64,000 bases of DNA from Branchiostoma floridae. Taxonomy: Eukaryota > Chordata > Leptocardii > Amphioxiformes > Branchiostomatidae. Below, piece after piece: positions 1-64,000 of the stretch (positions within the stretch are counted from its first letter, which is position 1; every line of letters starts with the position of its first letter). The notes beneath the pieces were generated by a model. That model did not search any database. It was not told where the DNA came from and worked only from the letters and a program-made list of their open reading frames with translations. The position numbers and the translations under genes are program-made. Location of the stretch: the NCBI RefSeq assembly GCF_000003815.2, contig NC_049979.1, positions 16,469,483 through 16,533,482 of the forward strand. Reading direction: 5' to 3'.

Positions 1-203
1 ATTTAACAGAAAAAATAATATCATTATAAGAACATACCGGGGTATCTCTCTGTGCCATCAATAAATAATGAAATAAGCATTCTGTAAAAACATGTGGCTA
101 TACAATAACTAAATTGCAATTGTCACCATGTTTAGCCATTTAATTATCATAGAAAACTTCTTCACCATAGATTTTACTTCAGGAACAAGAAGACAGTATT
201 TAC

Positions 204-3200
204 CATTTTGCTCTCCAGCCTGATCTGGTACCCCACCACATTACCCAGCCGTTCCACCCTCTCGTTCGCCACCCTGTCAGCCACAGCTGTAGCTGAGATC
301 CTGCGGGGCTGTGTGCAGATGATGTTGCACAGGCCGCCTTTACTGGAGCCCAGGTAATCATCCAGGATGAACTGGGGAACTTGAGTGGTCTTCCCACATC
401 TAGACAGAAAGAAAGACACAATTAATTCCTTTACACTTTGACCCTCTGATACTAGTATACAGGTTGCTCAGGGCTTTAGAAATGCTAAATTTAGATTAAA
501 AAGAAGACATTGTAACGAAATGATGATAGAGTCTAGAATCACAGAGAGTATGTTTCATAAACTAGCCAGGCCAAGAAATGCTATTGATAGCATTTCTGAT
601 ATATTGTACATTGTAACATAACAATTCAGACATCTTAGTAGCATTCTTACCCAGTCATGCCACTGACAACCAAGACTTGGTTGTCTTTCAGGGCCTTTAG
701 AATGTTGTCTTGTTCATTCCATGCTGGTAACTTCTTCCTCTCCCCTAACATGGACCTGTATGCTGATGTTGTCTGTACAGGGAATAGACATAGGTATGTG
801 AAAATAGAGTTGATAGAAACAAAAGTAATGCATCTTGTTGCAGCACATGGAACCAGTTCACAAATTTCTGTCAGCATTTACTCCTAAATCACTAACCTGT
901 TTTTTCTTGAACCTGTCTTTGAGTTTTCTGTTCTCACTCCTCACAACATGCAAGTCCTTAACAGGTCTCACGAATTTGTTGCTCCTAACGACAGCTGTCT
1001 TGACGTCCTCTCCATTTGTCTCCTCTTCAGAAGATGACCCCTCAGGAAGGTCACTGCTCTCTTCATCCTCCACAGATGGAGGCGTCACATTGCCAGTACT
1101 TAATCCCTTACTGGCTCCCCTGGCTGAGATGACTGGCTCTTGTAAACTGAACCTATGAGGCTTCCCCAGTATCAGTTTCCACATTTCATCTTCATCTTCC
1201 AAAACACTGACCAATGAGAACACAGCAGGAGAGTGACTTTCAGCCAATGATTGTGCTTCCTGGTTGAGCCTGAGGGAAATGTTCAAACATGCTGCTGTTG
1301 GGAAGTCAATTCTATTAGAGGTGAAAGCAACTATTGGGGGTTGGTAGGGATATAGACATTGAGCTGGAAAGCGTATTTCTACTTCATAAGGGCTCTGGCT
1401 ACTGGCCTCATCCTCTTGATCCTGTATGAGGTGTTTAGGTCTCTCTTCTTCAGGCTTGACATGACTATGCCGACACCTTCGACCAAATCTACAGTTACCC
1501 TTCAGATAGAATTTACAGATGTCTTCACTCTTCTTTTCAGAATCTTTGCTCCTCTCAGTTAACTTATATTTTGGTCTTTTTCCCTCCTCCTTCTGTTCTT
1601 CTAGGACTTCTAAAATAGGTTTAATATGTGGAAGGTCCAGATGTAGGACCCAGAGCTTGTCAGAGATCCTTTCTTTAAAGGTTTCATCATAGATAGATTC
1701 AAGAGCCACGGCCTCATCCCTTCTTTGTTCCAAAGCCTCATCCATGCTGGGCAGGTCTTCTAACTCTTTGTTCTCTGAGACTCTAATGCCATCTTCTGTA
1801 AGGCACTGGTTGTAGAGAAACTCCATGGAAGCACCTACGTCTCCTTTGTTTGCTTGCAGGGCCTTGACACATCTGTCCACATGAAATCCATATCTGCAAC
1901 ATATACATATATATTTGCAACATGTATGTCAACAAGATACCATTGGCAATTTTTCAATTTTACTATAAAAAAAGCAGTAATTTTCTTTTTTTCCTTTCTC
2001 CAAAACCAGAAATATGTCAGTAGAAAGGAGGAAAATTGGATTTTTAAATACCAAAACTTGCTCACAAGACATAAAATAAAATGAACTAGAGTTCGGGGAC
2101 CTCATACCTCCATGAAATATTTATTGCTTTTTTGTGGATGGTATGTAATGTTTATAGTCGGTTGTATTTGAGAGTAATGGTTATATAACATAAATGTTAT
2201 GGGAAAGTAGTGGTGTATTTATTTAATGACACAGAGGATGTCCATCTGATTAGTAATTATCAAAATGTGACACTTAGTTGTGTAATGTGCGTTTAAGAGG
2301 TCGACGGCATATGGTAGCGTGGTGTTCCTTAAGCTTGATGTTTGGCATTTAAAATGTCTAAGGTTGTCAGCATTATTGAGGTTCGACTATGTGCCTCAGA
2401 GCTGTGTGGTGGGAGGAAGTTGGGAAACTCAGAAAGAAGAAGGGATGTGGCCAACTTTAGTCAGATGGTGATTTGATTTTCCACCAATATGTCATAACAT
2501 CTGCTGTTCACACGGTACAAAACGAGATGCACACTTTCCTCTGACAGCCCTACACCAACTGTAAGATGAATACTTGGCGCCAACCCCGTCTGCTAAAAAC
2601 AAGTACCATTGGCTACGAAAGAGACAACTAACAACTGTCCCTTATCGTAACAAAATCAGAACATCTGACACTCAACCCAGATGAGAGGACCTAATGGCAT
2701 TTTAATCACCATGTCACTCAAATCAGCAGTACAGTATGTGAGACATCCATACCTGTTAAGCATTATCGTTAAATGTACCTCAACTTCTTACAACTATACT
2801 TACGCTTCACATCTCCATGATATCCTAAGCAGACATAAATAAAACTAATTATCATATTAAAAAAACTCGGGGTTCCCCAAACAGCTGTCACCTCACCATC
2901 TGCTTGGAGCTAAGCCCATTAACAAACACATAAAGCACGATGCCTGTACCAATATATCTCAAATATAGGGGTGTTTTCTGATATTATTACATCGATTATA
3001 ACAACAGATACGGCTCCTAAAATCTCATCGATTCGAGCTTTTATCACACCCCACCAACACAACAAGTATGAAACCAATCCATCCAGCCGTTCTTGAGTAA
3101 TCATCTACACAGACAGAGACACATAACAGAAAATATAACCTCCATTCCATGACATTTCATGGAGGTAATTATTCCCCTAATCTTACAACAAGACAATCCC

Positions 3201-4782
3201 ATAGTGCTGATGCCAATGACTTAATCCTGGTCATTACCTCTGTAGTCTATGAAGAGCCATTCTGTTGATCTCCAGCCTAGTCTGCCCCACCTCATCCAGT
3301 ACATTCACTTGTGCAGTCCCTGAGTAAGATGTCAACTCCTGCACAGCAATCCTGGAGTCTGTCAGCCAGTACTGGTCTTCCATACGTACATCCAACTCAT
3401 CATACTCCTCTGGGTCACTGGGAATGATGCAAAGCTTAATGTTAGGACAGCAAATCTTTGAGACATAATCAGTTTTCTACAGATGGATGTAATACATTCC
3501 TTAATAGGGTAGAGGATGAATAAAGGGGACTTATCTGGTTCCATCATGGATGTTGATTCTTCATATGCCTTTCCTTTGTTTGAAAAAAATATGCTACAAA
3601 ATGTATCTTGATTCCATTTCATTTCACGTGGACTGGAGGAGTCCTTCTGGCCCTCCCTTAACAGGTAAGCAGCTTACACTTCATCAAGGTCTGCACCTTG
3701 CAGGCTCTTGAGCATGTCTCGCACCATGTCCTGATTTTCATTGGTCATGTGCAGTCGTTGAATCTGTACTTTCCTCCCATGATGACCACGGCCATGGCCA
3801 CCCCTGTATCCACGGGAAACACCAGATGTGGAACTTCCTCCACGCCCATAAGAGGAGGGTGCTCCTCCGGCTTTGGGCCCAGCAGATCTACAGATGTAGG
3901 AGAGACAACAAAGTTATCTATCAACTTGAGCTGACTCTTGCTTCATTTAAAGAACGCCCAGAAAATCAATCAATCAATCAATGTTCTTCAAATGTTAATC
4001 ATAGATACATTGACTTATTTATGAAAATGGGAATGTCATGTCCTTGAAATAATAATAACATAGGCCAGATCAAAAATATGATATTGTTCTGATTTACACT
4101 GAGGTTTTTGTTCAATACTGACATTGTCCGAGGAATGATCTGACACGATAACTTGTACATAAGTGGTTTTTATGATATGTATCATCTAGCATCAACATAC
4201 TGATGTTGTTGTCTAAAATCAAAGCCATCATCAACATCATAATCCAGGTCAGTGAAGGTTGCATCTCCCAAGTAGCCCTCAGCCACAGCTGATGCCCCTG
4301 CCTTCCTGCCTTCACCTCCACCCCCAGCTAAGCTTGGTCTCCCTCTGCCTCGACCTAGGGAAACATAGGGCAGGTATGGTGTATACGTAGCATCCTATCA
4401 AATTGACAAAAAACAGATGCCCCGTGTTTGAGGACAGCCACAGCTTGAGTTTGTTACATCCTACAGTGAGTGGATTAAACCTATTATGTCAGTCTGGTAT
4501 TAGTACTATTACACAGCATGCATTCATTTCGTAATTTACTACACAAAATTGGTGTATTTGTCATGAGGTTTACCAGATATGTAAACAAACAAACAATTCT
4601 GGATAAGTGATGTATTGAATTAAGCCAAGTGTCATGTAAAAACTTTTCTTACCCCCTCCACCTCTGCTCCCTCCACCTCTGCCCCCTCTTCCTCGCCCCC
4701 CACCTCGTCCAGACGTAGGCTTGTTAAATCTTCCTCCGCCACGGTTGGGCTTTCCACCTCTGCGTTTCACCCCTTCACTCAT
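204..4782 (-). CDS. DHX57: DHX57-type DEAH-box RNA helicase, N-terminal 663 residues (gene continues beyond left edge)
   Basis: Predicted ATP-dependent 3'-5' RNA helicase of the DEAH/RHA family. Seven coding exons join in frame: 4782-4653, 4354-4201, 3887-3678, 3417-3238, 1893-897, 772-651, 399-204. Start ATG at 4782 lies just inside an exon whose AG acceptor precedes 4801, so an upstream 5'UTR exon is expected. Residues 1-45 are an RGG/GGR-rich RNA-binding-like tail. A UBA-like segment begins near residue 226 (YGFHVDRC...KGDVG). An RWD-type region starts near 284 ([14 protein letters not shown]) and is interrupted by a CCCH zinc finger at 351-369 (spacing C-x7-C-x5-C-x3-H). The helicase core begins with Walker [15 protein letters not shown], split by the last intron (K near 601), then motif Ia [18 protein letters not shown] and DEAH together are diagnostic of DHX57. 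The DEAH box, helicase C, HA2 and OB-fold regions lie outside the window. Confidence 0.93.
2105..3167. mobile_element. candidate inverted-repeat element inside a DHX57 intron
   Basis: An exact 14-bp inverted repeat (TACCTCCATGAAAT at 2105-2118 and its reverse complement at 3154-3167) brackets 1,063 bp of the intron between DHX57 coding exons 4 and 5. The right end can also fold on itself: ACCTCCAT at 3139-3146 pairs with ATGGAGGT at 3159-3166. The adjoining sequence around 3075-3135, read on the minus strand, resembles a widely dispersed invertebrate repeat (GGAGGT...TCTGTCTGTG...ATTACTCAAGAACGG). No target-site duplication is clear and no coding domain is seen inside, so it would be a non-autonomous element or a chance pairing of two repeat ends. 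Confidence 0.4.
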
Positions 4783-5785
4783 TGTGTGAGTGAGAACCAC
4801 CTGATGTAACAAAGGCACACAGATGAATAGCTGGTAATCAAGTACTGACTGTATTCATAGAGCTTGTATTAAGTTGTAATGCATTTACTGTATGCTCCCT
4901 TAGAATTCTTTCAAAGGTTGATTTGCTATGATAATTTATTTATCTGCTCTGTTGATCTGTAGGTGCTGATCACTTCTTGATGCACAATTTTTCAGATGAT
5001 AACGTTAGCATAAGTTAAGGCAGTTACGGTGACAGGAATGATAGGTAATATCCGTTGAGTCCTTCCATGCCAGGCAGGAGGCCTGCCCGCCCTAACCCAG
5101 GACCTCTACTCCCCTCCCTATGTTGCCCCTTGCGGGGGTATTTGGAGGTATCTAAAGATGATGATGATAATAATATGTCAATGGTGTGATGTAAACATTC
5201 CGCCATATTGCAGGCACCATTACATTCCAGAAATTGTAACGCAAATCAAAACAATCAGGTCAAGACAGGGCCTTCACCTTTGACATATTTACTGGCTGCG
5301 ATTCCACCGCCGCACGTATGCGCACTCGACTGCGAAAGGGCTTTAAATATTGATCCTAATAATTTGAAAATTGAAGCAGACAACTAGACGACAGCAAAAA
5401 GGTCAGGTAAGTAGAGTAGATATTTTCAACGACTTTAAATAGAAACTCAACTCATCAACCGATCTAAACCATAGGAGGAGGCTAGAGCACCCACCTTCGC
5501 CGGCTCAACAGCAACTCGCTCAGTCCTGATGCAACCGATTAATGCTATGAATAGTAACTAGGATCAAAATACAATACTTATACCAAAGGTGGGCTTTAAA
5601 CTTATTCTGTGGGCTCTCTTGGTAATTACCGAGTATGTAATCGGCGGCGTGGACAAATCACCAAAAAGTCGCCATTTGCGGTAGCGGGAGCATGGTTTTG
5701 TCCCATATATGCAAATGGCAGCATGCATACATTCACATGCTAATAAGTACATGTAATTTAACATAAGCACTTTTTGTACATTTTG
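4783..5785. other. 5' flank of DHX57: presumed UTR/promoter DNA, no gene recognised
   Basis: Stretch between the DHX57 start codon and the satellite block. A splice acceptor (TTACATCAG on the minus strand, just right of 4801) implies a non-coding first exon further right, which cannot be pinned down. Around 5060-5190 there is C-rich sequence followed by GATGATGATGATAATAAT, which looks like dispersed repeat DNA. Nothing with convincing coding potential is seen. Confidence 0.5.
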
Positions 5786-7144
5786 GTTCACACTGTACAC
5801 TCCAGTACAGTTCTGTACACTCTTGTTCACTCTGTACTCTCCAGCTTCACTCTAGCGCACTCTTATACACTCTGGTACACTCTTATACACTCTAGTTCAC
5901 TCTGTACACTTTGGTTCACTCTGTACTCTCTAGCTTCACTCTAGCGCACTCTTATACACTCTGGTACACTCTTATACACTCTAGTTCACTCTGTACACTT
6001 TGGTTCACTCTGTACTCGCTAGCTTCACTCTAGCGCACTCTCATACACTCTGGTACACTCTTATAGGNNNNNNNNNNNNNNNNNNNNNNNNNNNNNNNNN
6101 NNNNNNNNNNNNNNNNNNNNNNNNNNNNNNNNNNNNNNNNNNNNNNNNNNNNNNNNNNNNNNNNNNNTTAGTTATTAGCGCTCGAACCTGACCTCACGTG
6201 ACACAACCAGCAGCCCCCGACAGGGAGGCCAGTCGCGTCAGGATGCGCTCGTCACGGCATCAGCAAATCTTACTGTAGCGTAAATGTCACTCTAGTTCAC
6301 TCTGTACACTTTGGTTCACTCTGTACTCTGCTTCCCTCTATTCACTCTAGCGCACTCTTATACACTCTTATACACTCTGGTACACTCTAGTTCACTCTGT
6401 ACACTTTGGTTCACTCTGTACTCTGCTTCCCTCTATTCACTCTAGCGCACTCTCATACACTCTTATACACTCTGGTACACTCTAGTTCACTCTGTACACT
6501 TTGGTTCACTCTGTGCTCTGCTTCCCTCTATTCACTCTAGCGCACTCTCATACACTCTTATACACTCTGGTACACTCTAGTTCACTCTGTACACTTTGGT
6601 TCACTCTGTACTCTGCTTCCCTCTATTCACTCTAGCGCACTCTTATACACTCTAATACACTCTGGTACACTCTTATACACTCTAGTTCACTCTGTACACT
6701 TTGGTTCACTCTGTACTCTGCTTCCCTCTATTCACTCTAGCGCACTCTCATACACTCTTATACACTCTGGTACACTCTAGTTCACTCTGTACTCTTTGGT
6801 TCACTATGGTTCACTCTTATACACTCTGGTACACTCTTATACACTCTAGTTCACTCTGTACACTTTGGTTCACTCTGTACTCTCTAGCTTCACTCTAGCG
6901 CACTCTTATACACTCAGGTACACTCTTATACACTCTAGTTCACTCTGTACACTTTGGTTCACTCTATACTCTGCTTCCCTCTATTCACTCTAGCGCACTC
7001 TCATACACTCTTATACACTCTGGTACACTCTAGTTCACTCTGTACACTTTGGTTCACTCTGTACTCTGCTTCCCTCTATTCACTCTAGCGCACTCTCATA
7101 CACTCTTATACACTCTGGTACACTCTTATACACTCTAGTTCACG
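5786..7144 (+). repeat. satellite array, left arm (CACTCT-rich ~11-bp sub-repeats)
   Basis: Tandem array built from ~11-bp sub-repeats of the type TACACTCTNGT, organised in higher-order units of roughly 89-98 bp (TTCACTCTGTACACTTTGG ... GCGCACTCTTATACACTC). It is interrupted by a 100-N gap (6068-6167) and by about 120 bp of unrelated unique sequence (6168-6285). The same satellite occurs in reverse complement at 7757-9899, so this block is one arm of a large inverted structure. Apparent open frames with repeated HSSTLYTLV-like peptides are by-products of the array. Confidence 0.92.
6068..6167. other. assembly gap (100 N)
   Basis: A run of 100 N inside the left satellite arm. The unit size of 100 suggests a placeholder, so true arm length and the relation of the unique 6168-6285 segment to its surroundings are unknown. 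Confidence 0.99.
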
Positions 7145-7755
7145 GTCTGTCTAAATACCACAAACGACCACAAACGACTCGGAAATACCACAAACGACCA
7201 CAAACGACTCTAAAATGCAGTGTATATGGGTCAAAGACCTTTTGTGGCGCTTTGGAGACATTGTTTACACATTTGTGAATTCAAAAAATGCAGCAAGTCC
7301 TACGTATTCACCAGTTATTTCGAGATCAAAGCGATTCTTTGCCGCCATGTTGGATCGCCCGTGCTATGAGTCTGCATGGGGAAGTCCTCGATACCTTCCA
7401 CGGTTCCATAGACGACAGGACGATAGAACTATGGACGCTGTTGGTTCATAGATTATAGCATGACACAACTTTATCATTGTCAACTTATAAAACTTGTATA
7501 CTAAGTGTTCTTCAGCCTCAAATGCAGGCACGCATTCATTGACAGCGCGCCATCGTGACCGACTTGAAACCGGCGGACTAACTCGAAATAACTGGTGAAT
7601 ACGTAGGACTTGCTGCATTTTTTAGATTCATAAATGTGTAAACAATGTCTCCAGAGCGCAACACAAGGTATTTGACCCATATACACTGCATATTAGAGTC
7701 GTTTGTGGTGTTTCTGAGTTGTTTGTGGTCGTTTGTGGTGTTTAGGCAGACCCTC
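7145..7755. mobile_element. palindromic centre of foldback element (inverted arms 7145-7324 and 7582-7755, loop 7325-7581)
   Basis: About 180 bp at 7145-7324 reappears as an imperfect reverse complement at 7582-7755. It includes repeated ACCACAAACGACCACAAACG near the outer edge and an identical inner stretch ending in AGTTATTTCGAG. The ~257-bp loop between them is unique in the window and shows no recognisable protein. Satellite arms of opposite orientation adjoin both outer edges. Long terminal inverted repeats rich in tandem repeats around a small centre are the hallmark of Foldback/Galileo-type DNA elements (P superfamily). No transposase is present here, so assignment is by architecture only. 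Confidence 0.65.
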
Positions 7756-7756
7756 T

Positions 7757-9899
7757 AGTTCACTCTGTACCAGAGTGTTATAAGACTCGCTAGAGTGAAG
7801 CTAGAGAGTACAGAGTGAACCAAAGTGTACAGAACTAGAGTGTATAAGAGTGTACCATAGTGTATAAGAGTGCGCTAGAGTGAAGCAAGAGAGTACAGAG
7901 TGATCCAAAGTGTACAGAGTGTATAAGAGTGTACCTGAGTGTATAAGACTGAACCAGAGTGAACCAAAGAGTAGTGAGTGAACTTGAGTGTATTAGAGTG
8001 TTCCAGAGTGTGCTAGAGTGAATAGAGGGAAGCAGAGTTCAGAGTGATCCAAAGAGCACAGAGTGAACTATTAGAAGAGTGACAGAGTGTATAAGAATGT
8101 ATAAGAGTGCGCTAGAGTGAATAGAGGGAAGCAGAGTACAGAGTGAACCAAAGTGTACAGAGTGAACTAGAGTGTATAAGAGTGTACCAGAGTGTATAAG
8201 AGTGCGCTAGAGTGAAGCTGGAGAGTACAGAGTGAACCAAAGTGTACAGAGTGAACTAGAGTGTATAAGAGTGTATCAGAGTGTATAAGAGTGCGCTAGA
8301 GCTAGTGAAGCTAGAGAGTACAGAGTGAACCAAAGTGTACAGAGTGAACTAGAGTGTACCAGAGTGTATAAGAGTGCGCTAGAGTGAAGCTAGAGAGTAC
8401 AGAGTGAACCAAAGTGTACAGAGTGAACTAGAGTGTATAAGAGTGTACCAGAGTGTATTAGAGTGTATAAGAGTGCGCTAGAGTGAATAGAGGGAAGCAG
8501 AGTACAGAGTGAACCAAAGTGTACAGAGTGAACTAGAGTGTACCAGAGTGTATAAGAGTGTATGAGAGTGCGCTAGAGTGAATAGAGGGAAGCAGAGTAC
8601 AGAGTGAACCAAAGTGTTACAGAGTGAACTAGAGTGTATAAGAGTGTACCAGAGTGTATAAGAGTGCGCTAGAGTGAAGCTAGAGAGTACAGAGTGAACC
8701 AAAGTGTACAGAGTGAACTAGAGTGTATAAGAGTGTACCAGAGTGTATAAGAGTGCGCTAGAGTGAAGCTAGAGAGTACAGAGTGAACCAAAGTGTACAG
8801 AGTGAACTAGAGTGTACCAGAGTGTATGAGAGTGCGCTAGAGTGAATAGAGGGAAGCAGAGCACAGAGTGAACCAAAGTGTACAGAGTGAACTAGAGTGT
8901 ACCAGAGTGTATAAGAGTGTATGAGAGTGCGCTAGAGTGAATAGAGGGAAGCAGTGTATAAGAGTGTACCAGAGTGTATAAGAGTGCGCTAGAGTGAAAC
9001 TAGAGAGTACAGAGTGAACCAAAGTGTATGAGAGTGAACTAGAGTGTATAAGAGTGTACCAGAGTGTATAAGAGTGTATAAGAGTGCGCTAGAGTGAATA
9101 GAGGGAAGCAGAGTACAGAGTGAACCAAAGTGTACAGAGTGAACTAGAGTGTACCAGAGTGTATAAGAGTGTATTAGAGTGCGCTAGAGTGAATAGAGGG
9201 AAGCAGAGTACAGAGTGAACCAAAGTGTACAGAGTGAACTAGAGTGTATAAGAGTGTACCAGAGTGTATAAGAGTGCGCTAGAGTGAAGCTAGAGAGTAC
9301 AGAGTGAACCAAAGTGTACAGAGTGAACTAGAGTGCATAAGAGTGTACCAGAGTGTATAAGAGTGCGCTAGAGTGAAGCTAGAGAGTACAGAGTGAACCA
9401 AAGTGTACAGAGTGAACTAGAGTGTATAAGAGTGTACCAGAGTGTATAAGAGTGTATAAGAGTGCGCTAGAGTGAATAGAGGGAAGCAGAGTACAGAGTG
9501 AACCAAAGTGTACAGAGTGAACTAGAGTGTATAAGAGTGTACCAGAGTGTATAAGAGTGCGCTAGAGTGAAACTAGAGAGTACAGAGTGAACCAAAGTGT
9601 ACAGAGTGAACTAGAGTGTATAAGAGTGTACCAGAGTGTATAAGAGTGCGCTAGAGTGAAGCTAGAGAGTACAGAGTGAACCAAAGTGTACAGAGTGAAC
9701 TAGAGTGTATAAGAGTGTACCAGAGTGTATAAGAGTGTATAAGAGTGCGCTAGAGTGAATAGAGGGAAGCAGAGTACAGAGTGAACCAAAGTGTACAGAG
9801 TGAACTAGAGTGTACCAGAGTGTATAAGAGTGTATGAGAGTGCGCTAGAGTGAATAGAGGGAAGCAGAGTACAGAGTGAACCAAAGTGTACAGAGTTGA
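7757..9899 (-). repeat. satellite array, right arm, inverted relative to 5786-7144
   Basis: Reverse-complement counterpart of the left satellite: GAGTGTATAAGAGTG-type ~11-bp sub-repeats in ~89-bp higher-order units. The anchor GTGAACTAG recurs at about 9234, 9323 and 9412. Two unit variants alternate: one with GTGAAGCTAGAGAGTAC and one carrying an extra GTGAATAGAGGGAAGCAG block. The array runs into a 100-N gap at 9900-9999, so its outer end is not seen. Confidence 0.93.
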
Positions 9900-9999
9900 N
9901 NNNNNNNNNNNNNNNNNNNNNNNNNNNNNNNNNNNNNNNNNNNNNNNNNNNNNNNNNNNNNNNNNNNNNNNNNNNNNNNNNNNNNNNNNNNNNNNNNNN
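9900..9999. other. assembly gap (100 N)
   Basis: 100 N closing the right satellite arm. Sequence resumes at 10000 with non-satellite DNA, so the outer terminus of the foldback structure and any target-site duplication are lost here. Confidence 0.99.
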
Positions 10000-11274
10000 G
10001 GGAAATGTTCCAACAAATTGTGTCATTTTTCCCTCCATAAACCCTTTTATTACCCCCATAAACCAAGCTGCTAAGCTGGGCCTTTTGTTTGGGTCTTGTA
10101 TTTTTAGATTTTCTTTTGTAGACACTGGTGACTCTTTGGTGATAAGCTCTCAGACAGACACAATTTCCTGCACTTAGCAGGGATGTGTGAATTGCCCTCT
10201 TCCCAGCCCACTGACCCAGTTTCATCATATTGTTTCCATGTTCGAACATGTGATCACATGTGATCACAAATGATGAATCTATGTTGGAACAGTTTAGAAA
10301 CTATCAGAAATTATGACTTTGATGTCAGAAATGTTTCTAACATGTTTTAATACTGTAGAAAATATTTAGAACATCACAATGATGTTATAAACAGTTCTAA
10401 ACAGTTACTTATCACAATTAGAATGTTATAAAGATTTCCAAAATGTTGGAACAAAAGGCAAGAAACACCCTCTTGGTAATGTGGAATTGACTATGTTGGT
10501 TGAGAAGACGAAGGTCGATTTTGGGCCCCTGGTATGTGACTGGTACTGCAGCAGAACTTCCATTTTTGTATCTTTTGAGCAGGACATGTTATGCTCTTGA
10601 TTTTTGGTGGCAGATAGCTTGTGATGTAAGGAAGTGATGTATGTAAGTGATGTAACGTTATATTTGGGCCCCCTGGCATCTTGCTCTGGAACTTCAGGGT
10701 CATTTTGTCAAAATCTTCCAATTAGCATAACGGAACATAGGAACAATGGATTTCCATGATATTTAGTATGCAGGTATCTTTGGCAGAGATGTAAATAATT
10801 ATTCAAGTACAAATTATGCAAATTTGGACTTAATTTGCATACTTAATGAGGAAAATCTGTATTTACAGTCTTTCCATTACAGGACTCAAATACATCTAAC
10901 ATGTAGTTTGTGACAGGAGGATGATAAGCAGATTATGCCAATAAATCCCTAATTTGCACAATTAATGTGATAGTGTCCTAATTCTTCTAAGTAAGTCTTT
11001 GGAGGCCAATGGCCAATGTCAATTATGCGTTTATCGCCCCGGTCCCCCCTTGCAGTGGTTTTCCTAGGTACATCCATTAATGCCATGTTAGACATATCCA
11101 CCACTTTGAAAAACGGTAGGTTTGAGATTGCTATGGTACAACACTCCCCATTTATTCAGGTCAATTTGGATATGTTACAGGGGTGCATTGTACTGGGGAT
11201 GTTGGGTTGGAGATCTATTTGGGGGTATCTTTTGAGCGGGAACCTTGAAATGTACCTTCAAGTTGGTGAAATAA
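10000..11274. other. AT-rich intergenic DNA with dispersed-repeat fragments, no gene seen
   Basis: No exon with splice sites and coding character was found. Recognisable pieces are a TGTTAGAACA-like AT-rich stretch (10260-10450) and a GGGCCCC-containing repeat (about 10505-10715). The segment TACTGCAGCAGAACTTCC in the latter has a close match at about 31007-31025, and TTTGGGCCCCCTGGCATCTTG resembles 13037-13070. These look like fragments of one dispersed repeat family. Confidence 0.55.
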
Positions 11275-12949
11275 TTATATTTCAGCCATACCACAGGTAT
11301 GGTGAAATATATTGTATTCGTAATGTTTCTTCTTTCTTCTTTCTCCTGTCAAATCTTCAGAACACGGTATCTCCGTTGTTCCTGAACCGAATGACTTGAA
11401 ATTTGGCACAAAGGTAGAGTGGGCCAATACCCTCGGACGTTTTTTTCATTTTTTTCATATCTGTCTCTTAAATGATTTTATTAAGGTTTTTTGGTCATCT
11501 TAAGACCAAAACTGTATATTTTGGCCCCCTGTACCCTGGTATTATAACCGAATGAGCTGAAATTTGGCACAGATGTGCCTTGATAATTCCCCCATATAAA
11601 TTCAATATCACTTTTGGTGTACAGTATAACGAAATGCTTATTTTTGCGATTTTTTGGTCATTTTTTTACCAAAAAAGGACACTTTTGGCTCCTGTACCCT
11701 GGTTTTAGAACCGGATGACCTGAAATTTAGTATAGAGGTGCCCTAGACATATGCGCACATGGATTCATTAACACTTGAGGCATACAGTACAACAAAATGC
11801 TTAATTTTGCGATTATTTGGCCATTTTATGACCAAAAACGTACACTTTTGGCTCCTGTGCTCTGGTTTTAAAACTAAATGACCTAAATTTTGGTAAAATG
11901 GTGCACTAGATATTTATTCAAATGACACATGTATAATTTTTGGCATAAACCACTTCAAAATGATATATTTGGGGATTTTTTGTCATTTTCCAATAGCCAG
12001 AGGGGTCAATGACCTTAAGGTCGTTGACCCCCCCAACTGCAGATTACACCTACTGGTATGTATGTCTATTTAATCTAATTTGATAGGTAACCAATCACAG
12101 CCTGAATCTATATCCTAAAGAGGGGGGGTGGCAGCCAATCAGCGAGCCCGGTGTTATCTGGAAGAGTCCATTCTTACACGGAGGGGTTCATTTTTTTAAA
12201 AATTCTTAATTGGACTGGTGAAGCCTTTCAGTGGGTGTATTTTTGGACAGGTCTATTTTGCAATTTTACAGAAGGTGTACTGGAAGAGTCTATTCTCGCA
12301 CAGAGGGGGGATTTTTTTTTTTAAATTCATTTTTGGACTTTGGTGACTACAAGTTTGTCAAAGTCTTTCAGTAGGGTTATTTTTGGACTGGTCAAATTTG
12401 CAATTTTACATGGGTGTGCTGGAAGAGTCCATTCTTGCATGGAGGGGGGCTTTTTTAAAAATACATATTTTGGACTTTAGTGATTATGTCAAAGTCCTAT
12501 TTTAGCGGATGTATTTTTGGACAGCTCTACTTTACATGGAAGAGTCCATTTTTGTACACGGAAGGGGGATTTTTTCAAATTCAGTTTTGGACGGGTGATG
12601 ATTCAAAATTCAATTTTTAGTGGAAGTGTTTTTAGACTGGTCTATTATACCTTTTCATGCACTGGTACCTTTTTTTGCTAAATTCAATTTTGGATTTGGT
12701 TTCTTATTCAAAAGGCCAGGGTTTCAGTGGGAGTATTTCTGGACTGGTCTATTGTGCGAATTCACATAGGGTGCACTGGAGTCCATTCTTGAACGGGGGA
12801 AGTTTGTAAGATTCATTTTTGGGTTAAACCGTCATTAGTAAAAGTGATTTTTCAAATGAAGGATTTTGAAATAGTCTATTGTTGCATGGGGAGGGAGATG
12901 GCTGAAATATGCTGTATTTGCTCTCAAGCAAATGTCGGCCTTTCTAGTT
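11275..12949 (+). mobile_element. 1,675-bp interspersed element, copy A
   Basis: Begins TTATATTTCAGCCATACCAC and ends GTCGGCCTTTCTAGTT. A reverse-complement copy of exactly the same length lies at 51165-52839, and every stretch compared by eye is identical. The left end holds an imperfect palindrome (ATTTCAGCCATACC / GGTATGGTGAAAT). Internally, 11390-11990 has about four degenerate ~120-bp units (CTGAAATTTGG...TTTTGGTCATTTT...CTTTTGGCTCCTG). 12130-12800 has several ~115-bp units (TTTTTGGACTGGTC...GGAAGAGTCCATTCTTGCA). No protein domain was found, so it is non-autonomous and its superfamily is unknown. Confidence 0.85.
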
Positions 12950-14228
12950 GGTATATGCTACTATACTGGTATGTTTTGTCTTGGGCGTGCTATGGTTTTG
13001 ATTTTTAGCCTGTGATGTCAGGCTGAGAAGTGGCAGCTTTGGGCCCCCCTAACAGCTTGTTCTGATCGTTAGGTCGTTATGAAGGGGTCGTTGAACTCAT
13101 TCAAAGCAAGAGTTCAACGACCCCATACCTTCTTGACGGGCGAATCAATATATCACTTGTATATAACTTACATACTGAGTGTCCAAAATGTAACATCTCT
13201 ATCATTTACCAATAGTTTTATGCAGCCTTTTAAAACCGCGTCCTGATGCAGTACCATGGAAAGCCACCAGGGGCCCATATTTAATCATATATTTATTCTC
13301 CCCACACCTGTTCACAAACAAACAAACAGACACACTCATTCAAAAGCGTAACAAAGCATTGATTATTGGTTTACCAGTAATGGAGGTGGCACACATGTAC
13401 ATGAAAACATTAGAATGCTAAAGATTCATATAAAGGGTAAGTTTCACTGTGAATGACAACTTCATTAAAGGAATCATTCAGTCTTACAGGGAGCTGGCTA
13501 AAAACAGTGTTCCTTGGAACTCACACGGTATCAATGATGTGTAGGTGACTGATCCTCCTAGGATAGTCCTTTTACATAGGGTCATCATGGTAACCAGATT
13601 GCTTTATCATGATATGGATTGTGACACATATATTTTCTCAATCTGTCTCAGTAATTAATATGGATGTAGAAATCACATTTTCACGTTCTGGCTTAGCTAT
13701 CTAGCACAACTCGTTGACATCTAGTAGAGGACTCACAGCAAATCAAATGTAACAATGTACTACAAGTAGCCTATCGCAATTTGCCAAACATGCTACAGCC
13801 ATGACTCAACATAGAATGCAATAAAAGCACTAAACGCCGGCTTCCAATTAAAACCAACGTGATTCTGTACCATGTCGGTAATTCCTACACAGCTGTTCCT
13901 ACATCTATAAGTGCAGCCTAATTATAACTGCAACATGGTCCACCTCTGCATGCCCTCTAGACCTATGATAAGAACTTGGATGAGTTGAGAACTTCAGATA
14001 CATTTGTTGGAATACATAGGAACATATCTGCATTATGTGTAATGAAAAAGGTATAGCAAACAATTCAACAGCAAAATCATACACTTCATGCATTTATCGA
14101 GTTTGCAGGATGGGCTAGACTAGCTCGTCTATGTCTGAATCTACACTTTTACTGGGACACTGACTCACTGAGAATGAGTAGTTATCATGTTCATCCATGC
14201 AGTTCTTATGATGTCAACACAATGACAA
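12950..14228. other. intergenic DNA and presumed 3' flank of the minus-strand GTPase-kinase gene
   Basis: No coding exon recognised. It contains another GGGCCCCCCT repeat fragment (13037-13070) and ordinary AT-rich sequence. The 3'UTR of the gene ending at 14229 must extend into this stretch, but no single polyadenylation site stands out. Confidence 0.5.
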
Positions 14229-17200
14229 TTAATCACACGTTATTTCCTGCAGACGCGTCCTGCAGTCCTCAGCAGAGGGCCGGTTGGCCGGATCAGTGCT
14301 CCAGCAGGCCGTCATGAGCTGTTTCCATGGAGTCGGGGCAGAAAACTCCTTGTTGGGATCTGGGCGTCTGCCTTCGGCGATTTCTTTTGAAAATTCCGTC
14401 AACCTAGAATGGGTTAGAATAACGTCTTTATGGACAACCAGTACCAAATGCTACCTTTCTTAGTACGAAATGAGCTACAACATAAATTTTTCTGTAAACA
14501 GTTAGAAAAATAAAATTGTTCAGACTCTTTAATATTTCACAATTTGTAAAGATGGCATCCCACGCACAACCTTACTGTCAATAAAGAGTTCATCCTCATT
14601 CCTAGACTACCTTGATATGAGAAGTGGGATAGTTACACACATCGGAATGGTAAAGTGCTTGGCGTGAGGCGTCTCCTCCCCGTACCACATCTCCCACAGA
14701 AGGATGCCGAAGCTGTACATGTCTGACGGTTTCCCGTAGCGTTTCTCCTGGAGGACCTCCGGCGCGATGTAGGGCGGGGTGCCGCACAGGGTTCCGGTGA
14801 TGTTTTCAGCCTTCTTGGTTAGTCCGACATCGGCGAGTTTGATGACTGCCCCATCCGTACTCGGCTCATGGATCTATGGATTGATAAGGGAAAACAGTTC
14901 TTTTAAAGGATTTCATGGCTGACTCTTTGAATCGTGTCCACATAACGTTGCATATTTTTTTTTCTCATTTTACTGGGGGGGGGGGCTGTTTAGAAGGTTA
15001 TCGTATAATATTTGGACAAATCTACACATTCTTTATATCCTATAGGCGAGCGAATACTGCAATTTCCTTTTTGATCCTACCTTAATCAAAATGTTCTCCA
15101 GTTTCAGGTCCCTGTGTACGAGGTTCACGGAGTGAATATAGCTCAGTGCTGTTGCCAACTGAACCGCCAACGGTTTGATGACGGAGAAAGCTGCTTCCCG
15201 TTCCGCGGTGCCTTTTCTGTGCTTGCCCGGGTTCCTGTTACGTGAGAAATGAACGTTTTCAAATTGGCAGATTTGTTTAGAGAGTGGTAAAAAAGAATGC
15301 TTATGTAATTAGGGCAATGGAACATAATACCATAAGATTGTGTAAACTGTCCTGCACCTATCTTTCTTGTACGAGATGTAGTCCCTCAGATTGTCCTGGC
15401 AGAGCTCAGTCACAAAGACGACCTTCTCGTGGTGTGCCCAGTAGGCGGTACCGTGGAACTTGATCACGTTCTGATGACAGAGGCGCCTGAAAATATACGC
15501 AATACCGTGTGTTTAAACTATAAATGTGGTGCTGCATCGAGCTAGGTAAAAAGACCACACTGTTTTGATATGCTGATAGACTTTCCCAGAACAGGATAGT
15601 GCACCAAATGTCTATTTTACTCGCTTGTGCCATTGTTTAATGCTATGCTAATATCCAAAAATCCTTACAAAACAGACTAAAACCTATGCCTTAAGTTTCC
15701 CAACAATTATTGGTGCAAAAAATAGGAAGCTTGGGGAAGAATGTGACTTGTGACTGAAATATAGCTTACCTCAGGTTGCGTTCCTCGTGAAGCAGGTCGG
15801 TCGCGTTTTGTGCGGAGACGCTGTCTGTCATGTACTTCATCGCCACCTCGGTGGAGTTTATCTTGGCCTTGTAGACGTCACCAAAGGAGCCGGATGCAAT
15901 CCACTCTCTTTCAACTAGGTCTTCGTATTCAATGTCGTACTGCCGAATGGTTGTCATATAGCAGCAGTTAAGCTCGCCTTGAATCTTATCGCACTTTTCA
16001 AGGCTTGGACCGTAATGTTCTTCGGTGAGAGTGATCGCTTCTTGTTTTCTCAACTTGTACCCCTCGTTCATCAGTCGCTCATCTGATTCGATAAGTTGGG
16101 GGATGGTGCCGACCAGATGATCAAGGTATGTAGATGTGGACTCCACCTGCTGTTCAACGACCCGGCGGAGATTTTCGTCTGACACGAAATCCTGCATTGT
16201 GCCATTCGCCAACTGCTCCATGTACTTCGTTTTGTTTTCCCTGTAGTCTTGCAGTTGTTTTTTGTGGGTAGCCCTTTTTTTGATTGCCATTGCGCCCGCT
16301 ACAGGGAGAGCGAACAGGCCCACTACCACCCCTATCGGTATGACCAAAGGCGAGGCTGCGCCAAGAGCAATCTTCTGCCCAATAGTGAGACCCCCTGTGC
16401 TGTACTCAGGATAGAAGACGCTGTTTCCGACTCTGTGTCCTGTAGCTGAAGGCATTACGCGCTGGCTCGCGATTACCATCTTCTCTTCGATATCTGCTAT
16501 ATCCATCTCTACAAGGTTGAACTCGGTGCGGAACTGCTGCATCAATTCGGACCGGAGCTTGCTGAAGAACTCCCTGTGCTGGTCCCACGTGCTGATTGCT
16601 TGCTGGATGCCTTGCTCTACGAGCTTTTTTGTCAGATGCTCCACCACGGTCCAGCTATCGTTGTCGGGCAGTTCCTTGTCGTCCCACTGATGGAGCCATG
16701 TACGTATTTCATCGGACGTGAGGTACAGCCGAAGATCCTTTACTGCATAGTCGACCCTCTTTTGTAAATACAGCCTCATCTTCCTTTCTGCAGAGGATGC
16801 TGCTTCACGGAGCTTCTTCAGCCTTGCATTGACACTACTCCGCTGTTTCTCCAGATCCGGGATCTCCTGACCAAGTATGTTTCCCAGCATCACGCGAAGA
16901 TGGAAGGATGACCTGTCAAGGAGATAGGTCAGCCACCTGTAGCACAGTGATGCACAGGAATGCATTAAGTATGCTGATAGGGTAGAAATATATTCTTACA
17001 CAGGTACAAACGTTACATTTTGTACACATGAAAGTTCTCAGGTGACTTACCGGTAGTTCAGCTCCACCTTGGCACGTAGCCCGGTAGGCAACAGGTCCTG
17101 TAGTCCATTCAAGAGCTTTTCAAAGTCTTTTGTGATGTAGTTGGCTTGAGAGCGGGCCAGGGCTGCCTGTAATACATGTGTTTCAGATTGAAGAGACATA

Positions 17201-20200
17201 TTGCAGTATCACACATATGCTGTCTACAAACAGCAAGCACCGTAGCAAAATGGCTTGCTGTGATTCGGGTGATATTGTCACAACTCAAACATACCGAAAT
17301 TATTCACTTGCTTTGGTATAAGCGACTGTAGCTACCAAGTTCACATAAAGCAACAAATACGAAAGCAATGCATTGACTAGACGGAGGCACAGCAGATTCA
17401 AACGCCCACCATATCAAGCACGCTCTGGTGAAGCTAAAATGAGCAATGCTTGCTACTGTCATTTTTGAAAAAAATTTATGAATCTTACACTAACTTAAGT
17501 TCACATTAGGACAGGGTGCATTTGATTATGTCGTTAAGTGTACAATATGTTACGTAAACATGAGCAGAACACATCTAAAGCCATATAAGTTTAGATCAGG
17601 TGGTATCAGACAATGTTCTACCCAGGTTAGATATCAATGGGCCACTTGTATTACGTTACCTTCTTTGCTGAGATCTTGAACACTTGAGATTCATCTAGTT
17701 CAGGCCAGCAGCATTTCAGTTTCCTGATGGTATCGTCCCACACCTCGCCTGCTTCCTTCGGCGGCACCATGTCCCACTTGTTGCACACAAAGATGGCTGA
17801 CTTCGGGTCGAACATCGGGGGCTGGTCAGGGTCACGGTCGTGGGTCAGGGCCTGTAGAAGATCCCCGAGCTGGTTGGGAAGGAACAAAGTTACCTCACCT
17901 CACTCGCGAAATTTTTCTACTTCTAGATATGGAAATAGTGAGATTTAATAGAAACTATAAAGCCAAAATGCCGTATTTCTTACTGCACCTCATAGCAACA
18001 TATATTCTGATTGTAAGAGGAAAGTAATATTCATATGATTAATTAAACAGGTTCCTACCCGGTCAGGCTGGACTCCTCCAGCGTTAGCGCTGTTGATGAT
18101 GTACATGAACGCGAAAGCATTCGGCAGGTATTTCTTCACCATCTCCGTCAGCTTTTCATTCTCCCCAACCCCTGGGCTGTCCACTATGGTGATGCCGCCC
18201 TGAATGTGGAGGGAAGTAAAATAATGATTGAGGCAGAATGCAGATGGTGCTTTGTACATTTACATTGTCTTTTGTTGTATGTCTTTAGTCTGAGGTGTCT
18301 CTCAAACCACATGAATATGGAAGGCAATTACCATGTACCTTGGTATAGGGGAGGCAATTAATACTTCGTAAATGTAGAATATTTCTCTCTCAACTTTCGT
18401 ACAAAACATTTCAGAGGTGAGATAAAATAAGCAAAATAAAATACAGACACATTATGGATATGCTTCCAAATTTACGATACTAGAATCGGAATGAACAGTT
18501 AAGAGTCATAGTAGAGCTATCTCTTGTTGATTTCCGCATACATGCAGATTGATGTTGAGATACAAAAATTACAGGACCAAACGATAAGGATCTGTGAAAT
18601 ATTTCATGGTGTAAACATACATAAGGAGGGTGCCAAAATACTTCCTGTCACATTTCCTGTCTTGTATGTACGTATGTATGTGTGCATAAAAACTGTAAAT
18701 ACCTCAAGCAATGGGAAGTCCAGGAAGATCTCGACTCTGTTGTATTCGAAGGTACGCTCATCTCTTCCCTCTTTCTGGTAGACGAACTTGGAGAGTGTCT
18801 CCATGCGGGCGTCCTTGCTGCCCTGAAGCGGTTCTTCATCGTAACTGGAGGGATCTCCTTGTTTGAAGGCCCGAATCTTCTCCTGTTTGCCATGCTTCAG
18901 CTCACAGATGGTAGATGTTGAGCTGAGGAGGGAGGAGGGCAGCAGGTCCTCCCCAAGGATCAGGTTCAGTAGGGTGCTCTTCCCTGCTGATGTCTCACCT
19001 AACCAAAAATAACGATTAAAAGCTTAATATACAACATAATCGCTGCAACACACCTATCAGGACAGTAGATTAGGAGAAAGCATTCATTGTTCCTATTCTA
19101 CTAGTGTTTGGCAAGTCACACACAACCCGTGTGTAAAAACTGTATAAGACAGTTTGGGGCCGGAGAATTATTCCAAGGGTGGAGACCAAAAGCTGTTGAC
19201 TGCGGTCATACGCGCGTACACATAGGTTGGATCTGTCAGTGAAAATAAGTTGTGTGTAATCATTACAAGGGCATTGTGTACCTGCAACCAGGATGTGGCA
19301 CGAATCGTCCCTCAGCTGTTCCAGTTTTGTCTTGAGAAGAGACTGGAATCTGGGGATGTTGGACTCGAGCTGCTGTTTAGCGGTGTCGTGAAGTTCTTCT
19401 GCATATGATGTAGCATCTTCAAAGTGGCAGCATAGCTCCTCCCGTGAGACTCGATCCTTTTCAAGGACACTTTTCATGAGACCTGCGGCCTGCACAATCA
19501 AAACAGAAAATGGGGACACTTCAGTGTTCTAGCCAGCCTGATTTCCGTCCCCTAATTGATTTTTAATTTGGAACTCCTGTTCAGCGCGACGATCCTAGGG
19601 GGGCATGCTCCCCCTGGAAAATTTTCAAATCTCTGAAACGCTATTTACTGCATTTTTAGGGGCAAATTTTGCTTGTAGACTCTGGTTGGTTCAATGGCAT
19701 TTGTTTCGATCAGGCATCAGAAGCGAAAGGTCCCTCCATCTTGCTTTATCCGATATTGATAGATCCAATCGGATAAGTAAGTGTACGTTTTAAGAAAGTA
19801 AGATAAGCATTAATTATACGGAAATGCCTTGAAAATATTGATTTTAATGACCCATGACGTCTGAACGGCGACAGATATAAAAAATTGACATATTTGCAAT
19901 CATCATTTTAAGCTTCACTCAGAGTATCAGTTTTGGAGAAAAATATTGATGTTAAGACTTTGGCTCCTCCCCCTCAATAATTTACATGTTTACACCTGTG
20001 CCCAATGAATAATGAATATTCAATTAGCACTAGCAGGAGCGTGATACATGTACCACAAAGAATCTTGAGCAAAAGAATTGTCATTTGTGAGGCAGATTTA
20101 CCGCTCTAACAAGATATCGGGTTATATATTTTCTGTAAGATGGGCTGAACGAAATCACATTCTAATCTAGGCCACTTCCAGGCATTGGCTCCTGTACTAG

Positions 20201-21612
20201 ACACACTTCAGATACTAGATTTTTGCGCCGTCGCAAAGTCGTGAGTTCCATGGAGGTGACTTTTTAAAAAGGTGAAAATTAATGAGACCGTAGAAGCCAT
20301 TCATAAAATGGATTCAGTGTGGCCTAACATTTCCAAACTTTGCGGTCAAGATTATAAAGCCACCTTCCGTAATGCACCTGTTTATCGTAAAGCTCGCTAC
20401 AATTGGCTTATCCCATAGCCCCACCCACTTCCGTCAAAATGTAGAAATGCAAAATTAAACCATAAACATGCAAACATTCTACGTATATGCAAACAAGTTC
20501 TCATTTGTTGATTGATATACTTCCATTAGAGGAACTGCTAATTGTGGTGGACAGCCAGGATCGGATATTGGAATAACAGACGGCCGTGAGATCGAGTTCA
20601 TGAAGGTAGAATGCTGCGCACCTCACGCTCAAATCTGGACGGGACAAAAAGTACCAGCCCCTCTCCCTTGTAGCCTCACATCGTTCTTAGACTTCCATTA
20701 CTGTTATCATGCTTGACAATCCGTCTCCCGCCGTATAGGGTACCGTAGAGACAAACTGTGCGAAAGTGAAAGGGCGAGGCTCGGGAGAGAGGTCACCAAA
20801 GGGCATTCAATACTGCTGTTTTGCTGGCAAGTGCGCAGATCAGCCGATGTTACCAAACGTTACGTTCAACACTAGGTGTTTCCTAGGAAGCAATAATCAC
20901 GAACCAGTCACTGTCAAACAAATACTAAAAGTTGTAGGGACTCTTTTTCCCGACCTAAAATATGGGATTCTCTATTGACAAGTCAAACACTGCGAAAATG
21001 AAAGGGGTGGGGCTTATCATGTTACTGCACAAACAAGCCAAACGTACGTCACGGCGTCATCTTATCGTTGAACATACACAAAGCCGACGTGGCACCTAAA
21101 CGTTGTGCATAATCCCGACAGAGCTGGCGCAGGTATGTGTTCTCATAGCCATGCAGCTTACAACAAATTTTGATGACTTTAATACACTGCAAGTAATGGC
21201 GTGCACATTAAGAATATTTTAGCAAAAATCATGATGCAAACGGCACATTACATTTTACAAGCTTGACTTTCATCACAAGTTCCATATGCTTGAGAATGGA
21301 CTTCATTCAACTGTAAAACAACAACTGTGCAAGATAGAATTTGCCATGACATCATGGCTCATTGGTATTATACCAAGACAGTGCTTGGTGGATAAATTTG
21401 TTACGTACAGACTCAGGTGTCCACTGTGTCTTGGATGACGTCTTGGCCAGTTCTTTCAGAAGTAGCATCTGGGCCTGCTCGATACTTTCTACGCCGTCGA
21501 TCTCCTCCGGGGCAATACTAGAGTTTTCCAGCATGTCTAATGCCTCCATTAAGTCTTTACACTCGTCTATGCTTTCCTCGGTCAAATTCGCCCGAGCCTT
21601 TGAGGCCGCCAT
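14229..21612 (-). CDS. dynamin-like GTPase fused to an apparently active C-terminal protein kinase (DSTYK-like), 1,020 residues
   Basis: Eleven exons join in frame: 21612-21409, 19489-19282, 18998-18703, 18199-18059, 17869-17660, 17166-17051, 16936-15770, 15486-15358, 15234-15081, 14873-14611, 14403-14229. Residues 1-68 are a small helical module. A helical segment follows, then a dynamin-family G domain: G1 GETSAGKST (from 138), G3 DSPGVGE (243), G4 NKWD (313-316). Residues ~392-580 are charged and helical/coiled-coil. About 581-610 is a hydrophobic stretch able to span a membrane. The kinase domain has SGSFGDVYKAK, VAMK (K about 759), HRDLKLEN (D866), DVG instead of DFG (890-892) and APE. 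Regulated phosphotransfer coupled to membrane/GTPase assembly is an inference. The closest named architecture I know is Dusty/DSTYK-like kinases. The first exon has a duplicate at 22913-23116 that could replace this one. Confidence 0.85.
19600..19670 (+). repeat. isolated copy of an amphioxus-type dispersed repeat unit in intron 1
   Basis: Contains TCTGAAACGCTATTTACTGCA close to CCCCTGGAAAATTTTCAAA. The same motif occurs three times at 50385-50910. It lies between the first and second exons of the minus-strand GTPase-kinase gene and has no coding role. Confidence 0.6.
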
Positions 21613-22912
21613 CTCGCCTGCACCTGATCTGTGGTATGGTTGGCTCACCAGACAACGCCCCAAATCCAGATGGTGGGCATTATGGGAAGGCAAAATTTAT
21701 ACCATAAGTTCAAACCTTGAGAAAGTGGGTATTCCTCACATGGCTAGATTTGCCATTCACGCAATACAACAAAAATTAATTTCGAATGTAAGCTAAAGTT
21801 TGCTTTCCTTTTCATGTTTGAGCATTTTTAAGTCTGCACTTCGACCTTGCCACTATTCAGTAGGCATTGATATGTGCAGCGGCCCTGAGCGGTCACGCAT
21901 ATCTAGATCAGGTTGTTGACACTAAAAACACGGATCTCAGGTAGGTGTGTCATGCTAGTGTCCAGGGAATTTCATACGTTTCCAATTGTAGATGTGGGCT
22001 GCTCATAAAGAAAATATGCTTAATGATTCTCAGGAAACAATGCTTTATCAGTTAAGACTCCAACATTGTCTTAAAGATGTCCGGATGGGATACATCAATG
22101 CACCAGGTGGGCGTTCCCGTAAACAGCCGGCAGATTTCGAAAATGAAAGGGGGAGGGCGTAGCTACATACATGTCGAGTGCTTAGGGTCGAAGGATAGCA
22201 TTTTGGTATTCAACGGTGCTCCCTTGGTGTATGTCAGGTTAGACCACAAACTATATCCAAGTGGACATGGCCTGGCGTGTGCAAGGTTGAGCAGACAAAA
22301 CGCTAGCATTGACGGAACATTAAAGGGTCAGTTCCTGTATTCAAAGACACGAAAAAATTCAGACGACCCCCCAAAAGTGAAAGAGGTAAGTGATCCGAGT
22401 TCGTGCCTTTGGGCCTGGCATAAAGTCTCTCTCTGTGGAAATCAAATCATTTAGCAGTGCCAAATAACCTAGCCTGTTGTTGAAAAGAAGTACTAGTGGT
22501 CGCCGGACTGTCAAACACTGAGTGTGGGAGTGTCTCTTTGTTCGTGCGGCATTTGATTTTGAATAGTAAAAGCCTGTGTGAAACCAAAAGGGGAGGGACT
22601 CGCGGTCATTTCGCTACACAAACAAGCCAAACGTCTGTCATTGCAAGGTTGCTATATCGTTTCATATGCATGGTAATGACATGCAAATTACAGTCTCTCC
22701 CGGCATAAATTACATTGGCACAGTTGGCTTGTACAGTAGATATCGTGACGCTGACGACAATTTCAAGGGGCACATGTCTTGAATGGCCTCGAGCGTTTAA
22801 TGTTGCAACTAAAAACTACAACAATACCAAATACCACATACCGGTGCCAACTGGCTCATAGTATGGTATCATTATCATGCCACAATGCTCGGTAGATAAA
22901 CTTGTTACGTAC

Positions 22913-23116
22913 AGATTCAGGTGTCCATAGTGTCCTGGATGACGCCTTGGCCAGTTCTTTCAGAAGTAGTATTAAGGCCTCTTCAAGAGTTTTTACACCG
23001 TCGATCTCCTCCTGGGCAATATTCCAGTTCTCCAGCATGTCTAACGCCCCCATTAAGTCTTTACACTCCTCTATGCTTTCCTCGGTCAAATCTACCTGAG
23101 CCTTTGAAGCCGCCAT
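22913..23116 (-). CDS. duplicated alternative first coding exon of the minus-strand GTPase-kinase gene
   Basis: Encodes 68 residues beginning MAASKAQVDLTEESIEECKD, closely similar to the exon at 21409-21612. It has the same 204-bp length, phase 0 end and donor (TCT followed by GTACGT). It could splice to the exon at 19489 just as the nearer copy does. Sequence inside the downstream intron is duplicated too (ACAAACAAGCCAAACGT at about 21030 and 22619), so a block of roughly 1.5 kb was tandemly duplicated. The product would differ only in the N-terminal helical module, which suggests alternative promoters/isoforms or a remnant of a larger gene duplication. Confidence 0.7.
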
Positions 23117-25242
23117 CTCTCCTGTAAGTCAAGACCTGTTATACCTGTTGGGCGCATGATCCTGTTCATCCAATCCTAAATATAGACGGCGCTACAAGAC
23201 TAGCTTAGTGTGTGCAGTGAGCATACTGGTAGAAGGTAAGGTTACAAACAGTAAATTTGGTTTGAATACACGCATGTTTTACCTTACCTGACAGTTGGTT
23301 CTTCGGCAATAAAGCTATGTAACCGTTAACTACTACAGGGCATGTTTTCTTTAATTAAAAAAAAATATGCTGATGTTTTGTAGACAGGTCATAGGTTACA
23401 CTAAACCTGACAGGCTGAGCAAAACCGCATATACCGTATTACCTGTTGGCTAGTCCATGCGGATTTTTTCATGTTTGCAAAATTCTCTGATCCCATTGTG
23501 TCATAAAATGACCTTGTGTTGTTCGAGAGAAAGAGGATAAATTATAACAATAATCCTTTTTGCATGAAATTAAATATTAGACCTTTGTGCGGACGAGAAC
23601 GTGTACTTTAGTCTTGAACTAGTTTCACATTTAAATCTTTGCTGCAGAACGGTACACAATCAAAAGGTAGTTGAAGTTCATATACAAGTTGATGTTATAC
23701 ATCCGTCAATGCTTGAACAACGAGACGTTTACATAATGGCCTGTATCTAAATAGAAGGGCGATCTACAAACAGTAGCTAAAAGTAGCTTACGTTTGAAAG
23801 TAATGGGGGAGGGGGAACAATAACGTCTCCTCAACGGATTAAATCAGAAGATGTAACAGGGTCTTCAAAGCACATACTACATTACATCAGTGACTACTTC
23901 TTCAAGACCTAATAGACCTTGAATTATTAATATTGGTTAATGTAAGGTAAATGATAGGGTAGGGCGTTCCATTTTGTAAGTGATTCCATTTGCTAACATG
24001 TTCAAATGTACCCGCCATCAAGGATATAATGTAACGTTACTAATACCGCCTTTCTACGGGGAAAGCACCGCGCTTTCTTTGATGTCAGAAAGATTCGGCC
24101 AGAGCCCTCAGCGAGCGAGGTGGGATCACCAAGGTCGTCATGAGCGCACAAGGAGCACCATGATCGCGAAGGTCGCCATCACCTCGACGAAACAATTCAA
24201 ATCAGTCGCCGTGCGCCACCAGAGCAAAGAGCGTCCGCCGAAAAAAGAGTGCAGTGAGCGCTCACCAGGAGCGCAGTGAGCGCCAAATTAGCGCATGCAC
24301 AACGGGTACTGTGAGCGCATGATCACAGCAATCGCTCAATGAGCGCCCAAGGGTCACAGGGAGTGCTTGAACGTTTCGAACATCTCTCAAGGAGCGCCCA
24401 GTGGTCACAGGGAGCGCTTTCAAGACCATTTTTAAGAACATTTCGTTGCGCAGGGAGCGCAGACCGGTCATCACAGAGATTTCACTAGTGCGCGTGCAGC
24501 GAAATATGTTCTTAACATAAGCGACAAGTCGCAGGAGATCTCTGAGATCCCAGAGCTCGTTACCGAGTCGCAGATCCTGCGTGCAAATCGTGCGTACCTC
24601 GCAAGGGCCGACATTAGATTGATAGCGTGAGTCAGTCCAACGATTGAAGACCAATAGGCGAGTGCATACCTAGTTATTAATCATCGAGCGCAAATTGGAT
24701 GGCATACGTCCGTCAGTCGGGCGACGTTCGAGCGACGTTCGTCCGACTTCCGTTTGTTCACAAATATTCCTGGGAATGGGAGGGTAATTCTGACATTGTG
24801 GTCCCCGTGGTAGTATGTAGGCTGGGTTTGTGACACGCTTTCCTTTCTTGTGTCATTTCTTTTATGCCCGTGCATTCCATTCATTGGTAAAAAAAGATTC
24901 CGACAACAAAATACGCAACGTTTATTAATCTCTTGCCTTTTTTGAGGAACGTTTTGTGTTACCTTTTCCGCGTGCAAGAGGTCATGGGAGGTTCATTATC
25001 ATAGATTTATTCACCGTCGATCGCACGAGCCTCGCTTAAATGTGACAGGGACAGTTTTTGGGCGACAAATACGCAAGACCCTCTGAAGATCTTAAAATTT
25101 GCCGACCTTCCTGCGATCGCGAAGTACGTCCGAAGATCGTATATAATGTGACAGGGGTATTATGGGCAAGGTGCAACATATTGTCATTTAAGGTCGTAAT
25201 TATTTTTTCCCCATCCCAACAATCAGTGACATTGTCCTCAAC
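23117..25242. promoter_or_regulatory. divergent intergenic region between the two GTPase-kinase paralogs
   Basis: About 2.1 kb separates the outermost minus-strand start codon (23116) from the plus-strand start (25243), so it must hold both promoters or a shared bidirectional one. 24090-24480 is distinctive: GC-richer, with many GAGCGC/GGGAGCGC words (for example GAGCGCAGTGAGCGC at 24249 and repeated GGTCACAGGGAGCGCTT). No TATA box or start site can be named with confidence. No exon was recognised. Confidence 0.5.
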
Positions 25243-28200
25243 ATGGCGACGGAAGTCAGTGAGGAGAAGGCACAGTTGACCGAAGATGAAGTAGCCAGTG
25301 TTCGGAACCTGCGCGAGGCTAGGAGGCTTTCGAGCAATCACAACATTTCGCTGGAAGGAGTGAAGACCCTGGAGCAAATAAAAGAGAGGCTGCTTCAACA
25401 TGTGTTGGACAAAACGACGACGAAGGAAGACTTTGAAGTCAGTAGGATATAAATTTTACCGTCGTTTTGATAAACTCATGGGAAATATAGCGATGTTCAT
25501 AGTCATGCAATGCAATTCTGTAACGTTACATGTTTTTAAAGCTAATTACGTTCGGATGGTCTTTTTAATCGAAATATACGTATATTGCGCTTAGAAGTCG
25601 TTTCATATAGCAAAATTCCATATTTACCTTTATCGTCAATTATGCAAATGCCAATATTTATATTTGCATTCATTCTAAGCCACACGTATATTGTAACGTA
25701 TATTTGCTAATCTATTCGATGCAGATACTTAAGTCTACTATTTTGTCCCCAGATTCTTGCTGTCGTAGCAGACCTAAAAGATGACGACAGAAGAAAGCGA
25801 CAGTTATTAAAGGAGCGCATCAAGGAGATGAGAGAGTTCCTGAGGGGCTGTGACAGAAGCGTCGAGGCGCACCTCAGAATAGAGCAGACGGTAACAGACG
25901 TCGAGCAGGACTTTGATTCCCGACTCGAGCAGTTGGAGTCGGACTGCCCTATTCTCGTGGCAGGTAGATCTACAAAATGTTCTTCGCATCATATTGAGTC
26001 TTGCATGAAATGTGGATAGCTCGCTTTTAGAGATGTTGTCGGGCACATCGTACAACTGCGCGTTGAGTACCAGTCACTTTTCAAAACTTATTTTTGTTCG
26101 TCATTATCTTTCAACTTAACTACCTGTGATATGAAATCTTTTATTCTAAAACTTCTGATGATTTCAGCAGCGTTTTATCGTGTGATTCTTTAACGCAATT
26201 ACCATAGTCCTGCAGAAATTCGATCGTGCCATCATTTTCACGCTTATGGGGACGATCGCAATAGTTAACTGAGCCCTGTACAATATGTTTCAGGCGAAAC
26301 CTCGTCAGGCAAAAGCAGTTTGATCAACCTTCTCTTAGGAGAAGATCTACTCCCATCAGCCCATCTTAGCAGCACGTCTGTCATCTGTAAGATCAGGTAC
26401 GGGGACAAGAAAAGAGCCGTCATCAACTACGCTGACGGTCGGCAGGAAACCCTCCCCCTCCCGGATGGAGAGGATGCAGAGTCGTTCACGTCTGTTCTCC
26501 ACACCCACCTGCACAAGAAGGCAGACAGAGAGAAGCGGTCCCAATATCAAGATGTGGAAATATTCGTTCCACTGAAATTTCTGAAGGTATGCAACACATC
26601 TTACATCTCTCAGCCTCCCGCGCAGAACCTATAGGGCTGTCGGTGGGCTTCACTTTTCTGCGCTTTATCTGTTCTCTTGCCAGTTATACTATGGTCAATT
26701 ATGTCAGCTTGGCCATATTGAAACATGAAATACCGTGAGAATAAAAAAAACGCCGGCAACCGCTTGCGTTGACAATGTTTGGATTTTGAAATTGGCTCCG
26801 TGAGCTAAGTTATTCGACGCGGAGTTTATATTACCATTTGATGACTGCGATTGCGAATGTGATAACGGCTCATAATACACAATACACGCCAAGTAATGAT
26901 ACAATTTGTGCCTTTATTTCGCTGGAACAGAGTGGTATCTTCATCGTAGACGGCCCGGGGATTGGAGAGAATGAGGCCATGGACAGCGTGCTGCTGGACT
27001 ACCTTCCAAGTGCATTCGCCTTCATCTACGTCATCAAGAGTGACAACGCCGGTGGCGTGCAGAAAGATAGGGTGAGAAACTCATTGTGTATTTCATGAAA
27101 TGCCCTTGTGGACCTTTGAACGTTCACAAATGAGGATAAGAAGCTTGGGACACAAACACTTATTTCTATTCAATTATCTTTGTTATTCACAGCTTCAACA
27201 GTTATTGAAAACTGTTGCAAAAAGAGCCAAGCTACAGACAGTGAACCCTGCCGCCGCCATGTTCGTCTGTAACAGGTGGGATTTGGTCGAAGAAAGTGAG
27301 CGTGAGAAAGTGAGACGTGACACAGTCCACAAGTTGAAGACGTGTTGGCCAGGATTCAGGCAGACGCAGCTCTTCTTCATGGACAGCAAGTCCGAACTGG
27401 AGAACTCCAGGCACGGTCACAGGTCACGGGATTTCGAGAACCTCCTGTATGGCATCCGAAACCTCATCCCATGCAGTCTGCAGGCAAAGATACGTGCCTC
27501 CTCCAGGTAATAAAAACTTTCAATCGTTAGCAAATGTCGCTTAATTGCTCCCTAACTGTGCACTCTCACTGCACTTGCGTCAAGCTTGCGTCACTGAGGC
27601 ATTCGTTCACTGCATCACTGTTTTGTTACTTTCTCCGATCTTTTTTATAACCTAGATATTGCGTCATACGTAAAAAATTGACTTAGAAGACGACAAAATA
27701 CACAAAAAGTTAGAAAATTCGTTCTTTATCTCTGAAATTCGTTCAGTATGTTCGAACCCCGCAGTGACGCAAGCTTAACGCAAGTGCAGTGATAGTGCAC
27801 CTTAAGTATTGTTGCTACATGTTGGCCTGGCTACAGAAACACTATTTGAAGATCAGCACATTGAAATTTCTGGTGGGATATTGATAAAACACATCTATTC
27901 TTTCTAATGTTAAGATGATATCAATAATATTGCTTCCGTTTATAGGTGGCTTGAGTACCTCGTCAGCCGTGTTCTCCATCACGTGAAGACATACTTGTAT
28001 AAGTCAAAGATGACCAGCATCAAGCTCAAGGAAGTTTTCCGTCAGACAAGAGAGAATTTGAAAGAGATCCAAGGTGAAGCAGACAAAACCATATCCATGC
28101 TAAGCAAAGAGGTACAAAAAAGTATCGAAGGAGCAGTAGGCCATCTGAAGACCTACCTGGAGTCACCGGAGGCAGAGCACGCCATGAAAGGTTGGAGGAA

Positions 28201-30248
28201 AACGGTCATCCCAGAAGTGACGGAAGGAGTCGAGTGGGAGGTTGTGATGTACGAAATGGAGACCTGCATCAGTAATCGCATGGAGAAGGTTGTAGAGGAA
28301 TGGGGGGCGGAGAAAGGCAACATGGGGTCTGAGATGGACCGCCTGATGGACCGGTTGAAGACCGAAATCACCCCACTTCAACTTCGGCTGAAACAAATTG
28401 AAGAAGAGATCGAGGTTATTGGGAAAAGTGGTAAGAACCAGTCGGAGATAGTGAGACGCATCTCTTTGGGGAGGTTTATGCGAACGTTCGACCAGGATGA
28501 GGTGGGGATCGAGAGCACCTCCATGAAGAGATTGGACCGAAAAGACAGTACCACCAACATGGATCTGACGTCGTCCCTTCTGGCCCTCAGCATTGTTGGA
28601 GCTGTCGCAGCAGGACCGGTTCTCGCTTTCTACGGTGTGCAGTCTCTCCGGAAGAAGTACAAAGACAAGAAAGAAAAGGACAGGTATGCAGAAGAGGGGC
28701 CAAAGTACGTCGAAAAAAAGGCGGTTGAAGCCCTAAAGGAGTTTTGCAAGAACGACGAAGGGATTCGCAAGTACGTAGAGGAAAGCTACAAGCCAATTCG
28801 AGATCGGATGGAGAGCTTCCAAACCAGCCTCCAGAAGCAAGTGAAGGCACAGCTGCAGCTCATGGCAAAGATCGAAGACGACCGCCGAAGCAAGCAGCAG
28901 CTTGACTCCGACTTCAATCCTATGCTGAAGACGATGGAAGAAATGCAAGCTAAACTGGAACTGTTCAACCTACAGGAGCTCCCCCTGGTGCATCCTGATG
29001 CTGTCTGTTGCCAGAGTACAGAGGAAACCGTTGTAAGCAACTCAGTCCTTGCCGTATGTGTCAAGGGATCTATGGAAGGAAGGGAGGTGATTATCAAGAA
29101 ATCCCTCGGTGCAATCGATGTTGAAAGTGCGCGAGACATTGGAAGGATGAGGTTAGCATAGGTTACAAGAACTTTCAGATGTCAAATTGTCAATTTACTC
29201 TGTTCATTGTACGTTGGTTATTGAGACGAGGTTGCCACATCTTGCATTGTTTAACCTGCATCTCTTCTTTATGCATCCTTTCCTCTAGAAACATTCACCA
29301 TCCAAACATTTTGGCTTTCAAGGGAGTCGACTTTTCATCAGGTGCACCCAGACTGGTCCTTCAGACAGCTGACAAAACTCTGCGGCAATTACTCCCTGTC
29401 GGTGCTGTTCACTACAGCAGTGGGTACGTCTTCCGACACACCATCCTGCCTGCCATCAGGGCAATCTCTGACGCCCTCTCCTACCTGCACGAGAACAACC
29501 TTGTCAGCTTTGAGTTGTCACAGGACACAGTCCAGGTAATTACGATAGGTATAGTTTATTTGTCCCAAATAATATTGGTCATTGTCACCAGGAAGTTAAT
29601 TGTTATCACCTGTCATCTTTTCGTCTCAGTTTGAAGCTAAGGGAGACAATCAGTTCAAGCTTCTTCACGTCGGCGTCCCCCGAAAGGTTAACCTTCCTCC
29701 AGATGTCGACAAGAAGGGAGGGGCGTTCGTCTACCTCCCACCTGAGACGCTCCAGGGAGATCACCTGTACGACAGTCGCTCTGACATGTACAGCCTCGGG
29801 CTGATGATGTGGGAACTGTGGTACCACCAAAAGGTGAGGTAGCACAAGCTGTAAAATCGGTTTTGTGTTTGATAAACTTCAAGTCGCCGTTGAAGTTTAC
29901 GAATTATTTCAAGTCGATAAACAAGAGTTGATTTAATTTATGCCCACTTGTTTGCATGGAAAGATGCTATTAATACTTTTGTTCTGTCAATAAAGATAAT
30001 ATATATATTTACTCCCATCCTACCATCTACAGGCATTCGATGCTGTGACTGACCTGCCATTGGACATGTTCCTCGGAGTTATGGACGACAGGTGCCCGAG
30101 CACATCCGACCCCGGCCCGATGAACGGCATGTCTGCGGACGTGGGGAACAGATGGAGGGACATGATTGACAGGTGCCTTGTGCTGTCAAGAGAAGGACGA
30201 GACATTTCCCCATCTGACGTCATCAAGGTTCTAGACAGTATCCCGTGA
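25243..30248 (+). CDS. dynamin-like GTPase fused to a C-terminal pseudokinase (DSTYK-like paralog), 1,008 residues
   Basis: Nine exons join in frame: 25243-25437, 25753-25963, 26294-26586, 26931-27071, 27193-27506, 27946-29151, 29289-29535, 29630-29833, 30033-30248. Splice phases largely match the minus-strand paralog. G motifs are intact: GETSSGKSS (136), DGPGIGE (240), and NRWD (307-310), where the usual Lys of NKxD is Arg. A charged helical region leads to a hydrophobic segment at about 594-619. The kinase-like domain keeps a VAIK-type lysine (VIIKK) but has no glycine-rich loop. HRDLKxEN is replaced by SFELSQDT (860-867), DFG by HVG (882-884) and APE by PPE, so catalysis is not expected. 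A role as allosteric partner or scaffold for the active paralog is inference. 26931-29833 contains no frame breaks, so it is not a pseudogene. Confidence 0.87.
27558..27800. mobile_element. MITE with ~43-bp terminal inverted repeats in intron 5 of the pseudokinase gene
   Basis: Left end at 27558 reads GTGCACTCTCACTGCACTTG and continues CGTCAAGCTTGCGTCACTG. The reverse complement of 27758-27800 gives the same with a few substitutions (GTGCACTATCACTGCACTTG, CGTTAAGCTTGCGTCACTG). The 243-bp element has an AT-rich non-coding core. The flanks (CTAACT left, CTTAAG right) do not give a clear target-site duplication. Confidence 0.75.
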
Positions 30249-32368
30249 GACAATTTCAAGTCACAGCTTGAGGCTGGAGTGTGAGGTTTTTGAAAAAAAA
30301 AAAGACTGGGCAGTAATCATTGAAGACGGAAATAAACGTGAAAATTATGTGATAAGTACAATATTGCAACTGTTACTTACACAACTAACCATTTCTAAGA
30401 GGTCAAAGTTATTAGAGGCAAGCGCCTTCAGTCATTTCTTTTAGGAACATGGCACGACGAGAAACTATGTAACTATGGACTGACTATGAGAAGATGGACT
30501 TATATCATGTTGACTATTTCGAACATGTTTATGAAATGGTGAACTTTAAATTATTGTGCAATAACCCACTGGAGATTTATCAAGGTGAAATATGGGCTTT
30601 GAGGGCAAAAGTCTTTTGAAATACTCTAGAGATGTATGAAATAGACTCTAGGTGATATATAAATTTACCGACATATTTTGTGACACTGTGATACACATTA
30701 ACACATTGTGCGCTTGTACACAAAAATTGGCATTGAATAAACAGTTTTAGTCCATGCGTGTTCTTGTTCTTGAAATTGCACGAGGAGTATATGCATTTTA
30801 ACTTGTTTCATGCTGAAGGTACACGGAATAGTATTGCAAGTCAATTGAAATTTCAAAATGTGCTTGTTTCAAAATCTGTTCATTTCAGTGCATTGCGTAA
30901 GATTCAGTTTGTCTCGATTTTAAAGTCTTCTGTTCACTACCTTAGGAATGAGAAATAAGCTGTTATCTTTGGGCCAACTTTGGGCGCCACTGGTGTTTGA
31001 CCTTAGTACTGCAGCAGAACCTCAATATTTGTCCGGAATGTGCTATTAATCATGTTGTTATTGTTGTGGGAATTGAGAATAGAGTGAAAATGATTGAAGC
31101 CACACATTTATTCCCATGTCGATTTTTGTTTAATGTTCCAGGTGAGTTGCGTCTTGAGATATATCCGATAGGTGGCAGTTTTGCAATGCAAATTGAACCA
31201 GGCCGCAATGAAATGGCTGACATTAACCCTCTGAAATCAGAGGTAAGAGTGACACGATTGTAAGAAAATGCTTCCAAATCGCTGTTTTACTTGATTCAGG
31301 ATGAGCATGGCACCCTTGCTGCCATCAAGGGATACTAGTTACGTTACAAATGTGTGAAAATGTGTGTGAAAAGTGTGATTTTAGTACCAGCCGATGTAGA
31401 AAATTAAAAAGAAGTTCAGGGTGTTTGACTTTTACCGCGCACAAGAATTTGTTCTTAAGCTAGCGCTGTTGGCAACAAGACGACTGTTGTGTGGTAGTCA
31501 TCCCTTCTAAATTTTTAGGTGTAAATTTACAATGTGAATCACAACTTCATAAATGGCTGTGTCAGCGATAAAGTGATGTGAAGTGTAATAGAGTGATCTG
31601 AAATGAGGTGAAGTAAGATAACTGTATTTACGAAACGTGTGTAGCACTTGTAAATACAGCAGATCCTCTTTGATTTATCACAGAAATTACTCGTTTGAAA
31701 GCTTAGAAGTAATGATCCAATGAATAGCCATGTTGACTTTCCCCGGCGGGCACGTAACAATTGACTGGGTACAGTAATTGTTTTGGGAGGTCAAAGGCTA
31801 CGCACAGGGAGTGTCTGTTTACCATGTATCCGTGACTGTTCTCACATCGGACTCAGTGACGTCACAAGGAAGTGAAGTTTTCTTCTTCGAAGGTACACGT
31901 CGTTTCCTAGAAGAGGAGGGCTTGAGTGCATAAACATGAGTTCAGCAAATATAAAGAAGTTCAAAAGCTGGTCTGGGGCGCCTGCTGACAACAATCGAGT
32001 ATAGACGGGGAGCAAAGGGACAGGCAGTGTTTGCAAGTTCTTACGGCGGCGTGGAAACCTGTTCTACCCACAACACGACCGGCGGATATCGACTGACTGA
32101 CACACCAGGTGAGACTTGTGTGAACATGGATATGCATGCTCTTAATCGATTTGACAACTATCCAGTGCAGACTTATCCCGTATTTAACTCATATAACAAT
32201 ATGTATTTCATAGCTTTTATTCTTGTTACATGTATGTGTGTGCACCAAGCAGAGAATAAAATTGAAAACCTACGACAGTCAAGGCTGCCATGTTCAAAGA
32301 ACAATTTGCGCATATTTCCTGAGAGGGTCATCTTGCCTGCTGAAGTTCATTGATTTCCTTCCCTAGCC
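30249..32368. other. 3' flank of the pseudokinase gene and 5' flank of the FMO gene
   Basis: No independent gene recognised. 31007-31025 matches the GGGCCCC-associated repeat at about 10545. At the right end the sequence CACACCAG/GTGAGACT (junction at 32107/32108) is a good splice donor, and the FMO start codon sits right after an acceptor (TTCCCTAG at 32359-32366). A 5'UTR exon ending at 32107 is therefore likely for the FMO gene. Confidence 0.45.
30331..30336 (+). terminator. candidate polyadenylation signal AATAAA
   Basis: Lies about 83 bases after the stop codon of the pseudokinase gene. A second AATAAA at 30736-30741 offers a longer 3'UTR. Which is used cannot be decided from sequence. 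Confidence 0.4.
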
Positions 32369-35300
32369 ATGGGTTCTAAGAAAGTGGCCATCATAGGAGC
32401 CGGGGTGAGCGGACTCACGTCAATCAAGGCTTGTCTGGAGGAGGGGCTTCAGCCTGTGTGTTTCGAGCAACATGATGATCTCGGTAAGAACCTGGCATTA
32501 CATGTCTTATATGCTGATGCAACAACGTTGAATAATGAAATCCCATTCTAATCATGACAAAAACATTTAAATCATTATGGAATAGATTTTTCTTCCTACT
32601 GCCCTATGAAAGGGATGAAAATAGAAGGGAGGGATAAAAGATTGTAAGTAGCCTATGTGTAGGTGTGTGTGATTTTACCATATCCCAACATTCCTATCCA
32701 CACAAAGCCTGTTTAACTTCCCTATCGTCAGTTTTTAAAGTCAATAGTGCCCAAGTTGTTATGCTATAAGCTTGCCAAAATCAATCCATGTCTACTTGTG
32801 TGCTACTGCTAGTAATCTCAGTGCAAACTGCAATTCCAGGCGGCGTATGGTACTACTCTGACGACGTCAGGCCCAACCAAGGCGCCGCCATGTACCGCTC
32901 TCTCATCACCAACTCCAGCAAAGAAATGATGTCATTCAGCGACTTCCCCTTCCCTAAGGACACGCCCCCCTACCTGCCGTACCACCGTGTGTACACATAT
33001 CTACAGGACTACGCTCAGCACTTCGACCTGAAGAAACACATCCGATTCGGCACACAGGTGGGAATATTCTTGTTGTTGAACCACACCCTCTGCTTCTTTA
33101 CCACCTGTACTAAATCGTTGTTCTGTTGTTCTCCTTTCTCACGTTCAAAATTGATATAATTGTGTATCACTCCAGGTCCGGCGCATAGAGAAGACAGAAG
33201 ACTATAATGAGACAGGCCGGTGGGAGGTCCGTACCGTACAGACGGGGAACAGCGATGTGGAACAGAAAGAAATCTTTGACGCCATCATGGTACGTACTTG
33301 CGTGGCCATAGAAATAGAAATGTTAAACACAGAGATGACTGATAATCTTCGATGAAGTGTCAAAGATCCAACCGACCACTTGCGACATCTTCTACAGGTG
33401 CGGTCTACATGTGATTATCAAAGCTGCGACGGTCCACCTTTCTTTGGTACTTACATACTGTACTTACATTCCATATGTAAGTTAACTCATCTCAACTTCA
33501 CCTCACGATTCCCTACTTCCTTCCCAGGTGTGTAACGGCGTGTTCGCCCGGCCGTACGTTCCAGACGTGCCAGGTCTGTCGGACTTCTCAGGCGTCACCA
33601 TGCACAGTCAGGAGTACCGGACTGCCCAACAGTTCACAGGGAAGAAGGTGGTTGTTGTAGGTCAGTTATCGCCTTCCACTTACATCCTGTGTTTAAAGGG
33701 GCATTCCACTCCAGAAGGGAGTATTGTTTTCCAATAGATAATGTATCAATGAATGCATAATCAGCCGAACTTTGTGGAATTCACCTTGGGATGAATTACG
33801 TGATTTGTGTTTTATAAAACAATAATGACACTCACTAAACCCATGCAGACCCTACCCATGCATTCCCTATACGCATAGACACTTTGTTTATCGTACATAT
33901 TTTCGGAATAAATGAGGTACGCTAAGCACACCGAGAAGGCAAATTGCTCATAAGATAGCAAAGAATACAAGAACAAGACGAGGTTTCTTAGCGAATCTGA
34001 AATTAGTTTTGTAACCTTAACTAAAAGTTTTGCATTGTATTCAGCCATAGGATTAATTCAATTAGAGGGTACTTGTGGAGTTTAGTAGAACATTGAATGC
34101 TTTTGAGGCATGTGGAGCAACTGGGTACTTTATCGTATAATGTGAAGTAGTATGTAGTTATCACTTCCTAAAATTGATATCTATCGGAAAATAACACTCC
34201 CGTGTGGAGTGGAATGCCCCTTTAAGCTGTGTCTAGCCAAATGACTTGAGATAACCTCATTCATGCGCGATTCTATCTGCAGGGGCGGGAAACTCTGCAG
34301 GCGACGTGGCGGCGGAGATCGCTCAGGTGGCGTCACAGGTGAGAGTAAACGTTTATGACAACTGCCGTGCTATAGTCTCCTTTAATTTGATCCCTACTTA
34401 TTTCTCCCCTTCGCTAAACCTGTCCGCCAAAACCCATACCCCTAAATGTGCATATCCGGATGGTACTTTAAACTGTTTTATCAGTTCCATTTGACCCTTC
34501 CCCATGGACGTGCACTGTTCATCCTGACAACCCTTGCCGTTCCGCAGGTGTACCTGAGTCTGAGGGACGGTGCCTGGGTGCTCCCCCGGCTGGCTCAGGC
34601 CGGGATGCCGCGGGACATGATGCTGCGCCGGGTACTCATGAGCATGCCCGAGTTCATCGTCAACAAAATCATTAAGGGCGAGGCGAACGCCAGAGTGTGC
34701 CATGACAACTACGGGCTGACGTGTCCGGCCGAACCGCTCAAACATTCCGTCATGGCTAATGATGAAATAGGGTACAGACTGGTCACTGGGCAGGTAAGGT
34801 TGTACAGAGCATAATGTAAATGTATCGATGAACAATAGACAACATTTCATGCAGTCTGGTTGGTGTTTGTGCTTCTAATGATGTGTTGTTAGACTGTTTA
34901 TTCAGTTGTTTATCTTGCCATGTGTGCCAGTGACAATTTTATAGCGCATCATGTCTAATGTGATATGTAATCGTAACTGCTCCTTGATAATCACACACCT
35001 GTCCCCAACAGGTCATCACGAAGCCCCAGCTCTCCCGGTTCACCCAGCACACCGCTCGGTTCGAGGACGGCAGTACAGTGGACGGACTGGACGCTGTGGT
35101 GTTCGCCACTGGCTTCAGTCTGGCGTTTAACTTCAGTGACAAGTCCATTCTTCCTGGTAAGTTTCTTGCATGTTTTTTGAAACTCTTCATGAAACTCTTA
35201 GAAATTTTTGTTTCACCTCATGTGGTGATTGCAAGTCTGTCTGCATTGTATCTTCTACTTTAGTCTGTAAGTTAAATGCATAGAAGATCTATTCAAAAGT

Positions 35301-38041
35301 GTCAAAGGCGCTCTTGTGAACATGGCTAAGAAGTACAATGCAAGTTTGGAAACCCCATTTATCCTGTTCTTTCTCAGATAACACGGAGGACCTGAACCTG
35401 TACAAGTTGGTGTTCCCTACGGAGCTGACAAAACCCACCCTGTCCGTGATCGGCTGCCTGTCTACCATAGGGGCCCATCCTCCTATCTACGAACTGCAGG
35501 CTCGCTGGGCCGTCAGGGTGTTCTTGGTAAGTGGGACGTTTCAGTGATTCCGCCCTGCGGTCACCACAGGTGTTTGAATAGCCACAACTGGCTATAGTAG
35601 ACTGTGTAACTGGGCAAACAAATGGGCAACGCATAATGAAGTAAGCAAACAATAGGTTAAGTTACCCTTACGATTTCGCTGGTGACAAACAAATGACATT
35701 CATCCATCAAAGATGATATGTACTTATCTGAAGACATGAGACATTAACTTCACATTGCCCACTTATTCTTTTCCCAGGGCCTGAGTAAGCTTCCCGACAA
35801 GGAGACCATGCTGAAGCGGGTCCGCTCCGACAAGCTGGAGCTGAAGCAGCGGTTCGGCTACGTCAAGCTTCAGGTAACACGGGTTTGTCAAATCTTGATA
35901 TATGAGCAGTATAAACTCAAGAGTCGGGTGTATTGTTATTGTGCGTTCAATCCATTGATATTGTGCGTATTTTGGCCAGAGCAAGTACAAAACGTTTTAG
36001 CTAAGCTCGACATCAACAAGGCCAAGGCCCGGACTCAATACCTGCCAGGGTCTTGAAACATGCTGCAACCGAGCTATCTAAACCCCTAGCAAAGCTCTTT
36101 CAGCTCTTGCTAGACAAACACTATATGCCGAAGCAGTGGAAAGTTGCCCACGTGATACCAGTTCATAAAAAGAACAACAAACACGACCCTAGCAACTACC
36201 GCCCAATATCACTTCTCAGCATTATAAGCAAAGTGATGGAATCAATCATAAACAAAGCCCTGTGGAAACACATCTCCGAGAACCATCTCATAAGTGACAA
36301 GCAGTTCGGATTCAGGGCTGGGCACTCCACAGCAGATGCACTGACGTACGTCATTCAACACCTGCATGACGCCAAGGACAAAAGACAGGAAAGCAGACTG
36401 ATATGCCTGGACATAAGCAGAGCGTTCGACCGCGTATGGCACAAGGGGTTGATTGCCAAGCTGAAAGCCATCGGCGTCGATGGGAAGGTGCTAAACTGGA
36501 TTGAGAACTACCTTGCAGACAGAGAACTGAAAGCCATTATCAGCGGAAAAACATCCACCGCCAGAGTCATTAACGCGGGAGTCCCCCAAGGCTCAATCCT
36601 TGGCCCCTTGCTCTTCATCATTTATATCAATGATTTGACAGAAAAGCTGGAAAACACATCGATGCTGTATGCCGATGACTCATCAATCATGAGCATTATA
36701 AAAGAAAGACGTGAAAGAGCTAGGGCAGCCCAGTCACTGAACTCAGACCTGGAAGAAATACAAAATTGGGCAAACAGCTGGAACGTCATATTCGGAGCCA
36801 CAAAGTGTAAGTGCATGACAATTAGCAACTTGAAGGACGCAGTAGGCAACCACCCAGAACTCAGCTTCACGGACACTACACTCGCAGAGGTAGATGAAGT
36901 TGATCTCTTAGGCGCAACAATCCGAAAAGACCTGACATGGAATCACCACATAAAGAAGATGGCCGCGGACGCAGGAAAACGCCTGGGTCTACTGCGAAGA
37001 GCCGCCCCCTACCTCAACCCTCAACAGAGAGCCATCATATACAAGAGTATGGTGCGATCCAGCATGGAATATGCCTCAACCGTCTGGATGGGAGCTTGCT
37101 CCACCTCACTCGACCTACTCAACGCCATCCAAAGAAGGGCCACCAAGATCATAGACCTCCCCGAAACTGACCTGTACAAATATCAGATTCAGCCCCTGGA
37201 ACAACGCAGAAACGTAGGGGCTCTCACCCTCCTGCACCGCATGTACAACCACGACGCACCTGCACCACTCAACAGTCTACTTCCTGAACCCTATACACAT
37301 CGACGTGAAACCCGCCTGTCTACATCTCAACAATGCAACGCCTTGGAGCCTGTGAAATCAGCTACCACATCGCACCGTCGTACCTTCCTCCCGGCCACAA
37401 CAAAACTCTGGAACTTACTGCCTCAGCACATAGTGACACTTAGGGACAAACAGAAGTTTAAGACAAGTATCAACAACCACTTCAGCGACCTACGTCAGCG
37501 CCCTTAAGGACAGCTGCTAATGCTGAAGATCGGAGTATGACTACATAGATAAAAAAAAAAAAAAAATCCGCGGCTAACACCCTGCAATGCGAAATAGTTA
37601 AACCAAGGAGGTTACTAGCTTGTGAAAGAGTTTAAATATCAAAGTAGTAGGGCCAATCATTGGATTAAAGAGTGTACTCCATGTTCCCTGCCTAACCTGA
37701 ATCACATGCTGTCTATATTCCAGATGATGAACGTGCCGTACCGGGATGACATTGCCGAAGAGATCGGAGTGAAACCGTCGTTTTGGAAGCTCCTTCCTCG
37801 GGACCCAAAACTAGCTTTCCTCAGCTACTTCGGCCCCGCTTTCTCTGTCCAGTACCGCCTGCTGGGGCCACACCCCTGGTCAGGTGCAGCTGACCACGCC
37901 AAGTCAGCCCTGGCCAACACCCTGTACCCCTTCAGGTCACCTGCTCTGGACAAGGAACAGTCCTTCCTTTCATTGGCCAAAATCATGAAGTTTCTCTTGC
38001 TGTTCGGGATTGCAATGGTGGCCTTTAATCGTTTTATGTGA
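32369..38041 (+). CDS. flavin-containing monooxygenase, 529 residues, complete
   Basis: NADPH- and O2-dependent oxidation of soft nucleophiles (N, S) is the family function. It is expected on the ER membrane. Ten exons close in frame: 32369-32483, 32840-33057, 33176-33289, 33528-33660, 34283-34338, 34548-34793, 35012-35156, 35378-35526, 35778-35873, 37724-38041. FAD-binding Rossmann motif GAGVSGL is at the N terminus. The FMO signature [11 protein letters not shown] and the NADPH motif GAGNSAGD (split by intron 4) follow, then FATGF. The C terminus ends in a hydrophobic tail ([13 protein letters not shown]) typical of ER-anchored FMOs. Length matches vertebrate FMOs (about 530). Orthology to a particular FMO1-5 cannot be assigned and lineage-specific duplication is likely. 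Intron 4 contains a MITE and intron 9 a LINE. Neither touches the coding frame. Confidence 0.95.
33693..34225. mobile_element. TTAA-flanked inverted-repeat element in FMO intron 4
   Basis: Left end TTAAAGGGGCATTCCACTCC (from 33693) is mirrored by GGAGTGGAATGCCCCTTTAA ending at 34225. The similarity extends inward (GGGAGTATTGTTTTCC versus GGGAGTGTTATTTTCC). The element is about 530 bp with no coding domain. TTAA at both outer edges is the target site of piggyBac-type elements, but it could also be part of the inverted repeat, so the superfamily is tentative. Confidence 0.75.
35965..37566 (+). mobile_element. 5'-truncated non-LTR retrotransposon (Jockey/CR1-like) in FMO intron 9
   Basis: An uninterrupted frame from about 36032 to 37507 encodes reverse transcriptase: [21 protein letters not shown], the catalytic [25 protein letters not shown] and YADD (codons at 36668-36679). 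It ends with the thumb and C-terminal region usual for these LINEs. Just upstream (about 35975-36030) homology continues in a different frame ([12 protein letters not shown]), which implies a single-base frameshift near 36029. No endonuclease domain is present, so it is 5'-truncated. It ends in a 16-A tail at 37551-37566. It is in the same orientation as the host gene. Clade assignment is from motif style only, and the exact 5' boundary is uncertain. Confidence 0.9.
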
Positions 38042-39587
38042 CACATATGTGTCTAAAACCAAAGATCTCGAATCCCTTCCTCCCTTCCTGATATGGTAAT
38101 TTTGATGTTGTTCTCCGCACAGTGTCAGTGCTATCTTGACGTCCCACCGGTATGAGTCTCCCAACAATCAATGTTGCAACATTATTTGGAGTCTCTGTAA
38201 CAGAGTTTTGGAGTGTTGTATGTTGTTGCTTTGCTTAAGGTTATCACTTTAATTTGCGATTTGAAAAGGTAACATTATACCATGTTGGTGCTTTATATAC
38301 CTTCCCTACTCGTTTACAATGCTCTTTTGATGTGTTTACCAATGTATTTATGTATACAGTTGTACCAAAAAAGTAATACAGTTACAAATGGAGCTGATGA
38401 TAAATTCACTAGACGACTATAAGGTGAGTTCAAATGTAGAAAATTTGATAAAATGTCATGGATATCTCAAGAATAAAGAGTGAATGCTGTCTGTAGCTAA
38501 AGTCTCAGGCGATGGTGACTGGCGCTGCCTACATAGACATGGTAGTTAAACTCCATCAAACTACAATGTACATCACAAACTACATTACAAACTGTCAGTC
38601 ACCGACAATGTCGTTTTGTAATTCAGTGGTTAGCGTATCACTCGTGACGTCAATGAGTAACTTTATTGTATTTACGGTGAATAAATTAAAGAACGGATAT
38701 TGATGTGTCTATTCAATGTTGACCACGTTTCACTTTTTAACTAGTGCGATATTATTTAATGACATTCTACGATCTTGAAACAGTGAAACTTTCTTTGTTG
38801 TGTCAAATCAAGTAATGGCACTCATCGGAGTTTGAAAGATAATAGCCTTTAGAAGTTTTGCTCGTGATGTATTTGAACCCAGTTCGATTAATCAAGATAT
38901 AGGTATACCGGCAAAAAAGGCTTAGTCTCAGCCAGACATCTTCGGCTGCTGAAAAATAGGCACAAACTTTCCGATTGGGGAGAATAATTTACCAGAGGTT
39001 TGTAAGTCCGTAACTCTATGGCCTCTTAATGACCCCATTTGGCTAATTCTGCCGTTTGAAACTCATTCTGGTGGGCTGGAGACTAATGAACGGGAGGGCT
39101 GATCTCAAAGTCTAGAGGCATCATGAGAATCAGCAGACATTTGTAAGTTTAATAACATAACTTTTGAACGATACAGCGTTAGATAAAAAAAAAAGACAGG
39201 GAGATAAAATGTAATGAATGAGGAAGGTGGTGGTAGGGGTGTAGATTTTGTATTTTTGGCATTTAGGACATATGAACTGATTGGAACGTTTAAATTAGCC
39301 ACATAACATAATATACAACGCAACAAGAAAGGCGTTTTACACATTTTAATTCAACACAGCAAACAATACACTTCAGAACATGAGAAGGGCTCAGACTTCA
39401 ACTGTTAGTGTTACATTATTTGTGTCTACTTGTTAGTCCGTTTTCACGCAAAAAAATATCAAACATGTTGTGGTGTAGAACTTATCCTGTAGTTTTGTGT
39501 TCATTTGAGCAAAGATGGATTCCAGGTAGTACGCAGGTAGAACACGGAATCTCCAGGTTTATGATGCGAGTAACTCTGATTATGTTA
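38042..39587. other. FMO 3' flank, no further gene seen
   Basis: Contains an AATAAA at 38472-38477, about 430 bases after the FMO stop codon, a plausible polyadenylation signal. The remainder is AT-rich without coding character. The FMO (+) and PKS (-) genes converge across this region. Confidence 0.5.
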
Positions 39588-39960
39588 GGCCATTTGATTT
39601 GATTATATGGATGACATCCTCTTGGAATCTAAAAACTGATGGTGTGCGAATAAAACAGTTTGCCTTCATTATGAAATCTAAGTGGTCAGGGAGTTTGAAG
39701 GTTGAACACACAAAATATACTGAACAACAGATTATTCATTTTTTTATCTTTCACATCTTCTTCGACCTTGCAATGTTCTATGACATTAGTATACGTTTTC
39801 TGATATCTATTTTTGCAATCCACGGCATATATTTGGTTTTTTGATGCTGCTTTGTATGATTTGGAGTATGGTTGATAACTTTTTATTTTATTTTTGGAAA
39901 CAGCCGAAAATTGATGCGCGCGCGGATGGCATCCATATAGTGAATCAAATCAACATGGCC
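39588..39960. mobile_element. PIF/Harbinger-like MITE, copy 1 (373 bp)
   Basis: Terminal inverted repeats: left end GGCCATTTGATTTGATTATA, continuing TGGATGACATCC; right end GGATGGCATCCATATAGTGA, continuing ATCAAATCAACATGGCC. It is flanked by TTA on both sides (39585-39587 and 39961-39963). A second copy with the same ends and the same TTA flanks lies at 61021-61863. A 3-bp TWA duplication with GGCC-type termini is characteristic of PIF/Harbinger elements. No transposase is present. Confidence 0.82.
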
Positions 39961-40810
39961 TTAGAATTCACATGTGTCTGTCCAACATAACTGCGTACAC
40001 TTTGATGAAGAGGAAAATGTGACATACGTCCGACACAATGACTGTAGTGTAGTGATGTTTAGTGATAGAGTTACACAGAATAAAGTCACATTGATCAAAC
40101 CCCCATAAATGAGGTTCACGTCAAATTCAGCACTGACACGTTTGCACAAGAATAGAAACCATTTGTAATAAAAGCTAAGCCTCAAATATCAGTTGGGGTA
40201 TCTGTATTTGTGATTATAAAATATTACAATTGTGTAAAATGATGTTCAAAGGACATGATATCTGAATTTTCAGTTTTGGAGACAGCAAACCATTTTCTCA
40301 GGTTGTAACTGATCACTGAATACACAGCTTTTGCTGTTTGCCTTTAAGACATTTCTGTGGATTTCATTTCATTTTAGTAATGCTGAAAGCAACTAGCATT
40401 CATCCTAAATGTTCCTTCATGTTGAAATATTAGGTAAAAAGGCACACAAAATACGCACGCCGGTCAGTAAGTGGTACTGCTATAGAATACCACTTCATTT
40501 TGAAAATACAAATTTCACAGCACAACAATATGCAATCCTTCTAGAACAAATGGGCTGAAAGATCAAAATAGCCTGAAACAAGTGTGCTGAAAGATGAAAA
40601 TAGGCCCGATTAAAATAGTGCACTCCATTCTGAAAAAATACAACTTTTACTAAAATACAGACTCTTAGTCAATCTACGCCATCTCAACTCCCATTTCATC
40701 TATTCAAAGTTTGGAAAACGTTTGCTAATGATCATGCTCCTTAAGTTTGTAAAAGTTTGAGGGAACAGTAGACCACATTCCATGTTTCCCCATCCCTCTG
40801 TCCCTTTCAC
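39961..40810. other. 3' flank of the PKS gene
   Basis: Non-coding AT-rich DNA immediately downstream (on the minus strand) of the PKS stop codon at 40811-40813. It should hold the PKS 3'UTR. I found no confident polyadenylation signal and no other gene. Confidence 0.45.
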
Positions 40811-43800
40811 CTACTTGCGCAAGGGAAGTGCTACCTCCCCAACTACAGCTTTCCCCACTAACGTGGTCGTTGTCATCCCGCCCAAGATGTCCAGTTGGGA
40901 CACGCTGAGGTCGAAGTTCTTGTTCATCCAGTTGACAATGTCCACGGCCATCAGGGAGTCCACGCCGTAGTTGATCATGGGCTGGTCGGGGTCGATCTGG
41001 CTGGGCGGCATGCAGAGGATCTGTCCCAGCTGCTCCAGAACCTGCTCGCGTAGGTCGTCTTCGTTCAAGTCAGCGTCAACTATTTTGTCAAGAAGAACAT
41101 GTTATCAGTACAGGAATGCACATCAATGGAAGACAATGTACCAATCTACATTGAACCATATTGATGAAAGGTACACAGCATATAAAGAACACATATAATC
41201 AACAGATCATTAAAACTCATGACGTCACAGAAACATACCGGACTTCTCCTTGTTCTTTCCAGCTGCAAGATGACGGAACTTCATGCTCGTCGTGTAGGAG
41301 AACTGCATGCATTTGGCCCAATCCTGTTTTGACGTGAAAGACAGAAGCACAATCAGCAGATGTGTGTGATAGACAACATGTGATATCAAATGCACATCGC
41401 TACTGTTACTACATGCTACCATAAAGTACAGTATAAATGGAAAATATGTATATGCAAACTGACATGGTGATGGAAAAAAATAAATGTCGTATATCAGCTG
41501 AACTTACCATGTTGGCCAGTGTGACAACAGGAGTGTCCCTGGCCCGTAGCAGGCGTGGCAACATTTGGAGGCACTCGTCAATGTGGAGAGTCAGCATGCC
41601 CTTCCCTGTGACGATTTTGGCTGCTTTAGTGTTGCCTTCCAGGATCCCCACACCTCTGACGGCTCCAAGCTGGAGAGACAGTGCCGGAAGTCCCCGCCGG
41701 TGTCGGTGTTCAGCGAGGGCATCCAGGATGCTGTTGGCCGCCACATACCCGCATTGCTCTGGATTCCCCCAGGCGGCAGTGACAGATGACAGCAGGAAGA
41801 AGATGTCCAGGTCATCGTCCTGTGTCAGCTCGTGCAGGTGGAGGGCTCCCCACGCCTTCGCTGCTAGTGACTTTTCCAGCTGACTGTCCTTCACGTCCAA
41901 CACATTGGCATCATCAATGACAGCAGCGAGATGGAAGATGCCTTTCAGCGCAGGGACCGAGGGGTCGGCTCTGAGATGGTTCAGCACGTTTGTCAGGGAT
42001 GTCTTGTTTGACACGTCCGCTTCGTACGTGTACACCTTTCCACCTTTGGACTCCATGTACTCTACAGTGTGAACATTTTCAGCTGTTTTGCACCCATTTC
42101 TGGACAGGAGGGCAATGTGCTTTGCTCCATGGTCTACCAGCCAACGGGCCAGGGATTGTCCAACCCCTCCAAACCCGCCAGTGATGAGGTAAGTACCGTT
42201 TGCCTCGAGTATGTGTGAAGATGGCACCAAGCTCTCCGGTTCAAACTTGACTGGCATCTTAAAGACAACCTTGCCGACATGTTGGCCCTTTGACATCCAC
42301 CGAAACGTCTCCTTGTAGTCGTCAATGGTTTTAACTGTCGTCAGCACAGGAGCGATGTGTCTTTTCTTCAGAAGAGAGCAGATTGTCTCCATCATCTTTC
42401 GGACGTACTTCGGTCTCTCCTTCATGAGCAGATCCAGCTGAACAGACAGGAACGTCTTGTTGTTCAACAGCGGTCCCATGTCCATGCCTACGCCTTCGAG
42501 AATGGAGCGTTTCCCGATTTCGCAGAACGTGCCTCCGGCTTTTAGAGACTTCATGGCGGCAGTCTGCAGGTCACCGTACAAGGAGCTGAGCACGACATCT
42601 ACTCCTTCGCCATCTGTCCATTTCATGACGTCATGGTAGAACTGGGTAGACCTGGAGTCAGACACGTGTGTCATTCCCATCTGCCGTAGGTAGTTGCGCT
42701 TCTCTTCAGATCCGGCCGTACAGAACACACGGGCCCCAACCATGCCTGCCACTTGTATGGCTGCTTGTCCCACCCCACCACAGGCAGAGTGTATCAGCAG
42801 TGTCTGCCCTTCTTGTAGCCGTGCTCTCTCGATCAAGGCGTAGTACGCGGTGATGTACACCATGCTGAACCCAGCTGCATCCGCCCAGCTGATGTGTGAA
42901 GGCTTGGCCATGACAAAGTGCTCGTCACAAGTCACGTGTGACGCGAAGCAGTGGTCACCAAAGGCGATGACCTCGTCTCCAACTTTGATCCTCTTCACAT
43001 CATTACCGACTTCCACGACTGTTCCTGAACATTCAAGGCCAAACTGTGTTTGCAACTTGAGCCCTTCCAGAAGACCCAGAGCCATCATTACATCTTTGAA
43101 ATTCAAACCGGCTGCATGAACTTTGACTTTGACTTCGTTGTCTGACAGAGATGTGGATGCTTGCCCGTAGAACGCCATGTCATCCAATGTTCCTGTCTTC
43201 CCGGGAGCGATATCCAGAGCCCAGCTTTCGGAGGGCGACGTGCTGATGCCGTCTGAGATGGACGTCTTCACGAGTCTTGGCGTCAGGATTTCGCCGTTAC
43301 GGATGGATAGTTCCCTCTCGGTCGGTGGGTCGGACTTCAGCAAGGTCTCAACCACGTCCGTCAAGCCGTTCAGAATGTCTGAAGGTAGATCTACTGTGTA
43401 GATTTGGAGGTCTCTGATCTCGTTGTTTACAACTCGGAAGAAGCCCGTGGCGGCAGATGCTGTCGGACAGTCACACTCAACACTGCCACTTACTGTGAAA
43501 ACCCACATGTCCCGAACTCTCTCGGACGCCTGGTACAGGGTGTTGGTTAGGGACCGGGCGTGTACCAGGGACTTGTCGTCTTCTGGCCAGACGTACACAA
43601 CTCGCAAGGGAAGGCCATGGCTGGGAATATCGATCCTGTCACCGATGGAACGTACCATTGTGTTTTCGGGTACCAGCCTCTGCACTGCGTTGATAAGGGG
43701 GCTGTCAGTAGGCCCCACGAGAAGCCACTGTTGGCTGTCATCAGTTTGCAAAATAGCAGGAGCTGCTTGTTGTAAGGGCGTGTTTTTTCTGCCGATGGTG

Positions 43801-46800
43801 ATAGAATGGAAGAACTCCTGAGGCGATGACACACTCACAACATCGTGCATTCCTCCATCTTCAAATAGGCTTCTCCACCCTTCCCTGGACAGCCAACATG
43901 TGTCCGTCCTGTAGTCATCATCATACACCCAACAAAGCTCCAATGATCCAAACACAACCTCGCACATGTAGAAAGCGTTTGTCGCTTCGAACATGACAAG
44001 CCAGCCACCGGGACAGAGAAGACTTTGCATGTACTTCAAGCCTTCCATCACGTCCACCGCTGAGTGAAGGGTGTCCATGCAGACGACGATGTCGAACGTT
44101 CCTGGGATGAAGTCCTGTGGCTCCACCGCTTTCTCGATGTCCAGCTGTTGATACTTGACAAAAGCGTAATCTTCAAGGACTTGGCTGGCATGTGCAAAGA
44201 AGGTTGTGTTCAGGTCGGTGAAGACGTACTCAATGTGCCCCGCATCTCCTTGGTCTTTGAGAGGTTTCAGTAGGTAGCGCGCCAGTCCTCCCATGCGACC
44301 TCCTACTTCAAGGATGCGAACAGTTTGTTTCTGCTCGAGTGAGGTCTTCACAGCTTGTTCTATGGCATCAGTGCAAGCGCGGTAGTACAGTCTTGTTGTC
44401 AGTGAGTCCATGAAGTAGTCAGCTAGGCAGTCGGCGGCAAAGAGAATCGGCAGGGCTGCTGAGGGGTCACGGAGAATGGTCGGCAGAATGTCCCCAAGGC
44501 GCTGCAGCATGCTGAACTCGAGCCTCATCGCCGGTACGTCTTTTCTCATTTCATCCAGGGACTTGTGGATCTCATCTAGTGACATCGTGTCAAATGCGGT
44601 CTTATCCACGTCGTCGATGATGGTTCTGAGCCTCTCTATGTACCTCTTGTTTCTTGGGCTGACCTCGGCCTCTGGAACAGTATCCAACGCGAGTTGAACG
44701 TAGGATAAAGCTAGACGTTTGAGGTTAGGCAGGGCTTTCTCTGCTGCCTCTATCATCTCCATTTCATCGCTGTACTGTTTCTGCAGATGTTCTTCTTTGA
44801 ACAGGTCGCAGAAGATACTTGTTTCCGGCAGAGGAGAGATGACAGGCTGCCATCTTGTTTCATACAAGCAGCTGTCTGTGTCGACGTCAGAGTTGATACC
44901 GGAAACATTTGTCGCTTCGAAGCCGTCGATTTGCGCAAGGATGTTCCCCTGGACTGTCGCCAGTATTATGTTGGCCTTGACTGACATGCTGGAACGGGAG
45001 ACAACTGTAGCATGTGCTACCACGTGTTCCCCGAGTGGTAGGGAGGGTACGAGCATGCTGAATGTGGTGATCTGAGTGGGGAGATATAGAGTTGAGCAGG
45101 GTCCTATGGCAGCGAGGGCAACCTGAAAGCATCCATCCAGTGTTGTGGTTTGGACTCTTTGCTGCGCATCTGTTGCTGGCTTCAGGAAGCCAATGGCTTT
45201 CCAGTCACCCACGAAGGCCTCGTTCACGACCTGAAACTCGGGGCCGTACATCAGTCCCAAGTCACTGAATCTTTCGTAAAAATTCTGACCCGTGACCTTT
45301 TCCATGGCCTCTGTAGGCGTCGTTTCCATAATACTCTCAGAGCTGACATTGCTGGGTTGAGTGAGCAGACACCCCGCGTGTACTCTGTCTGTGGCTACCT
45401 CTAGCTTCCTTCCCTCCTTTGTGTACGTCAGGTGGATAGTGGCGTTAGATTTGTTGAGGTCGCTAACGTCTGGCCAAACAAGGACATTTTTAAACTGAAT
45501 GTCCTGCAGTGTTGGGTTGTCAGAGCTATCTACAGCCATCTGCACCATGTATTCAATATATCCCGCCCCTGGAAACACCACGCTGTCGTTCACTACGTGA
45601 TCTGCAAGGAAGGGGAACTTTTCAAGGGTGATGTGCCCGTTTTGTCCCTTGAAGGTGCGATCCTCGAGACCCAGCCTCCTTTTCCGTGAGGATTCGGCCT
45701 CTTGCCAATGTCGTTGGTGCTGCCAGGCGTATGTTGGGGCAGGCGTCCACTCAGCTGCGTCCTGAGTTACATTTGTCCAGTTGATGTCCATCCCATTCAC
45801 GTACAATGTGGCCAAGGCACGCAGCATGCATTTGTGGTCATTTTGCTGACGTTGTCCACATGGCACGGTGACTTTCATTGGGCAGTTTTCATGCTTGAGT
45901 GTTTGGCTGACGGACGACAACAGCGTAGCGGAGGCACCAAGTTCGATGAAAACATCAGGATTGTGATCTTGGATTATGGACCGAATGGCGGAGGTAAACT
46001 TGACCTCTCCCCTGATGTTTTTCCACCAATACTGACCGTCAAACCTCCCGGTGTAATGCTGCCCTGTCACAGTGGAGTACAAAGGTGCGGGAGCTTCTCC
46101 ATGTCTGTCAGGCTGTACGGAAGACATCGCCTCGAGGAAGGACTCTCTGATGGGGTCCATGTGGTCGGTGTGGAAGGCACAGGAGACACGCAGCATTTTG
46201 ACCTTTGTTGGGTTTTGATCTTGAAGTGCAGCAATGGCTTCTGTCGTTCCTGCTACTGTGACAGATGTGGGAGAATTGTCGCACGCCAATTTCACTCCCT
46301 GACTCTTAGCAACAAGCTCCTCAGCCTCTATCCTTGATGCACGCATGGCTGCCATGCTCCCACATCCCTGCAGTTTGGCTTGTTCTGTGCTTCTGATGTA
46401 GATAGCCCGGATAGCTTCGTCCAAAGTCAGACCACCGCACGCATAGGCTGCTGCAACTTCTCCTAGACTGTGACCGACGATCACGTCAGGGGAAATGCAC
46501 CAATGCTTCAGCAAAGCAAACAACCCCACCTGGGTGAAGAGTATTGCGGGTTGGGAGACTTTCATTTCTGCAAGTGTGAACTCGGCGGGAGCCGCGGAAC
46601 CGTCACTTGTGGTGAACAACCCGGCCTTCTGCATAAGGGACCATCCACTGACTTGTGTGAAGATCTGGTCACATGCATCGACTGTTTCCCTGAATACAGG
46701 CTCTAGCTGATACAACTTCCTTCCCATGTCATCCCATTGCTGCCCTTGACCAGGAAAGACAAAGCAGACTTTAGGGCGGGCATTCTGTGATGTGCCAGTG

Positions 46801-48868
46801 ATGACGTCGTCAGTAGCCATCTTGTTGGCAAAACATTGCAGGCCTTCTCTTGCTTTGGCCCCAGAATTGGTGACGACAGCAAGTCTATTTTGGTAGTGGT
46901 TCCTGCGTGTCGCTACCCATGAAGAAACGCTGAGGGCATCTTTCTCGTCTTGAAAAGTCAGCCACTTTGCAGAAAGGTCTCTGAGGGCGTCTGAAGACTT
47001 TCCACTCAGTGGCAGAATGACGAATTCACCTTCTTGGTCACTTGGTCCGAACTGCCATCCCCTCCTGTGGTGGGTCGGAGCTACTGGCGGTGTAGCGTTG
47101 TGTTCCTCCATGATGACATGGGCCAGGGCTCCTCCAAATCCAAAACAGTTCACGCCAAGCGTCACGTTTTTGTTGTCAGGAAAGTTCTCTACTTTGGTCT
47201 GTACGGAGATGCCAAGCTCTTCAAAGTCAACTTTAGGAGTCGGTGAGTTGTAGTTGACGGAGGGACAGAGGGTTCGCTTATCCAGCATCAGTGCTGTCTT
47301 GATGACACCCACCATCCCTGCAGCGCACTCCATGTGTCCAAAATTGCTCTTGGCAGAGCCGATCCTCAAGGGGGAGGCGCGATGTGGACCGAAGGTGTTT
47401 CCAATAGCTTCAGCTTCTGCGGGATCACCGACGGGCGTACTGGTGCCGTGAGCCTCAACGTACAGGACATCTGAGAGGGGAACTCCGAAGCGGGCGTAGG
47501 TTGTCCTCATGAGCTGCTCCTGTGCACTGGAGGACGGCATGGTGATGCTGTGACTGAAGCCGTTGTCGGATATGGCACTTCCTTTGATGATGCTGTACAC
47601 GTGATCTCCGTCTCGTATGGCGTCGCTGAGAGGCTTGACCAGGACGGCTCCAAACCCTTCACTGCGGACGTAGCCGTTGGCAGATGCGTCAAATGGACAG
47701 CTGAATCCGTCAGGTGACAGAACCCCCATTGCGCTGAAAGCTACGGTTACCTCCGGCATGAGGAGCACATTGCTGCCCCCCACGAGGGCGACGCTGCATT
47801 CTTTGTTCCTCAAGGAGGAACACGCGATGTGGATGGCTGTCATTGATGCTGCGCATGCGGTATCTACAGCAAGACTCGGTCCCTTCAGGTTGAAGGCATA
47901 GGAGATTCTGTTTGCGGCCACGCTATGCGCTATTCCTGTGTTTACATATGAGTTGAACAGGTGTTTGTCTCCTGCCATGAACAAAGCATAATCCATCATG
48001 CCTATTCCTACAAACACACCACACGACTCAGACACACTCTCAGGCGTGATACCTGCATCTTCAAACGCCTCGTACGTCACTTCCAGCAGGTGGCGCTGCT
48101 GGGGGTCCATCATGGCGGCCTCACGAGGCGAGATCTTGAAGAAGGTGTGGTCGAACATGTCGATGTCGTCCACAAACCCAGCCTTGCGTGTGACGTGGGT
48201 ACCTGACTGGTGTGGGTCTGTGCTGTGGTAGGCTTCAAGGGACCATCTTTCTGGTGGAACCTCGGTGATGACGTTTCTTCCTTCTCTGATGACGTCCCAG
48301 AACTTCGAGGGGGTGTCTGTGCCGCCAGGCATCCGGCAACCTTAAATTACGAATTGTCTCAATAAGAATCAATCAACAGATAACACACTTGGTATTGATT
48401 GTTATACCATAATATAGAAAATATGGTAGAAAATAATTCTAAAAGGTTCTTGGTTCAGTAGTGTTAGAAAGTCAGCTGACATGATGACTCACCGATTCCG
48501 ACTATAGCGAGTGCATAGTGGCTGTCGTCTGGACCTGGATGTTGACATGACTGCTGTGTCTCTTCACACCCCTTTTCTCCGCTCTGTACGTGAGAGTTTC
48601 TTTCTTCGAGGAACCCGTCGAAATGGTCCTTATTGCTGAAATCCATCTGTGGAAAACCATTCACGGCAAAATGATACACTGGTTGCATTTATGATCAAAA
48701 ATGAAAATCTGTTAATGCCAAAGACACAATCTCATGATCTGTATTGTTAAAGAATTCATTTAAAAAGGGGTTACTACGTTACATGTAATTTACAAGGACT
48801 GATTGACCCACCTTGCTGGCCTCCGGATCCGCCTGTTCGGAGGCCATCGCGTCCACTGGTCCCGTCAT
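40811..48868 (-). CDS. animal type I reducing polyketide synthase, KS-AT-DH-MT-ER-KR-ACP, 2,465 residues, complete
   Basis: Iterative type I PKS predicted to build a reduced polyketide from malonyl-CoA. Five coding exons close in frame: 48868-48812, 48646-48493, 48340-41508 (6,833 bp), 41323-41239, 41079-40811. KS opens with VGIGCRMPGG and has active Cys 233 in DTACAAS, plus VEAHGTSTPVGD and KSNFGHMECAAG. AT has GHSLGE (Ser 695) and CAFHTDHM, the AFH form associated with malonyl-CoA. DH has DHVVNDSVVFPGAGY (His 985) and LDGCFQ (Asp 1139). MT has ILEVGGRMGG (about 1413-1422), whose SAM-binding glycines are altered. ER has HSACGGVGQAAIQ (about 1926). KR has GGFGGVGQ, SSVTAAWG and GYVAAN (Tyr 2269). 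ACP has GVDSLMAV, where the Ser takes phosphopantetheine. No thioesterase follows, so release must be by other means. The domain order matches animal FAS-like/hrPKS enzymes. The product cannot be predicted. Confidence 0.95.
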
Positions 48869-48973
48869 ACGGCTATCTGGTATTCTTCTGTCGTGAGATG
48901 AGACACAATGTTAAATCTAAAATACGATATTTCTTTCGCCTTATAATTTGTCACACAGTCAAATATATTGGTA

Positions 48974-49316
48974 NNNNNNNNNNNNNNNNNNNNNNNNNNN
49001 NNNNNNNNNNNNNNNNNNNNNNNNNNNNNNNNNNNNNNNNNNNNNNNNNNNNNNNNNNNNNNNNNNNNNNNNNNNNNNNNNNNNNNNNNNNNNNNNNNNN
49101 NNNNNNNNNNNNNNNNNNNNNNNNNNNNNNNNNNNNNNNNNNNNNNNNNNNNNNNNNNNNNNNNNNNNNNNNNNNNNNNNNNNNNNNNNNNNNNNNNNNN
49201 NNNNNNNNNNNNNNNNNNNNNNNNNNNNNNNNNNNNNNNNNNNNNNNNNNNNNNNNNNNNNNNNNNNNNNNNNNNNNNNNNNNNNNNNNNNNNNNNNNNN
49301 NNNNNNNNNNNNNNNN
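48974..49316. other. assembly gap (343 N)
   Basis: A run of 343 N just upstream of the PKS first coding exon. The non-round length suggests an estimated gap size rather than a fixed placeholder. Confidence 0.99.
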
Positions 49317-50384
49317 TTTGGTATCAGCTCCCGTGGCGCACTACGCCCGAAACAAGTTAAGCCATAACGTTAATCTAAATGAGATTAGACTCATTGATTC
49401 TGTGGAATGGTTATAAAAATTTTGTACTTCAAGTGCAACTTCAAGGCCAATGTATCGTTACGGCTGCATTTCTTCAGTGCCGTTGTCCACACTTTTAAAA
49501 ATATTCTTTCAAATTATGAGATCCACTTCATACCCTGTCATTAACGGCCAACCCCTGGAGTGGGCTGCCACCGCCATAACCGTCACGTACTATCCCCAAC
49601 ATCCGGGCAGTTTGTAACTTTTGCAGGGTATCTTGTCAAGGAGGACAGCGACAAACAAAAAGTCCTGCTATTTTAGATACCTGGAGACAGGAGCAGACTC
49701 ATTGTGCGTGATTAAGTGTAGAGGTCGCCAATGAAAATGGTAAGAATAAGATTGGAATGTAGCCAGCCTATGCACGTTTAATATTTGTAAATAATAGACC
49801 ATTAACAGTTAACGCTGACTATTTCTCGATTCTCTCAGACGAACCGGAGAACGTAACATAATTTACACAAAGATGGTAAACGTTACTGCGAAAAGCAACA
49901 AGACCCAGGACAAATACGGTAATCCACGAGTGCCGTAACGTTACATCTACAGGGCATTGGAGAGACCAGACTACGATCCATCAAAATAATGAAGAGCGCG
50001 ACCTAAACTGGAATTCCTCCACGAGGGTCTGCATGGGGGGTCTTGGTAACGCTTAACAGTAAATTCAGGAGGAGTTACAAAGCATAACAGTAACATTGAC
50101 GTTCGTTCCTCTTCGTACAACGCTAGACTAGGTTATCTCCATCAGTCCATGGTTGAAAATATCTGACTAATGACATTGTGAGAAGGAAAAGGTACCCAGA
50201 ACCCAGAGGAATGACAGGGACAATGTCCACTGTCTCAATGACATTTGCTTCCGTGGGTCAGTGTTTCCATCAGAAGAGGCGGCAGCAAATTTCTTATAGG
50301 GTGATTTAACTATTTCTGACAAAATTCAACACATGGAGCGCTGAAGGCACGATGCATCCTAGGGGTTCGGGGGGTTCGCTTCCC

Positions 50385-50910
50385 CGGAAATGTTTTGAAT
50401 TCATGACCCTCTGAAATGCTATTTCCTGCATTTTCCGGTAAATTTTTCCGACAGAATAATAAAATTTTCATCAAAAGTACACATGGTTGTAGCTTTGACC
50501 TCCGGCCTCCGATATATCTTTACCATTTCGAGCTCGGAGGGCACGAGACATTGCAAGATAAGTCCGGGGAAATTTTAAAATCTGGACTGTCTGAAACGCC
50601 ATTTCTTGCATTTTGAAGGACAAATTTTGCCGGCCGACGAAGCAAAATCATATGACATTTTATTAGACAGAAAAGTTTTTTGGGTGACGACCAACACTCC
50701 AAACGTTTTTCCAGCGACCTGGAATGGTAGAGACTAAGTAATTTTTGCCTGAAAGTACGCTAAGTTTGACATTGAAATCTGTATGTGTGAAAAGGTTTTG
50801 GGGGGCAACGCTTCCACAACATATTTTTACCCGAAGTGGCCAGGAGGCTCGGAGAAATTTTGAAATCTGGACCCTTTGAAACACCATTTCCTGCATTTTC
50901 AGGGGCTCTA
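50385..50910 (+). repeat. three degenerate copies of a dispersed repeat unit
   Basis: The motif GAAATTTTGAAATCTGGACC followed by TGAAACGCCATTTCCTGCAT recurs, with variation, near 50390-50440, 50570-50620 and 50850-50905. The copies are irregularly spaced (about 180 and 285 bp). A fourth, isolated copy is at 19600-19670. Short frames such as the one at 50416-50616 come from this repeat and are not genes. Confidence 0.7.
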
Positions 50911-51164
50911 TCTGGCATTTGACTTCATGGGTATAACTTGTTACGAAGAAATTCTTGGTAACGCTTAATGGTGAATTCAGGATAACAAATAACGATTAAC
51001 GTTGAATTAAAATGACCAATAACGCTTCACGAAGAATATGCCAATGGCGCTTAACGTTGAATTAGACTAGTGAAATGAAGACCTTGCTAACGTCTATGCT
51101 CTATAAACCGTTGGAAGGATATGTTTAGAAACCTCCGCACAAATTTGTGACAACGGGAACTTTG

Positions 51165-52839
51165 AACTAGAAAGGCCGACATTTGCTTGAGAGCAAATAC
51201 AGCATATTTCAGCCATCTCCCTCCCCATGCAACAATAGACTATTTCAAAATCCTTCATTTGAAAAATCACTTTTACTAATGACGGTTTAACCCAAAAATG
51301 AATCTTACAAACTTCCCCCGTTCAAGAATGGACTCCAGTGCACCCTATGTGAATTCGCACAATAGACCAGTCCAGAAATACTCCCACTGAAACCCTGGCC
51401 TTTTGAATAAGAAACCAAATCCAAAATTGAATTTAGCAAAAAAAGGTACCAGTGCATGAAAAGGTATAATAGACCAGTCTAAAAACACTTCCACTAAAAA
51501 TTGAATTTTGAATCATCACCCGTCCAAAACTGAATTTGAAAAAATCCCCCTTCCGTGTACAAAAATGGACTCTTCCATGTAAAGTAGAGCTGTCCAAAAA
51601 TACATCCGCTAAAATAGGACTTTGACATAATCACTAAAGTCCAAAATATGTATTTTTAAAAAAGCCCCCCTCCATGCAAGAATGGACTCTTCCAGCACAC
51701 CCATGTAAAATTGCAAATTTGACCAGTCCAAAAATAACCCTACTGAAAGACTTTGACAAACTTGTAGTCACCAAAGTCCAAAAATGAATTTAAAAAAAAA
51801 AATCCCCCCTCTGTGCGAGAATAGACTCTTCCAGTACACCTTCTGTAAAATTGCAAAATAGACCTGTCCAAAAATACACCCACTGAAAGGCTTCACCAGT
51901 CCAATTAAGAATTTTTAAAAAAATGAACCCCTCCGTGTAAGAATGGACTCTTCCAGATAACACCGGGCTCGCTGATTGGCTGCCACCCCCCCTCTTTAGG
52001 ATATAGATTCAGGCTGTGATTGGTTACCTATCAAATTAGATTAAATAGACATACATACCAGTAGGTGTAATCTGCAGTTGGGGGGGTCAACGACCTTAAG
52101 GTCATTGACCCCTCTGGCTATTGGAAAATGACAAAAAATCCCCAAATATATCATTTTGAAGTGGTTTATGCCAAAAATTATACATGTGTCATTTGAATAA
52201 ATATCTAGTGCACCATTTTACCAAAATTTAGGTCATTTAGTTTTAAAACCAGAGCACAGGAGCCAAAAGTGTACGTTTTTGGTCATAAAATGGCCAAATA
52301 ATCGCAAAATTAAGCATTTTGTTGTACTGTATGCCTCAAGTGTTAATGAATCCATGTGCGCATATGTCTAGGGCACCTCTATACTAAATTTCAGGTCATC
52401 CGGTTCTAAAACCAGGGTACAGGAGCCAAAAGTGTCCTTTTTTGGTAAAAAAATGACCAAAAAATCGCAAAAATAAGCATTTCGTTATACTGTACACCAA
52501 AAGTGATATTGAATTTATATGGGGGAATTATCAAGGCACATCTGTGCCAAATTTCAGCTCATTCGGTTATAATACCAGGGTACAGGGGGCCAAAATATAC
52601 AGTTTTGGTCTTAAGATGACCAAAAAACCTTAATAAAATCATTTAAGAGACAGATATGAAAAAAATGAAAAAAACGTCCGAGGGTATTGGCCCACTCTAC
52701 CTTTGTGCCAAATTTCAAGTCATTCGGTTCAGGAACAACGGAGATACCGTGTTCTGAAGATTTGACAGGAGAAAGAAGAAAGAAGAAACATTACGAATAC
52801 AATATATTTCACCATACCTGTGGTATGGCTGAAATATAA
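51165..52839 (-). mobile_element. 1,675-bp interspersed element, copy B (inverted relative to copy A)
   Basis: Reverse complement of 11275-12949 with the same total length and no mismatches in the stretches compared by eye, including both internal degenerate tandem-repeat blocks. The flanks read G-AACTA-GAAAGG on the left and GAAATAT-AACTA-AC on the right, so AACTA may be a 5-bp target-site duplication. In copy A the matching positions read AACTA and AATTA, which weakens this. No coding domain is present. Confidence 0.85.
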
Positions 52840-55250
52840 CTAACATTATAAGGAGGTTAGTAACAAAATATGTATGCACACAATATACACCAGAATTATG
52901 CAAGGCAAACACTATCTCCCCAAGCCATTTCCATTGAATCAGGGGTCATCCAGGAATCATTGAATTAGTTTAGTTAACTGGTTCAAGCGAACTCCTCTAC
53001 TTCCTATCAGTTTAAGACTTCATTTTACACAATGTTCAATAGCTACAGCATGATACAATGATACTGGTTGTCACATTAGGTGGAGCATTCCTTGTTTTTT
53101 TGTAATGAAGCATTTCATAAACTTGTGCCATGAAAAAATTTGGTAAATAATAAACCTATCACAATAATGCTGCACAAATTGGAGATCAGAATTTTGCAAT
53201 CCGATTGAAAAAAATGCGTTTACACTCCTTTTCACTCAGTCAATCCGATTATTCACACACATTCCAAGCGAATTGCCATTCCGTACCTGGACTTCAGGTA
53301 CTTTACTTTCGTACAACATTGTTTGTGGGTTTTCTCAAGCCCACTCTCAATCATGATGCCGAGGGAGATCTGCTCAAATTTTTCGAGTTTGCTCTGTGTT
53401 TCCTCTCTCCTCCAGGTTTTTTTCCTTTCCAGACATTATTGATAGGCACAAAGATAAGTAATGTGACCAAAACTGTCAGTGTATGGCGTGTATTCTGGCT
53501 CCCGCACTACGCAATCTAACCCTTTGTACCTGGAGATACAACCTCCAACTGGGGGCAAATCGGAACTTTGCATAGAATCTATCTATGTTGCATTGACATT
53601 CACGATTCGAACCAATTGGATTGTTTGAAAGTGTTTCAAACTACATCGCGGGGACGGATTGCAAAGGAGCTGGATAGGTGAAAATCCAAGCCGTTTGGAG
53701 CGTTCACATTCAAAACAACGATCCGGATCCTTGCAGTTTAATCGGATTGCTTTTTTTGAATGTGAACAGGTCTGATACTTTATAAAACATGTAGGTGGTC
53801 TAACAGATGAAAGGTAATGTACAGACTGTCAGATTTCATTGGCTTATTTGCCATCCAATGTTTATGCATAGTGATAACATGTGGCATCAATTAAGACCTG
53901 CATCAGAAAGACAAACTTTGGAAGATAGAATAAGTAATAGTGGCGCTAATTTCTTCATATTCATACTTTCACCCACCTTCTGATATCTTGCAGATGTATA
54001 GGACAGGATGCAGGATGTTCTTCGGAAGAAGCCAACAAGTTTCCGTCATCTGCCAGGAACACTTGCACTTCCTCTTACTCAAGATTCTAACATGTATGAA
54101 GTCAGTTACAGTACCAGGTAAGTTTTTATACTTGCCCTTTGTGCAACATAACAAGTTTATTTGACTTGGTTATTGAAACCTTTCTAGGAAGGGGGGTGTT
54201 TTAAGTGGAAAAATTTACTTCCTTATGAGACCTCACGCAAGCAAGTTACGTCATGCTTTTGCTTTTGATGCCATTGCACCAGTCCTGCAAATACTATTCA
54301 GCTATAAATGGACTATTAAAGCCTCTCAAAGCCTCTCGAAGCTGATGCAATGGTCAATTGATAAAAGAGACAAAAATTGCTGGCAAAGGGCTGGCTCACA
54401 TGAGGAAACTTTCTGGTTGTATGACAATGGCATGTCAAAGTCAAGTTTTTTGCTTCATGTGAACACATCCGTGGAGTTGGCAGACTGATATTTTATGACC
54501 GGGTCGTATATTAACCTCACTGGGTGGGTGTACGACCACTTGCGGCCACCAGGGTGAGGTCTGCAACACTTCTTGTGAACACAATTGCATCGCCCTTATT
54601 TCTCCAGCATAAATCTCTGTTTCTGTCAGACTTCTTTATCTGTATTTTTTCCTTTTTTTTTGCTGTTTCATCTACTTTGCTTGTTTCCTAAGCAGCAGCT
54701 CAAACTGGAGCAGTGAGGAAACTTGCTGTTTGATAGGATTGTGGAAAATGATAAAAATGGAGGCATATGCAGAAATAAGTGAGTCCTGGGTCTGTTTGAG
54801 AACAGAAAGCTGACAGAAAACTTTGACATGTGTCATTGTCTTACGACCAGAAAAAGGGGCCCAACAAAGATAAAAGTAAACTATTCATGGAGGTTCAGAA
54901 CTTGGCTGGAAGCCAACTTCAATAACAAAGATGGTCACCTGGGTTGCAACCAGTGACTGCTGCTGTGTGCAGTTCATTGATCACTGGGATATAAGAAAAC
55001 AATGGTGATCTCATTATGTACACTATTTAAATGTCAAGAATGTTTGAATAACAGTTTTTTTTTAATTCCAGGAAATCTGCACACCTGGGCAAGACACAGA
55101 GAGTTGACCATATTTGGTGATATAAGCTAACTTTTACTAAGGATCCAGCAAATTCCTTGAAAAAGAATGACTCACCATTTTACATGGAACAGGTGAGAGT
55201 TTTAGTCGTCAAGAATGTTCAAGATAACTTTTTTTTTTGAAATCTACACA
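52840..55250. other. intergenic DNA, no gene recognised
   Basis: AT-rich sequence. 53190-53770 carries words such as AATCCGATTGAAAAAAATGC and AATCGGATTGCTTTTTTTGAA at its two ends, suggesting another decayed repeat. Two similar segments, ending in AATCTGCACACCTGGGCAAG (55074-55093) and AATCTACACACCTGGGCCTT (55241-55260), show a short local duplication. No splice-consistent exon was found. Confidence 0.45.
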
Positions 55251-55254
55251 CCTG

Positions 55255-55460
55255 GGCCTTGGGAAAGGCACTTTACACAACTTTCCTCACTTTACTAAGG
55301 TTAGGGCTGTCCCTCAGATAGGACATTAAATGGATGTCCCATGCTTGAGGAGAGCCACACCTTGAGCACATTAAAGAACCCACCACACTCGTAAAAAAAG
55401 AATAGGGGTTCTTCGCGGTGCGAGTGGTTCAAAACCCACAGTCCTTTGGCCACATATGGG
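55255..55460 (+). repeat. SINE-like dispersed repeat fragment
   Basis: Contains GGGAAAGGCACTTTACACAA, then TTTCCTCACTTTACTAAGG and GAGCACATTAAAGAACCC. These words are typical of short interspersed repeats found across invertebrate genomes. No polymerase III promoter boxes are evident in this copy and its ends are not defined. Confidence 0.45.
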
Positions 55461-56389
55461 GCAATTGCTGTCATATTGAGGTCACCTGAGTTAGCGCTGA
55501 ATAACAGCTGCTCCATTCTCCTATGCAGAGGGACCACAGTCATGTCGAAACAGGCAGTCAGCTAGTGCCATTGGGGACCGGGCGTAGGAGGATGAGCCGC
55601 TCCCGATCCTTGTGATCTATCGATTATGATGACCATCAGAAGAATTAGAAAATTGTATAAACCATAAATTCTCAACATACTTTCCTCTGCAGTCTCTGTT
55701 TTATTAGCAAACCTGGTGATCCCTAAGTTTATGGCATCCCTGAAGTCCAAAGTTACAATTGATGAAACAACTTCCTTAATTGTCATATTGGTACTCGATT
55801 TGCTAGGTCCAATAATCTGAAGCCTTAGAAACCTTGTCAGATTTGGATTCTCTTTAAGGTGAAATATATTATATATATCAGTGCCATTCTTACAGACAGT
55901 CTGAAATTATCATACAAAATTAAGTTGTATGCTATTCACATGATCTGAATTCTAAATTGATCAGCCAAACAGTTCTGATTCTTGAAAAATTTGCAAGAAA
56001 ATTATTTTCCGAAGAGGTCTGATTACATTACTGTACAACAATGACTTTGATGATAGACAAGACAGGCCAGAGGCAAACTGGCAATTCTGAGAAGAGGCAA
56101 AAGTAGCAACAATATCATACTGCTAGAATGAAGCAGGTTGATCATAAACATGTTTTCAATATGGTTTGGTAGTGTGCCAAGTCAGAGGATCAGAGGGTAC
56201 TGACCTTATCACATAGTATTACAGTATGTTACACTCACCTGGAGGCTTTGTTTTCCATCAAAATCAGTTCACAACAGTCACATGCACACATTATTTACTG
56301 TGACTCAGTCATATATGTACTCATAATGCATTCATTGATAACCATACATCACATCTTTCATGTACTGCTAGCATGCCCTACACTAATAT
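55461..56389. other. intergenic DNA, no gene recognised
   Basis: AT-rich non-coding sequence between repeat-derived segments. Nothing further can be supported. Confidence 0.4.
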
Positions 56390-56637
56390 TTGTATTTGCA
56401 TATGTAGGTCAATATATTTGTACATTATTCCAAATGCGAGACCAGATCACCCATACATATATGTGCTGTAATCCTTTTAATGTTATTGATGAAATTTTGT
56501 TGCACTGTATCTGTATGTGGCCATTGCCATACGTTGTATGCTGTACAATTGTCGAGCAATAAAGTTCATCCATCCATCCATCCATCCATCCATCCATCCA
56601 TCCATCCATCCATCCATCCATCCATCCATCCATCCAT
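56390..56637 (+). repeat. LINE/SINE-like 3' tail with AATAAA and (CATC)n microsatellite
   Basis: A segment ending TTGTCGAGCAATAAAGTTCA is followed directly by about 70 bp of CATC repeats (56567-56637). A polyadenylation-like AATAAA running straight into a simple repeat is a common 3' end for CR1/RTE-type LINEs and the SINEs they mobilise. No reverse-transcriptase frame lies upstream, so it would be a heavily truncated copy. The DGWM-like peptides on the opposite strand are artefacts of the repeat. Confidence 0.6.
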
Positions 56638-56767
56638 TTGCTCAGACTGATGGACTTGCATTGTTGCAAGGAAGCATTTTAGCATAGAAATGAAGATGCC
56701 TACAAGCCATCTTAAGATTTAAAACTTGAATTGATCATAACAGACTTATGAATTACTGTAAATGCAG

Positions 56768-57300
56768 AAATATTCGCGGTGGATTAATATTCGCGGTTTT
56801 CGCGGCGGACGCTTCACCGCGAAATTAAATCCACCGCGAATATTTCGTCTGCTGGCGCCGCCTAAGGTGCCCCTTTTCCGCTCCATGTACATACTACTAC
56901 TGTCTTTGTCACTGTATAATGAAATGTTTGACATATTTACTACGGTGAAGTCTTGACTGAAGACACACATGTAATTTTTTCATACGACCAACTGTATTAC
57001 AGTACTGTACAGTATGTTCACCATGATACAAAGGTCGTACTACTGTATACTATTACGTATTGAGAGGGTAGATACGATTAGATCAGTAACAGTGGCTCAC
57101 GCAAGAACAAGTCAAAAGCATGGAAACTGTTCTATCCGTCTGTATAGGACCCTTACCGGGTAACCAGCAAGTGTTTTCCGACTGGCGGTTTGTAGAGGCG
57201 CCGGGTTTTACCGACGGCAGTTCGTGACTACAGTGCAGTGCTGAAAATGCATTGAATTTCGCGGGATGGCGCTACCGCGAAATTAAATCCACCGCGAAAT
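56768..57300. mobile_element. hairpin-rich CGCGG repeat element (MITE-like)
   Basis: 56768-56796 (AAATATTCGCGGTGGATTAA...) pairs with 56817-56845 to form a 29-bp near-perfect hairpin with a 20-base loop. A related but weaker inverted motif is at 57257-57300 (AATTTCGCGG...CCGCGAAATTAAATCCACCG). The two related ends, about 450 bp apart, suggest one inverted-repeat element. The intervening sequence is non-coding. Confidence 0.6.
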
Positions 57301-57316
57301 GTCCATTTTGCCGTAT

Positions 57317-57357
57317 ATATCATGACCCTGGACATATCATGTCCAGGGTCATGATAT
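57317..57357. repeat. perfect 19-bp inverted repeat with 3-base loop
   Basis: ATATCATGACCCTGGACAT (57317-57335), loop ATC, then the exact reverse complement at 57339-57357. It is long and GC-containing enough to form a stable cruciform or RNA hairpin. No poly-U tract follows, and it is not adjacent to a coding exon. Confidence 0.85.
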
Positions 57358-60300
57358 TTATTATCTTTGCCAGGATCACTGCTGCTGGATGTCGTGGAGC
57401 CCCTATGACCACTGTGGTTATGGGCTGTGAGTGAGTCCCAGGAAAAGTATGTTCTTTACAGATCTGTGCCTTTTGTGTGTGTGTATATGTGTCTATTTCT
57501 TTTGTGGGTCAGCATACAAATGTAACTCAAGAAGTTTATGACTATGAAGTTGGATATGTTTTGACAACATGAAGGACAAGTTTGATACCATCCTAGCATC
57601 TTTTTGGGAAATGCAGCGGCTTTCCATGCTGGAGATTTGGAGGAAAAGAACTCGAGAAGGGATTGATGGATTGTCATGATTTTTGGCATGTACCAGATAG
57701 CTATATTAACATTTATCGTTATGGAAGTCAGATCTTACAGGATTATGCAAATCAGATGAATTCATTATTATTATGGTTCTTCCAATCCACCACCAGATCT
57801 GCTGTGATACATGTAGTTCTGGAACCCAGGGTGACCTTCAGTAACTCGTGCTGACCATCAGTTCACCTGTCACCTGAGTCAATGACCGGTGAAAAGTCAT
57901 CCCAGATTCTGGGAAGAACTACAATGGCTCACTTCCTAGTATGTGCATATTGCGTACTTGTAAAATGCTTCCGGACCAACAAACATTTGTTTGAGAGGCT
58001 AGACTCAAGTTGTTTTTTACCTTCAAGTCAAAGACTGATGAAATGTCATGGCCTTGCAGATTCTGGGAACAACTACAATAGTTCAGGTCCTAGTATTTGC
58101 ATACTTGTAAAATACTTCTAAAAACATTTGATTTAGAGTCTAGACACATGTTTTTGTGACATTATTGTTGTGACCTGTCGGTCACAAAACAGTACAGTTG
58201 TCAGCCCAAAGTCCTTGACTGTAGGCATGATAAATTGTGACATTTAAAGTCTGACTCAACTTTTTCCAAGAATAAGATGTTACTGATGACAGCAGTAATT
58301 TTTAGTTCAAGGATATAACATCTATTACCCTAATACCTCCACGTTTACTGCGATTTCACAAGCGATACTAATTTGACAAATGATCAACGTACCATTTTCT
58401 TCAGTTCCATGTTGCTAGTACAGCTGACCTTTGACACTTTTTTTGTGTGTCTTTTTTGTCTCTTGTCCTGCCAAAAACATAATATCGTAATTGTAACACA
58501 CCACGGAATTGCACGGAGTATGGACGCGTGGTTAGGAGGGGGTTCGATATTACCGCCAGGAAGAAACACGGCACAATTAACTGCCGCTACATACCTTTAT
58601 ACATCCTCCCTTGTTCCTTTCTTTCTTGTTAGTAATTGCACAAAACAAAAACCTGCATGAGCATTCAAAACAATCATGAGAAAACGGACGTATACTGTTA
58701 ACAAATTTTCATTTAACTTTGGTCCGTCACAACTGCAATGACATAAATCTTTACTGCTAGCGTAGGGATAAAATGGCGGGAAAATGGCGGCGTACGTTCA
58801 ATTTTGCCCATTCAACCGCAGGTCCGGGCTATTATACAACGGGTCTTCACACTTTTACACGAGTTGTAGGTCACCAACAGAAATTTAGTATTGCTGTTGA
58901 ATCATGCTCGTCTTGTGCCGTGAGCAGGTCACTGGTGTGATTATTATCTACAAATCTGGCGATGAACGTGACAGTGTGTAACTGTTCGTCCCACGTCGAG
59001 CTCGCCTGCCCTGAAAAGGGACTGAAAACTTTTGGCATTGTTGTCTTCGAATGCATTGTTATTGAAGCCTTTTTGAAAATGTGTTGAACTCGTGGATGTC
59101 TGAAGTGTGCATACCTCGTAAATTACTGTTGCTGCACTAGTACTATTAGATCTCCTTAAATTCATCGTTTATTTATTTGGCGGTATTATAATTAGTGGCG
59201 GTATTATGTTAATGGATGGTACATTTGTAAGAGCATCAGGCACTTAATGTGATTTTCCTGTCAATCATGAAGTTTTTTTCACCGCATAATTTATATCTTC
59301 ATGTTTAATTGGGAAGATTCAGTGCAAAATAGCCCACAATTAAGTACTGTAAATTCTTTTATTTTTGTAGTATAAGGGGATAGGAGGTTCTTGCTGTGTT
59401 TCAAGTTTGCGGTTGGAAAAATTCTTTTAGCACATTAAAGCATGGGTAAACTAATAATGTTAAAAGATACTACTGTAACAGTATAATTACATGTACATAG
59501 AGCACAGTCACTCAGATTCATGTGCATCATAGCCTCAGGCATACAGTAGCTTTGGGATTGTTTACAGAATTACACCAGTTACATGATACAAATGTATAAG
59601 GTTACAGCAAACGTGCCAGGTTAGACAAAATGACCTGGGCTATTGTCTCAGTGGGATTGATCAACATACTATAGTACAGTACTTGACTGCTTTTGTGTTG
59701 TAGGCATGCGCTGAGAGGTTGTTAACAGTTTAACAATGACATCACAAGGAAGGAAATTGCCACAGGATGTGGCTTTGTTTCCTCTTCCAAGAAGAATTAA
59801 TGACAGGAGAATCAACAAAGGTTCAACTTTTGTTGACCTTTAAGCCTCTGACATTGCACACTGTGTAATTTTGTATGATTATGTTAGATATGTCTCATTG
59901 ACAGCTAAAGGAAGTAATGCCATAAAAAAAATGTGTAAAATGTACATATTTTCAAAATTTCCTCAACAGAGCAGGTACGATCTCTGGTTACAGCTGTACT
60001 CCAGCGACTGAAAAGTTCCTTTTCCAAGAAAAAGTACAGAAGAGTCAACAAAAGCACGACCTTTGTTCTGTGTGCGTACCCGGTAAGTCAAACCCAACAT
60101 CTGACGTTGTTGCATGAAACACACCGTGTACTATTGATCGTGTCAGACATGTTTATTGACACTGAAGTTAAGTAATGCCATCGTAAAATGTACAAAATGT
60201 ACATGTATTCACAACAGCCTCACGCTTGAAGCCTGTTACTCGACTTGGGACCTGTCAACAAAACAGGTATGAGTACTAGTACTGATTTCCTTCCTCTAAC

Positions 60301-60700
60301 CAGACTATGTTTATATGTAACAAAACAAGTGCTTTTAAAAAAGCTGGCATTTTGCCAATGTTTGCGTGTGTGAACGTTTTTTTCTAGTTATTAGAATGTC
60401 ATATAAATAGAACAGAGTAACTAAACCTGATATTGGCGCATGGAGAGATTCACATCTGAATCTAGATCTAGACGCCACCTGTTAAAATTTGCGTGAACTG
60501 CAGCAAATTTCACTACACTGCCTGTTTTTGAGTGAGCTCTGTTGCGGGGCATTTTTAAGTTTTTTTTTTTTAATTTTTATTTCTATTCGGCAAAAAAACG
60601 AAGCGGCGAATCCGTTAACCAAAGAAATAAATTGGTGTGGCCAAATGGATGTAAAAATTAGTATTTTAATGGATGTAAAAAAGAAAAAAAAAAAAAAATC
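57358..60700. other. intergenic DNA upstream of the ABCC5-like gene, no confident gene
   Basis: 57880-57990 and 58040-58125 are a degenerate direct repeat (AGATTCTGGGAAGAACTACAA versus AGATTCTGGGAACAACTACAA). Around 59971-60082 there is an AG acceptor-like site before AGCAGGTACG and a donor-like CCCG/GTAAGT, a possible non-coding 5' exon of the downstream gene. This is weak evidence. GGCGGGAAAATGGCGGCG near 58775 is promoter-like in composition. Confidence 0.4.
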
Positions 60701-60702
60701 TA

Positions 60703-60770
60703 CCTCCCCGGATTCGAACCGGGTGCATTGGTTTAGAATGCGTAAACTTTAACCACTGCGCCAGTGCGAA
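60703..60770 (-). ncRNA. tRNA-like sequence with intact A and B boxes, probably a tRNA pseudogene or SINE head
   Basis: On the minus strand the A box TGGCGCAGTGG (60763-60753) and a perfect B box GGTTCGAATCC (60720-60710) are correctly spaced. The T arm (CCCGG/TTCGAAT/CCGGG) and an anticodon arm (GCATT/CTAAACC/AATGC) fold, which would give anticodon AAA. The 5' acceptor (TTCGCAC) does not pair with the 3' side (GAGGTAG) and the D stem is poor, so a functional tRNA is unlikely. A long T tract follows at once, a good polymerase III terminator. Confidence 0.6.
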
Positions 60771-61020
60771 CATGTTGGAAAAATGCCTGTTTTAACAGGT
60801 TTAGAAATGTTTGGCATGGATTGAACAGGTCCGTTCATCTCAACATCACAACGGCGACTATTCTGGCCTCAGAGCATTTTGCCGCTAAGGCGGCAAAATG
60901 CAAAAATGTAATACAGTCATCAATATGTAGATTTCCTGTGAGCACATTTTAAGGTTTATGTTTGGTCTTTGCTTTTGATATTTAGAGATATTCTATCAGC
61001 CCTTAAACAGTTGCTAATTA

Positions 61021-61863
61021 GGCCATGTTGATTTGATTATATGGATGACATCCACTGGGAAGTCCAAAACTGATGCGAGCGAGCGAATAAAAAAAAAGTT
61101 TGGCCCCCAAAAAAAGTGGCCAGGAAGGTTTAACATAGGACTAAACACACTCAGTATGCTATACCAACAGTTAGGTGTAGGGACCAGTACATCATACGGG
61201 TGCAAAACATTTTTTTTCTTCTTCAAGTTCTTGGACCAATCCGAAAAAAACAGACCAGAAAAAAAATTGGAGGAACAGGTTTCGCCAATTACAAAATGGA
61301 CACACTATGTTGGCAGGCATTTGGGGTCTTACTGGGGGCCAAGAAGACAACAAGAGCGAAGTCAAGTAGAGTTTATATTCAATTGTACCAAGTTTCTACA
61401 GTCAAAGGTACAGAGACAGTTAGCCTTTATTACATGGAGATGGGATTTTAAGATACCAGTGGGAGTCCAATAATCCACCAAACAGATTCCTTTGTAGCAA
61501 AACTGACCAATTACCATTGTTTTGAGTATTGCCAGTTCTCAAGTTTCCAGGTCCAGGTTCAGGTCCGTACCTGGAAATGATCCTCTGGATCTGAATTTTA
61601 TTGTACTGGTACCTCCCCCTACCAACAATAGATTTTTTCTTTCTGTCCTTTCACATCTTATTATTTGACTTTAGATTTATTTTGGCATTCTATGGCATTA
61701 GTTATCTGTTTTCTGATACTTTTTTTCAATCTACGGAATATTTGTGCTCATTTTACAGCTGCTTTGCACAATTTATGGTGTGGTTGAAAACTTTTTTTTT
61801 TTGGAAACGGCCGAAAATTGGTGCAAGCGCGGATGTCATCCATATAATCAAATCAACATGGCC
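61021..61863. mobile_element. PIF/Harbinger-like non-autonomous element, copy 2 (843 bp)
   Basis: Ends GGCCATGTTGATTTGATTAT, continuing ATGGATGACATCC, and, inverted, GGATGTCATCCATATAATCA, continuing AATCAACATGGCC. TTA flanks both sides (61018-61020, 61864-61866). Subterminal sequence is shared with the 373-bp copy at 39588 (GAAACGGCCGAAAATTGGTG versus GAAACAGCCGAAAATTGATG). The longer body suggests the shorter copy is an internal deletion derivative. It has no transposase frame. Confidence 0.85.
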
Positions 61864-62371
61864 TTATATATAAAATAAGATTTTGTCCACTTTGAATTGG
61901 CATTCTTTAGTATGCTGAGTGATGTAGTGAACAATAAAGTAAACAAGCAGAGTCTTGTACTCTAGATCTATAGACAGCTATATACAATGTATTACATGTA
62001 ATCATAACAGGCAACCATCATTTCTAAGTTGGAATATATTAAAACCTGGTCCAATTTGTTCATCATGGACTATTGTACATGGAGATGGGGATATACCTAC
62101 ACCGTAGTACAGCACAACTCTGAAAAAGTTTCTTGACTACATGTACATGTATGTACTATAATTGTAGTCACTGTGATATTATAGAATATTGACAGTAATA
62201 AATCTCTATGTGGTAGATCTACAAACTCTAATAGTAAAGAGTATTCTATTGATTATAAGAGATGTCCCACACCTGTACATTTTCATTCCTTTGTACATAT
62301 AGTTTTCTTAGGAGCACATACATATAACTATGTGATCTCATCCTTATATTATCATCACAGATTGACAACAA

Positions 62372-63185
62372 ATGATGACAAGTGAAAAAAAAAGCACCAG
62401 CAAGAATGGTGCTGCTGTTCCTACACTGGTGGATGGAACACATTTGACAGAACATGGCAGCGGGGACTCAGCTAGGGAAACATCTGTAAATGGCTCCACA
62501 TCAAACTACAGGAGCACAGCCAATCTTATTGAAGCACCCTCATCCAAAGACACAAGCTCAAAATACAGTGAGACACTGAAAATCCTCCTCCCTTGGAGAC
62601 CGACTAAAAAGTAAGTTGCATATTAAAGAAATGTTGCTATGTGTAATACCTCATTTTGCTGATGATGTAACATGGATTTATTTGTGTCATTGACATTAAT
62701 AGATTTGGTTGTAATTACTCCTAATTTCTCCACAACTGTGTATATCTGAAAGGGGGAGCAAGTTTCCACTGGATGACTCGGGTCTGTTTGCCAACATCTA
62801 TGTACGATGGATGGACCCTCTGGTACGGAAGGCTACCAAGGGGAAAATCAAGCCATCTGACTTGTTTGAGCCATCTCCAAATGACAGCGCTGAAGCTCCA
62901 AGCAAAAGGTGGGCTTGAATTTGATCTACCAGATTTTCTTAATATTACATGTATTACATATTGGTATTGATTATAAATCTGTTATGTTTTTCAGAGTATT
63001 ATATTTTTTGTGTTCTCAGATTACGTGATCTGTGGGAAGAAGAGGTGAAGAAGAAGGGTATCGCAAATGCATCATACTACAGAGTTGCACTTCGGTCAAT
63101 CCGCACCAGATGGATAGCTTCAACACTGGTTCTACTCTTGTCTCTCATGTGCTCCTTTACATCAGCGGTATGTCATAATCAATTG

Positions 63186-63230
<45 letters not shown>

Positions 63231-63850
63231 GTTTATTCATAATAAAAACAAGACACTTGTAACCAGAGGCAGAATTACGGCCTTGCTGTACAGCTCCACT
63301 GCGCTGAAGATACAATAAAATCATACCAAATGATAGCAATTCTCAGTATTGGAAATTTCTACTATAGTGAAAATTTAGTGTAAAAATTTTTATTATCATT
63401 CCATATTGTACTATGGGAGCTTATGACGTATAAATCATGCAAATTGTATGACAGCAGTGACTGTTCAGTTTACTACAGTCACCTCTGTTACCCAATTCAA
63501 TAATACTCTGCTCAGTTACACTTACAGGCTGTCATTTCGGTATGTGAATCAAAACATGATTCTCTTAAGAGTTCTTTTTTTTTAATGAGTTTTGTTTCTT
63601 TTAACCTTGGAAATAGGCAGTGATTGTGAGGCAGCTGTTAGAATACACTGAAACACCCAACCCTGACTTTCGGATCGGCATCGCCCTTGTGCTTGGGATG
63701 CTCTTTACTGAGTTGATGAGGGTCTGCACCATCAACCTGGTCTACATCTTAAACTACCGCACTGGGATCAGGCTGATGGGAGGAACACTCACCCTGGTGT
63801 TTGAGAAGATCTTACACCTGCGCAGTCTGAAAGACAAATCTGTTGGAGAG
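62372..63850 (+). CDS. ABCC5: ABCC5-like (MRP5-type) ABC transporter, N-terminal 259 residues (continues beyond right edge)
   Basis: ATP-driven exporter of organic anions and nucleotide analogues by family. It is a plasma-membrane protein. Four exons join in frame: 62372-62610, 62753-62908, 63020-63167, 63617-63850, each with GT/AG borders. An acceptor at 62360 implies an upstream non-coding exon. Two consecutive ATGs (62372, 62375) are possible starts. Residues 1-80 are a polar, Ser/Thr-rich cytosolic tail. The conserved entry FPLDDSGLFANIYVRWMDPL follows, then LRDLWEEE, and the first two membrane helices of TMD1 (ASTLVLLLSLMCSFTS and GIALVLGMLFTELM). LNYRTGIRLMG and EKILHLRSLKDKSVGE mark the first cytoplasmic loop. 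These features match the ABCC5/11/12 subgroup, which lacks TMD0. The nucleotide-binding domains lie outside the window. Confidence 0.88.
63187..63330 (-). repeat. LINE/SINE 3' tail with (TTGA)n microsatellite in an ABCC5-like intron
   Basis: (TCAA)n runs from 63187 to 63226. Read on the minus strand, ATGAATAAACCATTTTGATTG leads from an AATAAA directly into the simple repeat, the same arrangement as at 56390-56637. The body extends into about 63330 with no coding sequence. It lies within intron 3 and does not affect splicing signals. Confidence 0.55.
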
Positions 63851-64000
63851 GTATGTGATGTTTAATACTTAAATAGTTTAAACATTACTTGAAATCCATT
63901 GTTATAAGTTCAAACTTTATACTATAATTCAAGTTATACTATAGTCATGAATCAATAAAAAAAGAACAGTTGGATTCCCAACTGATTGTTGAAATGAAAT
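63851..64000 (+). other. start of ABCC5-like intron 4
   Basis: Begins with the donor GTATGT after GGAGAG at 63850. The rest is AT-rich intron to the window edge. Confidence 0.8.

Follow-up and report, generated by a model that had tools for sequence, protein, structure and literature searches.

Why should a lancelet keep, head to head, two genes of the same composite build, one ending in a kinase domain that appears catalytically intact and the other in one that appears dead? The question is raised by a locus in a window of Branchiostoma floridae DNA (the whole stretch analysed, 64,000 nucleotides), for which a sequence-only reading had claimed a divergent gene pair with the same order of parts; gene models from the DNA and Pfam searches on both predicted proteins confirm that arrangement. 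The minus-strand gene (23116-14229) encodes 1020 aa in 11 exons and the plus-strand gene (25243-30248) 1008 aa in 9 exons (Table 1), with the reading frame unbroken across both and 100% of the model introns bounded by GT...AG. Each protein is predicted to run from a dynamin-type GTPase through a helical arm, interrupted by a hydrophobic segment, to a C-terminal kinase domain. The near-matching exon phases of the earlier reading are mostly found, but the plus gene lacks two of the introns present in the minus gene, and the last intron is of phase 2 in the minus model and phase 0 in the plus model. Compared region by region, the two proteins are most alike in the GTPase (47% identity), with 16-32% identity in each of the six remaining regions. 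In the minus gene either of two exons, A and B, could be the first, as both carry an ATG and a phase-0 GTACGT donor; they share 75% identity in protein and 86% in DNA over 243 nt, with a dN of 0.12, a dS of 0.31, and a dN/dS of 0.40. The N-terminal helical module received no convincing name from Pfam or NCBIfam (the top NCBIfam match, at E 0.011, fell far short of the cut-off).

Table 1. Exons and other features of the two divergent genes, in positions of the window.
Feature	Position	Strand	Basis
Minus exon 1 A, helical module, ATG at 23116	22913..23116	-	gene model; DNA likeness to exon B
Minus alternative first exon B	21409..21612	-	gene model; dN/dS vs exon A
Minus exon 2, helical lead-in, ends HILVAG	19282..19489	-	gene model
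Minus exon 3, G1 GETSAGKST	18703..18998	-	gene model, Pfam, solved-structure search
Minus exon 4, G3 DSPG	18059..18199	-	gene model, region comparison
Minus exon 5, G4 NKWD	17660..17869	-	gene model, region comparison
Minus exon 6, GTPase end	17051..17166	-	gene model
Minus exon 7, two helical arms with the hydrophobic segment between them, then kinase glycine loop and VAMK lysine	15770..16936	-	gene model, region comparison
Minus hydrophobic segment, top 19-residue hydropathy window 2.38	16291..16371	-	coordinates hand-derived from residue numbers
Minus exon 8, kinase	15358..15486	-	gene model
Minus exon 9, catalytic loop HRDLKLEN	15081..15234	-	gene model, region comparison
Minus exon 10, ADVG and APE	14611..14873	-	gene model, region comparison
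Minus exon 11, kinase end and stop	14229..14403	-	gene model
Region between start codons, candidate shared promoter	23117..25242	.	gene model; inference
Plus exon 1, helical module	25243..25437	+	gene model
Plus exon 2	25753..25963	+	gene model
Plus exon 3, G1 GETSSGKSS	26294..26586	+	gene model, Pfam
Plus exon 4, G3 DGPG	26931..27071	+	gene model, region comparison
Plus exon 5, G4 NRWD and GTPase end	27193..27506	+	gene model, region comparison
Plus exon 6, helical arms and hydrophobic segment, then a degenerate kinase N-lobe	27946..29151	+	gene model, region comparison
Plus hydrophobic segment, top 19-residue hydropathy window 2.11	28556..28630	+	coordinates hand-derived from residue numbers
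Plus exon 7, dead catalytic loop VSFELSQDTV	29289..29535	+	gene model, region comparison
Plus exon 8, HVG replacing DFG, PPE	29630..29833	+	gene model, region comparison
Plus exon 9, end and stop	30033..30248	+	gene model

Both predicted proteins are dynamin superfamily GTPases as judged by their G1, G3, and G4 motifs (GETSAGKS, DSPG, and NKWD in the minus protein; GETSSGKS, DGPG, and NRWD in the plus protein) and by Pfam Dynamin_N matches above the curated cut-off of 27 bits (E 7.8e-21, 75.2 bits, and E 4.2e-20, 72.9 bits, respectively). Plus exon 5 (27193-27506) runs uninterrupted across the place of a minus-gene intron. Among solved structures, the minus GTPase matched BDLP (2j68, E 7.6e-13), 5owv, a Campylobacter dynamin-like protein (E 1.5e-8), IniA (6j72, E 2.6e-5), and mitofusin-2 (E 6e-4), with IRG proteins at E 0.07 or worse, dynamin-1-like at E 0.29 or worse, and no GBP or Mx match at E<=1; as judged from this protein and solved structures only, the GTPase is closest to the BDLP/mitofusin branch. 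The closest relatives of the minus GTPase thus do not lie among the IRG/GBP/Mx immune GTPases, IRGB10 scoring no better than E 0.07, and Roc and COR domains, the marks of LRRK/ROCO GTPase-kinases, had no Pfam match listed at E<=1 in either window protein. The helical arms of the window proteins, interrupted by a hydrophobic segment where BDLP has its paddle, may correspond to the neck, trunk, and membrane-binding paddle or transmembrane hairpin of BDLP and mitofusins, from which the window proteins differ in having a C-terminal kinase domain. A profile of the helical arm found no BDLP or mitofusin match among solved structures, its best match (E 0.018) being an unrelated coiled-coil protein. 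The description of the pair as membrane-anchored needs correction, since anchoring is an inference from the hydrophobic segment; the segment is internal, between two helical arms, and is weak in the pseudokinase of a related pair on C10. Across 31 bacterial loci with related GTPases, 484 ORFs at least 100 aa long included no kinase-like one, so no prokaryotic fusion was found.

The motifs in both proteins bear out the claim of an intact minus kinase and a dead plus kinase that retains its GTPase. The minus protein carries the intact catalytic set VAMK, HRDLKLEN, ADVG, and APE (Pfam Pkinase, E 4.5e-45), and by its VAxK lysine, HRD, DFG aspartate, and APE it qualifies as a kinase. The plus protein has VIIKK, VSFELSQDTV replacing HRDLKxxN, LLHVG replacing DFG, and PPE; in its exon 6 N-lobe the VIIKK lysine is retained and a glycine loop was not seen. 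With HRD and DFG missing (SFE and HVG) and the match to the Pkinase fold retained (E 6.2e-14, 52.5 bits, cut-off 31.7), it is, on these motifs, a pseudokinase.

This division recurs across the genome. At least 20 genes with the GTPase exon of this family were found in the 513 Mb searched, and the catalytic letters of the kinase were read in 12 of the 20 counted, which leaves aside C16, C2 at 0.75 Mb, C156 at 5 kb, 32 kb, and 857 kb, C223 (catalytic loop), and both C15 genes. Five divergent neighbouring pairs are present, and each of the five combines one intact kinase with one pseudokinase. In the second pair on C1, whose minus gene ends some 86 kb past the point where the window plus gene stops, the minus gene is intact (VALK, HRDLKLEN, ADVG, APE) and the nearer plus-strand copy, C1p2, is dead (VSFFLS, then an in-frame stop, then a gap), as is C1p3 (VSFVLSQDTV, LAHVG), which lies in tandem behind it. 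The C10 pair has one intact (MHRDLKLEN, ADMG) and one dead member (VHIELSMDTV, SPC), and in the C2 pair at 30.26/30.27 Mb one member is dead (VHLDLSLSTV, TNIG) and the other intact. In the C2 pair at 1.69/1.70 Mb, the plus gene is dead (VHAELSLDNV, TNIG) and the minus partner intact (VHRDLKLDN, ADLG, YAAPE), where the kinase exons at 1.685 Mb were assigned to the GTPase gene at 1.693 Mb by strand and nearness only; its intact state was predicted ahead of the kinase letters, but after a live-type query had matched the DFG exon (46% identity). Because all five divergent pairs keep the split, it is not a local accident, and a lack of conservation, which the earlier reading named as a refuting outcome, is answered at the level of paralogues within one genome.

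The recurrence of live/dead pairing at four places beyond the window pair suggests that the two proteins work as one unit. The explanation that we favour, with tentative confidence somewhat short of an even chance, is that the two-gene unit encodes one regulated assembly of two subunits, driven by GTP and associated with a membrane, with the pseudokinase in control of the partner kinase. The minus and plus proteins would be made together and bind each other via their GTPase domains and arms, GTP loading would drive assembly on a membrane into which the hydrophobic segment inserts, and the assembly would gather the kinase domains, so that the pseudokinase subunit could turn its partner on or hold it off. 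The active subunit would then phosphorylate itself and a downstream target, and the variable N-terminal helical modules, including the alternative first exons A and B, may provide specificity for input or partner. HER3, STRAD, and FAM20A are pseudokinases that switch or hold partner kinases, and RIPK3/MLKL, like other such partnerships, offers the same combination of a TKL-type kinase with a pseudokinase partner; the lancelet partners differ in that each carries a dynamin-type GTPase and both have one common architecture.

The most serious alternative, which we nonetheless consider unlikely, is that the partners share linkage only: an ancestral divergent pair would have been copied by segmental duplication, and the lineages would now work separately, the intact one as a kinase while the other serves as a GTPase scaffold that retains a vestigial kinase fold. 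Intact kinases are also present outside divergent pairs, in the C156 cluster, and therefore a partner is not always needed. The shared promoter proposed earlier gains from the second C1 pair, with start codons 593 bases apart (2127 bases in the window pair), but about 40 kb lies between the G1 exons of the C10 pair, which means that promoter sharing is not general and which counts in favour of linkage only. The in-frame stop in C1p2 and the weak constraint between C1p2 and C1p3 (dN/dS 0.61) point the same way. Against this account, all five divergent pairs hold one of each kind, and when the C1p3 pseudokinase was searched against the genome at E<=0.01, 9 of the 14 matches listed lay in these pseudokinase genes and 5 in intact-type or other kinases, with no such pseudokinase gene among the matches listed away from a divergent pair except C1p3 itself. 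The dead domain is also better conserved (55% identity in the pseudokinase exon, window plus gene vs C1p3) than the helical arm (about 34%, window plus gene vs C1p2); for that exon, dN/dS is 0.31 at a dS of 1.33, which is near saturation.

It is less probable still that the pseudokinase protein acts as a decoy or brake, poisoning or titrating the kinase protein inside the GTPase assembly, so that lifting the brake would be the signal, a scheme known from some plant paired NLRs. The GTPase motifs and alignable arms kept in both proteins would suit such a role, as would the plant precedent: paired NLRs (Pik-1/Pik-2, RRS1/RPS4) are two related proteins, one a sensor or regulator, encoded by linked genes that are sometimes head to head with a shared promoter, and they can be negatively regulated by one partner (PMC10561179). 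However, the plant and lancelet proteins are unrelated, a brake is indistinguishable from an activator at the level of sequence, and none of the results for the lancelet pair shows an immune function or a role with pathogens.

Independent decay, in which each dead kinase arose separately from a copy of its neighbour and the recurring split is coincidence, is very improbable and already mostly refuted. The decayed motif does vary (SFE, SFV, HLD, HAE, HIE), but the arginine and lysine of HRDLK are lost in all six dead copies read, and four of the five dead-kinase tree rows have [YF]VYL[AP]PE, with TVYLHPD in the fifth. The kinase tree places the pseudokinases on one side of a branch with support of 99/98 (88/85 with motif columns removed), in trees that drew a long-branch warning from the tool, include fragmentary rows (C2m_1.69, 41% filled; C156_864, 49% filled), and leave out the C1p2 kinase piece because of its stop and gap. 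Without the motif columns, the test spoke against placing a pseudokinase beside its neighbour in three pairs, rejecting this for C1 (p 0.002) and C10 (p 0.001) and doing so marginally for C2 at 30 Mb (p 0.036); it did not reject it for the C2 pair at 1.69/1.70 Mb (p 0.27). Because the pseudokinases group together and decay within the pair is rejected in three of four groupings, the live/dead split is probably old and the pair copied as a unit. A GTPase tree, built to seek the split outside the kinase, lacked resolution in its deep branches; a pseudokinase clade appeared in 42% of bootstrap trees and was not rejected (p 0.45), and 50 of 500 shuffles of the live/dead labels scored as low, which amounts to no clear clustering. 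It is scarcely credible, even for gene models that rest on DNA rather than on transcripts, that the GTPase exons form one gene and the kinase exons another, as a single exon spans the helical arm and the kinase N-lobe in both window genes, the same join is open in the second C1 pair, both C10 genes, C223, and C2 at 1.70 Mb, and phases and splice sites are consistent across all models.

The family also appears to have a relative in DSTYK (Dusty kinase, RIPK5), of which B. floridae has an apparent orthologue at C5:29542455-29543684. The DSTYK N-terminal region scores as a degenerate homologue of the family GTPase: an alignment of two rows, the lancelet row from DNA and the human row a provisional sequence, aligns over it with an hhalign score of 50.0 (probability 91.6, E 8e-7), whereas 100 column shuffles reached at most 20.3 and the reversed alignment 11.8. 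The single rows scored 34.1 (probability 44.8) and 35.1 (probability 50.3), both above the best shuffle of the two-row alignment. No Pfam domain was detected in the lancelet N-terminus, and the P-loop is lost (GQSCDAKAS in the lancelet, GQDCNVKCQ in human). Two further kinase trees join the DSTYK kinase to this family, one with support of 100/98 against eight kinases of the lancelet genome, apparently none of them TKL type, and the other, more tentatively, with 83/84 when only four TK/TKL controls are included, the DSTYK branch being long. We know of no paired pseudokinase for DSTYK. A bolder and more doubtful proposal is that the lancelet genes are what plant paired immune receptors would look like in an animal: a head-to-head pair, old and copied repeatedly, forming a mixed dynamin-type membrane assembly, with the pseudokinase as sensor or regulator and the kinase as executor. 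Vertebrate DSTYK would then be a relative that survives as a single gene, its GTPase having decayed. DSTYK is reported to reside on late endosomes/lysosomes, which fuse more when it is overexpressed (PMC6981171), and it has been linked to scoliosis (PMC6981171), to urinary tract malformation and spastic paraplegia (PMC8490499), and to STING signalling (PMC11933320). The reported effect on endosome/lysosome fusion would fit a dynamin-type ancestor, and the lancelet family suggests for the N-terminal half of DSTYK an origin that can be tested.

Among the open-licence papers listed, no title or opening of an abstract describes fusions of a dynamin-type GTPase with a kinase as found here, the pairing of such genes, or the descent of DSTYK from a GTPase, which is weak evidence of absence. 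Kinase/pseudokinase partnerships have usually been found singly, by biochemistry, and here genome structure alone indicates one, in which GTP-driven membrane assembly and phosphorylation would be combined within one polypeptide. As the live/dead pair has been copied at least five times, partner recognition and divergence may be tested in natural replicates within this family.

The two divergent genes of the window each encode a dynamin-like GTPase joined to a kinase domain, with the catalytic motifs intact (live) in the minus gene (VAMK, HRDLKLEN, ADVG and APE) and lost (dead) in the plus gene, which reads VIIKK, VSFELSQDTV and LLHVG and in which a glycine loop cannot be recognised. Both models were built by hand from the six-frame translation, with exons joined by a script reporting splice sites and phases, and every intron in both has GT-AG borders; the plus gene is without two introns of the minus gene and the phase of the last intron is unequal, while the remaining phases match. 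The proteins share a layout of a short helical module, a second helical stretch, the GTPase, a long helical arm interrupted by a hydrophobic segment, and the kinase domain, and both have Dynamin_N and Pkinase above the curated Pfam cut-offs. The sequence-only reading had described head-to-head GTPase/kinase fusions, one kinase and one pseudokinase, and its coordinates, parts and motifs were correct, as the gene models, Pfam domains and motifs all agree with them. For the minus gene it missed a pair of candidate first exons, separated by 1.5 kb, each with a start codon and with identical donor and phase; their protein identity is 75% (dN 0.12, dS 0.31), and the ratio of 0.40 suggests that both have been retained. 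GTPases of the dynamin type, kinases like those of the TKL group and pseudokinase partners are each known separately; among the papers listed in literature searches, none was found to describe the three in this combination.

The assembly holding the window (513 Mb, 431 contigs; the window lies on contig C1) was searched with both window proteins and with the exon carrying the GTPase P-loop motif (G1 exon). The latter gave 21 matches at E<=0.01, two of them halves of one exon, and thus at least 20 genes. Family members were located on C1, C2, C10, C15, C16, C156 and C223, and at five places minus- and plus-strand members lie back to back.

Genes of the window pair and locations of the five divergent pairs
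Feature	Location	Strand	Details or source
Minus gene	23116 to 14229	-	11 exons, 1020 aa
Plus gene	25243 to 30248	+	9 exons, 1008 aa
Window pair	window	-/+	minus live, plus dead
C1 pair 2	C1 16.586-16.600 Mb; extra plus-strand copy to 16.621 Mb	-/+	family searches
C2 pair (1.7 Mb)	C2 1.685-1.712 Mb	-/+	family searches
C2 pair (30 Mb)	C2 30.260-30.282 Mb	-/+	family searches
C10 pair	C10 14.254-14.305 Mb	-/+	family searches

Judged by motifs, a live and a dead kinase are joined in all five pairs. At C1 pair 2, the minus gene is live (HRDLKLEN/ADVG) and the plus-strand copies C1p2 (VSFFLS-stop-DTV, adjoining an assembly gap) and C1p3 (VSFVLSQDTV/LAHVG) are dead. The C10 minus gene is live (MHRDLKLEN, ADMG) and its plus partner dead (VHIELSMDTV, SPC); about 40 kb separates their G1 exons, and the G1 exon search found no further family G1 exon in the intervening, unread DNA. 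In the 30 Mb pair of C2 the strands are swapped: VHLDLSLSTV and LTNIG mark the minus gene as dead, and its plus-strand neighbour is live, with VALK, HRDLKLEN and CDVG. At 1.7 Mb on C2, VHAELSLDNV and LTNIG mark a dead plus gene, and the minus kinase is live (ADLG, YAAPE, VHRDLKLDN), a state predicted before the letters were read, although only partly blind, as a live-type query had already matched the neighbour's DFG exon at 46% identity. Among the 14 matches listed for the dead-type C1p3 kinase stretch across the genome (E<=0.01), 9 fall in pseudokinase genes of the pairs, C1p3 included, and 5 in live-type or other kinases. The C156 cluster holds live members outside any divergent pair.

The split between live and dead kinases was examined in trees that hold few rows and include long branches. 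With four other kinases of the same genome as outgroup, a branch (100/98) sets the five dead domains apart; this branch is retained after the outgroup is dropped and rows are extended and added (99/98), and when the catalytic-motif columns are removed (88/85). On the alignment without these columns, forcing each dead kinase together with its own neighbour was rejected for C1 (p 0.00245) and C10 (p 0.00106) and marginally for C2 30 Mb (p 0.0355, uncorrected); C2 1.7 Mb, whose live kinase is represented by a fragment only, gave no rejection (p 0.268). In the GTPase tree, the two live genes of C1 group with each other (100/98), as do its two dead genes (100/99), with no resolved deeper order. The simplest history for these sequences would be one ancestral divergent pair duplicated as a unit.

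The closest solved relatives of the minus-protein GTPase are BDLP, another bacterial dynamin-like protein, IniA and the mitofusins, with dynamin-1-like and IRG proteins scoring far below. The hydrophobic segment separating the helical arms (for example, GQKIALGAASPLVIPIGVVVGLFALPVAGAMAI) carries the pattern G-x-x-[SA]-P-x-x-[ILV]-P-x-G in 4 of 8 aligned arm rows; the window plus protein is hydrophobic at this site, with the pattern absent, and the C10 pseudokinase is less hydrophobic there. We read the segment as a putative BDLP-like paddle; the arm profile retrieved no such structure among solved ones.

A human DSTYK (Dusty kinase, RIPK5) sequence identified an apparent orthologue on C5, read in its N-terminal part, in which Pfam found no match. 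A two-row DSTYK alignment matched the family GTPase profile with a score of 50.0 (probability 91.6, E 8e-7), against 20.3 for the best of 100 column shuffles and 11.8 for the reversed alignment. Both the human sequence and the C5 copy have lost the P-loop. The human kinase scores 76.6 to 99.8 bits against three live family kinases, 62.4 and 56.6 bits against two other kinases of the same genome, and 30.8 bits against the window pseudokinase. Trees group it with the live family kinases, firmly against other kinase groups and weakly (83/84) with TK/TKL controls. DSTYK is likely a relative whose GTPase has decayed. It is reported to sit at late endosomes/lysosomes, with enlarged, fused compartments on overexpression (PMC6981171), and its position among kinases is reported as disputed (PMC9573974).

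Several further features were observed on C1 and elsewhere. Between the two live kinases of C1, exon 10 (14611-14873 versus C1:16586579-16586791) is 88-90% identical in protein and 91% in DNA over 198 nt, exceeding the ~41-74% of other aligned stretches of these genes, and so looks like a product of gene conversion. The pair 2 pseudokinase copies lie at C1:16600619-16600858 and 16616940-16621451; in C1p2 an in-frame TAG interrupts the exon of the catalytic loop and a 100-base gap comes after the copy, a 2.5-kb gap covers most of the middle of C1p3, and either assembly error or decay may account for these defects. On the minus strand, 41412-48341 is a single open frame of 2310 residues with ketoacyl synthase, acyl transferase, dehydratase, methyltransferase, zinc-dehydrogenase (enoyl reductase-like) and ketoreductase domains, an animal type I polyketide synthase, and 861-1928 (-) is an exon with RWD and CCCH zinc finger, which we take to be DHX57-like. 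A flavin monooxygenase-like gene (32770-38038, +) has exons on either side of a 500-residue reverse-transcriptase frame (36005-37504), apparently an intronic element, probably LINE-type. Runs of N at ~9.9-10.0 kb and 48.95-49.3 kb of the window appear as X in translation. Kinase arrays, with open frames mostly of ~900-1000 residues, occur at C12 0.6-0.98 Mb, C8 24.05-24.10 Mb, C10 15.16 Mb, C4 3.8 Mb and other places, and three kinases at C4 3.8 Mb align to the minus protein solely at its kinase end (residues 711-1016).

The start codons are 2127 bases apart in the window pair and only 593 in pair 2, so a common promoter is likely at the latter and possible in the window pair. GTPase motifs are kept in both subunits, the arms are alike and the kinase is intact in just one, which fits a model in which the two subunits would co-assemble on a membrane, driven by GTP, and the pseudokinase subunit would control the kinase subunit within the mixed assembly. 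Between the window plus gene and C1p3, the dead kinase exon has a dN/dS of 0.31, with dS near saturation, and by this measure is constrained; the value of 0.61 between C1p2 and C1p3 indicates weaker constraint. The recurrence of the pattern, the fifth place included, strengthens the reading of these predicted proteins as a functional kinase/pseudokinase pair.
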